64,000 bases of DNA from Haematobia irritans (taxonomy: Eukaryota; Arthropoda; Insecta; Diptera; Muscidae), in NCBI RefSeq assembly GCF_050003625.1, contig NC_134398.1, forward strand, positions 63,620,891-63,684,890, read 5' to 3'. Of this stretch, positions 1-64,000 are shown in pieces. The translations under genes were made by a program, and so were the position numbers. Under the pieces are notes generated by a model, which saw only the letters and a list, made by a program, of their open reading frames with translations, searched no databases and was not told the DNA's origin. How positions within the stretch are numbered: the stretch's first letter is position 1; the number at the start of each line of letters is the position of its first letter.

Positions 1-184
1 TAATAACACTCTAGTTGGAGTCACTAGCCCCAGGGGCAAACAAATAGATATTTCTTTTGGCAAAACACTTTCCCAAAGGGATAATACTACTATATTTTCC
101 TCCAAAGGAATAATGTCACTATATGAATCAAAGCACACTATAGTTCGGGTTAACACCAATTTTTATTATTCATATATATGTTTG

Positions 185-399
<215 letters not shown>

Positions 400-635
400 C
401 GAAAGACTTGAATTTTCCTTTTATTGGACTTCTAATTACTTCTTTACTTTCTCACTTCAAATTACAATATGGTGCTTTTGTTAATTTCTTTTTCTTATTA
501 GAAAACCAATGTCAAACAAAACAAATTTGACGCCGACCACAAACGAGGTCAGTGACGGACATGCGAGTGTCAATTAGTCCACGCTGTATTACATGCGTAA
601 ATGATGACCATACAGCGATTTCTCGCATGAACATA

Positions 636-860
636 AGGAAAGTCTAAATTCGGGCGGGGCCGGCTAAATTATACCTTCACCAGTATGTATACCAACATCT
701 TAACCTTCAAATTTGTTAGGAGCTATATAAAGGTTTATTTTCCCATATACAAATATTTAAATATGAACCGATTTGGGCATTTTTTTTAAACATTCACAAA
801 ATGTCTAGACTCAAAATTTAAATTGGTTTATGACCGGGACGGACCACAATGTTAGTAAAA
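636..860 (+). mobile_element. R-subfamily DINE-like element, 5' fragment
   Basis: Begins with the same GGAAAGTCTAAA-TTCGGGCGGGGCC head as the complete element that starts at 862, and includes a diverged copy of the TTATACC-TTCACCA subterminal motif. It stops where the next copy begins, so it is a truncated older copy abutting a newer one. No coding content. Confidence 0.7.
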
Positions 861-861
861 A

Positions 862-2157
862 ACAAGTAAGGAAAGTCTAAAGTCGGGCGGGGCCGAATAT
901 ATTATACCCTGCACCACTTTGTAAATCCACATTTTCGACACTATATCAAATCCGTCAAATGTGTTTGGTGCTATATATAAAGGTTTTTGTCCCAAACACA
1001 TACATTTAAATCTGACTTCATCTGAACAGATTTTATAACCTATAGACATACAATTTAAGTCGCCTAATGCCCTGGGATGGTACACTATGTTAGTAAAAAA
1101 AATATGGGAAACATTTTAATCTGAACCAATTTTGAGTCAACTTCGCAAAAGTGTATTTATGATTTATCGGTCGATAGACATGTATAAGAAATAAAGTAAA
1201 ATTTGAGTCACTTTTACATGTTTTCGACTTAGCAGTGGCGATTTTATAGGGAAAATGTGGGTATTTTGGCCATTTTTGCCCAAATCGTAAAAACATATGT
1301 ATGGAAGCTATATAGAAATCTGAACCGATTTTAACCAAATTTGACATGCATACTTAGTATTTTAATTCTACTCCCTGTGCAAAATTTAACGAAAACGGAC
1401 TACAACTTTGAACTCTGTGGTCATATGACGGAAAATCTGGCGAAGGATATATATGGGAGCTATATCAAAATCTGAACCGATTTCAATTAAAATTCGCTCG
1501 CATATCCAGAACCTTAATTCTACTCCCTGTGCAAAGTTTCAAGTAAATCGGGGTAAATCTTTGGTGTCTGTGGGTATATGAGTCGAAATCGGTCGAAAGA
1601 CATATTCGGGAGCTATATCTAAATCTGAACCGATTTCAACTAAATTTGGAATAATTAACGATACTATTAAACGCACTCCTTGTGCAAAATTTGAAGCAAA
1701 TCAGGGAAAAACTCTGGCTTTTGAGGCCATATAAGCTCAAATCGGACGAAAGATATATATGGGAGCTATATCTAATAATTTTGCATATTTGACGAGAGCC
1801 CCCAAATATTCGGCCCTGCGAAATTTTAAGGAAATACGTTGATAAATACGTCAATTATGGCCATATCGGTGATAAATATATATGGCAGCTATATCTAAAT
1901 CTGAACCGAAATCAATCGCGATTGTCTTTGAGCCAAGGTAAAACTCTGTGCCAAATTTGAAGACGATCGGACTTAAACTGCGACCTGTACTTTGCACACA
2001 AAATTACATATACAGACAGACAGACAGACGGACATCGCTAAATCGACTCAGAATTTAATTCTAAGACGACCGGTATACTAAAAGACCTTCTTGACATTAC
2101 ATACAAATGCACAAACTTATTATACCCTGTACCACAGTAGTGGTGAAGGGTATAAAA
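862..2157 (+). mobile_element. R-subfamily DINE/Helentron-like non-autonomous element, complete
   Basis: The 5' end reads AACAAGTAAGGAAAGTC and is followed by TATTATACCCTGCACCAC. The middle holds several diverged units of roughly 150-190 bp containing ATATATGGGAGCTATATC and CTGAACCGATTTCAA. A short GACA/GACG run (about 2014-2032) and CGACTCAGAATTTAATTC follow. The 3' end is a hairpin, TATACCCTGTACCAC-agta-GTGGTGAAGGGTATA, then AAAAA. This order (subterminal inverted repeat, tandem core, hairpin, A/T-run target) is the published architecture of DINE/HINE elements mobilised by Helentrons. The family assignment is inference from structure and no transposase is present. Small open frames here are chance. 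Confidence 0.65.
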
Positions 2158-2454
2158 ACGAACTAAAAATAAAGGACAAAATCATTGGCATTTCACTCTA
2201 TTTTTGGAATCGTACGAAAATTTTCTTTTGCTTTAGTTCATATGGAATTTATGTGTACGGTCATTGAACTATATACCCACGTTTAGTTTATAAAATGTTT
2301 GAGACATACTTACAAAAAACGAAAATTTCATTGGGATGTGGCAAATTTCGAAAAAGAAATAAATGTAACTACAAACAAATAATTTTTGTGCAATAAAAAT
2401 AAGTTAAATTCAGCGTTCCGTTAACTACGGATTTTTCCGGTGTAGTAATATCAT
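2158..2454. other. Unassigned AT-rich spacer
   Basis: About 300 bp between two repeat elements. No open frame of note, no tRNA-like fold and no terminal repeats were seen. Confidence 0.5.
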
Positions 2455-2578
2455 CTTTTCATTTTCCCCTAATCAAGTATATATAGACTCTATATAGTCG
2501 GAAATAGATATTTTGTTGTGCTACGCACGGAATGACAAATTTGTTATAACCCCAATACCATTCTGTGACGTCAGGTAT
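2455..2578 (+). mobile_element. Diverged 3' end of a DINE-like element
   Basis: Contains GGAATGACAAATTTGTTATA and a degraded CAGGTATAA end, resembling the 3' tail of the L elements (GGAATGACAAAGTTAATATACC...GGGTATAA). It directly abuts the 5' end of L copy A, as if one element had inserted at the end of another. Confidence 0.5.
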
Positions 2579-4366
2579 AACAAGTACATACGGCCGCAAG
2601 TTCGGCCAGGCCGAATCTTATGTACCCACCACCATGGATTGCGTAGAAACTTCTACGAAAGACTGTGATTTAGTCCATACATGGTATATATTAGACAAAA
2701 AAGTTATGTACAGTTAAGTCTACAAATAATTACGAATCGATATGGACTTTTTGTACGTAGAGAGCCAGAATTGAAATATGGGGGTCGCTTATATGGGGGC
2801 TATATACAATTATGAACTTGATATGGACCAATTTTTGTGTGATTGGGGATCGATTTATCTGAGGGCCATATATAACTATAGACCGATATGGACCTAGTTA
2901 GGCATGATTATTAACGACCATATACTAGCACAATGTACCAAATTTCAACTGACTCGGTTGAAATTTCCTCCTCCAAGTGGCTCCAAAACCAAATCTCGGG
3001 ATCGGTTCATATGGGGGCTATATATTTTTATGGACTGATATGGACCACTTTTGGCATGGTTGTTAAATATATACTACCACCACGTACCAAATTTCAAGCA
3101 GATCGGATGAATTTTGCTTCTCCAAAAGGCACCGGAGGTCAAATCTGGGGATCGGTTTATATGGGAGCTATATATAATTATGGACTGATAGGAACCAATT
3201 CCTGCATGGTTGTTGGATACCATATACTAACATCACGTACCAAATTTCAACCGAATGGCAAGAATTTTGCTCTTCCAAGGGGCTCTGGAGGTCAAATCTG
3301 GGGATCGGTTTATATGGGGCCTATATATAATTATGGAGCGATATCGACCAATTTTTGCATGGGAGTTTGAGGCCATATATTAACACCACATACCAAATTT
3401 CAACTGAATCAGATGAATTTTGGTCTTCCAAGAGGTTCCGGAGGTCAAATCTGGTGATCGGTTTATATGGGGGCTATATATAATTATGAACCGATGTTGA
3501 CCAATTTTTGCATGGTTGTTATAGACCATATACTAACATCACGTACAAAATTTCAGCCGTATCGGATGGAATTTGCTTCTCTTAGCGGCCTCGCAAGCCA
3601 AATCGGGGGATCGGTTTATATGGGGGCTATATATAATTATGGACCGATGTCGACCAATTTTTGCATGGTTGTTAGAGACCATATACTAACACCATGTACC
3701 AAATTTCAGCCGGATCGGATGAAATTTGCTTCTCTTAGAGGCCTCGCAAGCCAAAGAGGGGGATCGGTTTATATGGGGGCTATATATAATTATGGACCGA
3801 TGTGGACCAATTTTTGCATGGTTGTTAGAGACCATATAATGACACCATGTACCAAATTTCAGCCGGATCGGATGAAATTTGCTTCTCTTAGGGGCCTCGC
3901 AAGCCAAATCGGGGGATCTGTTTATATGGGGGCTATATATAATTATGGACCGATGTGGACCAATTTTTGCATGGTTGTTAGAAACCATATACTAACACCA
4001 TGTACCAAATTTCAGCCGGATCGGATGAAATTTGCTTCTCTTAGAGGCCTCGCAAGCCAAATTTTGGGGTCCGTTTATATGGGGGCCATACGTAAAAGTG
4101 GACCGATATGGTCCATTTGCAATACCATCTGACCTACATCAATAACAACTAATTGTGCCAAGTTTCAAGTCGATAGCTTGTTTCGTTCGGAAGTTAGCGT
4201 GATTTCAACACACGGACGGACGGACGGACATGCTCAGATCGACTCAGAATTTCACCACGACCCAGAATATATATACTTTATGGGGTCTTAGAGCAATATT
4301 TCGATGTGTTACAAACGGAATGACAAAGTTAATATACCCCCCCATCCTATGGTGGTGGGTATAAAA
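2579..4366 (+). mobile_element. L-subfamily DINE/Helentron-like element, copy A
   Basis: Starts AACAAGTACATACGGCCG. A near-perfect palindrome around TTCGGCCAGGCCGAA follows, then GTACCCACCACCATGG, whose inverse CCTATGGTGGTGGGTATA closes the 3' end. The middle is a set of 153-bp units. Before the tail come a short (GGAC)n run and GACTCAGAATTTCACCACGA. Both A and B carry the same order of diverged proximal units followed by homogeneous distal units, so the two copies are close relatives that differ mainly in array length. Non-autonomous: the open frames are by-products of the 153-bp period. Confidence 0.75.
3467..4078 (+). repeat. 153-bp tandem array, 4 units (copy A)
   Basis: Four units exactly 153 bp apart, each containing GTTTATATGGGGGCTATATA, a GACCGATGTNGACCAATTTTT stretch split by variation, and CATGGTTGTTAGAGACCATA. 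Because 153 is a multiple of 3, each unit adds 51 codons and stays open on the plus strand, and partly on the minus strand. More diverged units lie upstream at about 2950-3460. Confidence 0.9.
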
Positions 4367-4573
4367 AGGATCTCATACTCATTCTTTGTTGGCTGCCAAG
4401 CTATTAATTTGTTTATGTCTAGTTACTCCTAACTTTGGCCTTCTAGAAGACATTCTCTATAACATATAAAAGATCCGATACCCATTATACGTTCACTTCC
4501 GACAGAAGGGAACGCGGAATGACCTCACGTGTAGCTTAAGTTTACCTCTTGACGCCCACATCACATAAATGTG

Positions 4574-4642
4574 TCGTAGGCCAGTGGATGAGTGTAGGAC
4601 TACCAATAACGAGGACCCCGGTACAAATCCCGACGGAGCAGA
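4574..4642 (+). repeat. tRNA-like sequence (A box and B box), isolated
   Basis: TCGTAGGCCAGTGGATGAGTG resembles a pol III A box (TRGYNNARNNG), and about 35 bp on GGTACAAATCCC resembles a B box (GGTTCRANNCC) with one change. The layout matches the right-hand tRNA-like module of the N elements. It lies 115 bp from N1 but outside its CAC end. No acceptor stem can be drawn, so it is not a functional tRNA; most likely a SINE or N-element relic. Confidence 0.5.
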
Positions 4643-5969
4643 AAAATAAAAATACACATAATTATTAAAATCACAAAAATAAGATAAACTGTATAGGAAA
4701 AGTAAGTCAAATTAAATTCTAATGTAAAAGGTATGAGGGCAAAAGTTCAGTTCATACACTGTTAGAAAAATATGTTTTTCATATGTTCCTATATAAACAA
4801 AATGTGTTTCGGGCACGATTTTAAACCACAACATATTTAAGTGCGAACATGTAATTTTCCTAAACTAACACTAAATGTTTGGGACATCTATGTTAATATG
4901 TTAGAATATATTATGTTTGGGGCATGAATGTTTCATAAAAATCATATGTGTGAATACAAACATATATAAATTTACAAATTTCAACTAAACATACATATGT
5001 TGTGATATTTTATTCAAAGCGACAGAGAGAGTATAGAGAGAAATAGAGATGGAAACCGGGAGAGTTGACGAAAGATATCAATATAACACAGCAAAAGAGT
5101 AAAAAGAGAACAATTTCTGTGAAACCGCTTGTATGTTGTTTCGGAAAACTGTTTTATGATAAGGCCAAAAATTTGATATGTTTAAGTCTAAATATTATTT
5201 AATTTGAATAAAGAGAATATACATTCTGAACCAAGAGAATAGACATTTGAAAAACAAACAGCTTATGTTTTCGCCTTGAGAGCAGCATTTTATGTATGTG
5301 TGGACATGTGTTTTGTTTATCATTTTGGCATTATTTTTTTCTTGGTTCGTTAAAAGAAATCAGGGGTCTTCATAAAAATAACGAAAGGGCACTATACTCT
5401 TTTTAGAGTTGGGACGGTAAAATGAAATAAGGAGGAAATAGTGAAAAACACAGTAAAATGTAAAAAAACAAAGTTTAGTTTCACTTTATTAAAAAGTAGT
5501 CCACGAGGAGTTGACGGACACCATCAAATATAAAAGCGGGCATTAAGTTCGAGTTTTACAGCTAAAACAATTTAAAAAGTTTATTTTCTTTAAAATTAAT
5601 TATTAAAGAAAAATAAAAGGAATTTTAGAGCGATGGTGTTAAATGCTAGTAAAAAACTGTTCACTCCTAAATAAATTTATGTTTATATTATAAAATTATG
5701 TATGTATGTTCATACTCGACTCCACTTTCTTCTTTTGTTAGTTTTTGAATTCCTTCCAAATTTTAAAGTTTTGTACAAAAACAGTTTTTTATTACAAGAT
5801 TGTTATTTTTGCAATAAAAAATAATATTTTATCCAAAAATCATTCAATTTCGTTTATATCAAGCACTGTTACTGACTATAAATCTTTAATAACGCACATT
5901 TCGATGTTTCATTTAAAAAAATTAATATAGTATAAATATAAATGTGTAAATTAAAAAAAAAAAAAAAAA

Positions 5970-6042
5970 TCGGTCGGAGCAGGGATTGAACCCACGACCC
6001 TTTGCATGCAAGGCAGACATGCTAACCACTGCTCCACGTGGC
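5970..6042 (-). promoter_or_regulatory. tRNA-like module (left) of N1
   Basis: On the minus strand it reads GTGGAGCAGTGGTTAGCATG (A-box region), then CCTTGCATGCAAAGG where the anticodon arm would sit, then GTGGGTTCAATCCCTGC (B-box region). The 72-nt length and spacing are tRNA-like. The loop TTGCATG resembles tRNA-Ala(TGC), which is inference. Acceptor pairing is poor. It is followed in its own direction by a long T-run (A-run on plus, about 5954-5969), which could terminate pol III. Confidence 0.6.
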
Positions 6043-6156
6043 AAACAAATGTATGTTTTTGTTAAATAATGTTATGTTTGCATGGGCTCGTGGGCGCTGC
6101 AAACTATGCTATATAAATGTAACTTAAAACGATAATTATCTACTGGTGACTATAAC

Positions 6157-6232
6157 AGCTACGTAGCCCAGTGGATAGTGTGTTGGCTTACAAACTGTAT
6201 GGTCCTCGGTTCGATTCTCCGTGCAGGCGAAA
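6157..6232 (+). promoter_or_regulatory. tRNA-like module (right) of N1
   Basis: Reads GTAGCCCAGTGGATAGTGTG (A-box region), then GGCTTACAAACTG at the anticodon arm position, then CGGTTCGATTCTCCG (B box within a short stem). It points away from the left module, with about 114 bp between their 5' ends. That spacer contains GGGCTCGTGGGCGC and TATATAAAT (6110-6118). Which tRNA it came from is not clear. Confidence 0.6.
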
Positions 6233-6541
6233 GGTAAAATTTAAAAAAATTATAAAAGTGAATAATTTCTTCAACATTATTTGTATTACAGAGAAAGGTG
6301 CCAATAAATAAAAAATTTCGTGGAAGTGAAAATTACGAGTATGTTAGGGAATGAGCACAATCGTGTTTGGGAAAAATTCTTCCAAGCATATAATATTTTT
6401 GGCTCAAAATGCTTCCAAACATATAATATGTTCACATAAAACAAACATATTAATGTTTCGGCAGTATGCAATAATATATGTGCTTCCTGCAAAATATGTT
6501 TGGAACATATGTTAAAGAAGCGATTTTTTTTTGAGGGTGTA

Positions 6542-7042
6542 GACAACCTTGCCTTCAAAATATTTATTTTTACACACTTTCTTTTATGCCTTCCTGTCCA
6601 CGCCTTTTGGAAGGCATGATTTTTGTACTTAGTATGAAGGCCTGATAGCATGGCATCGACGACATCACATCTAGAAGGCATACGAATAGAAGCGAGAGGC
6701 AAGGCCTTGGTATCCAATCCAATCCAATGTTATTTTGAAATGAACACGTAATGCAGCGCCCAGGCTTCCACGTCCCTTCCATTTCCCGCTAGGTTCTTGA
6801 AAGGATAGAAGGTGCACTGGTAATCTAAATTGAACAAAACTAGAAGTACAAATTTCCCGAGTTTACTCCTCGTGCTCATTCGGGTAATGGGTGTAAACAT
6901 CTATAGAATATAGATTTCAAATCATATGAAACGCGTTATTCTATCAGATTTTCGAGCACATTTTGAGCACAAATTGACATCACTGCGGCCGATTAAGCTT
7001 CGGAGAGTAATAGATGTGATTTAGCTGTACTTTTTCCCATTT
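6542..7042. other. Unassigned spacer
   Basis: No gene recognised. CCTTGCCTT near 6548 and AGGCAAGG near 6698 form a weak inverted pair that might mark a small old element, but the interior offers nothing else. Confidence 0.4.
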
Positions 7043-7043
7043 T

Positions 7044-7115
7044 TATACCCTCCACCATAAGATATATAACACATCGAAATATTGGTCTATGTTAAGACCC
7101 AAAAGTCTTAGATAT
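7044..7115 (-). mobile_element. L-element 3' tail fragment
   Basis: TTTATACCCTCCACCATAAG and ACACATCGAAATATTGGTCT match the 3' tail of L elements in minus orientation, then similarity stops. Confidence 0.65.
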
Positions 7116-7559
7116 TTCATGCTGCCTGTTGATTACAATTTTTTGATTTGAGCAGAACTTTTATTATCAGTATGTCCTTATATTTTATTAATGGCCTAGG
7201 CGTAGCTAAAGGGATTCTATGGGTTTGTTATCTCACCCTACCAAGTACAATTACATACGAGTATTCTGTATTTTTCCCATCTATACGAATGAATTGTTCC
7301 TCTCTTTGAGGTATCTTAACAATGAGCCAACATTGTAGCTTCCACCATTTGGGAGAACGTTGCTAGCTACGCCAATATTGATCTGACAATTGTTACAAGT
7401 AAAAATCAAAATAAAATTATTTTATACAAAAGTTTTGAAGCATTTAATTTGTATTACAATGATGACAGAAAATTATCGAAATAAATGGTCCTCATAATTG
7501 ATGATAAGAATAATTTCCTCATATTTCGATACATGGACACATTTTCAGATTTTGCAGCT

Positions 7560-7890
7560 TTAAATTTCCCACTTATTGAACTATGCTGTGTTGGTATATG
7601 GCCGCTATCAACCATGTCAAAATTGATCCATATCGGACTATAGTTATGTATAGACCCCATATAAACCGATCCTCAGATTTTATATCTTGAACGTCCTGGA
7701 TAAGCAAATTTCAGCTGATACTGTTAAAACTTGGTACTAATCATGCAAAAATTGGTCCATATCGGTTCATAATTATATATAGGCCCCCATATATACCGAC
7801 CGATTTCACTTTTGGCTCTCTAATTACCACGCAAAAGTTGGTTCTTATTGTATCGTAATTATTTATATACGCCCCATAGGTATTTAATCT
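7560..7890 (-). mobile_element. Degenerate L-element unit fragment
   Basis: Two or three decayed 153-bp-type units are recognisable by CATGCAAAAATTGGTCCATA, CGGTTCATAATTATATATAG and CCATATAAACCGATCC. No ends are preserved. 7116-7559 between this and the tail fragment holds nothing I recognise. Confidence 0.65.
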
Positions 7891-8927
7891 GCCTGTTATG
7901 TACACTCCGGGAAATAAAACATACTGAAAATGAAAGCTATAAAATGAGGTTATGGCGTGAATATTGTATCATTATTGCCTGATAGATATATCCCGAACTA
8001 CGACATATGTTGCCAATCCTCTCAATAGATTAAAAAAAACAAGTACATACGGCCGCAAGTTCGGCCAGGCCGAATCTTATGTACCCACCACCATGGATTG
8101 CGTAGAAACTTCTACGAAAGACTGTGATTTAGTCCATACATGGTATATATTAGACAAAAAAGTTATGTATAGTTAAGTCTACAAATAATTACGAATCGAT
8201 ATGGAATTTTTGTACGTAGAGAGCCAGAATTGAAATATGGGGGTCGCTTATATGGGGGCTATATACAATTATGAACTTGATATGGACCAATTTGTGTGTG
8301 ATTGGGGATCGATTTATCTGAGGGCCATATATAACTATAGACCGATATGGTCCTAGTTAGGCATGGTTGTTAACGACCATATACTAGCACAATGTACCAA
8401 ATTTCAACTCACTCGGATGAAATTTGCTTCTCCAAGAGGTTCCAAAACCAAATCACGGGATCGGTTTATATGGGGCTATGTATGATTATGGACTGATATG
8501 GACCACTTTTGGCATGGTTGTTAAATATCATATACTACCACCACGTACCAAATTTCAAGCAGAACGGATGAATTTTGCTTCTCCAAAAGGCACCGGAGGT
8601 CAAATCTGGGGATCGGTTTATATGGGAGCTATATATAATTATGGACTGATAGGAACCAATTCCTGCATGGTTGTTGGATACCATATACTAACATCACGTA
8701 CCAAATTTCAACCGAATGGCAAGAATTTTGCTCTTCCAAGGGGCTCTGGAGGTCAAATCTGGGGATCGGTTTATATGGGGCCTATATATAATTATGGACC
8801 GATATCGACCAATTTTTGCATGGGAGTTTGAGGCCATATATTAACACCACATACCAAATTTCAACTGAATCAGATGAATTTTGGTCTTCCAAGAGGTTCC
8901 GGAGGTCAAATCTGGTGATCGGTTTAT

Positions 8928-10610
8928 ATGGGGGCTATATATAATTATGAACCGATGTGGACCAATTTTTGCATGGTTGCTAAAGACCATATTCTAACAT
9001 CACGTACAAAATTTCAGCCGGATCGGATGAAATTTGCTTCTCTTAGCGGCCTCGCAAGCCAAATCGGGGGATCGGTTTATATGGGGGCTATATATAATTA
9101 TGGACCGGTGTCGACAAATTTTTGCATGGTTGTTAGAGACCATATACTAACACCATGTAGCAAATTTCAGCCGGATCGGATGAAATTTGCTTCTCTTAGA
9201 GGCCTCGCAAGCCAAATCGGGGGATCGGTTTATATGGGGGCTATATATAATTATGGACCGATGTCGACTAATTTTTGCATGGTTGTTAGAGACCATATAC
9301 TAACACCATGTAGCAAATTTCAGCCGGATCGGATGAAATTTGCTTCTCTTAGCGGCCTCGCAAGCCAAATCGGGGGATCGGTTTATATGGGGGCTATATA
9401 TAATTATGGACCGATGTCGACAAATTTTTGCATGGTTGTTAGAGACCATATACTAACAGCATGTAGCAAATTTCAGCCGGATCGGATGAAATTTGCTTCT
9501 CTTAGAGGCCTCGCAAGCCAAATCGGGGGATCGGTTTATATGGGGGCTATATATAATTATGGACCGATGTCGACTAATTTTTGCATGGTTGTTAGAGACC
9601 ATATACTAACACCATGTAGCAAATTTCAGCCGGATCGGATGAAATTTGCTTCTCTTAGAGGCCTCGCAAGCCAAATCGGGGGATCGGTTTATATGGGGGC
9701 TATATATAATTATGGACCGATGTCGACTAATTTTTGCATGGTTGTTAGAGACCATATACTAACACCATGTAGCAAATTTCAGCCGGATCGGATGAAATTT
9801 GCTTCTCTTAGAGGCCTCGCAAGCCAAATCGGGGGATCGGTTTATATGGGGGCTATATATAATTATGGACCGATGTCGACTAATTTTTGCATGGTTGTTA
9901 GAGACCATATACTAACACCATGTAGCAAATTTCAGCCGGATCGGATGAAATTTGCTTCTCTTAGCGGCCTCGCAAGCCAAATCGGGGGATCGGTTTATAT
10001 GGGGGCTATATATAATTATGGACCGATGTCGACAAATTTTTGCATGGTTGTTAGAGACCATATACTAACACCATGTACCAAATTTCAGCCGGATCGGATG
10101 AAATTTGCTTCTCTTAGAGACCTCGCAAGCCAAATCGGGGGATCGGTTTATATGGGGGCTATATATAATTATGGACCGATGTCGACTAATTTTTGCATGG
10201 TTGTTAGAGACCATATACTAACACCATGTAGCAAATTTCAGCCGGATCGGATGAAATTTGCTTCTCTTAGAGGCCTCGCAAGCCAAATCGGGGGATCGGT
10301 TTATATGGGGGCTATATATAATTATGGACCGATGTCGACCAATTTTTGCATGGTTGTTAGAGACCATATACTAACACCATATACCAAATTTCAGCCGGAT
10401 CGGATGAAATTTGCTTCTCTTAGAGGCCTCGCAAGCCAAATCGGGGGATCGGTTTATATGGGGGCTATATATAATTATGGACCGATGTGGACCAATTTTT
10501 GCATGGTTGTTAGAGACCATATACTAATACCATGTACCAAATTTCAGCCGGATCGGATGAAATTTGCTTCTCTTAGAGGCCTCGCAAGCCAAATTTTGGG
10601 GTCCGTTTAT
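8928..10610 (+). repeat. 153-bp tandem array, 11 units (copy B)
   Basis: Eleven units in exact 153-bp register, open as one frame that runs to 10883. Internal variants (GTCGACAAATT against GTCGACTAATT, and an Arg/Ser switch in the codon before GGCCTCGCAAGCC) recur in linked pairs at units 1-2, 3-4 and 7-8. This suggests expansion by multi-unit duplication rather than single-unit slippage. Confidence 0.92.
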
Positions 10611-10740
10611 ATGGGGGCTATACGTAAAAGTGGACCGATATGGCCCATTTGCAATACCATCCGACCTACATCAATAACAACTACTTGTGCCAAGTTTCAA
10701 GTCGATAGCTTGTTTCGTTCGGAAGTTAGCGTGATTTCAA

Positions 10741-10790
10741 CAGACGGACGGACGGACGGACGGACGGACGGACGGACGGACGGACGGACA
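10741..10790 (+). repeat. (GGAC)n microsatellite in L tail
   Basis: About twelve GGAC repeats. The same site has 1-9 repeats in other L copies, so it is a variable internal microsatellite of the family. Confidence 0.9.
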
Positions 10791-10928
10791 TGCTCAGATC
10801 GACTCAGAATTTCACCACGACCCAGAATATATATACTTTATGGGGTCTTAGAGCAATATTTCGATGTGTTACAAACGGAATGACAAAGTTAATATACCCC
10901 CCATCCTATGGTGGTGGGTATAAAAATA

Positions 10929-12155
10929 ACTCAGTTGTAAATATACTCTCTTCTGAACAAGTTCACTGTTTTTTCAATTTAAATTAATTTTCCTGAAGGC
11001 GAGCATCGGAGATGTCTCGAAATATTGGATATTTTCAAATAAAAATTACAACTCAATAAAACAACAACATCTGTTTTTATTTACATGACCTCAAGCCAAA
11101 CAAAACAAATATAATTAAAATAACTTAAGACAGTTACTGCATCGCATGAATCCTGGGTTTAAAATATTGTGAGCCACTGTACAGATGTTGTAGTAAATCT
11201 TGCTACAATTCGATGTTGGTGTATCATACAAATGCTCTAGAAACGGTAACCAATAGTAATAAACCACAAAAGGATTAATAGAAGAACTATACCCACTAAT
11301 CTGGCTATATAAATATAATTGCTTTTTGAGCTCATACTACATAGGAGGTGATTGTAATTATTTTCTTTGGACCTCCTTTTCACCTAATAGGCGTATGATT
11401 GATAGTTTCTTATTGATAGTACGCCCCCATGACAAACCAATGAACGACCACAATTGTGATGAATATCAATGTGGGGAAAGTTCAATTTTATTTCCGAAAA
11501 TCACAAATCACAATAACGAGTTTGCCTCCACGATAGTGGTGGTAGTGGCATTGGTAGCAGCAATCCTACATTTGATTTATTTATTGTTATTTTCCTCCTC
11601 TAATCCTTTTTCTTTCTCATATTCTTTCACATCCAATGTATACAGATTCACAACGAAAATAGATTTATTTCGTTGCTTATGGGCACGTGTTCATATGGAG
11701 ATATTTCTGTATGTGTTCCATTGGTAAGGCTATTGATTTCCTCATGGAGGTGATAACAAAAAGATATTATCCCATGAATATTGAAGTGAATGTGGGACAA
11801 CAATGCCACAATTGAGTGATAAATTTCACGGTCTTTCAATTCAATAGGATGAAGTGGTTTGGTAGAATACTCCAATTCATACATAAGAGTAGTGAATGTC
11901 ATTTGCGAGATAGTTTGAAGACAGTAAATATATCCCTGTATTTCAATTCGTCGATTACGGATGAAATTCATTTAAAAATCAATCATTTTGTGAGATCTCA
12001 TTTTATTTGCTTAACGACATATTTTGCTGAATCAGGTTTGTCCTCAAATAAATAACTAACTCGAATTATAGACTATAGCTTTAATAGTTTTTAACTAAAC
12101 CTAATATCAATAAAGGCTGGTTCTTCGTCCAAATTAATTGTTTTACATATTCCTG
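10929..12155. other. Unassigned unique-looking stretch
   Basis: About 1.2 kb of more balanced composition with no repeat ends. An open frame at 11326-11727 (133 codons) has a hydrophobic segment (about residues 68-90), but no family is recognised and an overlapping minus-strand frame is as long. I do not call a gene. It is one of the few pieces that may be older host DNA. Confidence 0.5.
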
Positions 12156-12606
12156 CACCCTCAAAAAAAATCGCTTCTGTAACATATACTCCCAAACACA
12201 TTTTGCTTCAAGCATATACATTTTTGGGTATTGCCCAAACATTTATATATTTGATTTCTTCCAATATATAATATGTTTGAAAGCATATTGGTCTAAACAA
12301 TATAATATGTTTGGGTAGTCTAAGTTCCAAACGTTATGTATTTTTCCATCCAAATTCAATAATGTTGTCTTCCAAAAAACTATATGTTATTATGTGAACA
12401 TATAATATGTTTGGAAACATTTTGAACCCAAAAATATTATATGCTTAGAAGAATTTTCTCCCATGCTCAATTTTTTTTCTGCCTAATTATATATTCCCTC
12501 ACATTTTTCTCACTTCCACGAGTTTTTTAGTTCATAGCACCTTTTTCTGTAATACAAACATTGTAGAAGAAATTATTAAATTTTATAATTTTTTTAAATT
12601 TTACCT

Positions 12607-12680
12607 TTTGCCGGACGGGGATTCGAACAGCGGACCACACAGTTTGTACGCCAGCACACTAACCACTGGGCTACGTAGCT
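12607..12680 (-). promoter_or_regulatory. tRNA-like module (right type) of N2
   Basis: Minus-strand A-box region GTAGCCCAGTGGTTAGTGTG and B-box region TGTTCGAATCCCCG are both present. Confidence 0.55.
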
Positions 12681-12805
12681 GTTATGGTCATCAAGAGACA
12701 ATTATCGTTATAAGTCATATTTATATAGCATAGCTTGCGGCGCCCACGAGCCGATGCAAACATAACATTGTTTAACAACATAACATCGTTAAACATACAG
12801 TTGTT

Positions 12806-12880
12806 GGCGGCGTGGATCAGTGGTTGGTACGTCCGCCTTGCATGCCAAGGGTCCTGGGCACGATCCCTGCTTCGACCGAC
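12806..12880 (+). promoter_or_regulatory. tRNA-like module (left type) of N2
   Basis: GTGGATCAGTGGTTGGTACG, CCTTGCATGCCAAGG and GGGCACGATCCCTGC match the left module of N1. A long T-run (12887-12904) follows directly, as expected for a pol III terminator. Confidence 0.55.
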
Positions 12881-13526
12881 ACCATTTTTTTATTTTTTTT
12901 TTTTTACATATATTTTTTACGTATATTCCAGATACGTTCGGAATATCCCGAAAAGGTGTTCAACATTACATACTACTATATTAAATTTTTACTACGAAAC
13001 TGTAAAGTGTGTCTTATAAAAGACTTAAAGTCAGAAAACAACAGTGCTTGATATAAACGAAATGGACTGAGTTCAAATCATATATTATTTTTTATTGCAA
13101 AAATAAAAATTTTGTAACAAAAAAGGATATTGTATACAAATACAAGTTAGAAATTTTCGAAGAATTTCAAAAACTCTTACAAAGGAAGAATGTGAAGTGG
13201 AGTATATATATAAATATTTTTCCATCGAATCCTAAAGTTAACGATAACCATTCAAAAGCACATTATATTTAAATTCTAAACAATAATTTTACAACCAAGA
13301 CATAAATTTATTTAGGTGTGAACAATTATTTACTTTCTTTAATAATTTATTCTAAAGAAAATAAACTTATTCAATTGTTGCTTGGGATCATGCCCCACCA
13401 AGTTATAATACAATTTGCCTAAAAAAGTTATAATGTTATTCTGGGTTTACCGATTCGAGTTTTGCCGTTAAAATGAGAAATAATTCCCAATGTTTTCATT
13501 TTACTGTCACAACTCTAAAAAGAGTA

Positions 13527-14105
13527 CACTGAAAAAATATTGTCGTGAGGCCAAAGATTTCATGTCCTTAAAATACGAATACAAATTTTGCTTAGCTTAG
13601 ACGACGCATTTCTGTAATATAAAGTTTTTTCCATGTTCAAAAGTCGATAAACTTTTTAATGAAGTCGTGTTGTCCTTATAATTAAGTGACTTGAAAATGG
13701 GTATCATAACATGAAAGAAAAAAAATTTTAACTAAGGTCAACTTGACTTTAATAATTCAGAAAAATTCTTTAAAACTAATGAAATTGTCTGCAAATTTGT
13801 TGCATTTTTGCATCTGGACATGTTTTTCAAAACGTTATTTTAAAGACGTTTTTACTTGAAACATAGCATAATATCTACTGGACGTCTTGTTTTCAACGGA
13901 CTTTTTATAGCATATGAAAAAAGCTGCAAAAGCGAAAAAATAAAATTTGCTTCATAGAGTCAAATACACAAAACCCACATATAAAAGAGAATTGTGTCTT
14001 AAAAGTATCCTTACTTGAATTCTCGGCTTCATTGGCTCGGAATCAATACCAAAATTGTTAAAATAGAGACATAATCTTTGGAACTGGGCAAGCTATTTTT
14101 CAGTG
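13527..14105 (+). mobile_element. F-family element F1, nested in N2
   Basis: Ends CACTGAAAAAATATTGTCG and CTATTTTTCAGTG. The internal word TTCATGTCCTTAAAATACG and the right-end word CTTCATTGGCTCGGAATC recur in the other F copies. Non-coding MITE-like element of about 580 bp. Confidence 0.75.
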
Positions 14106-16822
14106 TGTAGTGCCCTTTCGTTACTTTTTATGAAGATCCCTTTAATTACCTTTGTTTGAATATTTTGACTTACTCGTCCTACGTTCCGATTTGTTTTGAC
14201 GAAACAAAAAAAGTGCCCATAATGCGAAAATGATAAACAAAACTCATGCTCTTTTTTACAAATGCCTTTTCTCTTGGTTCCGAATGAATTTTCTCTTCGA
14301 ATACTCATTTTAATCTTTTTACTTAAGCATATACAATTTTTGGCGGTCTTATATCACAACATATATATGTTTACTCCAAATTTGGAAATTTATACTTGTT
14401 TATATTCACACACAGTATTTTTCCAATCTTTAATTGAATTTTCTTTGTGTATATATAATTTTAAGGCGCCAATTTGTTACTTTCATGATTTTACTTCCAG
14501 CACACATTTTATGTCTCTCTTTCTAAACACATATATGTTTATAGTCTATTTCTAAATTAATATATGTTTGCATCCAAGCATATTATATTTACAAACATTT
14601 TATGTCCCAAACATAATATGTTCTAACATATTAACACATATGTCCCAAACATGTTATGCTAGTTTATGAACATTATATGCTTGCACTTAAAAATATTGTG
14701 TTTACAAATTTGTAATCCAAACATATAATTTTTACACCCAAACATATGAAAAACAGTCTTTTTCGTCCGTGTGTGTACTGACTGTACACAGGAAAAATTA
14801 AATTGGTTTATGGAAAGAATGAACTACCTCATGCTGGGATTTTACCCATATACCCAAACCAATTGCAAATAGTAGAGGTGTGCGCGTGAGTGAAATTTCA
14901 TTCACACTCACGCACATTCACGAAGCAAAATGTTTGTTCACGCACGATATGTTTGGTAGCCACTCACACTAACGCACGTTCACGAAATGTAAACCGGTAT
15001 TCACGCACGCTCACGCACGAACTACTTTTAAAGACTCACGCACGATTCACGACAATTAACGTGACTCACGACAAATTCACGAGACTCACGACAAATTCAC
15101 GACATTTTCCAACCGGGAAAGAGGAAAGGTAACTAAATTAATAAATAGGATATAGTTCGACAGCTAAATAGAATTCAGTTATCATATCAAAAAAATTACA
15201 TCTTTTTTCGTGAGCGTGATTTTGCAGAAATTTTATTCACGCACTGAAAAAACAGTGAACCCTTTTCCATTGCAAAATGAACTAAACTGTAGTAATATTG
15301 ACCATGATTTAGCCCTTAGGATTTTTTTCAACTTGTCTAGTTTATAATTCTCTTAAATTTTAGTTCATCTATAACATTGTAGTTTAGTTCATTTTTACAA
15401 CACCATAATTAAACTATTTTTAAATCAATCATTCCACAGTACAGAGAAATTAAATAATTAAAGGAACAACAAACCGTTTTACTATTATGAAAATTTTCAT
15501 ACATTAAAATTAAACTTTCTTTAAGCAAAAGTACTTTATTATAAAAAAAAAAACAAAACTTATGATGAAAGTTCTTAATACAATGTTTTTTGTGAATAAA
15601 AATTATGACCACGTGGAACAGAGAGTAGTTCATTTGAACCCGCTGTTTGGACATTTTGACTTATCCTTTTTTTATTCATCGTAGGTAATTTTTTCACATA
15701 TCTTGCTGGAAAAAATGGAAACAATAATGAACATTGTTAAAAATTAACACCATGTAATGAAATATAATTTTAATTCTTCATTTTAGCTTGTAACTTACCA
15801 TATTTGGGGGCATTTTATCGAATGGTGTAAGGAATTCAACTTTTCTTTGGAAAACGTATCTCATAAAATTGGTACCTGAAACAATTAGAGAAATAATGAA
15901 GTATTCTATATAAACTCATAAAACTGTGTTGCTTTCGATGTGAAGGATATAATAAAATAAATATTCTAGTTGAAAGAAAGCCAGAGTTTTAATATAAAAC
16001 TTACCAATTCTCTATTAAATTGTACGCTGAGGGGAAATATAAAAAGTTGTTTAAATTTATTTGGGCTATTCTGAAATTAAATATTTATTTTTTACATTAA
16101 ATAAAATTATTAAATAGGTTTCCAAAAAATCTAATGAAAAAAATAATATTATGCATAAAAAAACAAATATTCTGGTTAAAAGAAACTTAAAGAATCCTTA
16201 CCAATTCACTATTAAATTACAAGCAAAGGAGTACTAACATTTTTTTCAAATTTTAAAGGGGTTATTCTGAAATTAAATATTTGTTTTTTTACATTAAAAT
16301 ATTACATTGGTTTCCAAAAAATTGATTAAAGAAATACTAAAATAAGGTATTAAAAACCTATAATTTTGATGATAAAAAGGTCATAAAAACGTAAATATTC
16401 TAGTTGAAAGAAAGCCAAATTTTAAAAGCAAACTTACCAATTCTCTATTTTCGAACCCATCTGGAGTTGCTCTGAAATTAAATATTGACTTTACAACAAA
16501 GAAAAACATTAAACTGGTTTCAAAAAAAAAAAAAAAAAAATAATTAACAAATAATAATATACATAAAAAATATTATTTTTATAAGAAAGCCATATTAAAA
16601 AAAAAAAAACAATACTTACCAATTGATGGCTAAGCTATACGCTGAGATATAACAAAAATTTTCCAAATTCATCTGGAATTGAATATTAATTTTTTACATT
16701 GAATAATAAAAATTTCAATACACTTTCAATTTCAACATATTTTCCTAAATATTCTTAATAACTTTTCTCGAAACTACCGATAAAATATTAATAACTTTCA
16801 TTTAAAAGGTTTAATAAACAAA

Positions 16823-17464
16823 CACGAAAGTTTCTTCAGATTTTGTTCACGAGTCACGTGATTCACGCGTGAATCACGCGTGTCACGACAGTTTCGTGTC
16901 ACGCGCACACCTCTAGAAAATAGTGAGAATTTCTTAGACGATTATTTTAGGTGTGGTGGCAGCTCAATATTTCAGGCTCACGTAGAAAATTAAGTCCATC
17001 GTGGAATCACGGTTGTGAACTTCTCTCTTGTCAATTAATGATGACCAATTCTATACTAAAAAACTCAGAAATGTCATCAGCATTACTGAAAAGGTATATT
17101 CATCCGCTGAAAAATGGGGGTATTTGCTCGAAGCTGGCACCCTTTGTATAAAAGACGGGCATACTAACCATTGTTCCAAAACGATATACACATTTCCGTG
17201 ACTAAACAGCCTTAAATAATGACGCAATCGTCCTGAAACTTGGTACATAGTCGTTTTTTGTCTGCAAACAAGTCAAATTCGAAGGCCCAGATTTTGATAC
17301 AGCTCCCACCCCGATTTGGAGTTTTGAACATCGAGGCACCGGAATATTCTTGGGCTTCTACACACCCACATTTTTATCGGATTTATCTGAAATTCAAAAT
17401 CTATAAATCAAAATCATTAATAACATAAATGTGCCGAATATTGTAACGATGCAGGAATTGGTAT
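16823..17464. repeat. Segmental duplicate, copy 1 (inside H1)
   Basis: Near-identical to 17775-18422, about 955 bp apart. It starts at CACGAAAGTTTCTTCAG and ends at GCAGGAATTGGTAT. It contains a J right end (16899-16915) followed by the SINE. The second copy differs by a 6-bp longer stretch at the SINE tail (17896-17906) and a few substitutions. Confidence 0.9.
16944..17190 (-). mobile_element. tRNA-derived SINE, decayed (duplicate copy 1)
   Basis: On the minus strand a tRNA-like head (AACAATGGTTAGTATGCCCG, 17143-17174 region) is followed by a body containing CAGTAATGCTGATGACATTT and a tail that includes GAGCCTGAAATATTGAG. The tail matches the 3' end of the LINE at 32167-32250. Head and tail layout is that of a tRNA-SINE that borrows a LINE tail. 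Confidence 0.6.
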
Positions 17465-17774
17465 TTATAGCATAACAAACGAATTTTTAACTAACAGTTA
17501 AGAATTTTTTTAAGGAAATTTCCATCGTATTTTGTAGGCCATGAACTAAACGATTCCTACTTAGAATTTGTAAAATTTCCTTTCGAGTAGTTAATTTTCG
17601 TTGAAGATACGAAAAATGAACTAAAATTCTGGAAAATTCTTGTAATAAATTATTGTAAAAATCTTCTTAAATTTACGAGACACTTTTTTTTCTGTGCGCA
17701 CATTCACGAACCGATTTTATTTCTCACGCACGCTCACGTACGACATATTATTTTTAGTCCCATTCACGCACATT

Positions 17775-18422
17775 CACGAAAGTTTCTTCAGATTTTGTTC
17801 ACGAGTCACGTGATTCACGCGTGAATCACGCGTGTCACGACAGTTTCGTGTCACGCGCACACCTCTAGAAAATAGTGAGAATTTCTTAGACGATATAGGT
17901 TATGTTAGGTGTGGTGGCAGCTCAATATTTCAGGCTCACGTAGAAAATTAAGTCCATCGTGGAATTACGGTTGTGAACTTCTCTCTTGTCAATTAATGAT
18001 GACCAATTCTATACTAAAAAACTCAGAAATGTCATCAGCATTACTGAAAAGGTATATTCATCCGCTGAAAAATGGGGGTATTTGCTCGAAGCTGGCACCC
18101 TTTGTATAAAAGACGGGCATACTAACCATTGTTCCAAAACGATATACACATTTCCGTGACTAAACAGCCTTAAATAATGACGCAATCGTCCTGAAACTTG
18201 GTACATAGTCGTTTTTTGTCTGCAAACAAGTCAAATTCGAAGGCCCAGATTTTGATACAGCTCCCACCCCGATTTGGAGTTTTGAGCATCGAGGCACCGG
18301 AATATTCTTGGGCTTCTACACACCCACATTTTTATCGGATTTATCTGAAATTCAAAATCTATAAATCAAAATCATTAATAACATAAATGTGCCGAATATT
18401 GTAACGATGCAGGAATTGGTAT
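17775..18422. repeat. Segmental duplicate, copy 2
   Basis: Partner of 16823-17464. It sits in what looks like the original location: the real right end of J followed by its flank. Confidence 0.9.
17898..18140 (-). mobile_element. tRNA-derived SINE, decayed (duplicate copy 2)
   Basis: Same SINE as at 16944-17190, with a longer 3' tail (CCTAACATAACCTAT on minus) that resembles the CTAACC-type tail of the LINE. Head, body and tail order as in copy 1. Confidence 0.6.
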
Positions 18423-18528
18423 ATCCCCCATATAGATCGATGTCCCGATGACAGCATTTAGACACCGCAACTTTTATCTGAGTTGGCTGCAATTGAAAAT
18501 CTACAGACATTTTTGGTCCATAAATACG

Positions 18529-18589
18529 AAAATCTCGTGACTGACGACAAATATCGCGACTCACGAAAAATGTCGTGCCTCACGAATAA
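18529..18589. mobile_element. J-type fragment
   Basis: CGTGACTGACGACAAATATC, CGACTCACGAAAAATGTCG and CCTCACGAATA are J arm words. The matching piece lies beyond the foldback at 20983-21110. Confidence 0.55.
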
Positions 18590-20859
18590 CACTAGTTTGC
18601 AAAATAAAATGTTTTTCATGTACATTTGATGTGATGTGACCTTTCTTATGTATTTTGATCTGCTGACTTCGAAAAAAAAAAATTGAAAAATGTTTTTTAT
18701 AAAACAGTTTTTGAGATATTCCGTTATTTTTAGTTTTTCGCTAAACAAATTATATCTCGAGTTAGAAACATCCGATTATATAGTTTTTGATACTTAAATG
18801 AAAAGTATAGAGATGAAGAACAGTCGTGTATTATTGGATCTGTAATAAGTTAAGAGGTTCAAAAAATATCGATGCATAAAAGGCAAATTTTCAAAAAAAA
18901 AAAATCATGTTTTACTGTGACCTTTTTCCGCCGGAAAAGTACAAACCATTGAAAAGTTTTTTCTCTTCATGGTCGTATAAATGATACTCTAACGTAAATA
19001 ATAAGACCAACTAGAAGAAAAACGACCGATAAATGACAAAGTTATAAGCTATTGAGTGAACAAATGCGATGTCAAATCATGCAAATATGAGCAAATCACC
19101 CACACAAAAATTCCACTCTGACACACAAAAATGCATTTTTTCAATGGTTTGTACTTTTTCGGCGGAAAAGGGCCACTGGAAAACATTGTTTTTTTTTTTT
19201 GAAAATTTTCCCTTTTTGCATGAATATTTTTTGAACTACTTAACTTATCACAGATTCAATTATACACGATTGTTCGTCATGTCAATACCTTTCATTTAAG
19301 TACCAACAACGATAATCGGACATTTCTAACTCGAGATATAATTGGTTTAGTGAAAAGAGAGCGAAAAACTAAAAATAAAGGGATATCTCAAAAACTGTCC
19401 AATAATATTTTTTCGAATTCAGCACATCAAAATACATACACCCAGAAAAAAGTGCCTTCGAAACTAAAGGAAAAAATGTTTATCAATTTAGTTTAGCCAT
19501 TTTATTTCCATTAAGTTATATTTTTGTGTGAAATAATAAAATTTACTCGGTTCAGTAAAAAAATCTTAAAGTGAAAGCAGTTAGGAATAGTTCATTAACT
19601 AGAATAAGACATGGAATTTTACTAATACTGTTTTCTTCGCTGGGTATAAGAATTTACTACTGAACAAGAAAATTTTATTCACTGATAACAAAGCATTCGT
19701 AAAAATAAGCAAAAACCCAACTAAAACCAAGTTTCCTTAAATTTAGTAAAATTTCTTATAAAACGATAACACTGACTTCCTTTATTATAGAAAGCTTATC
19801 ATACATACGAATAACACTTGGCATATAAAAATATTTTAGTTCATTCGTACTAAGAAGTATTCAATCCTTTCAAAACTTAAGGAAACACACTTGTTAGAAT
19901 TTTCCTATATTTCTTTTATCTACCTGTCATCGATGCAATCCATATGTTTGGGCGTGGGTTGCTTTTCAGTTGGAATCGCGTTGTTATGGTATACGGAGAG
20001 ATTGTTAAAAAATAATATAGTAAAATAATATAATAAATAACAAATAAAATATTTGTTTAGTTTATTTTAAATTAGTGAGAAAATTTTTCTTTTTTTTTTC
20101 AAAATTATTGAACATAAATAACAAACAATAAGTCTATCAATGTTCGTGATGGTGTATAAAGAAAGAAAACAACAACAGAAAAACAACCCCTTCATTCGTC
20201 TTCATTTTGGAATCTTCAATTATCAGGTAAGATTCATACAGTGACGCTAACCTTTTGTGAAAAAATTGGTTTATGATTTTTTTATATTTGTACGTATTGA
20301 AATTGCGTTAAAAGTGAAAGGAATACGAAGAAGAAGCATTACGTTTTACAGTTGGTAACTTTACATGGAATAATAAACTAATATTTCAAGGCCAGTCGAT
20401 GCTGATAATTCTTAATAAATATATTTAATATATTAATAAAACATGTATTTTATTGAAGAAAAAACGCCTATATAAATAAATAAAACTGTATTTGAAAATG
20501 AAGGTAAGCATTTGTAATTTTGAAGTAAAAGGTTTACCACAAATATGTAAGATTTGTCCAAATTAATGAAAAAATGTTCAATAAAATCATTCCATATATG
20601 AATTCAATTCAGTTACATTTTTTCATTCTGTAGTATAGTGGTACATAAATATAGGAAAATGTTAACTAATATATGGAATGCATTCTACATAATTTCTACG
20701 AAAATCACATCATTCAAACAAATAAAAATGTCTTTGGCGCTATACGAAGTTCAACTTTCTTCACAATGAGTTCATTTTAACTTAAAGAAGTGGTCACTTT
20801 TTTCTGGGTGTAAGAAAAGTCAACTCTCATCAAATATACATTTTCAGTGTAAACTAGTG
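18590..20859. mobile_element. Foldback element S with long diverged inverted arms
   Basis: Outer ends CACTAGTTTGC and its counterpart AAACTAGTG. The left arm 18590-18985 pairs with the right arm (19125-19436 plus 20813-20859): GTACAAACCATTGAAAA against TTTTTTCAATGGTTTGTAC, and CTCGAGTTAGAAACATCCG against CGGACATTTCTAACTCGAG. Single-stranded loop about 140 bp. The right arm is split by the element at 19439-20810. The arms have diverged, so this is an old hairpin. Non-coding. Confidence 0.7.
19439..20810. mobile_element. CAC...GTG element G2, nested in S
   Basis: Perfect inverted ends CACCCAGAAAAAAGTG and CACTTTTTTCTGGGTG, flanked by TA (19437-19438, 20811-20812). The ends resemble those of G1 and H (CACTGAAAAAACAGTG). 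The interior is non-coding, with several CAG/GTAAG-like signals but no clear cassettes. Confidence 0.8.
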
Positions 20860-20928
20860 TAATTTTATGAGTAATTTACCTTAAGGACGTGTCTGAGAAA
20901 ATGAGCATGACTAAAATCGATGTATTAA

Positions 20929-20982
20929 ATTGTAGATGTATTCAACTCGTAAAAGATTGTAGATGTATTCAACTCGTAAAAG
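20929..20982. repeat. 27-bp tandem duplication
   Basis: Two exact copies of a 27-bp unit (20929-20955, 20956-20982) containing GTAGATGTATTCAACTCG. Confidence 0.95.
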
Positions 20983-21110
20983 TTTTATGTGCGTGAGGGA
21001 ATTATTTTCGTGATCGTATTTTTCCAAAATTTCACGACGAAATTATTTTCGTGACTCACGCTCACGGACGACATTTGATTTGTTAATCACGCACACTCAC
21101 GCCGTTTCTA
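20983..21110. mobile_element. J-type fragment, right part
   Basis: GTGCGTGAGGG, GACTCACGCTCACGGACGAC and CACGCACACTCACGCC are J arm words. Together with 18529-18589 it may be one J copy split by S. 21111-21720 holds nothing recognisable. Confidence 0.5.
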
Positions 21111-21721
21111 CTTTCTAATTTACTCACTTGTTTTCTTTTAATGTCACAATTTAAATTTTTCCCCCCTTAAAACGGTTGCTTTCAACGTGTACAAATGAAT
21201 TGATATTATTTTGTTGCCCACAATTTTTGACTATAAATCTCCCAAGACTCTGTATTTTCAATCCCTGGTGTCTTTGTTTTAAAAGAAACAGCTAATTATA
21301 ATTAATGTACGTAATTGAAGTTAAAATACAATATATCAATCTAATCACAACAATTTGCGCTTAACACAATTAGTTAATGTGATCATAATTAGTGAAAATG
21401 GGGGGAATAGTTAATGAAAATGAAGATGATGGGTCATAAGGAAACAAAAATTTCTAATAACATCATTTGTTACCATAGAGCATGGAAAAATGTTTGCGAC
21501 ACGAAACTGTAAGTAAGAATATAAATTTGTAATGAAGTCTACACTAACGTAAATTACAAACCATATTTTGATTTTTTAAATGCAAATTTTCAGATAAAAT
21601 CGACCAAAAGTTGGATATTTGTTATTGCTTAGATTGAACATAGGCTGGGGAAATGCTGTGTTTATGATGATTTTTATTCATAAGTGGCTTATACAAAGAA
21701 AAACTTGAATACCACCAATAT

Positions 21722-23797
21722 TTTTATACCCTCCACCATAGGATGGGGGTATATTAACTTTGTCATTCCGTTTGTAACTTTGTCATTCCGTTTGTCCGTC
21801 TGTCCGGCTGTCCGTCCGTCTGTGGAAATCACGCTAACTTCCGAACGAAACAAGCTATCGACTTGAAACTTGGCACAAGTAGTTGTTATTGATGTAGGTC
21901 GGATGGTATTGAAAATGGGCCATATCGGACCACGTTTACGTATAGCCCCCATATAAACCGATCCCCAAATTTAGCTTGGGGAGCCTCCCCTAGCAGCAAA
22001 ATTCATCCGATCCTGTTGAAATTTGGTACGTGGTCTTAGTATACGGTCTCTAACAACCATGCAAAAATTAGTCCATATCGGTCCATAATTATATATAGCC
22101 CCCATATAAACCGATCCCCAGATTTGACCTCCGGAGCCTCTTGGAGGGGCAAAATTCATCCGATCCGATTGAAATTTGGTACCTGATGTTAGTATATGGT
22201 CTCTAACAACCATGCAAAAATTGGTCCATATCGGTCCATAATTATATATAGCCCCCATATAAACCGATCCCCAGATTTGACCTCCGGAGACTTTTGGAGG
22301 GGCAAAATGCATCCGATCCGGTTGAAATTTGGTACCTGATGCTAGTATACGGCCTCTAACAACCATGCAAAAATTGGTCCATATCGGTCCATAATTATAT
22401 ATAGCTCCCATATAAACCGATCCCCAGATTTGACCACCGGAGCCTCTTGGAGGAGCAAAATTCATCCGATCCGGTTGAAATTTAGTACGTGGTCTTAGTA
22501 TACGGTTTTTAACAACGATGCAAAAATTGGTCCATATCGGTCCATAATTATATATAGCCCCCATATAAACCGATCCCCAGATTTGACCTCCGGAGCCTCT
22601 TGGAGGGGCAAAATTCATCCGATCCGGTTGAAATTTGGTACCTGATGTTAGTTTACGGCCTCTAATAACCATGCAAAAATTGGTCCATATCGGTCCATAA
22701 TTATATATAGCCCCCATATAAACCGATCCCCAGATTTGACCTCCGGAGCCTCTTGGAAGAGCAAAATTCATCCGATACGGTTGAAATTTGGTACATTTTG
22801 TCAATATATGGCCTCTAACAGTCATGTAAAAATTGGTCCATATCGGTCTTTAGTTATATATAGCCGATGACTTATTACACAAAAATTGGTCCATATCGCC
22901 AAAAATAATCTACCAAAACTTTATTTCCATAGAAAATTTTGTCAAATTTTATTACTATAGAAAGTTTTGTCAAAATTTCATTTCTATAGAAAGTTTTGTC
23001 AAAAGTTTATTTCTATACAAATGTTTGTCAAAATTTTATTTCCATAGAAAATTTTGTCAAAATTTTATTTCTATAGAAAATTTTTGTAATCTACCAAAAC
23101 TTTATTTCTATAGAAAATTTTGTCAAATTTTATTACTATAGAAAGTTTTGTTAAAATTTCATTTCTATAGAAAGTTTTGTCAAAAGTTTATTTCTATAGA
23201 AAATTTTGTAAAAAATTTATTTCTGTAGAAAATTTTGTCAACATTTTATTTCTATACAAAATTTTGTCAAAATTTTATTTCTATACAAAATTTTGTCAAC
23301 ATTTTATTTCTATAGAAATTTTTGTCAAAATTGTATTGCTATAGAAAATTTTGTCAACATTTACTTCCATAGAAAATTTTGTCAACATTTTATTTCTATA
23401 GAAAATTTTGTCAAGTTTTTATTTCTATAGAAAATTTTGTCAAATTTTTATTTCTATAGAAAATTTTGTCAAAATTTTATTTCTATAGAAAATTTTGTCA
23501 AGGTTTCATTTCTATAGAAAATTTTGTCAAAATTTTATTTCTATATAAAATTTTGTCAAACTAGATTATATACGTATTTAATCGGCCTTTTTTTGTTTAA
23601 TATATACCCCGTATGGGCTAACTTACAATTTAGAAGACAGTGTTAAAAAGTTTTACGATACCTTGCCATTGGCAAGTGTTATCGCAACCCAAGTAATTCG
23701 ATTGTGGATGACAGCCTTTAGTAGAAGTTCCTACGCAATCCATGGTGGAGGGTACATAAGATTCGGCCTGGCCGAACTTACGGCCGTATATACTTGT
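21722..23797 (-). mobile_element. L-subfamily DINE/Helentron-like element, copy C
   Basis: Minus orientation: TTTTTATACCCTCCACCATA (3' tail) at the left, CGGCCGTATATACTTGTT (5' head) at the right. The tail has lost the stretch between GTTTGTAAC and the GTCC run that is present in other copies. It has about six 153-bp-type units (about 21975-22870), then a 29-30-bp minisatellite, then the head with the TTCGGCCTGGCCGAA palindrome. Confidence 0.8.
22905..23568 (-). repeat. 29-30-bp minisatellite in L copy C
   Basis: About 22 units built on ATTTCTATAGAAAATTTTGTC. Each unit contains the 12-bp palindrome TTTCTATAGAAA. The same minisatellite, at other lengths, occurs in L7 (41455-41880), L8 (45750-45835) and L5 (59855-60090). 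Confidence 0.93.
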
Positions 23798-23870
23798 TCA
23801 ATTATAGATTTTAATTGAAATTGAATTAAAAAAAATATTTTTTTTTAAAAATTTATTAAATTCATAAACT

Positions 23871-24297
23871 TTATATGGACCAATTTTTGCATGAGTACTA
23901 GAGGTCATACACTTACACCACGTACCAAATTTCAACCGGATGGGATGAAATTTGCTCCTGTTAGAGCGTCCGCAAATCTGGGGATCCGTTTATATGGGGG
24001 CTACACGTAAACGTGGTCCGATGTGACCCAGTTGCAATACCATCCGACCAACATTAAAGGCAACTAATTGTGCCAAGTTTCAAGTCGATAGCGTGTTTCG
24101 TTCGGAAGTTAGCGTGATTTCTACAGACGGACGGACAGCTGGACAGACGGACAGTCGGAAATATCTAGATCGACTCAGAATTTCACCACGACCCAGAATA
24201 TATATACTTTATGGGGTCTTAGACCAATATTTCGATATCTTAAAAAAGGAATGACAAAGTTAATATACCCCCATCATATGGTGGAGGGTATAAAATT
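23871..24297 (+). mobile_element. L-element 3' fragment, copy D
   Basis: One decayed unit and the full 3' tail (GACGGACGGACAGCTGGACA, then CGACTCAGAATTTCACCACG, ending GGTGGAGGGTATAAAA). The 5' part is missing. Confidence 0.8.
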
Positions 24298-26610
24298 GAC
24301 AAAAAAAAGCATGTCCGGGGTCAAAGTTTTTGCCTTTACATTAATAATTTTGATATAAGTTACGATCCAAGGGAGCGGAGAATTTAATTAAGGATATCTT
24401 TAAGACACAATTCTCTATTAAACTTGAGTTTTGCATACTTGATTATAGGAAATTTGAATTTATTCGTGTTTTTTGTTTTTGTTTCTTTATGTGCTATCAA
24501 AATCCTTTAAAATTTTTTAACGAAATCCTAAATTTCCAAATTCAGACTCGGCTTTAAGTTGAAGTTATGCTATGTTTCAAATAAAAACCGTCTTTGCAAT
24601 GAAAAAAAAAAACATCCCCTATCATGCAAAAAGTCAACAAAATTTCATTGAACGTGAAGAATTTTTCAGAATTATTAAAATCAAGTTGACTGGTTAAACA
24701 ACTTTTTTATACCCTCCACCATAGGATGGGGGGTATATTAACTTTGTCATTCCGTTTGTAACACATCGAAATATTGCTCTAAGACCCTATAAAGTATATA
24801 TATTCTGGGTCGTGGTGAAATTCTGAGTCGATCTGAGCATGTCCGTCCGTCCGTCCGTCCGTCTGTTGAAATCACGCTAACTTCCGAACGAAACAAGCTA
24901 TCGACTTGAAACTTGGAACAAGTAGTTGTTATTGATGTAGGTCGGATGGTATTGAAAATGGGCCATATCGGTCCACTTTTACGTATAGCCCCCATATAAA
25001 CGGACCCCCAAATTTGGCTTGCGAGGCCTCTAAGAGAAGCAAATTTCATCCGATCCGGCTGAAATTTGGTACATGGTGTTAGTATATGGTCTCTAAACAC
25101 CATGCAAAAATTGGTCCACATCGGTCCATAATTATATATAGCCCCCATATAAACCGATCCCCCGATTTGGCTTGCGAGGTCTCTAAGAGAAGCAAATTTC
25201 ATCCGATCCGGCTGAAATTTAGTACATGGTGTTAGTATATGGTCTCTAACAACCATGCAAAAATTGGTCCACATCGGTCCATAATTATATATAGCCCCCA
25301 TATAAACCGATCCCCCGATTTGGCTTGCGAGGCCTCTAAGAGAAGCAAGTTTCATCCGATCAGGCTGAAATTTGGTACATGGTGTTAGTATATGGTCTCT
25401 AACAACCATGCTAAAATAAGTCCCCATCGGTCCATAATTATATATAGCCCCCATATAAACCGATCCCCCGATTTGGCTTGAGAGGCCTTTAAGAGAAGCA
25501 AATTTCATCCGATCCGGCTGAAATTTGGTACATGGTGTTAGTATATGGTCTCTAACAATCATGCAAAAATTGGTCCACATCGGTCCATATTTATATATAG
25601 CCCCCATATAAACCGATCACCAGATTTGACCTCCGGAGCCTCTTGGAAGACCAAAATTCATCTGATTCAGTTGAAATTTGGTACGTGGTGTTAAAATATA
25701 GCCTCAAACTCCCATGTAAAAATTGGTCGGTATCGGTCCATAATTATATATAGGCCCCATATAAACCGATTCCCAGATTTGACCTCCAGAACCCCTTGGA
25801 AGAGCAAAATTCTTCCCATTCGGTTGAAATTTGGTACGTGATGTTAGTATATGGTATCCAACAACCATGCAAGAATTGGTTCCTATCAGCCCATAATTAT
25901 ATATAGCTCCCATATAAACCGATCCCCAGATTTGACCTCCGGTGCCTTTTGGAGAAGCAAAATTCATCCGATCTGCTTGAAATTTTGGTACGTGGTGATC
26001 GTATATGATATTTAACAACCATGCCAAAAGTGGTCCATATCAGTCCATAATCATTATAGCCTCCATATAAACCGATCCCGAGATTTGGTTTTGGAGCCAC
26101 TTGGAGGAGCAAATTTCATCCGAGTGAGTTGAAATTTGGTACATTGTGCTAGTATATGGTCGTTAAAAACCATGCGTAACTAGGTCCATATCGGTCTATG
26201 GTTATATATATCCCTCAGATAAATCGATTTCCAATCACACAAAAAGTGGTCCATATCAAGTTCATCATTCTACACGCAAAGAAAAAAAACGTTTGGAAAA
26301 CGTGTACCGAAAACGTTTTTCTTTTGTTAGAGTTTTTTGAATTGCTTCGAAAATTTTAAACTTTTATCACCAAAAAAATTCGTTTGTTACAAAATTTTTA
26401 TTTTTTCAATAAAAAAAGTTATTTTTGAAACAACAACACAGTCCATTTCGTTTATATCAAACACTGTTCTTTTCTGACTTTAGGTCTTTAATAAGACACA
26501 TTTTACAGTTCAAAATTTAATATACTACAATGTAATGTTGAACATTTTTTTGGAATATTCCGAACATATCTGGAATATATGTAAAAAAAAAAACAAACAA
26601 ACAAAAATTT

Positions 26611-26682
26611 GGCCGAAGCAGGGATCGAACCCACGACCCTTGACATGCAAGACGGACGTAGCAACCACTGCTCCACGGTCCC
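26611..26682 (-). promoter_or_regulatory. tRNA-like module (left type) of N3
   Basis: Minus-strand GTGGAGCAGTGGTTGCTACG and GTGGGTTCGATCCCTGC: a consensus B box (GGTTCGATCCC) is kept here. An A-rich plus-strand tract beyond it gives T-runs in its direction of reading. Confidence 0.6.
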
Positions 26683-26796
26683 AAACTAAATGTTTGTTTC
26701 TGTTAAATAAACTTTGTTTATTCGGTTCGTGGGCGCCGCAAGCTATGCTATATAAATATAACTTATATGGATATTTATCTATTGATGACCATAACA

Positions 26797-26871
26797 GGTA
26801 CATAGCTCAGTGGTTAGTGTGTTGGCTTACAAAGTGCATGGTCCGCGGTTCGATTCTCCGTCCAGGCGAAA
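26797..26871 (+). promoter_or_regulatory. tRNA-like module (right type) of N3
   Basis: CATAGCTCAGTGGTTAGTGTG-like A box (the closest of all copies to a real tRNA D-arm, TAGCTCAGTGGTTAG), GGCTTACAAAGTG and GCGGTTCGATTCTCCGTC with an intact B box. Confidence 0.62.
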
Positions 26872-28837
26872 GGTAAAAAAATTTTAAAAATTTATAAAAT
26901 CGTATAATTTCTTCTACATTGTTGGTATTACAGAAAAAGGTGCTAAGAACTAAAAAACTTCGTGGAAGTGAGAAAGATGTGAGGGAAAATGCAATTAGCC
27001 AGAAAAAAATTTTTTTGAGTTAGTCTTTATGAAATTGTTTTTACATCCTGGAAAAGAATAAACGTTTATCACAAAAAGTATATACTTTTCTTCCAAATGC
27101 ACTTCCTTTCAAAGAAAAGAATATGAGAAACGAACTTTGTTTGTCTAAAATTTCGTTTGGGAGGAAAGAATTATTTTTTTGCGTGTATATAGCCCCCATA
27201 TAAGCGGCCCCGATATTTATATTCTGGCTCTCTACGTACGGTGCAAAAGTCCATGTCGATTCGTAATTATTTGTAGACTTACCTATACATAAGTTTTTTT
27301 GTCTAATATATACCACGTATGGACTAACTCACAATTTAGAAAACGATATTAAGACGTTTTAAGATACCACAACCCAAGTAATTCGATTGTGGATGACAGT
27401 CTTTCGTAGAAGTTTCTACGCAATCCATGGTGGAGGGTACATAAGATTCGGCCTGGCCGAACTTACGGCCGTATACACTTGTTTTTTCATGTAAAGATAT
27501 CCATTTTAAAGTTGAATCACTTGACTTTAAGGACAAAACGACTTCATTGAAAAGCTTATCGACTTTAAAACAAACAAAACAAATTCTATATCATAGAAAT
27601 GAGTCTATGCTAAAAAAAAATCGCATTCGTATATTAATTAAATAATTGACCGCACAACCGTTTCTTATTTTTTCAGGTTTACCGTTCCATGCCATGGAGA
27701 AACGCATAACAGCCCGTTTCTAGATAGATCTAAATGCACTGAAAACACCAAGATTTTTACTTAATATGAAAGACTATAAAAGCGACGTTAAGCGTTGTTA
27801 AAAAAAGGAACATGTAGTGTCCTGATATACTTCGTAACTGCCATTCACGAAATTACGTCCTTTCGTAGAACACAGAATAAAAGTGTCTCGTAAATTTAAG
27901 AAGATTTTTACAATAATTTATTACAAGAATTTTCCAGAATTTTAGTACATTTTTCGTATCTTCAACGAAAATTAACTACTCGAAAGGAAATTTTACAAAT
28001 TCTAAGTAGCAATCGTTTAGTTCATGGCCTACAAAATACGATGGAAATTTCCTTAAAAAAATTCTTAACTGGTAATTAAAAATTCGTTTGTCATGCTATA
28101 AAACTACTTGTGAAATGTAAAGTGCTTTCTAAATAATAAGTGCAATTTACTATGATTTTTTTTATGAGAAAATATTTTTTTACGAAAAATGAACTTGAAT
28201 GTGGATAGCAATTTCTTACTGACAATTCCTATAGTTAATAATTGTTGGTAGAAAATTACTCAATGAAATATTTTTAGTTCACATGTAATTAAATTTATAG
28301 AAATTTTCGTCAAAAATGGCAGATAACATTTCATGAAGTTTTTGCAAATTTTAAGTTAAACATTTCACCGTTCATAAACTGGTGTGCCTTTACGAATATT
28401 ATTCTTAGAGTAAATTGTCAGCAGATGCGTTGTTTTTATTTTTGTTCATTTAGTGGTTTGTGTGTGTGTTTGTTATTCGTGGATGGTTTATTTGGCTGGA
28501 TGAGGTGTTGTTTTCAATAAAGGCACATGTGTTTTTGTTGTTGTAGGAATGTTTTGGCTTTGCTTAGTTTTGTTTGGCATGCTTCAGTTGTATAGTTGGC
28601 GTTGGCGTGGTCTGTTGCATCTTTTAATACGCAACAGGGGAATATAAAGGCATGGAATATTTTGTAATTTTGAGACATATATTGATGTTTGTTTATTAAA
28701 CCTTTTAAATGAAAGTTATTAATATTTTATCGGTAGTTTAGAGAAAAGTTATTAAGAATATTTAGGAAAATATGTTGAAATTGAAAGTGTATTGAAATTT
28801 TTATTATTCAATGTAAAAAATTAATATTCAATTCCAG

Positions 28838-28890
28838 ATGAATTTGGAAAATTTTTCTAATATCTCAGCGTATAGTTTAGTCATAAATTG
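28838..28890 (+). other. Exon-like cassette 1 of H2
   Basis: Bordered by TTCAATTCCAG upstream and GTAAGTATTT downstream. H1 (minus strand, about 16615-16675) keeps both borders. The body contains ATCTCAGCGTATAG, related to cassette 4. Splicing itself is not demonstrated. Confidence 0.5.
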
Positions 28891-29017
28891 GTAAGTATTT
28901 TTTTAATATGGCTTTTTTAAAAATAATATTTTTTATGTATATTATTATTTGTTAATTAATTTTTTTGGATACCAGTTTAATGTTTTTCTTTGTTGTAAAA
29001 GCAATATTTAATTTCAG

Positions 29018-29062
29018 AGCAACTCCAGATGGATTCGAACAAATTTAAAAAATAGAGAATTG
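29018..29062 (+). other. Exon-like cassette 2 of H2
   Basis: Bordered by ATATTTAATTTCAG and GTAAGTTTTC. It ends AATAGAGAATTG like cassette 4. Both borders are kept in H1 at about 16440-16485. Confidence 0.5.
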
Positions 29063-29221
29063 GTAAGTTTTCTTTTACAAAGTGGCTTTCTTTCAACTAG
29101 AATATTTACATTTTTATCATCAAAATTACAGGTTTTTAATACCTTATTTTAGTATTTCTTTAACCGATTTTTTTAAACCAATGTAATATTTTTAATGTAA
29201 AAAACAAATATTTAATTTCAG

Positions 29222-29286
29222 AATAACCCCTAAAAATTTGGAAACATTTTTAGTACTCATTTGCTTGTATTTTAATAGTGAATTGG
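29222..29286 (+). other. Exon-like cassette 3 of H2
   Basis: Bordered by AAATATTTAATTTCAG and GTAAGGATTC. It ends TTTAATAGTGAATTG. H1 keeps both borders at about 16200-16255. Confidence 0.5.
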
Positions 29287-29574
29287 TAAGGATTCTTTGA
29301 CATTCTTTTAACCCTGGACAGTCATCCTTATTTTTTGTACATTAACGTCATCCTTCGTCATTTTGACTACGGCTCATTTCAAGACGCTATAATTTTCATC
29401 GTGCGCGAAACTTGAATTTATTTTCTTATTCAATTTGGTTTTAATTAGTATAAAACGAAAAAGATCATAAAACGGTCGAATTAGTATAATTTAAATTTAC
29501 CATTTCCCAATAGACTAAAATGCATTTTAAATCGAAAATGAAATGTCGTCATTTTGACGAATGATGACTGTCTA

Positions 29575-30748
29575 CACTGAAAAAAATATTGTCGTGAGGT
29601 TAAAGATTTCATGTCTTTAAAATACGAATACAAATTTTGCTTAGCATAGAAGACGCATTTCCCTAAAATAAAGATATTTTACTTGTCCAAAAGTCGATAA
29701 ACTTTTCAATGAAGTCGTATTGTCCTTATAATTAAGTGATTTGACTTAAAAATGGGTATCTTAACATGAAAGAAAAAATTTATAGGCTAAGGTCAACTTG
29801 ACTTTAATAATTCAGAAAAATTCTTTAAATTTAATGATATTGTCTTTAAATTTGTTGTCTTTTTGCGTCTTGACTGCAAAGCAAAAAATCGTTCAAATAT
29901 AGGACATGTTTTTCAAAACTTTATTTTAAAGAAGTTTTTTACTTCAAACATAGCATAATTTCTACTGCACTGAAAAAACAGTGAACCCACCAGGAAGAAA
30001 ACTTTCGGTTAATTTTAGAAAATTTTGAATATTTGTAGAAAATTTTAACTAAACAGTATTACAAACGTTGGCATCACGCCGATGTCATAAAAATAAGTAA
30101 ATATTTTTCGACAAAATCAAGAAAATTTTTTAGACATAACTAAGTTTTTTCACTTGTTAAAGAAAATTTTGTAGTTTGAAGGAAAAACTTGGAGTTCAAA
30201 ATTGCAAGAATGTCTTTAGTGACATACGAAGTTCATGATGGCCACATTTTTGGTAAAATTTACAAATTTAAAGAAATTCTGAACTATTTTGTGGAAGGCA
30301 CGAATTTAGTTAATCTTTATGCTTCAGTTGAGTATATTTTTTTCTTCGGGTTTAGTTAATTTAACTAACGTACACAAAAAATTATTAGAGTAAAGAAAAC
30401 TTTCTCCAAACATAATAATTCCATGAACTAAAATAAAGTTAAATTGGCTTTAGTGAAATATAGAGTTCACTTTTTTTTGAGTGTGGAAGTCGAGTCCTAA
30501 TTTGGAAAATAAAGTTGCCGTTAACTCATTTTTAAAGGACTTTTATAGCATATGAAGAAAAGAAGCTGAGAAAGCGAAAAATTAAAATTTGCTACCTAGA
30601 AGCAAGTACACAAAACCTAAATTTAAAATAGAATTGTGTCTTAAAAGTATCCTTACTTGTATTCTCCGCTTCTTTGGCTCGGAATCAATACCAAATTTTT
30701 TAAAGTAAAGACAAAATCTTTGGAACCGAGTATGCTTTTTTTTCAGTG
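29575..30748 (+). mobile_element. F-family element F3, nested in K
   Basis: CACTGAAAAAAATATTGTCG to GCTTTTTTTTCAGTG, flanked by TA (29573-29574, 30749-30750). It is interrupted by G1. The right part has TCTCCGCTTCTTTGGCTCGG, the F hallmark. Confidence 0.8.
29968..30483. mobile_element. CAC...GTG element G1, nested in F3
   Basis: Ends CACTGAAAAAACAGTGAACC (identical to an H end) and GTTCACTTTTTTTTGAGTG, flanked by TG. The empty site is visible in another F copy (44390-44405, reading CTTCCAGTAGAAATTATGC), which fixes the insertion point. Confidence 0.75.
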
Positions 30749-30862
30749 TAGGTTTAACCAGAATATTTGGTTTTTTATCCATATTATTATTTTTTCCATT
30801 AGATTTTTTAGATACCTATTTAATAATTGTATTTAATGTAAAAAATAAATATTTAATTTCAG

Positions 30863-30928
30863 AGTAACCCAAATAAATTTGGACAACTTTTTATATTTCC
30901 CCTCAGCGTACAATTTAATAGAGAATTG
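30863..30928 (+). other. Exon-like cassette 4 of H2
   Basis: Bordered by AAATATTTAATTTCAG and GTAAGTTTTA. The 66-bp body is open in one frame in both H2 and H1 (SNPNKFGQLFIFPLSVQFN in H2). Confidence 0.52.
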
Positions 30929-31069
30929 GTAAGTTTTATATTAAAACTTTGGCTTTCTTTCAACTAGAATATTTATTTTATTATATCCTTCACATCGATA
31001 ACAACACAGTTTTATGAGTTTATATAGAATAATTCATTATTTCTTTAATTGTTTCATTACATTTTATGA

Positions 31070-31131
31070 GATACGTTTTCCAAAGAAAAGTTGAATTTCT
31101 TACACCATTTGATAAAATGCCTCCAAATATG
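31070..31131 (+). other. Exon-like cassette 5 of H2
   Basis: Donor ATATG/GTAAGTTAC at 31131-31132. In H1 the acceptor reads AATTGTTTCAG, but in H2 the matching place is altered (TTTCATTACATT). The body is open over about 20 codons (MRYVFQRKVEFLTPFDKMP...), almost unchanged between H1 and H2. No protein family is recognised. Confidence 0.45.
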
Positions 31132-31227
31132 GTAAGTTACAAGCTAAAATGATGAATTAAAAAACTATATTTCATTACATGGTGTTAATTTTTAACAATT
31201 TTCATTATTACTTCCATTTTTTTCCAG

Positions 31228-31386
31228 CAAGATATGTGAAAAAATTACCTACGATGAATAAAAAAGGATAAGTCAAAATGTCCAAACAGCGAGTTCAAAT
31301 GAACTACTCTCTGTTCCACGAGGTCATCATTTTTATTCACAAAAAACATTGTATTAAGAACTTTCATCATAAGTTTTTATAATAAA
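31228..31386 (+). other. Terminal exon-like segment of H2 with polyadenylation signal
   Basis: Acceptor CCATTTTTTTCCAG at 31214-31227 (kept in H1), then a stretch ending in AATAAA at 31381-31386, also present in H1. Together with the upstream cassettes this gives a complete gene-like 3' end. Confidence 0.42.
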
Positions 31387-31936
31387 GTACTTTTGCTTAA
31401 AGAAAGTTTAATTTTAAGGTGTGAAAATGTTCATAATAGTAAAACGGTTTGTTGTTCTTTTAATTATTTAATTTCTCTGTACTGTGGAATGATTGATTTA
31501 AAAATAGTTTAGTTGTCGACATTTTAAAGAGACTGTTAACCAATTTTTGTTATCGGGTTTCCCAAAAAATAAGCAAGTAAACCCAAATAATACTGACTTT
31601 TTAACTTGGTAGGGGTATATAAATCTTATGGCGTTGTAAAAGTGAACTAAAATACAATGTTATAGATGAACTAAAATTTAATAGAATTATAAACTAGACA
31701 AGTTGAAAAAAATCTTAAGGGCTAAATCATGGTCAATATTACTACAGTTTAGTTCATTTTGCTATGGAAAAGGGTTCACTGTTTTTTCAGTGAAGAAATA
31801 AACTAGCAGCACGGATCGACTTAAATTTCACCTCCCATTTAGACTGACCGTCTCACAGTCTAAATGATTTTGCACTAATCAATTTGGCAAATACATATTT
31901 TCCACTCTTGTAGCTTAGTCCACATGTTGTTTTAAC

Positions 31937-32060
31937 ACTCAACAAAATATTATAGTGAGACCAAAGATGTCTTGTCCTTACAACGCAAGAATTTTACTTA
32001 CATAGACAGCACATTTCTCTGATATGAAGTATTTTCCCTTGTCCAAAAGTCTTTGGATTA
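31937..32060 (+). mobile_element. F-family 5' fragment F5
   Basis: CACTCAACAAAATATTATAG, GAGACCAAAGATGTCTTGTCC and TTCCCTTGTCCAAAAGTC follow the F left end, then similarity fades before the LINE. Confidence 0.65.
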
Positions 32061-32152
32061 AGGATTAATGTTTTGGATTAATGTCTTGCAGACACAACGA
32101 CAAACTTATTGTACAATCTATCTTGATTGAGAATATAGAATGATATGGTATT

Positions 32153-32166
32153 TAGCTAATCATATA
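32153..32166. repeat. LINE target-site duplication, left copy
   Basis: TAGCTAATCATATA, identical to 37199-37212, adjoining the LINE 3' tail. Confidence 0.95.
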
Positions 32167-32308
32167 GGTTAGGTTAAGGTTAGGTTAAAGTGGCAGCCCG
32201 ATTAAGATTCAGGCTCACTTAGACTATTCAGTCCATTGTGATACCACATTAACTAAAAGTACCTATTACATATGGGCACTTCTAGTTTTAACCGCTGAAC
32301 CTTCTTGA

Positions 32309-35300
32309 TTATTTTTCTTTGTTGAACCAACCAGATTGTTCCAAAAACAGTAGCAGACTGCTTAAGTTAACGTTTTCCAGATCCGCCAGTAATCTGAAGC
32401 TATATGCTCCTAAAAGTTGCTTGCGCTTTACACAAAATGCAGGACACTCACACAAGAGGTGTTTAATTGATTCTTTTTCCTCCGCATCATGACAGCTCAT
32501 ACAATAGTCATTATACTTCGCGCCAATAGTTTTTGCAAAATCGCCTATCAGGCAGCGACCCGTTATAGCAGATATCAGGAGTGATATCTGACGTCTCGAG
32601 AACATTAGCATATCTAGTGTGCGGTTTAAGTTGAAATGGGGCCATATTTGCTTGGTGTCGTTACAACCCTTGCAATTCTCCCATCGAACATTTGCCATCA
32701 TAACAGCCTTCTCACGCAGCATGAGCTTGCAGGTAGCTAGGGGCATACCAACAAATTCTAGTTCCCCTGTAATATGTAAGGTAGTCCCTAGCCTTGCCAA
32801 CTCATCCGCTTCGCAGTTCCCCGGTATGTTCCTATGGCCAGGCACCCATATTAGGTGAATATTGTACTGCTCAGCCATCTCATTGAGAGATTTGCGGCAG
32901 TCGATGGCCGTTTTCGAGTTGAGGAACACAGAGTCCAAGGATTTTATTGCAGGTTGACTGCCTGAGTATATATTAATGCCCACATTTTTTGGAACATTAC
33001 TTCTCAGCCAATTCGCCACCTCTCTTATTGCTAATATTTCAGCCTGAAAAACACTACAGTGATTAGGTAATCTTTTCGCTATTCGAAGTTCCAGATCATT
33101 AGAATATACTCCGAACCCCACTTGTCCATCCAATTTGGAGCCATCAGTGTAGAAATCTATATATTCTTTATTCCCCGGGGTCTGTGTGCACCACGCCTCA
33201 CTGTTGGGGATTAGAGTCTCAAACTTTTTGTCGAAAAGTGGACTCGCCAAAGTGTAATCCACTACGTTAGGCACATCTGGCATTGTTTTGAGGACAGAAC
33301 TGTGACCGTAACCTTTTTCCGACCACAGCGATAGTTCGCGCAACCGCACAGCCGTTGTTGCAGCTGACTGTTTGGCCAAAATGTCTAAAGGCAATAGATG
33401 CAGCACGACATTAAGGGAATTTGTTCCTGTCTTGCTGAATGCGCCTGAAATACACAAACACGCCATACGCTGAACTTTATCTAAACAAGTCGGTTTCTGA
33501 AGTGCCGGCCACCAGACTACAACACCATATAGCATTATAGGTCTAACCACTGCCGTGTATAGCCAATGCACAATTTTTGGTTTCAGTCCCCACTTTTTTC
33601 CTATTGCCTTTTTGCACGAGTACAAAGCTACAGTTGCCTTTCTCGCCCTTTCTTCAATATTAAGCTTAAAGTTCAGCTTCCTGTCCAAAATAACGCCAAG
33701 GTATTTTGCACATTCACCAAAGGGAATTTCAATACCCCCTAAGGAAATAGGCCTAACCGTGGGAGTTTTGCGATCGTTGCAGTACATGACTAATTCTGTC
33801 TTTGCAGGATTTACCCCAAGACCATTGTCTTTCGCCCATTTCTCAGTCATCCGGAGGGCCCTCTGAATAATATCTCTGATTGTGGATGGGAATTTTCCCC
33901 TGACTGCCAGAGCCACATCATCTGCGTATGCCACCACTTTTATCCTTTCTTTTTCTAGAGTAACCAGAAGGCTATTTATAGCAACATTCCAAAGAAGAGG
34001 TGATAGGACTCCTCCTTGGGGAGTGCCTCTGTTCACATACCTTTGTATGTTTGCTTGTCCTAGTGTGGCTGAAATACGTCTCTTCATTAGCAGTTCGTCT
34101 AACAGCCTGAGTATACATGGATCAACATTCAGAGTTGTCAGTCCATTTAATATCGAGCTCGGATGGACATTATTGAACGCCCCTTCGATGTCTAGAAACG
34201 CCACGATTGTGTATTCTTTGACAGATAGTGAGCTTTCAATAAAGCTGACTAGTTCATGTAGTGCGGTCTCAGTAGACCTGCCCTTCGAGTATGCATGCTG
34301 TCGTTTCGAGAACAAACTTGAATCGATGCTAGTTCTAAGATAAATATCTATCATCCTCTCCAGAGTCTTAAGTAGGAATGAGGATAAGCTGATTGGTCGG
34401 AAATCCTTCGCCCTCGAGTGAGAGGCTTTTCCCGCTTTAGGTATGAAAACGACTTTTGTTTCCCTCCACTTTCCTGGGATATATGATAAGTTGATACATC
34501 CTTTATATATCACCGACAACCAGGGGATAATTTTGTCAGTTACAGCTTGTAACTCCGCCGGAGTAATTCCATCAGGTCCAGGGGATTTGAATGGTCCAAA
34601 GCTATTTAGCGCCCATCTTATTCTAGTTTCCGATACAATTTCCTCGACAGGAAACGACCGCTGAGCAACTGTGGCACCGCCAGTACATGGTTCAACCGTC
34701 TGATTTCCAGGAAAATGTGTGTCCAATAGTACCTCCAGCGTCTCCTTACTGGACGTTGTCCAATTGCCCTCCGATGTTTTAATGAAACCTGGAGCGGAGT
34801 TGGTGGATGCTAGAACCTTCCGTAGTCTGGAAGCCTCGGACGTATTCTCAATACTGCTGCAGTAAGCATTCCAAGAGTTATGCTGAGCCTTTCTCAGTTC
34901 TCGCTTGTATCCTCTCAGATTCTTCTTGTAAGCGTCCCAGTCCTCAGGGGCTCTGGTGGACTTTGCCTTGTTAAAGAGCTTCCTGCAGGATTTCCTCATA
35001 TTACTTAATTCCGTAGACCACCATGGTGGTCGATGTTTCCCCCTTGGCTTTCCTCTAGGGCATGCAGCTTTCAGTGAGATGTTGAAGGCCTTAGTAATCC
35101 GCTCCACTGCGTGTTCGATATCTTGCACATTTCTCATATTTGTCTCTGTTATTTCCGGTATCATCATATTGAACGATTCCCTATACCTATTCCAGTCAGC
35201 TTTCCTAACATTTGGCGGAAATATGATCTTGGTGATATGAACATCAAATTTGAAACTGATGTAGCGATGATCTGAGAAGCTGTGTTCTCTTAAAACCTGC

Positions 35301-35914
35301 CACTCAGATATCATTTCATTTAGTTCTTGCGAGGCCAAGGTGATGTCCAAAACCTCTTGCCTGTTTTTAGTGACAAAGGTTGGGACATCTCCCTTGTTGC
35401 AAACTACCAGATTAGTACGCAAAATAAACTCTATTAGCGACTCTCCCCTTGCATTAGTATCACTACTTCCCCATATACTATGATGTGCATTCGCATCGCA
35501 TCCCATAATGAGTTTCGCCTTTGTTTTCAGTGACTCCTCCACTAAGGTCTTAACGGCATATGGAGGCATCTCCCTGTCATGTCCCATGTAGACCGAAGAT
35601 ACCCAATATTTGCATTTGGCTATTTCTAAACTTGCAACGACAGTGTCTGTATTGCACATTGAGGGAAGCAGAAACAAATTGAGCTCGTTTTTAGCAATTA
35701 TACAGGCTCGATTTACATCATTACCAGTATACTGCAATAGTTTGAACCCCGGAGTACTTAATTCACATATTTTGTTTTTGTAAACATATGGTTCTTGAAT
35801 AAGAACTATATCTATGTCCCCTTTCATCAGGAGAACTTTTAAGGCAGCACATGCAGCCTTACAATGATGAAGATTTATCTGGAGGATCCGTAGGACCATC
35901 GAGATTTTCAACAA
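32309..35914 (-). CDS. LINE ORF2: endonuclease, reverse transcriptase, RNase H
   Basis: A 1201-residue polyprotein that would nick target DNA and prime cDNA synthesis. Residues 8-225 are an AP-type endonuclease (IQEPY at 39-43, GCDANAHH 138-145, SDHR 214-217). Residues 480-745 are reverse transcriptase (FLDIEGAF with D575, TPQGGVLSP 631-639, YADD 663-666). Residues 918-1045 are RNase H with D924, E959 and D1037, but the position expected to be Asp in a YSDSQ motif is Gly985 (YSGSQ), so RNase H may be weak or dead. A Cys/His cluster (C1138, C1141, H1152, C1155, C1157) ends the protein. Start: Met1 at 35914, with Met6 at 35899 equally possible, both inside the ORF1 end. No stops or frameshifts. 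Confidence 0.93.
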   Translation of the reverse strand: MLKISMVLRILQINLHHCKAACAALKVLLMKGDIDIVLIQEPYVYKNKICELSTPGFKLLQYTGNDVNRACIIAKNELNLFLLPSMCNTDTVVASLEIAKCKYWVSSVYMGHDREMPPYAVKTLVEESLKTKAKLIMGCDANAHHSIWGSSDTNARGESLIEFILRTNLVVCNKGDVPTFVTKNRQEVLDITLASQELNEMISEWQVLREHSFSDHRYISFKFDVHITKIIFPPNVRKADWNRYRESFNMMIPEITETNMRNVQDIEHAVERITKAFNISLKAACPRGKPRGKHRPPWWSTELSNMRKSCRKLFNKAKSTRAPEDWDAYKKNLRGYKRELRKAQHNSWNAYCSSIENTSEASRLRKVLASTNSAPGFIKTSEGNWTTSSKETLEVLLDTHFPGNQTVEPCTGGATVAQRSFPVEEIVSETRIRWALNSFGPFKSPGPDGITPAELQAVTDKIIPWLSVIYKGCINLSYIPGKWRETKVVFIPKAGKASHSRAKDFRPISLSSFLLKTLERMIDIYLRTSIDSSLFSKRQHAYSKGRSTETALHELVSFIESSLSVKEYTIVAFLDIEGAFNNVHPSSILNGLTTLNVDPCILRLLDELLMKRRISATLGQANIQRYVNRGTPQGGVLSPLLWNVAINSLLVTLEKERIKVVAYADDVALAVRGKFPSTIRDIIQRALRMTEKWAKDNGLGVNPAKTELVMYCNDRKTPTVRPISLGGIEIPFGECAKYLGVILDRKLNFKLNIEERARKATVALYSCKKAIGKKWGLKPKIVHWLYTAVVRPIMLYGVVVWWPALQKPTCLDKVQRMACLCISGAFSKTGTNSLNVVLHLLPLDILAKQSAATTAVRLRELSLWSEKGYGHSSVLKTMPDVPNVVDYTLASPLFDKKFETLIPNSEAWCTQTPGNKEYIDFYTDGSKLDGQVGFGVYSNDLELRIAKRLPNHCSVFQAEILAIREVANWLRSNVPKNVGINIYSGSQPAIKSLDSVFLNSKTAIDCRKSLNEMAEQYNIHLIWVPGHRNIPGNCEADELARLGTTLHITGELEFVGMPLATCKLMLREKAVMMANVRWENCKGCNDTKQIWPHFNLNRTLDMLMFSRRQISLLISAITGRCLIGDFAKTIGAKYNDYCMSCHDAEEKESIKHLLCECPAFCVKRKQLLGAYSFRLLADLENVNLSSLLLFLEQSGWFNKEK

Positions 35915-37085
35915 CCGTCACATCAGCCGCTTCGATCGAGTCATCAAGAATGTCCTCTTCAGAGATATCGGTGACTCTCGCAATAACCATAGGTTCGACT
36001 TTGGTGAGTTCTGAGGCAATAGAAGCCTCCTCACGCATACGGTATCTATCCATGTCTTCAACTTTGGTATCTCCCTCGACTTCGCAAGAGGATCCGCTTA
36101 CTTCTGATTCAGACAGAGGCTTGTCCATTTCTGAATCCTTTAGCTGATCGTTTTTATACACCTTCATTTGGATATAATGAAAGCCATAACATACACGGCC
36201 CTGGGACTTTGCCAGATGTGGCAAAGACTGAGTGTTCAATATAAACACTGCATGCCGTCTTGGTCCATCCACTTCATCCAAACGGCCAACCTTCCAATCA
36301 GCTGTTGGAAGATCTGGATTGCATCGTTTCAGTCTATTTAAAATAGATTCAGGGTCAGAAGGGTTTGCAGGTATCCAGGCATGTGCTCTAGGTCTAGCCG
36401 GTATGTCTTTCTTCTCGACTAACTCTAGAGCAGCTCCTTCCCAAACTTCACCAATTAGTATCAGAGCAGCTTTAAAACATTCTATAGACCTCTGGTCCTC
36501 AAATGCGACTAGCTTAAATCGTCCTTGATACCAACCAGCCTCTTGGTGTCGAGGATCTGGGCCGGGAAACTTTTCCAGTACCTGTGAGTAGACGACAGAT
36601 AGAGCATTCTCAATTTCCCCCCATTTTTGCTTTGGAACCATACCGTCCAATGCTCCTTTATTAATGATAGCCATCACAAGGCTATCTTTAGCAACTGAGG
36701 CAAACGATCTTTGATCCCTTTTGGAGGATGGCAGCTCATCCGGCGATCGTTCCCTTTTTCCAGTCTCAAGAATTCCTTGAGCCCATTTTAAGGAATCGCT
36801 TTGTTTAGCCGACAACGTGCTTGGGTCGACTGATCCTAACTTCTTTAGGATAAACAAAGCATTTCTGCGTTCCTTGAATCTCTTTCGTGAGGGATTACCT
36901 CCTTTTGATGTCGTTACCTTAGAAAAAGTTCGACTTGTCAGTGTGTCGCCACCTGTCGACCCGTCTACAGGTCGACTAATTGGGCCTAACTCTTGGTCAT
37001 TGCCCAGATTTATAACTCCAGTCGATACCCGTCCACTGGGCCCTGAAGTTAGCAACCCAGTGGATGACTTGGAATTTCGCTGCAT
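35859..37085 (-). CDS. LINE ORF1 (nucleic-acid-binding type protein)
   Basis: 408 residues upstream of ORF2, overlapping it by 56 bp in another frame, so ORF2 probably depends on reinitiation or frameshift. The N-terminal 110 residues are Ser/Gly-rich and basic (GNPSRKRFKERR). Residues about 125-320 form a globular part with SFASVAKDSLVMAIIN, WYQGRFKLVAFED and PRAHAWIPANP, resembling from memory the DUF4780-type ORF1 of LOA-like elements (unverified). The C-terminal 90 residues are acidic. No CCHC knuckles are seen, unlike I and Jockey ORF1. It would coat element RNA. Fully open, so likely recent. Confidence 0.85.
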   Translation of the reverse strand: MQRNSKSSTGLLTSGPSGRVSTGVINLGNDQELGPISRPVDGSTGGDTLTSRTFSKVTTSKGGNPSRKRFKERRNALFILKKLGSVDPSTLSAKQSDSLKWAQGILETGKRERSPDELPSSKRDQRSFASVAKDSLVMAIINKGALDGMVPKQKWGEIENALSVVYSQVLEKFPGPDPRHQEAGWYQGRFKLVAFEDQRSIECFKAALILIGEVWEGAALELVEKKDIPARPRAHAWIPANPSDPESILNRLKRCNPDLPTADWKVGRLDEVDGPRRHAVFILNTQSLPHLAKSQGRVCYGFHYIQMKVYKNDQLKDSEMDKPLSESEVSGSSCEVEGDTKVEDMDRYRMREEASIASELTKVEPMVIARVTDISEEDILDDSIEAADVTVVENLDGPTDPPDKSSSL

Positions 37086-37198
37086 GGTGGCTTAATATCC
37101 CACCACACTTGAAATTCGTAGTAGGTACCTATTACTATGAGTTTATCCGCTATTGAAAAAAACACGTCCGTTCCGTTCGACGGTTGAATAGGAATTCA

Positions 37199-37212
37199 TA
37201 GCTAATCATATA
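37199..37212. repeat. LINE target-site duplication, right copy
   Basis: TAGCTAATCATATA, adjoining the LINE 5' end and marking a full-length insertion. Confidence 0.95.
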
Positions 37213-38208
37213 ACTATTGCCAAATGTGGATTTTAAAACCTTAAAGAAAACAATTGAGATGACAAAAGAAAGTTCTAAGCACCAACCGTTTTAGTTCTTT
37301 TTGTACAATTTGGTTTATTTTCTATTAATTGAGTTTCACTTTTTTTCTATCAGATTTAAAGGATTTTCTTTTGGAATCCCTAAGTAGGTGGTAGTTAAAA
37401 CTCGTTTGTGTAATTGTTAGTGCTTCCTACTCATTACGTTGTTCAACTGAACGAGCGAACATTCATCGTCTTAGCTTAGATGACATCTTTGTCATTGATG
37501 TTGGGTATGTGTCTCGTCCTCTTTCAGTTTTCTGCTGATTTTCCCATCGTTATCGCTACTTCCCCTATGTTGCAAACGGCAAGCAAGCATTCTCAAGGTT
37601 TTACTTAAGAATTATCTTATGTTCGATTAAATCAGTCAATCTTTTAATTAAAATTTGCTGACTTGTTGCCATGACAGAATAAAATTACATAATGCCGGTT
37701 TTGTAATAAGTCTAACTGTTCTGTTGTTGGAAACGAAGCAGTGCCGGTATACGGGCTATCTTCTACTTCGCCCTTTGTCTCCTATCACATTTTTTGTTCT
37801 CCATTACTCTTTTCGTTCCAGGCAAGGTTTATTTTTTTCGTTTTTGTCTGGATTATAGAGATAAATTGCAAGAAATTGGTTTCCACCGTTCCTATCTATT
37901 CGGTGTATAGAAGTCACCGACTTGGAGCACATTCTATTCTTAGCCATTGTATTATATTTTTAATTGGGAAATAAAGTGAATTTTATTGATTTTCTTTTAT
38001 TTTTGCCACGTTTACCTAAATCCTAGCTCTTAGATAGTTCTCATCGAAATTAGTATGAAATTGTATTTTAAAAATATTCGTTACTCATTCTTCAAAGCCA
38101 AATGTTTTGTTGGAGACATAAGTATGGGATGCCAGGTATACAAACTTTGTTGAGCAATTTGTATTGCACATAAATATGGGTCGAGACCCCATAAATACAT
38201 ATACGGAA
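37213..38208. other. Unassigned stretch between LINE and F6
   Basis: About 1 kb with several short open frames and no recognised domain, no tRNA-like signal and no terminal repeats. It could be old host intergenic DNA. Confidence 0.5.
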
Positions 38209-38214
38209 ATTTTT

Positions 38215-38816
38215 TTCTGTGTATTGTATCCAAGCCAAAGAAGCGGGGAATTTAAGACACAATTCCCTTTTAAATTTGGATTTTGCGTACTTGATACTAG
38301 AAAACAAATTTGTGCAGAATAAATAAACCGTTGTAACTATAGCCAGAATGGACTACGCCTTTGGAAAAGTCTTCTAAAATGTTGCCAGCAACCTAAAAAA
38401 TGGAATCATTTCAGAGGACAGAACATAATTCAAGGGAACAAATAGCATATGTAACACTGCTTCTGAGGGCAATCACAGCACTCTCGTTTGTCGGCAGTGC
38501 TGAAAATGCCCGCAATTTGTCTCTACTTTGACAACAGAATTCGAAACCTTCGCTCTTTTGCCTGCTTTTTAAGAAAATAACCTTACAGGGTCATATTGCG
38601 GGCAAAATGCAAACAAGTGGGCATTTTTTACAAAAAAAGGAAACATCTAAAAAAAATATTAATGTTTTCTTTTTCATATCTTATATAAAAGTCCTTTAAA
38701 ACGTGTTAACGGCAATTTTAAAATTTAGACTCGACTTCAAGAAGAAATGCTTTCGTTCTCAAGTAAACAACGTCTTTAAAACAAAGTGTTGAAGTCATCT
38801 CCGATTTTTTAACGCT
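38215..38816 (-). mobile_element. F-family element F6, part 1
   Basis: CCAAGCCAAAGAAGCGGGG and ACACAATTCCCTTTTAAAT, then AAGTCCTTTAAAACGTGTTA and AACAACGTCTTTAAAACAAA, are F internal words in reverse order. About 38311-38660 is foreign and unassigned. The remainder lies at 50894-50985, so L6 and all its passengers sit inside F6. Confidence 0.6.
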
Positions 38817-39246
38817 TTTTATACCCTCCACCATAGGATGAGGGGTATATTAACTTTGTCATTCTGTTTGTAACACATCGAAATACTGATCTAAGACCCC
38901 ATAAAGTATATATTCTATGTCGTGGTGAAATTCTGAGCCGATCTGACGATGTCCGTCCTTCTGTTGAAATCACGCTAACTTCCGAACGAAACAAGCTATC
39001 GACTTAAAACTTGGCACCAAGTAGTTTTAATTGGTATTGCAATTGGGCCATATGGGAAACATACGAGGGCAGTTCGGAAACTTCTTCGCCTAGCACAAAA
39101 AGCGCGGTATAAACAGAAAAAAGTTAAGTGTTTTGGAAACATCCATCTCTGTTATGAACACATGTTAAATTTTGTTTCGATCTGTAGTTCGAAACAAACA
39201 TATAGAATCAGGTGTTCAAAAAAGACGCATCCGCAATTTTGTTACA

Positions 39247-39763
39247 ATGGAGAAATTAGAAATAAAAAAATTAAAAAAAAAAAAAGTTTATCGAGACAAG
39301 AAATTCATTCATGATATGGTGAATGTGTTAGATGAAACAGCTCCTTCATATGCCACGGCAAAAAATTGGGTTGCTGAATTTAAAAGTGGTCGTACAAGCA
39401 TTGAAGATGAACCACGTAGTGGACGTCCAAAAACAGCAACAACAACAGAAATTGTAGCCAAAGTGCATGATATGGTATTAAATGATCAACAAATAAAAGT
39501 GCGTGAAATTGCTAATATCATGGGCATCTCAAATGATAGAGTCCATTTAATTTTGCATGAAGAACTACAGATGAAAAAGGTTTCTGCAAGATGGGTGCCG
39601 CATTTGTTAACAGTCGATCAAAAACATTTCACAAGCTTGTTTGGATTGTTTTAAGCGAAATAAAATGGAAATAAAATGGATCAAACAATGAGCTGAAGCT
39701 GGAGGAAGTGCCCAATGAAGGCAAAAACAAATTAATCGGCTGTAAGGTTATGGCAACGGTTTT
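39247..39763 (+). pseudogene. mariner transposase, N-terminal part (broken)
   Basis: From Met (MEKLEI) through a helix-turn-helix region (APSYATAKNWVAEFKSGRTS, RSGRPKTATTTEIVAKVHDM), REIANIMGIS and SARWVPHLLTVDQK. After that the frame fails: the part expected to carry the first catalytic Asp (a DETW-type motif) is deleted or shifted around 39640-39720, leaving stops. The last recognisable codons, KVMATVF, run into L7. A first-helix segment also looks scrambled (KKLKKKK). Dead. Confidence 0.85.
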
Positions 39764-42132
39764 TATACCCTCCATCATAGGATGGGGGTATGTTAACTTT
39801 GTCATTCCGTTTGTAACACATCGAAATATTGCTCTAAGACCCCATAAAGTATATATATTCTGGGTCGTGGTGAAATTCTGAGTCGATCTAAGCATGTCCG
39901 TCCGTCCGTCCGTCCGTCTGTTGAAATCACGCTAACTTCCGAACGAAACAAGCTATCGACTTGAAACTTGGCACAAGTAGTTGTTATCGACGTAGGTCGG
40001 ATGGTATTGAAAATGGGCCATATCGGTCCACTTTTACGTATAGCCCCCATATAAAGGGACCCTCAGATTTGGCTTGTGGAGCCTCTAACAGAAGCATATT
40101 TCATCCGATCGACCTGAAATTTGGTATATGGTGTTGGTATATGGTCTCTAACTACCATGCCAAAATTGGTCCACATCGGTCCATAATTATATATAGCCCC
40201 CATATAAACCGATCCCCAGATTTGGCTTGTGGAGCCTCTAAGAGAAGCATATTTCATCCGATCCGGCTGAAATTTGGTACATGGTGTTGGTAGATGGTCT
40301 CTAACAATCATGCAAAAATTGGTCCACATCGGTCCATAATTATATATAGCCCCCATATAAACCGATCCCCAGATTTGGCTTGTGGAGCCTCTAAGAGAAA
40401 CATATTTCATCCGATCCAGCTGAAATTTGGTACATGGTGTTGGTAGATGGTCTCTAACAATCATGCAAAAATTGGTCCACATCGGTCCATAATTATATAT
40501 AGCCCCCATATAAACCGATCCTCAGATTTGGCTTGCGGAGCCTCAAAGAGAAGCAAATTTCATCCGATCCGGCTGAAATTTGGTACATGATATTGGTATA
40601 TGGTCTCTAACAAGCATGCAAAAATTGGTCCACATCGGTCCATAATTATATATAGCCCCCATATAAACCGATCTCCAGATTTGGCTTGCAAAGCCTCAAA
40701 GAGAAGCAAATTGCATCCGATCCGGCTGAAATTTGGTACACGATGTTGGTATATGGTCTCTAACAACCATGCAAAAATTGGTCCACATCGGTCCATAATT
40801 TTTTATGGACCCCATATAAACCGATCTCCAGATTTGGCTTGTGAAGCCTCAAAGAGAAGCAAATTGCATCCGATCCGGCTGAAATTTTGTACATGGTATT
40901 GGTATATGGTCTCTAACAACTGTGCAAAAATTGTTCCACATCGGTCCATAATTATATATAGCGCCCATATAAACCGATCCCCAGATTTGGGTTGCGGAGC
41001 CTCAAAGAGAAGCAAATTTCATCCGATCCGCCTGAAATGTGGTACATGATATTGTTATATGGTCTCTAATAACCATGCAAAAATTGGTCCACATCGGTTC
41101 ATAATTATATATAGCGCCCATATAAGCCGATCCCCAGATTTGGCTTGCGAAGTCTCCAAGAGAAGCAAATTTCATCCAATCCGGTTGTAATTTTGAACAT
41201 AGTGTTAGTATATGATCTTTAACAACCGTGCCAGAATTGGTCCATATCGGTCCATAATTATATAGCCCCCATATAAAACGTTCTCCAGATTTGACCTCCG
41301 GAGCCTCTTGGAGGAGCAAAATTCATCCGATCCGGTTCAAATTAGGAACGTGGTGTTAGTATATGGTCGCTAACAACCATACAACAATTGGTCCAATCAC
41401 ACAAAAAATGGTCCATATCGGTTCATAATCATAGTTGTCACTAGAGCCAAAAATAATCTACCAAAATTTTATTATATAGAAAATTTTGTCAAAATTTTAT
41501 TTCTATAGAAAATTTTGTCAAAATTTTATTTCTAGAGAAAATTTTGTTAAAATTTTATTCGGTTCATAATAAAATTTTCATCATTGTCAAAATTGTATTT
41601 CTATAGACAATTTTGTTCAAATTTTATTCGGTTCATAATCATGGTTGCCACTCGAACCAAAAATAACCTACCAAGATTTTATTTCTATAGAATATTTTGT
41701 CAAAAGTCTATTTCTATAGAAAATTTTGTTAAAATTTTATTTCTGTAGAAATTTTTGTCAAAGTTTTCTTTCTATAGAAAATTTTGTCAAAATTTTTATT
41801 TCTATAGAAAATTTTATTTCTATAGAAAATTTTTTTAAAATTTTATTTCTGTAGAAAATTTTGTCAAAATTTTATGTCTACTTTGTCAAACTGAATTATA
41901 TACGTATTGGATCGATCTGTTTTTTTTTGATTTAATATATACCACGTATGGACTTACATACAATTTAGAAGATGGTGTTAGGAGGTTTTAAGATACCTTG
42001 CCATCGGAAAGCGTTACCGCAATTTAAGTAATTCGATTGTGGATGGCAGTGTTTAGAAGAAGTTTCTACACAATCCATGATGGAGGGTACATAAGCTTCG
42101 GCCTGGCCGAACTTACGGCCGTATATACTTGT
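39761..42132 (-). mobile_element. L-subfamily element L7, nested in mariner
   Basis: TTTTATACCCTCCATCATAG tail at the left, seven or so 153-bp-type units (about 40060-41330), a 29-bp minisatellite (41455-41880), then ACGGCCGTATATACTTGTTT. Insertion into the run of T in the transposase frame is precise, with only T-run length uncertain. Confidence 0.82.
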
Positions 42133-42511
42133 TTTTTTTTTTGGACTTCAAAGGTATTTTATTAATTGACTATCTGCAAAAGGGTAAAACAATAAATTCA
42201 GAGTACTATTGCAAACTTTTGGTTCAATTAAATGTACAAATTCGAGAAAAACGTCCTGGCTTACAACACAAAAAAAAATTTTTCATCAAGACAACGCACC
42301 AGCGCACAAGAGTGTTTTAACAATGGCTAAAATCAACGAATTAAAGTACGAGTTGCTTGACCACCCACCTTATTCTCCTGATTTAGCTCCCAGTGACTTG
42401 TTCCCAAATCTAAAAAAATTCCTTGCTGGCAAGCGTTTTACCTCAAATGAAGATGCAATTACAGTTGTAAACCACTATTTTGAAGACCTTGAGGAAAACT
42501 ATTTTAATTAA
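42133..42511 (+). pseudogene. mariner transposase, C-terminal part
   Basis: Resumes at DFKGILLIDYLQKGKTIN directly after L7, shifts frame near 42270-42290 within an A-run, then reads HQDNAPAHKS and HPPYSPDLAPSDLFP. The two Asp have 34 residues between them (D34D), as in mariner. Ends ...YFEDLEENYFN. The first catalytic Asp is missing upstream, so no active enzyme. Confidence 0.85.
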
Positions 42512-42724
42512 GGGATAGAATTGCTAGAAAAGCATTGCACTAAGTGTATTGAAGTTTCAGGAGATTATATTGAAAAATAAAAATATTTTTGAAAAACTAA
42601 CTAATCTCTTTCATTGATAGGCTAAGAAGTTTCCAAACCGCCCTCGTATAAAGAAACCTCCAAATTTGGCTTGCAGAGCCTCTTGGAGGAGCAAATTTCA
42701 TTAAATCGGGTTGAAATTTGGTAC

Positions 42725-42953
42725 AGTAATAGAAAAAGTTTCGTTATATTAACGAAATGTGTTTTTAAAACTCAGCCAATGAAACAAATTCGTTAATACA
42801 ACGAAATTTTTCGTTATTATAACGAATTTTCTGTCAATCAACGTAATGATTCGTACTATTAACGAATATTTTCATTGTATTTATGAAAATGTTTCGTTAT
42901 ATCAATGAAAAATTTTCGTTGGCTGACTTTTAATGAAATTTTCTTTGTGTGTA
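42725..42953. mobile_element. Short palindrome-rich element T, nested in L6
   Basis: About 230 bp between two normal L6 halves (TTTGGTACA / GGTGGTATTAGTATATGG). It contains at least five imperfect palindromes of one form: TTCGTTATATTAACGAA, TTCGTTAATACAACGAA, TTCGTTATTATAACGAA and variants. No ORF. Exact ends are unclear because no good inverted termini were seen. Confidence 0.55.
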
Positions 42954-43300
42954 GGTGGTATTAGTATATGGCATCTAACAACCAAGCAAAAATTTATTAT
43001 ATCGGTCCATAGTTATATATAGCGCCTATATAAACCGATTCCCAGATTTGGCTTTCGAAGCCTCTTGGTGGAGCAATTTTTATCCGATTCGGATGAAATT
43101 TTGTATATCGTGTTAATAAAAGGCGTCCCACAACCATGATCCTGCTAAAATTTGTTAATAATCTCGCGAAAATTGGTCCATATCGGTTTATATTATATAA
43201 CCTCTATATATACCGACCCCACAATTTTACTTCTGGCTCTCTACGTACCGTGCAAAAATTGGTATATCGGATGAAAATTATTTATACACCCCTCGTATAT

Positions 43301-43362
43301 ACCGGTCACAATGGACTGAATAGTCTAAATGAGCCTGAAAATTAATCGGGCTGCCAATTTAA
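43301..43362 (+). mobile_element. 3' tail of LINE or SINE, dead-on-arrival
   Basis: GGACTGAATAGTCTAAATGA and GGGCTGCCAATTTAAC match the complement of the LINE 3' end at 32180-32240. Only about 60 bp, inserted in L6. Either a 5'-truncated LINE or the partner SINE. Confidence 0.65.
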
Positions 43363-44189
43363 CTTTTACCGGCCAATAACTGAATTATATAGGCATTTAA
43401 TTTGTCGTTTTTGTCTAATGTATGGACAAACTTACAATTTAGAAGACGATGTTAAGAAGTTCTAGATATCTTGGCATCGGCAAGTGTTACCACAACTAAA
43501 GTAATTCGATTGTGGATTACAGCCTTTAGTGGAAGTTTCTACACGGACGAAAAAGACTATGAAAATATGTTTGGGTATAAACATTATATGTTTGGAAATC
43601 AAAATTTTAAACACAATATTTTTGAGTGCAAACAAATAATGTTCATAAACTAGCATAATATGTTTGGGACATATATGTTAATATGTTAGAACATATTATG
43701 TTTGGGACATAAAATGTTTGTAAATATAATATGCTTGAATGTAAACATATATTAATTTAGAAATAACCCATAAACATATATGTGTTTACAAAGAGAGACA
43801 AAGTGTATGCTGGAAGTAAAATAATGAAAGTAATTGGCGCATTACAAATATGTATACACAAAGAAAATTTCATTAAATATAGGAAAAATACTATGTGTGA
43901 ATATAAACAAGTATAAATTTACATATTATGAGTAAACATATATATGTTGTGATATAAGACTTCGCCAAAAATTGTATATGCTTAAGTAAAATATTAAAAT
44001 GAGTATTCGGAGAGAAAATTCATTCGGAACCAAGATAAAATATATTTGAAAAAAGAGCATGAGTTTTGTTTATCATTTTCGCATTACGGGCACAATTTTT
44101 TTGTTTCGTCAAAACAAATCGGAACGTAGGACGAGTAAGTCAAAATATTCAAACAAAGGTAATTAAAGGGATCTTCATAAAAACTAACG

Positions 44190-44700
44190 AAACGGTTCCA
44201 AAGATTGTGTCTCCACTTTAACAATTTTGATTTGATTCCAACCAAAGAAGCGGAGAATACAAGTAAGGATGCTTTTAAGACACAATTCTCTTTTAAATGG
44301 GGTTTTGTGTACTTGACTCTACGAAGCACATTTCAATTTTTCGTTTTTTCACCTTTTTTTCATATGCTATAAACTGTCCGTTAAAAACAAGACTTCCAGT
44401 AGAAATTATGCTATGTTTCAAGTAAAAAAATGTCTTTAAAACAAAGTTTTGAAAAACATGTCCTATTTTTGAATGATCTTTGCCTTGTAGTCAAGATGCA
44501 AAAATGCAACAAATTTAAAGACAGTTTCATTAATTTTAAAGAATTTTTCTGAATTATTAAAGTCAAGTTGACCTTAGTCCAAAATTTGTTCTTTCATGTT
44601 ATGATATCCATTTTTAAGTCAAATCACTTAATTATAACAACAACACGACTTCATTGAAAGTATCGACCTTTGAAGATCTAGAAAAACAAAGATTAGTTCC
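44190..44700 (-). mobile_element. F-like segment within N4
   Basis: GGTTCCAAAGATTGTGTC, CCAAAGAAGCGGAGAATAC and TTAAGACACAATTCTC are F words; it also shows the empty site for G1 near 44395. It corresponds to F1 inside N2, at the same relative place in the N element, so part of it may be shared N history. Confidence 0.6.
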
Positions 44701-45492
44701 TCTTTATTAATGAGTAGTCCAAGAGAAGTTGACGGATTTTTTTCGAAAATAAAAGCGGGCATTGAGTTCAAGTTTTGCCGCTAAAATTATTTCTCATTTT
44801 AGCGGCAAAACCAGAATAACATTACAACTTTTTCCGGTAAATTGTATTATAACATGGTGGGGAAAGATCCAAAGAAACAATTGAATAAGTTTATTTTCTT
44901 TAAAAGAAATTATTAAAGAAAAGTAAAAGGGTAAACATGGCCATTTTAACGCGATAATTCCAATTTATACCGGCCTTAAGAATAAAATTAAATACAAAAT
45001 TATTCGTTAATAAAAGTTCATATTTATTTGTATTTCTAAATTAATGGTGTTACATGCTAGCAAACAATTGTTCACACCAAAATAAATTTATGTGCTGTTT
45101 TAAAATTACCGTTTAGAATTTAAATATAATGTGCTTTTGAATGGTTATCGTTAACCATAGGATTCGATTGAAAAATATTTATATATACTCGACTTCACGT
45201 TCTTCTTTTGTAAGAGTTTTTGAATCTCGTCGAAAATTTTAAACTTGTATACAAAAACCTTTATTTGTTAAACAATTTTTATTGTTGCAATAAAAAAATA
45301 ATATTTGATTTGAACTCAGTACATTTCGTTTATATCAAGCACTTTTCTTTTCTGACTTTAAGTCTTTTATAAAACACACTTTACAATTTCGTAGTAAAAA
45401 TTTAATATAATAGTATGTAATGCTGAACACCTTTTCGGGAACTTCCGAACGTATCTGGAATATATGTTAAAAAATATATTTAAAAAAAAAAA

Positions 45493-47822
45493 AAACAAGT
45501 ATATACGGCCGTAAGTTCGGCCAGGCCGAAGCTTATGTACCCTCCATCATGGATTGCTTAGAAACTTCATCTAAACACTGCCGTCCACTATCGAATTACT
45601 TAAGTTGCGGTAACGCTTGCCGATGGCAAGATACCTCCCAACACCATCTTCTAAATTGTATGTAAGTCCATACGTGATATATATTAAATCAAAAAAGATC
45701 GATCCAATACGTATATAATTCAGTTTGACAAAGTGGACATAAAATTTTGACAAATTTTTCTACAGAAATAAAATTTTAACAAAATTTTCTATAGAAATAA
45801 ACTTTTGACAAAATTTTCTATAGAAATAAAATCTTGGTAGATTATTTTTGGCTCGAGTGGCAACCATGATTATGAACCGATATGGACCAATTTTGGTATG
45901 GTTGTTAGCGACCATATTCTAACACCACGTGCCTAATTTGAACCGGATCGGATGAATTTTGCTCCTCCAAGAGGCTCCGGAGGTCAAATCTGGAGAATGT
46001 TTTATATGGGGGCTATATATAATTATGGACCAATATGGACCAATTCTGGCACGGTTGTTAAAGATCATATACTAACACCATGTTCCAAAATAAACCGGAT
46101 TATATGAAATTTGCTTCTCTTGGAGACTTCGCAAGCCAAATCTGGGGATCGGTTTATATGGGGGCTATATATAATTATGAACCGATGTGGACGAATTTTT
46201 GCACGGTTGTTAGAGACCATATACCAATATCATGTACCAAATTTCAGGCGGATCAGATGAAATTTGCTTCTCTTTGAGGCTCCGCAACCCAAATCTGGGG
46301 ATCGGTTTATATGGGCGTCATATATAATTATGGACGGATGTGGACCAATTTTTGCACGGTTGTTAGAGACCATATACCAATACCATGTACCAAATTTCAG
46401 CCGGATCGGATGCAATTTGCTCCTCTTTGAGGCTTCGCAAACCAAATCTGGGGATCGGTTTATATGGGGGCTATATGTAATTATGGACCGATGTGGACCA
46501 ATTTTTGTATGATTATTAAAGACCATATACCAACACCATGTACCAAATTTCAGCCGCATCGGATGAAATATGCTTCTCTTAGAGGCTCCACAAGCCAAAT
46601 CTGGGGATCGGTTTATATGGGGGCTATATATAATTATGGACCGATGTGAACCAATTTTTGCATGGTTGTTAGAGACCTTATACCAACACCATGTACCAAA
46701 TTTCAGCCAGATCGGATGAAATTTGCTTCTCTTTTAGGCTCCGCAAGCCAAATCTGGAGATCGGTTTATATGGGGGCTATATATAATTATCGACCGATGT
46801 GGACCAATTTTTGCATGGTTGTTAGATACCATATACCAACACCATATACCAAATTTCAAATATGCTTCTCTTAGAGGCTCCACAAGCCAAATCTGGGGAT
46901 CGGTTTATATGGGGGCTATATATAATTATGGACCGATGTGAACCAATTTTTGCATGGTTGTTAGAGACCTTATACCAACACCATGTACCAAATTTCAGCC
47001 AGATCGGATGAAATTTGCTTCTCTTTTAGGCTCCGCAAGCCAAATCTGGAGATCGGTTTATATGGGGGCTATATATAATTATCGACCGATGTGGACCAAT
47101 TTTTGCATGGTTGTTAGATACCATATACCAACACCATATACCAAATTTCAGCCGCATCGGATGAAATATGCTTCTCTTAGAGGCTCCACAAGCCAAATCT
47201 GGGGATCGGTTTATATGGGGGCTATATATAATTATGGACCGATGTGGACCAATTTTTGTATGATTATTAAAGACCATATACCAACACCATGTACGAAATT
47301 TCAGCCGCATCGGATGAAATATGCTTCTCTTAGAGGCTCCACAAGCCAAATCTGGGGATCGGTTTATATGGGGGCTATATGTAATTATGGACCGATGTGG
47401 ACCAATTTTTGTATGATTATTAAAGACCATATACCAACACCATGTACCAAATTTCAGCCGCATCGGATGAAATATGCTTCAATTAGAGGCTCCACAAGCT
47501 AAATCTGAGGGACCCTTTATATGGGGGCTATACGTAAAAGTGGACCGATATGGCCCATTTTCAATACCATTCGACCTACATTGATAACAACTACTTGTGC
47601 CAAGTTTCAAGTCGATAGCTTGTTTCGTTCGGAAGTTAGCGTGATTTCAACAGACGGACGGACGGACGGACGGACGGACGGACGGACATGCTTAGAGCGA
47701 CTCAGAATTTCACCACGACCCGGAATATATATACTTTATGGGGTCTTCGATCAATATTTTGTTGTGTTACAAACGGAATGACAAAGTTAATATACCCCCA
47801 TCCTATGATGGAGGGTATAAAA
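45493..47822 (+). mobile_element. L-subfamily element L8, nested in N4
   Basis: AACAAGTATATACGGCCGT to GATGGAGGGTATAAAAA, with a short minisatellite (45750-45835) and about ten 153-bp-type units (45950-47510). A block of about 292 bp is duplicated in the array (around 46662 and 46954), with a 14-bp loss at the junction that breaks the frame. (GGAC)n at 47652-47690. Confidence 0.82.
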
Positions 47823-47847
47823 ATAAACAAATAAACAAATGGTGTTG

Positions 47848-47918
47848 GTCGAAGCAGGGATCGAACCCAGGTCCCCTGTCACGCAAGGCGGACGACCAAC
47901 CACTGCTCCACGCTGCCA
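47848..47918 (-). promoter_or_regulatory. tRNA-like module (left type) of N4
   Basis: Minus-strand GTGGAGCAGTGGTTGGTCG and CTGGGTTCGATCCCTGC; the B box is intact and flanked by a stem-capable CTGGG. L8 lies 25 bp beyond its 3' side. Confidence 0.6.
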
Positions 47919-48042
47919 ACAAATGTATGTTTAACAATGTTATGTTGTTAAACAATGTTATGTTTGCATCGGCTCGTGGGCGCCACAAGCATTGCTATAT
48001 AAATATAACTTATAACGATAATTATCTCTTGATGACCATAAC

Positions 48043-48120
48043 AGCTCCGTAGGCCAGTGGTTAGTGTGCTGGCTTACAAACTGTGTTGGTCCGCTGTTCG
48101 AATCCCCGTCCGGCAGAAGG
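48043..48120 (+). promoter_or_regulatory. tRNA-like module (right type) of N4
   Basis: CGTAGGCCAGTGGTTAGTGTG-like A box, GGCTTACAAACTG and TGTTCGAATCCCCG; TATATAAATATAACTT lies about 45 bp upstream. Confidence 0.58.
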
Positions 48121-48319
48121 TAAAATTAAAAAAAAATATAAAATATAATAATTTCTAATTATACAATTATTATTCGAGCTTTATGGACAGATATAGATTA
48201 AGGAACATGGTTAATAGAGCCATTGAAAAGAAAACGCCAGATACCAATCTATACACGCCTGGACTGTACATGTTTCGGTTCGGGCGAATGAACCTTTCCA
48301 CAGCCTTTAGTATAGATCT

Positions 48320-49186
48320 GGCTGGGAGAGATAACTCAATTTTGGGCCCTTTATGCTAACTCCTTATGGAGAAAACATTTGGGAAATTTCCTCTTACAAA
48401 TTGAATAATCTTTTCTCCCACTGTACATCATCTTTTCATATAACTTACAAGTCCCTTAATCTTATTTTTATTTCGTTTTGTTACATAGTAATGCAACAAC
48501 ACGAAATTTATTTTTAGAAAGCTAATTTGTTAGAATTCACCTAAGTGGTGAACAGTCGAACAATGCTTATTGTTTCTACAGTCAACTACAACATATGACA
48601 ATTAACAGAAACTGGTTTCCAGGATACAACAACAATTCTAACGCGTACATTAGTCGTGTTTTTCCTAGTTTTACGACGGGCTCATCGTTGCTTATTATAT
48701 TTCATGTTAGCCTGATAATGAAACAGGCAATTGACGTCCAAATGCATTATATTATATTATACATTTGGACGTCAATTGCCTGTTTCATTATCAGGCTAAC
48801 ATGAAATATAATAAGCAACGATGAGCCCGTCGTAAAACTAGGAAAAACACGACTAATGTACGCGTTAGAATTGTTGTTGTATCCTGGAAACCAGTTTCTG
48901 TTAATTGTCATATGTTGTAGTTGACTGTAGAAACAATAAGCATTGTTCGACTGTTCACCACTTAGGTGAATTCTAACAAATTAGCTTTCTAAAAATAAAT
49001 TTCGTGTTGTTGCATTACTATGTAACAAAACGAAATAAAAATAAGATTAAGGGACTTGTAAGTTATATGAAAAGATGATGTACAGTGGGAGAAAAGATTA
49101 TTCAATTTGTAAGAGGAAATTTCCCAAATGTTTTCTCCATAAGGAGTTAGCATAAAGGGCCCAAAATTGAGTTATCTCTCCCAGCC
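48320..49186. repeat. 867-bp near-perfect palindrome (core of P)
   Basis: Arms of about 425 bp, 48320-48744 and 48762-49186, appear identical in inverse order, with only a 17-base AT-rich centre around 48753. Spot checks across the arms (GAGCCCGTCGTAAAACTAG, GGAAACCAGTTTCTG, CCACTTAGGTGAATTC) found no mismatch. Confidence 0.93.
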
Positions 49187-49187
49187 A

Positions 49188-50164
49188 CACGGATGAAAAA
49201 GACTGTTTTTCATATGTTTGGCTATAAACATTATATGTTAGGAACACAAATTTTTAAACACAATATTTTTGAGTGCAAGCATATAATGTTCATAAACTAG
49301 CATAACATGTTTGGGACATATATGTTAATATGTTAGAACATATTATGTTTGGGACATAAAATGTTTGTAAATATAATATGCTTGGATGCAAACATATATT
49401 AATTTAGAAATAGCCTATAAACATATATGTGTTTAGTAGCTTGGAGCGCTATTTAACAGGGAGCGATATTGAATTAAGTTGGTGGTTGTTGCTTGTTATT
49501 ACAAAATTAACGTTTTATTTTTCCTTGGGCAATTGATCAGCTACTTCTTTGATCCTTACAAACTGTGTGGTCCGCTGTTCGAATCCCCGTCCGACAAAAG
49601 GTAAAATTAAAATAAAAAAAAATCATAAAATTGAATAATTTCTTCTACAATGTTTGTATTACAGAAAAAGGTGCTAAGAACTAAAAAATCTCGTGGAAGT
49701 GAGAAAGATGTCGGGGAATATACAATTGGGCAGAAACAAAATTTTGAGCATTCAGGTCGAAAACCTATGTTGTTAGCACCTATATTACCTGTTTATTTTC
49801 ATAATTCATTATGATTGTAAATATATAAATAAATAAATAAAATTTTGAGCACAATATTGTTTGGGAGAATTTTTTTTAAGCATATAATATTTTTGGGTGC
49901 AAAATGCTTCCAAACATATTATATGTTCACATAATAACATATTGTTTTTTGGAAGACAACATTATTGAATTTGGATGCAAAAATACAAAATGTTTGGAAA
50001 TTGACTACCCAAACATATATTGTTTAGACCAATATGCTTTCAAACATATTATATATTGGAAGAGATCAAACATATAAATGTTTGGGCAATAGCCAAAAAT
50101 GTATATGCTTGAAGCAAAATATGTTTGGGAGTATATGTTACAGAAGCGATTTTTTGTGAGCGTG
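49188..50164 (+). mobile_element. N-family element N5, nested in P
   Basis: CACGGATGAAAAAGACTG to GCGATTTTTTGTGAGCGTG, flanked by CA. The other arm of P gives the empty site (AGATCTGGCTGGG), which proves the boundaries. It lacks most of the core; only the end of the right tRNA-like module remains (49558-49601, with GTTCGAATCCCCG). Confidence 0.8.
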
Positions 50165-50822
50165 CAGATCTATACTAAAGGCTGTGGAAAGGTTCATTCG
50201 CCCGAACCGAAACATGTACAGTCCAGGCGGGTATAGATTGGTGTCTGGCGTTTTCTTTTCAATGGCTCTATTAACCATGTTCCTTAATCTATATCTGTCC
50301 ATAAAGCTCGAAAAATAATTGTATAATTAGATATAATGCATTTGGACGTCAATTGCCTGTTTCATTATCAGGCTAACATGAAATATAATAATAATTTCTT
50401 CTAAAATGTTTGTATTACAGAAAAAGGTGCTAAAAACTAAAAACCTCGTGGAAGTGAGAAAAATGTGAGGGAATATACAATTAGGCAGAAAAAAATGAGC
50501 ACAGTCTTTTTTGGGAGAAAATTCTTCTAAGCATATAATATTTTTGGGTTCAAAATGTTTCCGAACATATTATATGTTCACATAAGAATATATAGTTTTT
50601 TGGAAGACAACATTATTGAATTTGGATGGAAAAATACAAAATCTTTGGAACTTAGACTACCCAAACATATTATTTTGTTTAGACCAATATGCTTTCAAAC
50701 ATATTATATATTGGAAGAAATCAAACATATAAATGTTTGGGCAATACCCAAAAATTTATATGCTTGAAGCAAAATATATTTGGGAGTATATGTTACAGAA
50801 GCGATTTTTTTTTGAGGGTGTA

Positions 50823-50893
50823 CACATTCCATGGGAGGGTACATAAGATTCGGCCTGGCGAACATATCTCCGTATATACTTGGTTTTTTATTT
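50823..50893 (-). mobile_element. L6 head, right part
   Basis: ATTCCATGGGAGGGTACATA and GATTCGGCCTGGC, then CCGTATATACTTGG: the 5' head of L6, separated from its body by N4. Confidence 0.75.
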
Positions 50894-50985
50894 TGTAGTC
50901 AAGCTGCTATATCAACAAATTAAAAGAAGTTTTCATAATTATTAATGCCCAGTTGACCTTAGTCAAACAAAATTCCCTGTCAAAA
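50894..50985 (-). mobile_element. F6, part 2
   Basis: TTTTGTAGTCAAGCTGC and CCCAGTTGACCTTAGTC continue the F sequence interrupted at 38816. 50986-51331 contains a few more F-like words but no clear end. Confidence 0.5.
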
Positions 50986-51632
50986 AAAAAAAATAGTTTA
51001 TTCGGGTTTTGCGCATTTTTTCCTCATTTGCTATAAACTTCATTTAAGTCTAGAAAGCTTATCTTACTGAATGTCACGGATAATCTAATCATACGTCCGT
51101 GGGACGTATCATAGTTTGTCATAATGCGGACAAAATTTGTGGATTTTGTTTTAAATGTTTGTACTTACACCGATTCTACATACAAATCCTTATCATTTAA
51201 ATCCGTTTTTGGCTAAACTTTTATTTATTGTGTAACAAAAAAAATCACATTTTCGGTACTTATTTTCATGAGGGAGAGCGAAAAACTAAAAAACGCATAC
51301 GTCTCTCAGACGTATATAAATGCGTTTTCCACACCCTCAAAAAAAATTGCTTCTCTAACATATGTTCCAAACATATTTTGCAGGAAGCACATATATTAGT
51401 GGATATTGCCGAAACATTATTATATTTGTTTTATGTGAACATATTATATGTTTGGAAGCATTTTGAGCCCAAAAATATTATATGCTTGGAAGAATATTCT
51501 CCCCAAGAAGATTGTGCTCATTCCCTCACATAATTTTCACTTCCACGAAATTTTTAGTTCTTGGCACCTTTTTCTGTAATACAAATAATGTTGAAGAAAT
51601 TATTTAATTTTATATTTTTTTAAATTTTACCT

Positions 51633-51707
51633 CTCGCCTGGACGGAGAATCGAACCGCGAACCATGCAATTTGTAAGCCAATACACTACCACTGGACTAC
51701 GTACCTG
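51633..51707 (-). promoter_or_regulatory. tRNA-like module (right type) of N6
   Basis: Minus-strand GTAGTCCAGTGGTAGTGTA-like A box and GCGGTTCGATTCTCCGTC B box. Confidence 0.55.
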
Positions 51708-52295
51708 TTATAGTCACCAATAGACAATTATCGTTATAAGTTACATTTATATAGCATAGTTTGCAGCGCCCACGAGCCCATGCAAACATAACATTATTTA
51801 ACAGAAACATACATTTGTTGGCCATGTGGAGCAGTGGTTAACATACGTTCCGATTTCTTTTAACGAACCAAGAAAAAAAAGTGTGCCCATAATGCCAAAA
51901 TGATAAACAAAACACATGTCCACACATACATAAAATGCTGCTCTCAAGACGAAAACACACGCTGTTTTTTTTTTCAAATGTCTATTCTCTTGGTTCCGTA
52001 TGTCTATTCTCTTTACGCCGAATACTCATACTAATATTAAAAGTTATTTAATTTTAATATTTAGACTTAAGCATATCAAATTTTTGGCCTTATCATAAAA
52101 CAGTTTTCCGAAACAACATACAAGCGATTTCACAGAAATTGTTTTGATTCTCTTGCTGTGTTATGTTTATATCTTTCGTCAACCCTCCCGCCCATATCTA
52201 TTTCTTTCTCTATACTCTCTCTCTCTCTCTCTGTCGCTCTCTGAATAAAATATAACAACATATATATGTTTACTCGAAATTTGTAAATGTATATA

Positions 52296-52866
52296 CACAC
52301 AAAAAAATTTTTTTCTGATTCAATCACCAAATTAATTGATCCAATTAATTTTTTAATTGAAATGTCTTCAATCACGAAAATGATAGTATCAATCACAGTT
52401 TTAATTGGGCATAGAACAAATTCTTGATTAAAAAATTAATTGATTTTTTCAGCAAATTTCAATTAATTTTTTAATTGATTCAATTAAAAATTTAATTGAT
52501 GTTGATTGCAAAACTCAGTTAATTTATTAATTAAAAAAGGTAACTACTTTTAATTACTTTCTGAATTGACTTAGAGTTTTTATTTGGATTAACAAATGAT
52601 TGTTTGAAATACATTTTTAATTAAAAATTAAAAGAAAATCAGCACTTTTTTAACTGAATTAGTCTTCCGAATTTGATTAAAAAGTTAATTGTATCAATTT
52701 ATTTTTTTTATTAAAAATTTTAAAATTTTCAATCATTGACTTAATTAACTTAATGTTTCTACCATGATTAAATTGTTAATTGTATCAATTAATTTATTAA
52801 TTGAAAACATTTTCAACTTCAATTAACTTTTTAATTGGAAATATGTTGGTGATATTTTTTTCTGTG
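52296..52866. mobile_element. Small CAC...GTG element Q, nested in N6
   Basis: CACACAAAAAAATTTTTTTC to GATATTTTTTTCTGTG, flanked by TA (52294-52295, 52867-52868). The interior is almost only A and T, with many copies of AATTAATTTTTTAATTGA and variants. Non-coding. Confidence 0.7.
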
Positions 52867-53229
52867 TATGTTTACATTCACACATATTATTTTTGTAAAA
52901 TAGTCATGCCCCAAACATAATATATTCTAACATATTAACATATGTGTCCCAAACATTTAGTGTTAGTTTAGGAACATTACATGTTTGCACTTAAATATAT
53001 TGTGTTTAGAAATTGTGTCCAAAACACATTTTGTTTATATCGGAACATATGAAAAACATATTTTTCTAACAGTGCATGCTAAGCAAAATTCGTATTCGTT
53101 TTTTAAATGGCAAGAAATCTTTGGCCGGATCAGATGAAAGTTGATCTACAAAAGGCTCCAGTTGGCTTATATGGGGCCTATACATAAAACTATCATGAAT
53201 GAAACATAGTCGTAAATAAAAGGCTGTTT

Positions 53230-53760
53230 TAGTTATTACGTTTGGTTTAAACAGCAGATGCACAAACGAGCAAAGCTAGCGTACTCTATTAAGAAAGTTC
53301 ATCGCGCGCTTCTTGTGTTCATCGACGAAGCTCATTTTGGGTCCTATATGTACGTAAATAATAATAATTTTAGAGTGAAGATCAGCCGAAAACATTGCAA
53401 AAGCCACCAATTCATCCAGAAAAGGTCACAGTTTTGCTGCTTCATTGGACCGTATTTCATCAAATATGGTGCGAGTCGTAACATAACAGTGAATGCTCAG
53501 CGCACATGAGATTATATCCAACTTTTTTTTACCCAATTCTCAAGAGCTTGAGATGTGGTTTCAACAAGATGGTGCCACATGCTATACAGTACGAATAATA
53601 ATGACGTTATTGAGATGTGGGTTCGGTGAACATTTTATTTTACGTTCGGGACCGTTCAAATGGCCGCCTAGATCGTACGATTTAATGCTTTCAGATTATT
53701 TTTTGTGAGACTATGTTAAAACTCATGTCAAATTTGAATTCGTGATAGGTGGAATGGCTT
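53230..53760 (+). pseudogene. DD41D (rosa-like) transposase, decayed
   Basis: Pieces in two frames: FIDEAHFGSYMYVNN, IGPYFIKYGASRNITVN, then EMWFQQDGATCYT and WPPRSYDLMLSDYF. The spacing between the last two Asp is the same as in the copy at 61564-62217. Many substitutions, a shift near 53500 and a stop after SDYFL. An old, dead copy. Confidence 0.8.
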
Positions 53761-54550
53761 AGTCCTAGTCAAACTCATACATCCTATGGTGGCGGGTACA
53801 ACATGTTCATCCATATAAACTCTAGTTCTTTATATTTGACTTTCGCCAATAGAATGCGATGGCTTCGTTGAAATACATAACATTTTCGTTTATTCCTTAA
53901 ATTCCCTGCATTAATTCCTTCAAACTTCAACGTTGTTAAATTTGAATAAGGTTACAATTGAAATATACTTCAATTCCATAAGCCACCCATTTGCATTCAT
54001 AGACATTTCAACCGAGGGACCCAAAGAGGGACCAGAGCACTGAAATCGCTGCACAAGCTTGTGAATTTGTGTACGCGTATAAATAAAACATTTAAAGTGG
54101 AACAGTAAATTTTAACAAAATGTCATCAAGGCAATTCAACAAATGTATTTACACGCACGACCATGTACACTCAAAATCCCACATTTGGCAAATATCAAAA
54201 GAGGACATATAAGAACATGCATATTCACGTAGTGGCACATTCGCGGATTCACACAGCCACTAGGGACATGTTCATAATATATACAAGGTATTTACGTGTA
54301 CCCCTTGGAGAACTTTCCTTTGAATGCCATATTAGAAATGACATGGTCCAGTAGTGCATTGCTTAGGGTTGAAATAGAGTTGCCAGGCTAACTATCGGTT
54401 AAAAATACAGGGAAATGAATGTTATGCTATAGTCAAATGAATTCCCAAACATTCCATCATTTTAGCAACTCTTTCAAGTGAAAGACGTTTCGTTTTCCGG
54501 GGAAATGCAAGAAATGACTTATAGAATTATTGCATGTTTATCGGTGGTAT
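53761..54550. other. Unassigned stretch
   Basis: No recognised repeat end or coding domain. CATCCTATGGTGGCGGGTAC at 53790-53809 recalls an L tail but nothing extends it. Confidence 0.45.
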
Positions 54551-54552
54551 AA

Positions 54553-54718
54553 TGGGTGATTTTTGAAAGTTGGCCGAAGATTCACTTTTTTATCGAAAAA
54601 TTTTGTTCTGCCGTGAAGCTCATTTTTGGCTCAATGGGTACGTAAATAAACAGAATTGTCGATTTTGGAGTGAAGATCTGCCAGAAGCACTATAAAAGCT
54701 ACCAATGCAAAAGCTACG
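54553..54718 (+). mobile_element. DD41D element fragment
   Basis: GGGTGATTTTTGAAAG resembles the element end at 61394, then codons for [20 protein letters not shown] follow directly. Nearly the same internal deletion start as in the copy at 61394. It ends abruptly at the eS17 fragment. Confidence 0.75.
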
Positions 54719-54832
54719 ACCCATCAAATGGGTAACATAGCCGGCAATCTTTCTCAAGGGCTTGGTTGGGTAGTATTTCTCAATGATGACCTTAGCGGCC
54801 TTCTTGATAGTCTTGGTTCTTACACGACCCAT
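54719..54832 (-). pseudogene. RpS17: Ribosomal protein eS17 (RpS17) 5' fragment, broken
   Basis: Minus-strand ATG at 54832 gives [21 protein letters not shown], the start of eS17 with almost no change, then jumps to [16 protein letters not shown]. About 20 codons that should separate these parts are missing in frame, and one more residue is lost within PLR-KIAGYV. The rest of the roughly 130-residue protein is absent, and the sequence runs into a DD41D fragment. eS17 is part of the 40S subunit. The copy cannot make it. Whether it is a retrocopy or a duplicated exon cannot be told here; no intron is visible. Confidence 0.85.
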
Positions 54833-55272
54833 GGCGAAAAATTTTAACGGAAAAAATATTTAAAATAAAGAGATTTAAATTTCAAATTTTCGTTGTGAGT
54901 CACAAATAGAAAGAAAAGAAAAAGGACCAATTTCAAGAAGAAGGAAACAGACGATTCTGGCAAAACTAAAACCATATTATTTTGTAAAAAAGATGTATGT
55001 AAATATATAAAAATATTATATTTGAAAAATACTTATTGCGAACTATCGATACCATAATTGAAATATACGAAAAAACATATGTAAATTGATTTGTTAAGAA
55101 AATAAATGGTGCATTATTCCCCCATAAAAAAATTATATGTGCAACGTGTAAATTTATGTTCTAGTCTTATAAAAAACTTTTATTGAAAACATTTTTTTCC
55201 TATTTTGTTTACACTTTTGTACATTACTAAGCTAAATTTTTTTACTAAACTACACTTTTGTACATTACTAAA

Positions 55273-55869
55273 CTACATAACATATTTTAGATTTTCCTCG
55301 GCTCCAAAAGCTGCCCATACCATAAGAGATCCACCCCCGTGGGTGCGTTTATAGCAAGCTTGACGAGGGTACCGAGAATCTCGCCAATATTTGTGATGGC
55401 CATCAGGACCATCCAAATTGAATTTCTTTTCGTCGCTAAATATCTTCCTTTCGAACTCTTCGCCCCAGCACTTGTATTTTTCTGCAAAAGAAATACGAGC
55501 ATTTTTATGGTGTTGTGCTAACCACGGTTGAGGAATTTTATTTTTGTATTTTAGTCCTATATCGTACTTGATAATTTGCTGTATTCGTTGTCTAGTCACA
55601 TTCAGACCCAATTCTGCTTTTATTTATCTGCAGCTCATATTTTCATTGGCAGCAACTTGGCGAATATATCGCTTTGTCCTTTGGTCAACGGATGGAATGC
55701 GCCCACTGCGTTTAGCACAACCATAGTTTATGGGATCTTTTAAACAATTGCTAATCGTGTTGCGGTGTCGATTTGTCGCCGATACAATTTCTCCAATTTT
55801 TTTGCAAGGTAGGTCCATTCCGATAATTTTTCCGCGTTCTTCCTCTGAAAGTTCACTTCTTCGAGGCAT
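55273..55869 (-). pseudogene. Tc1/Tc3-like transposase, N-terminal two thirds with one stop
   Basis: Starts MPRRSELSEEERGKIIGMDL (helix-turn-helix, first about 50 residues), continues GRIPSVDQRTKRYIRQVAAN, a TAA stop at codon 82, then in the same frame GLNVTRQRIQQIIKYDIGLK, FSDEKKFNLDGPDGHHKYW (first catalytic Asp in the FSDE motif) and GGSLMVWAAFG. It ends after about 199 codons, before the second and third catalytic residues. A truncated DNA transposon, recently enough inactivated that the frame is otherwise kept. Confidence 0.85.
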
Positions 55870-55879
55870 TTTTTACAAA

Positions 55880-56450
55880 AGATTAAAAATTTGCACCAAA
55901 TTTCTTCTGAATACATAAAAAGAACACAAATGTAACTCACCCACAATCTATATTTATTATTCACAACGAAACTGTAATGAGCCTGTACACTAGAGTGACT
56001 GCAACTTATATGGGGAAAAAATGTCGGAATCTTGTTCGCCTTAACCCCACAAAACGAATCCCCTTTCCAGATATTGGGATAACCAAAATTTGAGCCCGAT
56101 TAAACGACACTCTTCGGCGAAAAAATGTAAATGATGTACAATGCATATATAACTATTTGCTATTGAACTTCTAAGTTTCATTCTATTTTTCGTACAACGG
56201 TACATCGAATTTGTGTCTAGCGACAAAATCACTAATGATAATCATAGCATAGAGGGTGATAAACATCGTTAAAAAGTAAAAATTTAAGTACCGTTATTTT
56301 CATCCAAAAGAGAAACGAAACAATTTTTGCACATATATTTATTTCACTGAAGTACCTGATGCACGAAACCGAGCAATATCATACGAAATACTTTATGAAT
56401 CAAGACGGCAATATGTAAGAGTGATATTTAGCGAGTCAAATAAGACAAAT
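55880..56450. other. Unassigned stretch
   Basis: Upstream side of the Tc1-like fragment. CACTAGAGTGACTGCAACTT at 55988 might be its terminal repeat but no partner is visible. No genes seen. Confidence 0.4.
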
Positions 56451-56454
56451 TAAC

Positions 56455-56665
56455 AAATATTAATATTAAATGTTGAAAATAGCTTTATTATTTTTCAAAA
56501 TATGCCCCAAATGTCGAATCAATGTTTCGAAAAACGCATCAACCGCTTCTTGATGCGGTTAAAAAAGTTGACCTCTAATTTGTTTACGTACGCGAATAAA
56601 AAGAAATCAATCGGTACCAAGTCTGGATTATACGGCGGTGACCCATCAAATTGACGTTTGACCCA
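56455..56665 (-). pseudogene. mariner-like transposase C-terminal fragment
   Basis: Minus strand: SPPYNPDLVPIDFFLFAYVN (third catalytic region, PDLxPxD), then a frame change into VDAFFETLIRHLGHI. Different in sequence from the mariner at 39064. Only about 65 codons remain. A short direct repeat (TGACCCATCAAATTGAC) flanks its start at 56641. Confidence 0.65.
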
Positions 56666-56759
56666 TCAAATTGACTATTTTGGTCCTTATTTTTTGAAAG
56701 GCAACTGGCAAGCAAAAAGTTGTGTACCACTGTCATGGTAAAATTCAGAGTCGATCTAG

Positions 56760-57517
56760 CCATATACGCCATGTAGATTCATGCGGTTCAGCAAGAATGC
56801 ATACAATTTTTAGAATTTTAGTTTTGTTCTCATACGGCCTAAAATTTAAAACATCTTTGAATAACAAAAATGACAAACTAAAAAAGTTACATTCTTTATG
56901 AGTTGGTAAGGAAATAAAATTAATCGGAATTTTCAACGCTTTTTCCTATGAGTTTGTAGACCTTTTGTATATGCTTTTACCCATTTCAACCTTAAAGACA
57001 ACCATAAATAATATTCTGATGTCTTTTTTCTATAAATATTGCCACACAAAAACTATTTTTCTGACACATATAAAATTTATGATAAATTAAAACTAACAAA
57101 ACAATTGTGGACTGTGTGTTCATTGTGTTAAGAATGGTTTTTATTCAACAACGGATTTTTTCAAATACATATGCCGCATATACCCTTTTCAATGTGAAAT
57201 CCTGACTAAAACGTGTGTCGACCACAAAAAGTATTCCTAGATTGAAATGAGGTTTAAGCCACATCGCAATAGAATATGTTAGTGGTTTATAGTCCCTCGT
57301 TTGGCCAGAATGAAAGAATGTTCTTGTATGCTACATCACACAGATAGTCTATTGTTTGTTCGTTTGAAAACGGAAATTTTGTAAAAGAGAGCTAAAATGA
57401 AATTGGGTTTAACAATTTCGTCATCACTTAGATAAATCAACTGATTTCACAATAATCGAAACAATTATCGTAAAATAGACAAGTAAGCAGTTGTCACATA
57501 TAAACAAACAAAACTAC
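56760..57517. other. Unassigned stretch
   Basis: No coding domain, tRNA-like signal or terminal repeats recognised. Confidence 0.45.
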
Positions 57518-57659
57518 TTTTCATATGTTTCGGTGTAAAAATTAAATGTTTTGAACTAAAAATATTAGCACATTACTTTGAAGTTCAAACGTATAATGTT
57601 CATAATCTAGTATAAGATGTTTTAAACATATATGTTTTAATTAACATAATAATAATAAC
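57518..57659 (+). mobile_element. N-family outer-arm fragment
   Basis: CTTTTCATATGTTTCGGTGT, AAACGTATAATGTTCATAAT and TAAACATATATGTTTTAA are decayed N arm words, cut by element M. Confidence 0.55.
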
Positions 57660-57662
57660 AAG

Positions 57663-58734
57663 CCCAGCAAAAAAAGAGCTTCCAAAAAAGTAGTTTGGAT
57701 CCCCAATCTGTGATCCGGAAGTAGTGCAAACTTGGATCATCTCCAATGAATTTTACATGGGCTTGTCATAGGACGGAAGTACTCCCTTTTTGGATACTTT
57801 GCATTACTTTAGAAGTTGTGCTCTGGAAGTTAATTTGAATGAAGAAATTTAAAAAGCGAAAAAATTTTTTTTTTCAGCCAATTTCACTTTTTTTCATCCA
57901 TATGTTTTATTACACTATTATTTTCCTATTATCTAATTTTTACAATTTGAAAAACTTTTTCGCTCCGACTAGGGATTGAACCTGGGTTTATTGGCACCAT
58001 AACAGAACGCATTAGCACACTCAGCCACAAACGCCATTGAACATAAAGCGTCGAAAGGTCAATTCAAATGTCTGTGATATGATCGTAATACGACACCAAG
58101 GAATAACATTCTAATTGCTACTCAAGATGTTCTTTATTAGTATGAACGAAAAAAATAAGAAACGCAGGTTCAAATCTCACCAGCGGCAATTTTTTATCAA
58201 ATATTTTTCTAAAAAAATATTTTTTTTTTTGTTATGCATCGTTTTTTTTTTTTATTTTCGGCATATATTTTCGTATAAATATATTTTTTCCATTAAAAAT
58301 CAACAACAAAAATAAAAATTCTCGTAATTTGCAAAACGTTCTCAAAAGAACTTCTATGGAAGCGAAAAAGTCAAATGGCACAGGTTCAAATCCCAGCGGG
58401 GATGAAATTTATTTTTTATTTTTTATTTTTATTATTTTTTTACTTTTTCATTTATTTTCTATTTTTTTATTAGTTTTATATTATTTTGTAAAATTGAATT
58501 GTCCAAAATTTGCACATAAAATAGCCTGATTGCGTTCTTTCTAATACTTGTCCAAAAGGACTGCATCGGAAGTGGAAAAAAATCATTGAGGGATGCCGCG
58601 ATGCTCTTTAGAAGAAATGTTTGTGGACTTGTCCAAAAGGACTGCATCGGAAGTTGGAAAAACTCGATGGGGGGTTCTGGGATGGGCTTTAAAAGAAATG
58701 TTTGTGGAATAACTTCCAATTTTTTTTTGCTGGG
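57663..58734. mobile_element. MITE M with tRNA-like sequences
   Basis: Inverted ends CCCAGCAAAAAAAGAGCTTCC and (complement) CCCAGCAAAAAAAAATTGG, flanked by AAG on both sides (57660-57662, 58735-58737). It holds a tRNA-like module on minus (57961-58038) and two B-box-like sites on plus (58166, 58381), each followed by T-rich DNA. It also has a duplicated CTTGTCCAAAAGGACTGCAT (58547 and 58626). No ORF of note. Confidence 0.65.
57961..58038 (-). promoter_or_regulatory. tRNA-like module of M
   Basis: Minus strand: GTGGCTGAGTGTGCTAATGC (A-box region as in class II tRNAs), then CCCAGGTTCAATCCCTAG (B box GGTTCAATCCC). A T-run follows within 50 bp. Different tRNA ancestry from the N modules. Confidence 0.55.
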
Positions 58735-58743
58735 AAGTATATA

Positions 58744-59384
58744 CACTCAAAAAAAAGTTTACTTGGATCCAAAGATTTTGACCTTCCTTTAAAGATTTTG
58801 GTATTGATTCCGAGCCAAAGATGCGGCTTCTTTAAAATAAAGACATTTTTTAGGGACCTCCCTGGCTTTAAATCTAGGATCGATAAAATTAAAATTGGAT
58901 ACAGATCTCATTCATCGAATTTTTATTCTCTGTTTGCGATATATTAATAAAGGTATTCATGTACAAACAGTTTCAAAATCCAAATTATCAAAGTAAAAAC
59001 TGTTTTCTTAATGCTAAAAAACTTTAAACCAAAGATGCAAATCCTTAAAATAAGTCTTAGCCTATATTTGAAGCATTTTTATCTTAAATTTAAAAATTCG
59101 ATATGTCAGTTGAGTTAAAGACGATTTCTTTAAATTTAAAATGTTTTTATTTATTTTAAGGAATATTTTCCTTACTTCAAAGATCTACAACTTCAACAGA
59201 GGTACGCAAAATTTCAAGATTTGTGTCCTAAATTTAATGAAAAAAAAAATTTGAAGCAAGGATTATAAACTTTCTTTTAATTAAAATGTCATTATTTTAA
59301 AGAGTTTTGTACTTAGCATTGCGTAAATTTCGAGTCCTAAAATTTAAGTTGCATAATCTTCCATATTAGGTCAATATTTTTTCA
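58744..59384 (-). mobile_element. F-family element F4
   Basis: CACTCAAAAAAAAGTTTACT, GGTATTGATTCCGAGCCAAAG and TCAATATTTTTTCAGT. The last bases are replaced by the head of L5. About 640 bp, non-coding. Confidence 0.65.
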
Positions 59385-60870
59385 GTATGCGGCCGTAAGC
59401 TCGGCCAGGCCGAATCTTATGTAACCTCTACCATGGATTGCGTATAAACTTCTACTAAAGATTGTCATCCAATATAAAATTACTTGGCTTGCGGTAACAC
59501 TTGCCGATGGCATGGTATCTTAAAACTTCTTAACATCTTATTCTTAATTGTAAATTAGTCCATACGGGAAATATATTAAATAAGAAAGGCCGATTAAATA
59601 CGCATATAATTCAGTTCTTGACCGGTATATATGGGGAAGTCTACAAATAATTACGAACCGATATGAGCTTTTGCGCGCTAATTAGAGATCCATCCATTAT
59701 ATGGGGGCTATGTAAAATTATGAACTTGGTGGCCACAGTTGATAGAATTCTACCAAAAATGGCAGATTTTTTACTGTTTTCTAGATTGGTTGAATTCTCG
59801 ATGTTTTGACAGATTTTGCAAAATATTCATCTCCACCTAAGAGGAACTTCATAAATCTTCTACAGAAATAAAATTTTGACAAAATTTTCTATAGAAATAC
59901 AATTTTGACAACATTTTCTATAGAAACAAAATTTTGAGAATATTTTCTACAAGAAGAAAATTTTAACAAAATTTTCTATTGAAAAACAATTTTGACAAAA
60001 TTTTCTTAGAAAAACAATTTTGACAAAATTTCCTATAGAAATAAAATTTTGACAAAATTTCCTATAGAAAAAAAATGTTGACAAAAAATTTCGGTAAATT
60101 ATTTTTATTTGATGTCTAAACCAATGTTTAGACTTATATTTATCTATTGAATTTCCTATTTAATCAAATTTGCCTCTGTACTGAACTATTATGAATTATT
60201 GAATTTTTGTATCTGAACTAAACTATTATGAATTATTGTTAATGATAAATCCATGAAATAGCTTTAAAACAATTTTAAGATTAATCGATATTTTTGAATA
60301 GTCGGCTATTGTGAATTGTTACTTTTGGTCTAAAAGTTTTCTTGGATTGTTTAATCAATTGAAATAAGTCTATTCTTCTCTATATCTCGAACGGTGAGCA
60401 TGCCCCCAAATAAACCTATCATACTTCAAAATTGTAACTCCTGTCTTTTCATTTCCAAATCTTTCCCTATCTCTGCGTTGCTAAACTTGATGGTATATTT
60501 TCTCATCCACTGAGAATTTATACCACATACTGATCTACCACAATTCTCCTAGTGCCTCCTCCACAATCTGTTATACAGTCCACACACTCTACTCCAGGAA
60601 TTGGTGTCCACTACTCTCTCTCCCTCACACTAACAACAGTTGCCGTCACCAATCCCCCCATAACCCCAACTTTAAATACGTGATTATGAACCGATATGGA
60701 CCAATTTTTGTGTGATTGGGGATCGGTTTATCTGGGAGAATGGTTCTTAGCGGCCATATACTAGCGCAATATACTAAATTTCAACCGAATCGGATAAATT
60801 TTGCTCCTTCAAGAGGTTCCGGAGGTCAAATCTGGGGATCGGTTTATATGGAGAACGGTTTTTATTTATA
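59385..60870 (+). mobile_element. L-subfamily element L5, 3' part lost
   Basis: GCGGCCGTAAGCTCGGCCAGG head, TCTACCATGGATTGCG subterminal repeat, a short minisatellite (59855-60090), then after an insertion units with GATATGGACCAATTTTTGTG and CAAATCTGGGGATCGGTTTA. The 3' tail is absent. Confidence 0.7.
60101..60680. other. Unassigned insertion within L5
   Basis: About 580 bp that breaks the L5 order. It starts near TGTCTAAACC and its right part is C-rich (CTCTCTCCCTCACACTAAC). It could be a solo LTR, but no paired duplication was confirmed. Confidence 0.35.
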
Positions 60871-61163
60871 TTCCAACACAATTAATCTTTAGGGCCTTAA
60901 AAGAAGATGAAGTCTGAAACTTATTTTTTTTGCATAGTGCAAACAATTTTTTTTGTAAAAATACATGTGCTTAAAGCACAATATGTTTGAGAGAATATGT
61001 TGCAGATGCGATTTTTTGATAGTATGGATTCCATTTCTTACCGTGGTATTAAAGCATTTACTGTTTTGATTGATTCGACGAATTCTTTTTTCATTTCTGT
61101 CAAATATTTTCCCAGTGTGACCGAATAATTTAGGAAGCGGCATAACTTTAAGTCTGGGCTCTG

Positions 61164-61393
61164 CACGGGCGAAAAAGACTGTCTTTCGTATGTTTGGGTG
61201 TAAAAATTGTATGTTTGGAACTCAAATTTTTTAACACAATATTTTTAAGTGCAAGCATAATGTTCATGAACGAGCATTACATGTTTGGGACATATATGTT
61301 AGAACTTATTATGTTTGGGACATAAAATTTTTGTAAATATAATAAGCTTAGATGCAAACATATATTAATTTGGAAATAGCCTATAAACATAAA
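61164..61393 (+). mobile_element. N-family outer-arm fragment N7a
   Basis: CACGGGCGAAAAAGACTG start, then TATGTTTGGGTGTAAAAATT and the usual arm words to CTATAAACATAAA, where the DD41D element begins. Confidence 0.7.
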
Positions 61394-62221
61394 GGGTGAT
61401 TCTTTTGAGGTTAGGATTTTCATGCATTAGTATTTGACAGATCACGTGGGATTTCAGACATGGTGTCAAAGAGAAAGATGCTCAGTATGCTTTGACATTT
61501 CATCATGAATAGACTTACTAACGAGCAACGCTTGCAAATCATTGAATTTTATTACCAAAATCAGTGGCAGAAAATCCGCTTTTTTATCGACAAATTTTGT
61601 TCAGCGATGAGGCTCATTTCTGGTTGAATGGCTACGTAAATAAGCAAAATTGCCGCATTTGGAGTGAAGAGCAACCAGAAGCCGTTCAAGAACTGCCCAT
61701 GCATCCCGAAAAATGCACTGTTTGGTGTGGTTTGTACGCTGGTGGAATCATTGGACCGTATTTTTTCAAAGATGCTGTTGGACGCAACGTTACGGTGAAT
61801 GGCGATCGCTATCGTTCGATGCTAACAAACTTTTTGTTGCCAAAAATGGAAGAACTGAACTTGGTTGACATGTGGTTTCAACAAGATGGCGCTACATGCC
61901 ACACAGCTCGCGATTCTATGGCCATTTTGAGGGAAAACTTCGGAGAACAATTCATCTCAAGAAATGGACCGGTAAGTTGGCCACCAAGATCATGCGATTT
62001 GACGCCTTTAGACTATTTTTTGTGGGGCTACGTCAAGTCTAAAGTCTACAGAAATAAGCCAGCAACTATTCCAGCTTTGGAAGACAACATTTCCGAAGAA
62101 ATTCGGGCTATTCCGGCCGAAATGCTCGAAAAAGTTGCCCAAAATTGGACTTTCCGAATGGACCACCTAAGACGCAGCCGCGGTCAACATTTAAATGAAA
62201 TTATCTTCAAAAAGTAAATGT
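61394..62221 (+). mobile_element. DD41D (rosa-like) transposon, internally deleted
   Basis: Left end GGGTGATTCTTTTGAGGTTA. The right inverted end is missing; sequence changes to N-type at about 62222. The N-family DNA on its two sides is in opposite orientation, so it sits at a rearrangement, not a simple insertion. Sequence details of the enzyme are under the CDS entry. Confidence 0.8.
61505..62217 (+). pseudogene. DD41D transposase with N-terminal deletion and frame break
   Basis: ATG at 61505 gives MNRLTNEQRLQIIEFYYQNQ (start of the DNA-binding domain), which then joins out of frame to the catalytic part from 61564. That part has no ATG of its own at its start and reads 217 codons: [17 protein letters not shown] (first Asp), HPEKCTVWCGL, DMWFQQDGATCHT (second Asp) and RSCDLTPLDYFLWGY (third Asp). 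Residues between the second and third Asp number 41, the DD41D spacing described for rosa-type mariners. About 100 residues of DNA-binding domain are lost. The catalytic part is intact to its stop. Confidence 0.85.
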
Positions 62222-62434
62222 CATGGATACTGCCGAAACATTATTATATTTGTTTTATGTGAACATATAATATGTTTGGAAGCATTTTGAGCCCACAAAT
62301 ATTATATGCGTGGAAGAATTTTCACCATAGAGGATTGTGCTCATCCACGAAATTTTTTAGTTTTTGGCACCTTTTTCCGTAATACAAATAATGTTGAGGG
62401 AATTATTCAATTTTATAATTTTTTAAATTTTACC

Positions 62435-62505
62435 TTTCTCCTGGACGGCGAACCGAGGACCATACAGTTTGTAAGCCAACACACTATCCACTGGGCTACG
62501 TAGCT
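62435..62505 (-). promoter_or_regulatory. tRNA-like module (right type) of N7b
   Basis: Minus-strand GTAGCCCAGTGGATAGTGTG is kept as the A box, but the B box is damaged (CCTCGGTTCGCCGTCC, with a deletion). Confidence 0.52.
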
Positions 62506-62619
62506 GTTATGGTCATCAATAGGCAATTATCGTTGTAAGTTATATTTATATAGCATAGTTTGCAGCGCCCACGAGCCCATGCAAACAAAACATTATTTAA
62601 CAGAAACATACATTTGTTG

Positions 62620-62692
62620 ACGACGTGGAGCAGTGGTTAGCATGTCTGCCTTGCATGCAAAGGGTCGTGGGTTCAATCCCTGCTCCGACCGA
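62620..62692 (+). promoter_or_regulatory. tRNA-like module (left type) of N7b
   Basis: GTGGAGCAGTGGTTAGCATG, CCTTGCATGCAAAGG and GTGGGTTCAATCCCTGC, identical to N1 over these words. T9 follows at 62698-62706. Confidence 0.6.
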
Positions 62693-62717
62693 ACCAATTT
62701 TTTTTTAATTTACACAT

Positions 62718-64000
62718 TTTTATACCCACCACCATAGGATGGGGGGTATATTAACTTTGTCATTCCGTTTGTAACACATCGAAATATTGCTCTAAGACCC
62801 CATAAAGTATATATATTCTGGGTCGTGGTGAAATTCTGAGTCGATCTGAGCATGTCCGTCCGTCCGTCCGTCCGTCTGTTGAAATCGGTCCATAATTATA
62901 TATAGCCCCCATATAAACCGATCCCCCGATTTGGCTTGCGAGGCCTCTAAGAGAAGCAAATTTCATCCGATCCGGCTGAAATTTGGTACATGGTGTTAGT
63001 ATATGGTCTCTAACAACCATGCAAAAATTGGTCGACATCGGTCCATAATTATATATAGCCCCCATATAAACCGATCCCCCGATTTGGCTTGCGAGGCCGC
63101 TAAGAGAAGCAAATTTCATCCGATCTGGCTGAAATTTGGTACATGGTGTTAGTATATGGTCTCTAACAACCATGCAAAAATTGGTCGACATCGGTCCATA
63201 ATTATATATAGCCCCCATATAAACCGATCCCCCGATTTGGCTTGCGAGGCCGCTAAGAGAAGCAAATTTCATCCGATCTGGCTGAAATTTTGTACGTGAT
63301 GTTAGTATATGGTCTATAACAACCATGCAAAAATTGGTCCACATCGGTTCATAATTATATATAGCCCCCATATAAACCGATCACCAGATTTGAACTCCGG
63401 AACCTCTTGGAAGACCAAAATTCATCTGATTCAGTTAAAATTTGGTATGTGGTGTTAATATACGGCCTCAAATTCCCATGCAAAAATTGGTCAATATCGG
63501 TCCATAATTATATATAGGCCCCATATAAACCGATCCCCAGATTTGACCTCCAGAGCCCTTTGGAAGAGCAAAATTCTTGCCATTCGGTTGAAATTTGGTA
63601 CGTGATGTTAGTATATGGTATCCAACAACCATGCAGGAATTGGTTCCTATCAGTCCATAATTATATATAGCTCCCATATAAACCGATCCGCAGATTTGAC
63701 CTCCGGTGCCTTTTGGAGAAGCAAAATTCATCCGATCTGGTTGAAATTTGGTACATGCCAAAAGTGGTCCATATCAGTCCATAATCGTACATAGCCCCAT
63801 ATAAACCGATCCCGAGATTTGGTTTTGGAACCTCTTGGAGGAGCAAATTTCATCCGAGTACATTGTGCTAGTATATCGCCGTTAACAACCATGCCTAACT
63901 AGGTCCATATCGGTCTATAGTTATATATAGCCCTTAGATAAATAGATTCCCAATCACACAAAAATTGGTCCATATCAAGTTCATAATTGTATATAGCCCC
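62718..64000 (-). mobile_element. L-subfamily element L4, continues past window end
   Basis: TTTTTATACCCACCACCATAG tail, (CCGT)n at 62853-62876, then a deletion that removes the last part of the tail so that GTTGAAATC joins CGGTCCATAATTATATATAG. Three homogeneous units and the diverged proximal units follow in the same order as in A and B. The head lies beyond 64000. Confidence 0.8.

Follow-up and report, generated by a model that had tools for sequence, protein, structure and literature searches.

DNA transposons are usually considered apart from tRNA-derived SINEs. In the 64-kb window (the whole stretch of DNA that was analysed), a core of about 290 bp is present six times inside mobile elements or parts of them, with one tRNA-like module on the minus strand, then a spacer and a second such module on the plus strand; one copy has lost most of its left module. 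A family spreading two tRNA-like box pairs would seed potential TFIIIC sites and exons with each insertion, and offers a natural test of whether the boxes are kept by selection or ride along. The questions raised by this locus are what carries the core and whether the module pair does anything for its carrier. The carriers, with their flanking duplications and cores (strand given relative to the window), are as follows:

4757-6539, plus strand: E1, complete, ends CACTGTTAG...GAGGGTG, duplication TA/TA at 4755-4756 and 6540-6541; core 5951-6240, plus strand
12156-14771, minus strand: E2, complete, duplication TG/TG; core 12598-12901, minus strand
26273-27185, plus strand: E3, ends CACGCAAAG... 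and ...TTTTTTTGCGTG, duplication TA/TA; core 26592-26878, plus strand
43542-50820, plus strand: E4, duplication TA/TA; core 47824-48126, plus strand
49188-50164, plus strand: E5, a seventh element, duplication CA/CA; of the core, the 3' half of the right module alone is left
51332-53074, minus strand: E6, duplication CA/CA; core 51624-51844, minus strand, left module cut after the A box
62224-62723, minus strand: a core copy with part of the right arm, its left side adjoining a 153-bp-repeat element; core 62427-62706, minus strand, right-module B box with a 5-nt gap

CAC at the start, GTG at the end and a 2-bp duplication at the flanks (TA, TG, TA, TA, CA and CA, all pyrimidine-purine steps) are common to all six elements of which both ends can be seen, the end coordinates of E3, E4 and E5 having been fixed by reading; the inverted repeats are short and imperfect (CACTGTTAG and CACCCTCAA). 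For an empty-site test, the flanks of each element were joined over one copy of the duplication and the product was sought in the window without a gap at the junction. The results showed gap-free empty sites elsewhere in the window for four of the six elements. That of E3, which is inserted in 153-bp-repeat DNA, lies at 8435-8126 (91% over 315 columns) with a further copy at 2976-2667; E4 has one at 41946-42151 (82% over 206) and others; that of E5 at 48465-48185 is 99% identical over 281 bp; and that of E6 at 29602-29660 (88% over 60 bp) is the weakest of the four. No empty site was found within the window for E1 or E2. A tRNA-derived SINE has a tail at its end, target duplications of variable length and no inverted ends, and SINE identity of the unit was rejected on its CAC/GTG ends and 2-bp duplications. 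Given these ends, the duplications and the four empty sites, the elements are DNA transposons, in agreement with the earlier note, which had described CAC...GTG ends with 2-bp duplications and had preferred a DNA transposon to a SINE.

Short motifs are repeated beside the ends. The hexamer AACATA occurs 6-9 times in each of the four arms of E1 and E2, where shuffles gave means of 0.35-1.38 and none of 500 reached the count in any arm. E3 is without AACATA and holds AAACGT instead, with a weaker signal (5 and 17 of 500 shuffles). A single AAACGT is also found in one arm of E2 (17 of 500 shuffles). Such repeated short motifs beside the ends are a feature of CACTA/TRC-like transposons. No transposase was found in the 10 of 30 ORFs listed for the elements that were searched, the best Pfam match being DltX (E 0.011). 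The elements are most like non-autonomous CACTA/TRC transposons, a class read from the ends and the duplication length only.

One core lies within different ends. E3 has a stretch of about 675 bp in common with E1 at 76% identity, and neither the outermost 40 bp of its left side nor the outermost 200 bp of its right side gave another match in the window at E <= 1e-3. The left ends of E1 and E6 differ from those of E2, E4 and E5 over about the first 16 bp, and the left arms of E1 and E2 (12156-14771) are 77% identical over 240 aligned columns. The proposal that the core persists within quite different outer arms is therefore upheld by E3, the comparison of E1 with 12156-14771 being the weaker case, if the latter is the element that the earlier note had called N3. 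The cargo lies between at least two kinds of ends, and either fast divergence of the ends or exchange of cargo between families may account for them.

The window is repeat-rich and has a dipteran look. A non-LTR retrotransposon ORF pair at 32309-37091 (RVT_1, Exo_endo_phos_2, RNase_H), which we take to be jockey-type, has its named relatives, among the best 120 of 349 listed, in Bactrocera and Musca at 40-44% identity. Mariner-like ORFs were recognised by reading at 39169-39651, with Pfam matches below cut-off only, and at 61546-62214, with no Pfam match. Arrays of 153-bp repeats, presumably of the kind seen in Helentron/DINE elements, occur at 3011-4228, 8418-10760, 21782-22865, 24841-25985, 39896-41278, 45802-47616 and 62877-63757; they have a common terminal stretch, interrupt E4 and adjoin the core at 62427-62706. 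E4 is split by one 153-bp-repeat element (about 45500-47815, limits by reading) and by a palindromic insert (about 48157-50388, by reading), which consists of two inverted copies of about 430-590 bp and a partial third (by reading) and was itself hit by E5. Inside E2 lies a CACTGAAAAAA...CAGTG element (about 13528-14110, by reading). It has relatives at 29573-29970 and 30529-30749, and E1 seems to be without it at the matching place near 5395. Inside E6 lies a AATTAATT-rich element at 52297-52870 with ends of the ACACA(A)AAAAAAATT type (by reading).

The organisation of the core can be followed in E1:

5972-6042, minus strand: left tRNA-like module, A box 6036-6026, B box 5992-5982
6043-6156, plus strand: spacer between the modules
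6157-6230, plus strand: right tRNA-like module, A box 6164-6174, B box 6208-6218
6231-6300, plus strand: AT-rich stretch past the right module, with a GTAAAA ... TTACAG interval of 58 bp

The tRNA-like modules are 71-74 bp long. In a strict box search, which allowed at most one mismatch in the A box and one in the B box with 30-36 nt between them, the window held 11 box pairs at tRNA spacing as against a mean of 0.095 per shuffle (200 dinucleotide shuffles, at most two sites in one shuffle and any site in 18 of the 200). Nine of the 11 sites lie inside the six cores, the other two being a solo module at 4577 on the plus strand and a site at 58027 on the minus strand in another kind of element. 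Nine of the 12 possible modules of the six cores passed this search, both modules doing so in three cores; the failing ones are the left module of E2 (12808-12880), whose B box has two mismatches, the right module of the 62427-62706 core with its 5-nt B-box gap, and the truncated left module of the 51624-51844 core, which leaves one damaged module in each of three cores. The B box alone (at most one mismatch) was weak evidence, with 17 sites as against 9.24 +- 3.09 and a maximum of 17 in 100 shuffles, and the loosest setting, two mismatches in either box, was at chance, with 29-64 sites per shuffle (12 shuffles) and about as many in the window. The modules point apart in all six cores, just as the earlier note had reported. 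It had also put 115-120 bp between their 5' ends; measured between two fixed points, the distance is 114-116 bp in four copies and 128 bp in the cores 12598-12901 and 47824-48126, so that the spacer spans roughly 114-128 bp. The 20 best-kept columns of the core lie in the spacer from 6107 (GCTATATAAAT), in its TATATAAAT part, and include no box.

The element around 58027 extends over 57663-58734 and has CCCAGCAAAAAAA...TTTTTTTTTGCTGGG ends with a 3-bp AAG duplication (by reading). It holds a tRNA-like A/B pair on the minus strand (58027-57972) and two related B-box stretches on the plus strand (58167 and 58383) that are without a good A box, and it is possibly a second divergent arrangement; the Rfam tRNA family was not listed for it.

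With regard to the modules themselves, 10 of the 11 whole modules were folded (the right module of 62427-62706 was left out), and a cloverleaf was the best structure in none of them. Their z-scores ranged from -1.69 to +1.67, and the best, that of the left module of 26592-26878, was equalled by 10 of 200 shuffles. The Rfam tRNA model scored the left module in two of the five cores tested, at 20.0 bits (E 0.12) in E1 and 21.5 bits in the 62427-62706 core against a threshold of 29, and was not listed for the right module in any of the five; the whole-window run, the sole Rfam run that covered the 51624-51844 core, gave no tRNA at threshold. ARAGORN called no tRNA in the window at its normal setting, nor any at 95%; at 85% it called the left module in two of the six cores, and at 75% it returned six mostly doubtful genes in five of the six. 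Matches to other Rfam families (pan motif, RUF6-5, mir-375, CrcZ etc.), which turned up in the cores as well as at 57930-58440, were sub-threshold and were rejected. The A and B boxes at tRNA spacing bear out the earlier claim of two tRNA-derived modules within the elements, but the tRNA-fold check that accompanied it came out negative, with no cloverleaf and no Rfam match at threshold. Together, these data indicated that the modules are tRNA-derived sequences with A and B boxes which have decayed, and that they are not tRNA genes.

The account that we prefer, with a probability of about 0.6, is that the elements are non-autonomous, CACTA-related (TRC)-like cut-and-paste transposons of a muscid-like fly, moved in trans, with decaying tRNA-derived internal cargo, and the best reading of the module pair is that it is carried passively. 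A transposase supplied by an unseen autonomous partner would recognise the CAC ends together with the adjacent motif arrays (AACATA in E1 and E2; AAACGT, weaker, in E3), cut at the CAC ends, insert at YR dinucleotides and duplicate 2 bp; the insertions are there to be seen and the enzyme is postulated. An ancestor element, after a presumed capture event, would have held two tRNA-derived sequences in divergent order, and the pair would since have been copied along as internal cargo, decaying and probably without present function. The pair most likely derives from SINE heads, since 4541-4669, 88 bp upstream of E1, holds a lone relative of the right module (nhmmer E 8.4e-8) that has an A-rich tail and suggests a SINE-like dispersed source.

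A different view of the core comes from protein comparisons. An open frame of 130 codons, which may or may not be due to chance, runs along the plus strand of the E3 core. Its conceptual peptide gave one match in the protein collection (E 8.6e-10), to the X2 isoform of the Haematobia irritans locus LOC142236224. An alignment-based protein search recovered isoforms X2 and X1 of this locus (X1 at E 2.8e-21) and, up to E 1, nothing beyond them. Both isoforms contain the antisense left module and are without the spacer; past the left module, the right module follows in one frame in X2 and in a different one in X1, which also holds the right inner arm, all in the order of the core. Judging from these predicted proteins, the core occurs in Haematobia with its modules in the same order as in the window, and one of its copies seems to have been annotated as a spliced gene by a prediction pipeline. 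Accordingly, the core could be a plus-strand unit transcribed by pol II and spliced, which we regard as unlikely, with the antisense left module as exon 1, the spacer as intron 1 (with two acceptors 5 nt apart), the right module as exon 2, the AT-rich stretch (57-64 bp) as intron 2 and the right inner arm as exon 3. Any conservation of the spacer would then reflect an intron or a promoter region and not a pol III spacer. When the spacer of E3 was taken out from T/GTTTGTTT to CAG/TGG (119 bp; the slash marks the splice point) and its AT-rich stretch from GTAAAA to TTACAG (61 bp), the limits that fit X1, the product matched X1 at 63 of 91 residues and 124 bits, as against the 21 of 43 residues and 43 bits obtained without intron removal; X2 fits an acceptor 5 nt upstream of that of X1. 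In E1 the spacer can likewise be read as an intron, from T/GTATGTTT to TAG/CC or CAG/TGG, and the 58-bp interval is the counterpart of the second intron implied by X1. The splice signals are found in most copies, with donor 1 as GTATGTTT in five of six cores (GTTTGTTT in E3), the TAG acceptor of the spacer in six of six, donor 2 GTAAAA in six of six and acceptor 2 TTACAG in five of the six copies holding that site, and in E6 the frame is open through the remaining bit of exon 1, exon 2 and part of exon 3. Against this, the proteins are predictions, the intron limits were picked after the proteins had been seen, GT...AG pairs are common by chance, and the match concerns one locus in one species. 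Moreover, the whole frame is kept in none of the four other copies when they are spliced alike, and for this reason the core is not a conserved protein. As far as can be told from the peptides, the left B box of the LOC142236224 copy must differ from the consensus and its right module looks intact. A broader proposal, that the divergent tRNA-like promoter pair is a module transferable among families of fly DNA transposons whose ends differ, and that it has become part of a spliced host transcript in at least one fly with the conserved spacer as intron or promoter, is in our view improbable.

The earlier note had inferred that the pair is kept as a bidirectional pol III promoter cassette. A working cassette of this kind would bring TFIIIC and pol III to both modules, give rise to short RNAs in the outward directions and benefit the element through open chromatin, insulation or RNA, a combination to which we assign a low likelihood. 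Both modules do have paired boxes at tRNA spacing in three of the six cores, TATATAAAT stands upstream of the right module in all six spacers, and a run of at least four T begins within 24 nt of the left module, in its own direction, in five of five copies (a run of 17 T in E1), against a background in which TTTT occurs in 3581 of the 9138 stretches of 40 nt taken from the window. Past the right module, in contrast, a run of at least four T within 140 nt is absent in five of six copies and present in one; an A-rich stretch follows instead of a T-run, and in E1 the first such run is at offset 168. The statement that a T-run follows each module in its own direction thus holds for the left module and fails for the right. 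In addition, the damaged module in three of the six cores speaks against a working pair.

Substitution rates bear on the same proposal. The mean pairwise differences, all from five or six related copies in one window, were 0.100 for the boxes (44 columns), 0.178 for the remaining columns of the modules, 0.114 for the spacer, and 0.187 and 0.134 for the left and right inner arms; among the four most distant copies they were 0.114 (boxes), 0.183 (rest of modules), 0.131 (spacer), 0.185 (left arm) and 0.171 (right arm). The boxes are weakly better kept than the other columns of the modules (707 of 20000 permutations of columns). When the box pattern was shifted circularly along the core, 35 of 261 shifts reached the observed value, and the boxes are not kept better than the spacer. 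Conservation of the core is somewhat above that of the left inner arm, and this holds for the four most distant copies as well. In the comparison of boxes with arms, which the earlier note had named as its refuting test, the boxes stand at 0.100 and the inner arms at 0.187 and 0.134 across only five or six copies. With so few copies, these rates do not show selection on the boxes; some constraint on the core is possible, given that the boxes are slightly better kept and the core stands above the left arm. With a right module that is without a T-run terminator in five of six copies, and boxes that change no more slowly than the spacer, the data lend no support to a working bidirectional pol III cassette, nor to the claim that one has been kept. 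Weak pol III starts may occur, chiefly at the left module, and nothing here shows them. That the element instead captured a real divergent pair of host tRNA genes, spacer included, and not two SINE heads, would suit the module length of 71-74 bp, the T-run close past the left module and the divergent order with a short spacer, but is very improbable in view of the 10 modules folded without a cloverleaf and of the solo right-module relative, which suggests a dispersed source.

The passively carried, tRNA-derived cargo of a TRC-like transposon can be set beside several known systems. SINEs are mobilised through RNA and carry a tail, unlike the window unit with its DNA-transposon ends and 2-bp duplications. 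The Twin SINE of Culex is a tandem dimer of tRNA-related regions that moves through RNA. Like it, the window unit combines two tRNA-related regions in one dipteran mobile unit; unlike it, the modules are divergent and lie inside a DNA transposon. Isoforms X1 and X2 of LOC142236224 share with the core the antisense left module and the right module, to which X1 adds the right inner arm, all in unchanged order, but differ from it in that the locus is annotated as an uncharacterized protein. No DNA-pattern relatives were found in viral contigs or, in another scan, in genome contigs, and a 19-base pattern gave eight isolated exact matches, in bacterial records among the genome contigs, which were taken as chance. 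A DNA transposon with divergent tRNA-like modules was not found in the literature covered, which mostly excluded subscription journals, and absence from print is not thereby shown. The composite transposon family is real and somewhat unusual, and the functional claim made for it is not supported.

The Culex Twin SINE is among the references of PMC3272025. The insect tRNA-derived SINE Metulj (PMC4016481) has a tRNA-like head some 73 bases long in which about 30 bp separate the A and B boxes, and the window modules resemble it in box spacing and in tRNA-like length. With regard to the carriers, PMC1636069 describes animal TRC/CACTA (En/Spm) elements such as SmTRC1. The animal TRC ends given there start with CCC and those of the window elements with CAC; a Transposase_21 protein was not seen among the 10 of 30 window-element ORFs searched; and tRNA-like cargo is not mentioned in the passages on SmTRC1 (PMC1636069). 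Alternatively spliced transcripts are described for SmTRC1 (PMC1636069). The likeness is in the ends and the target sites: the inverted terminal repeats of these animal elements start with C-x-C, and 2-bp direct repeats flank 7 of 14 SmTRC1 copies and both insect elements named (PMC1636069), such ends and a 2-bp duplication being given for CACTA-related TRC elements of animals also in PMC4298943. The window elements, with their C-x-C inverted ends and 2-bp duplications, are like TRC/CACTA elements as described there (PMC1636069).
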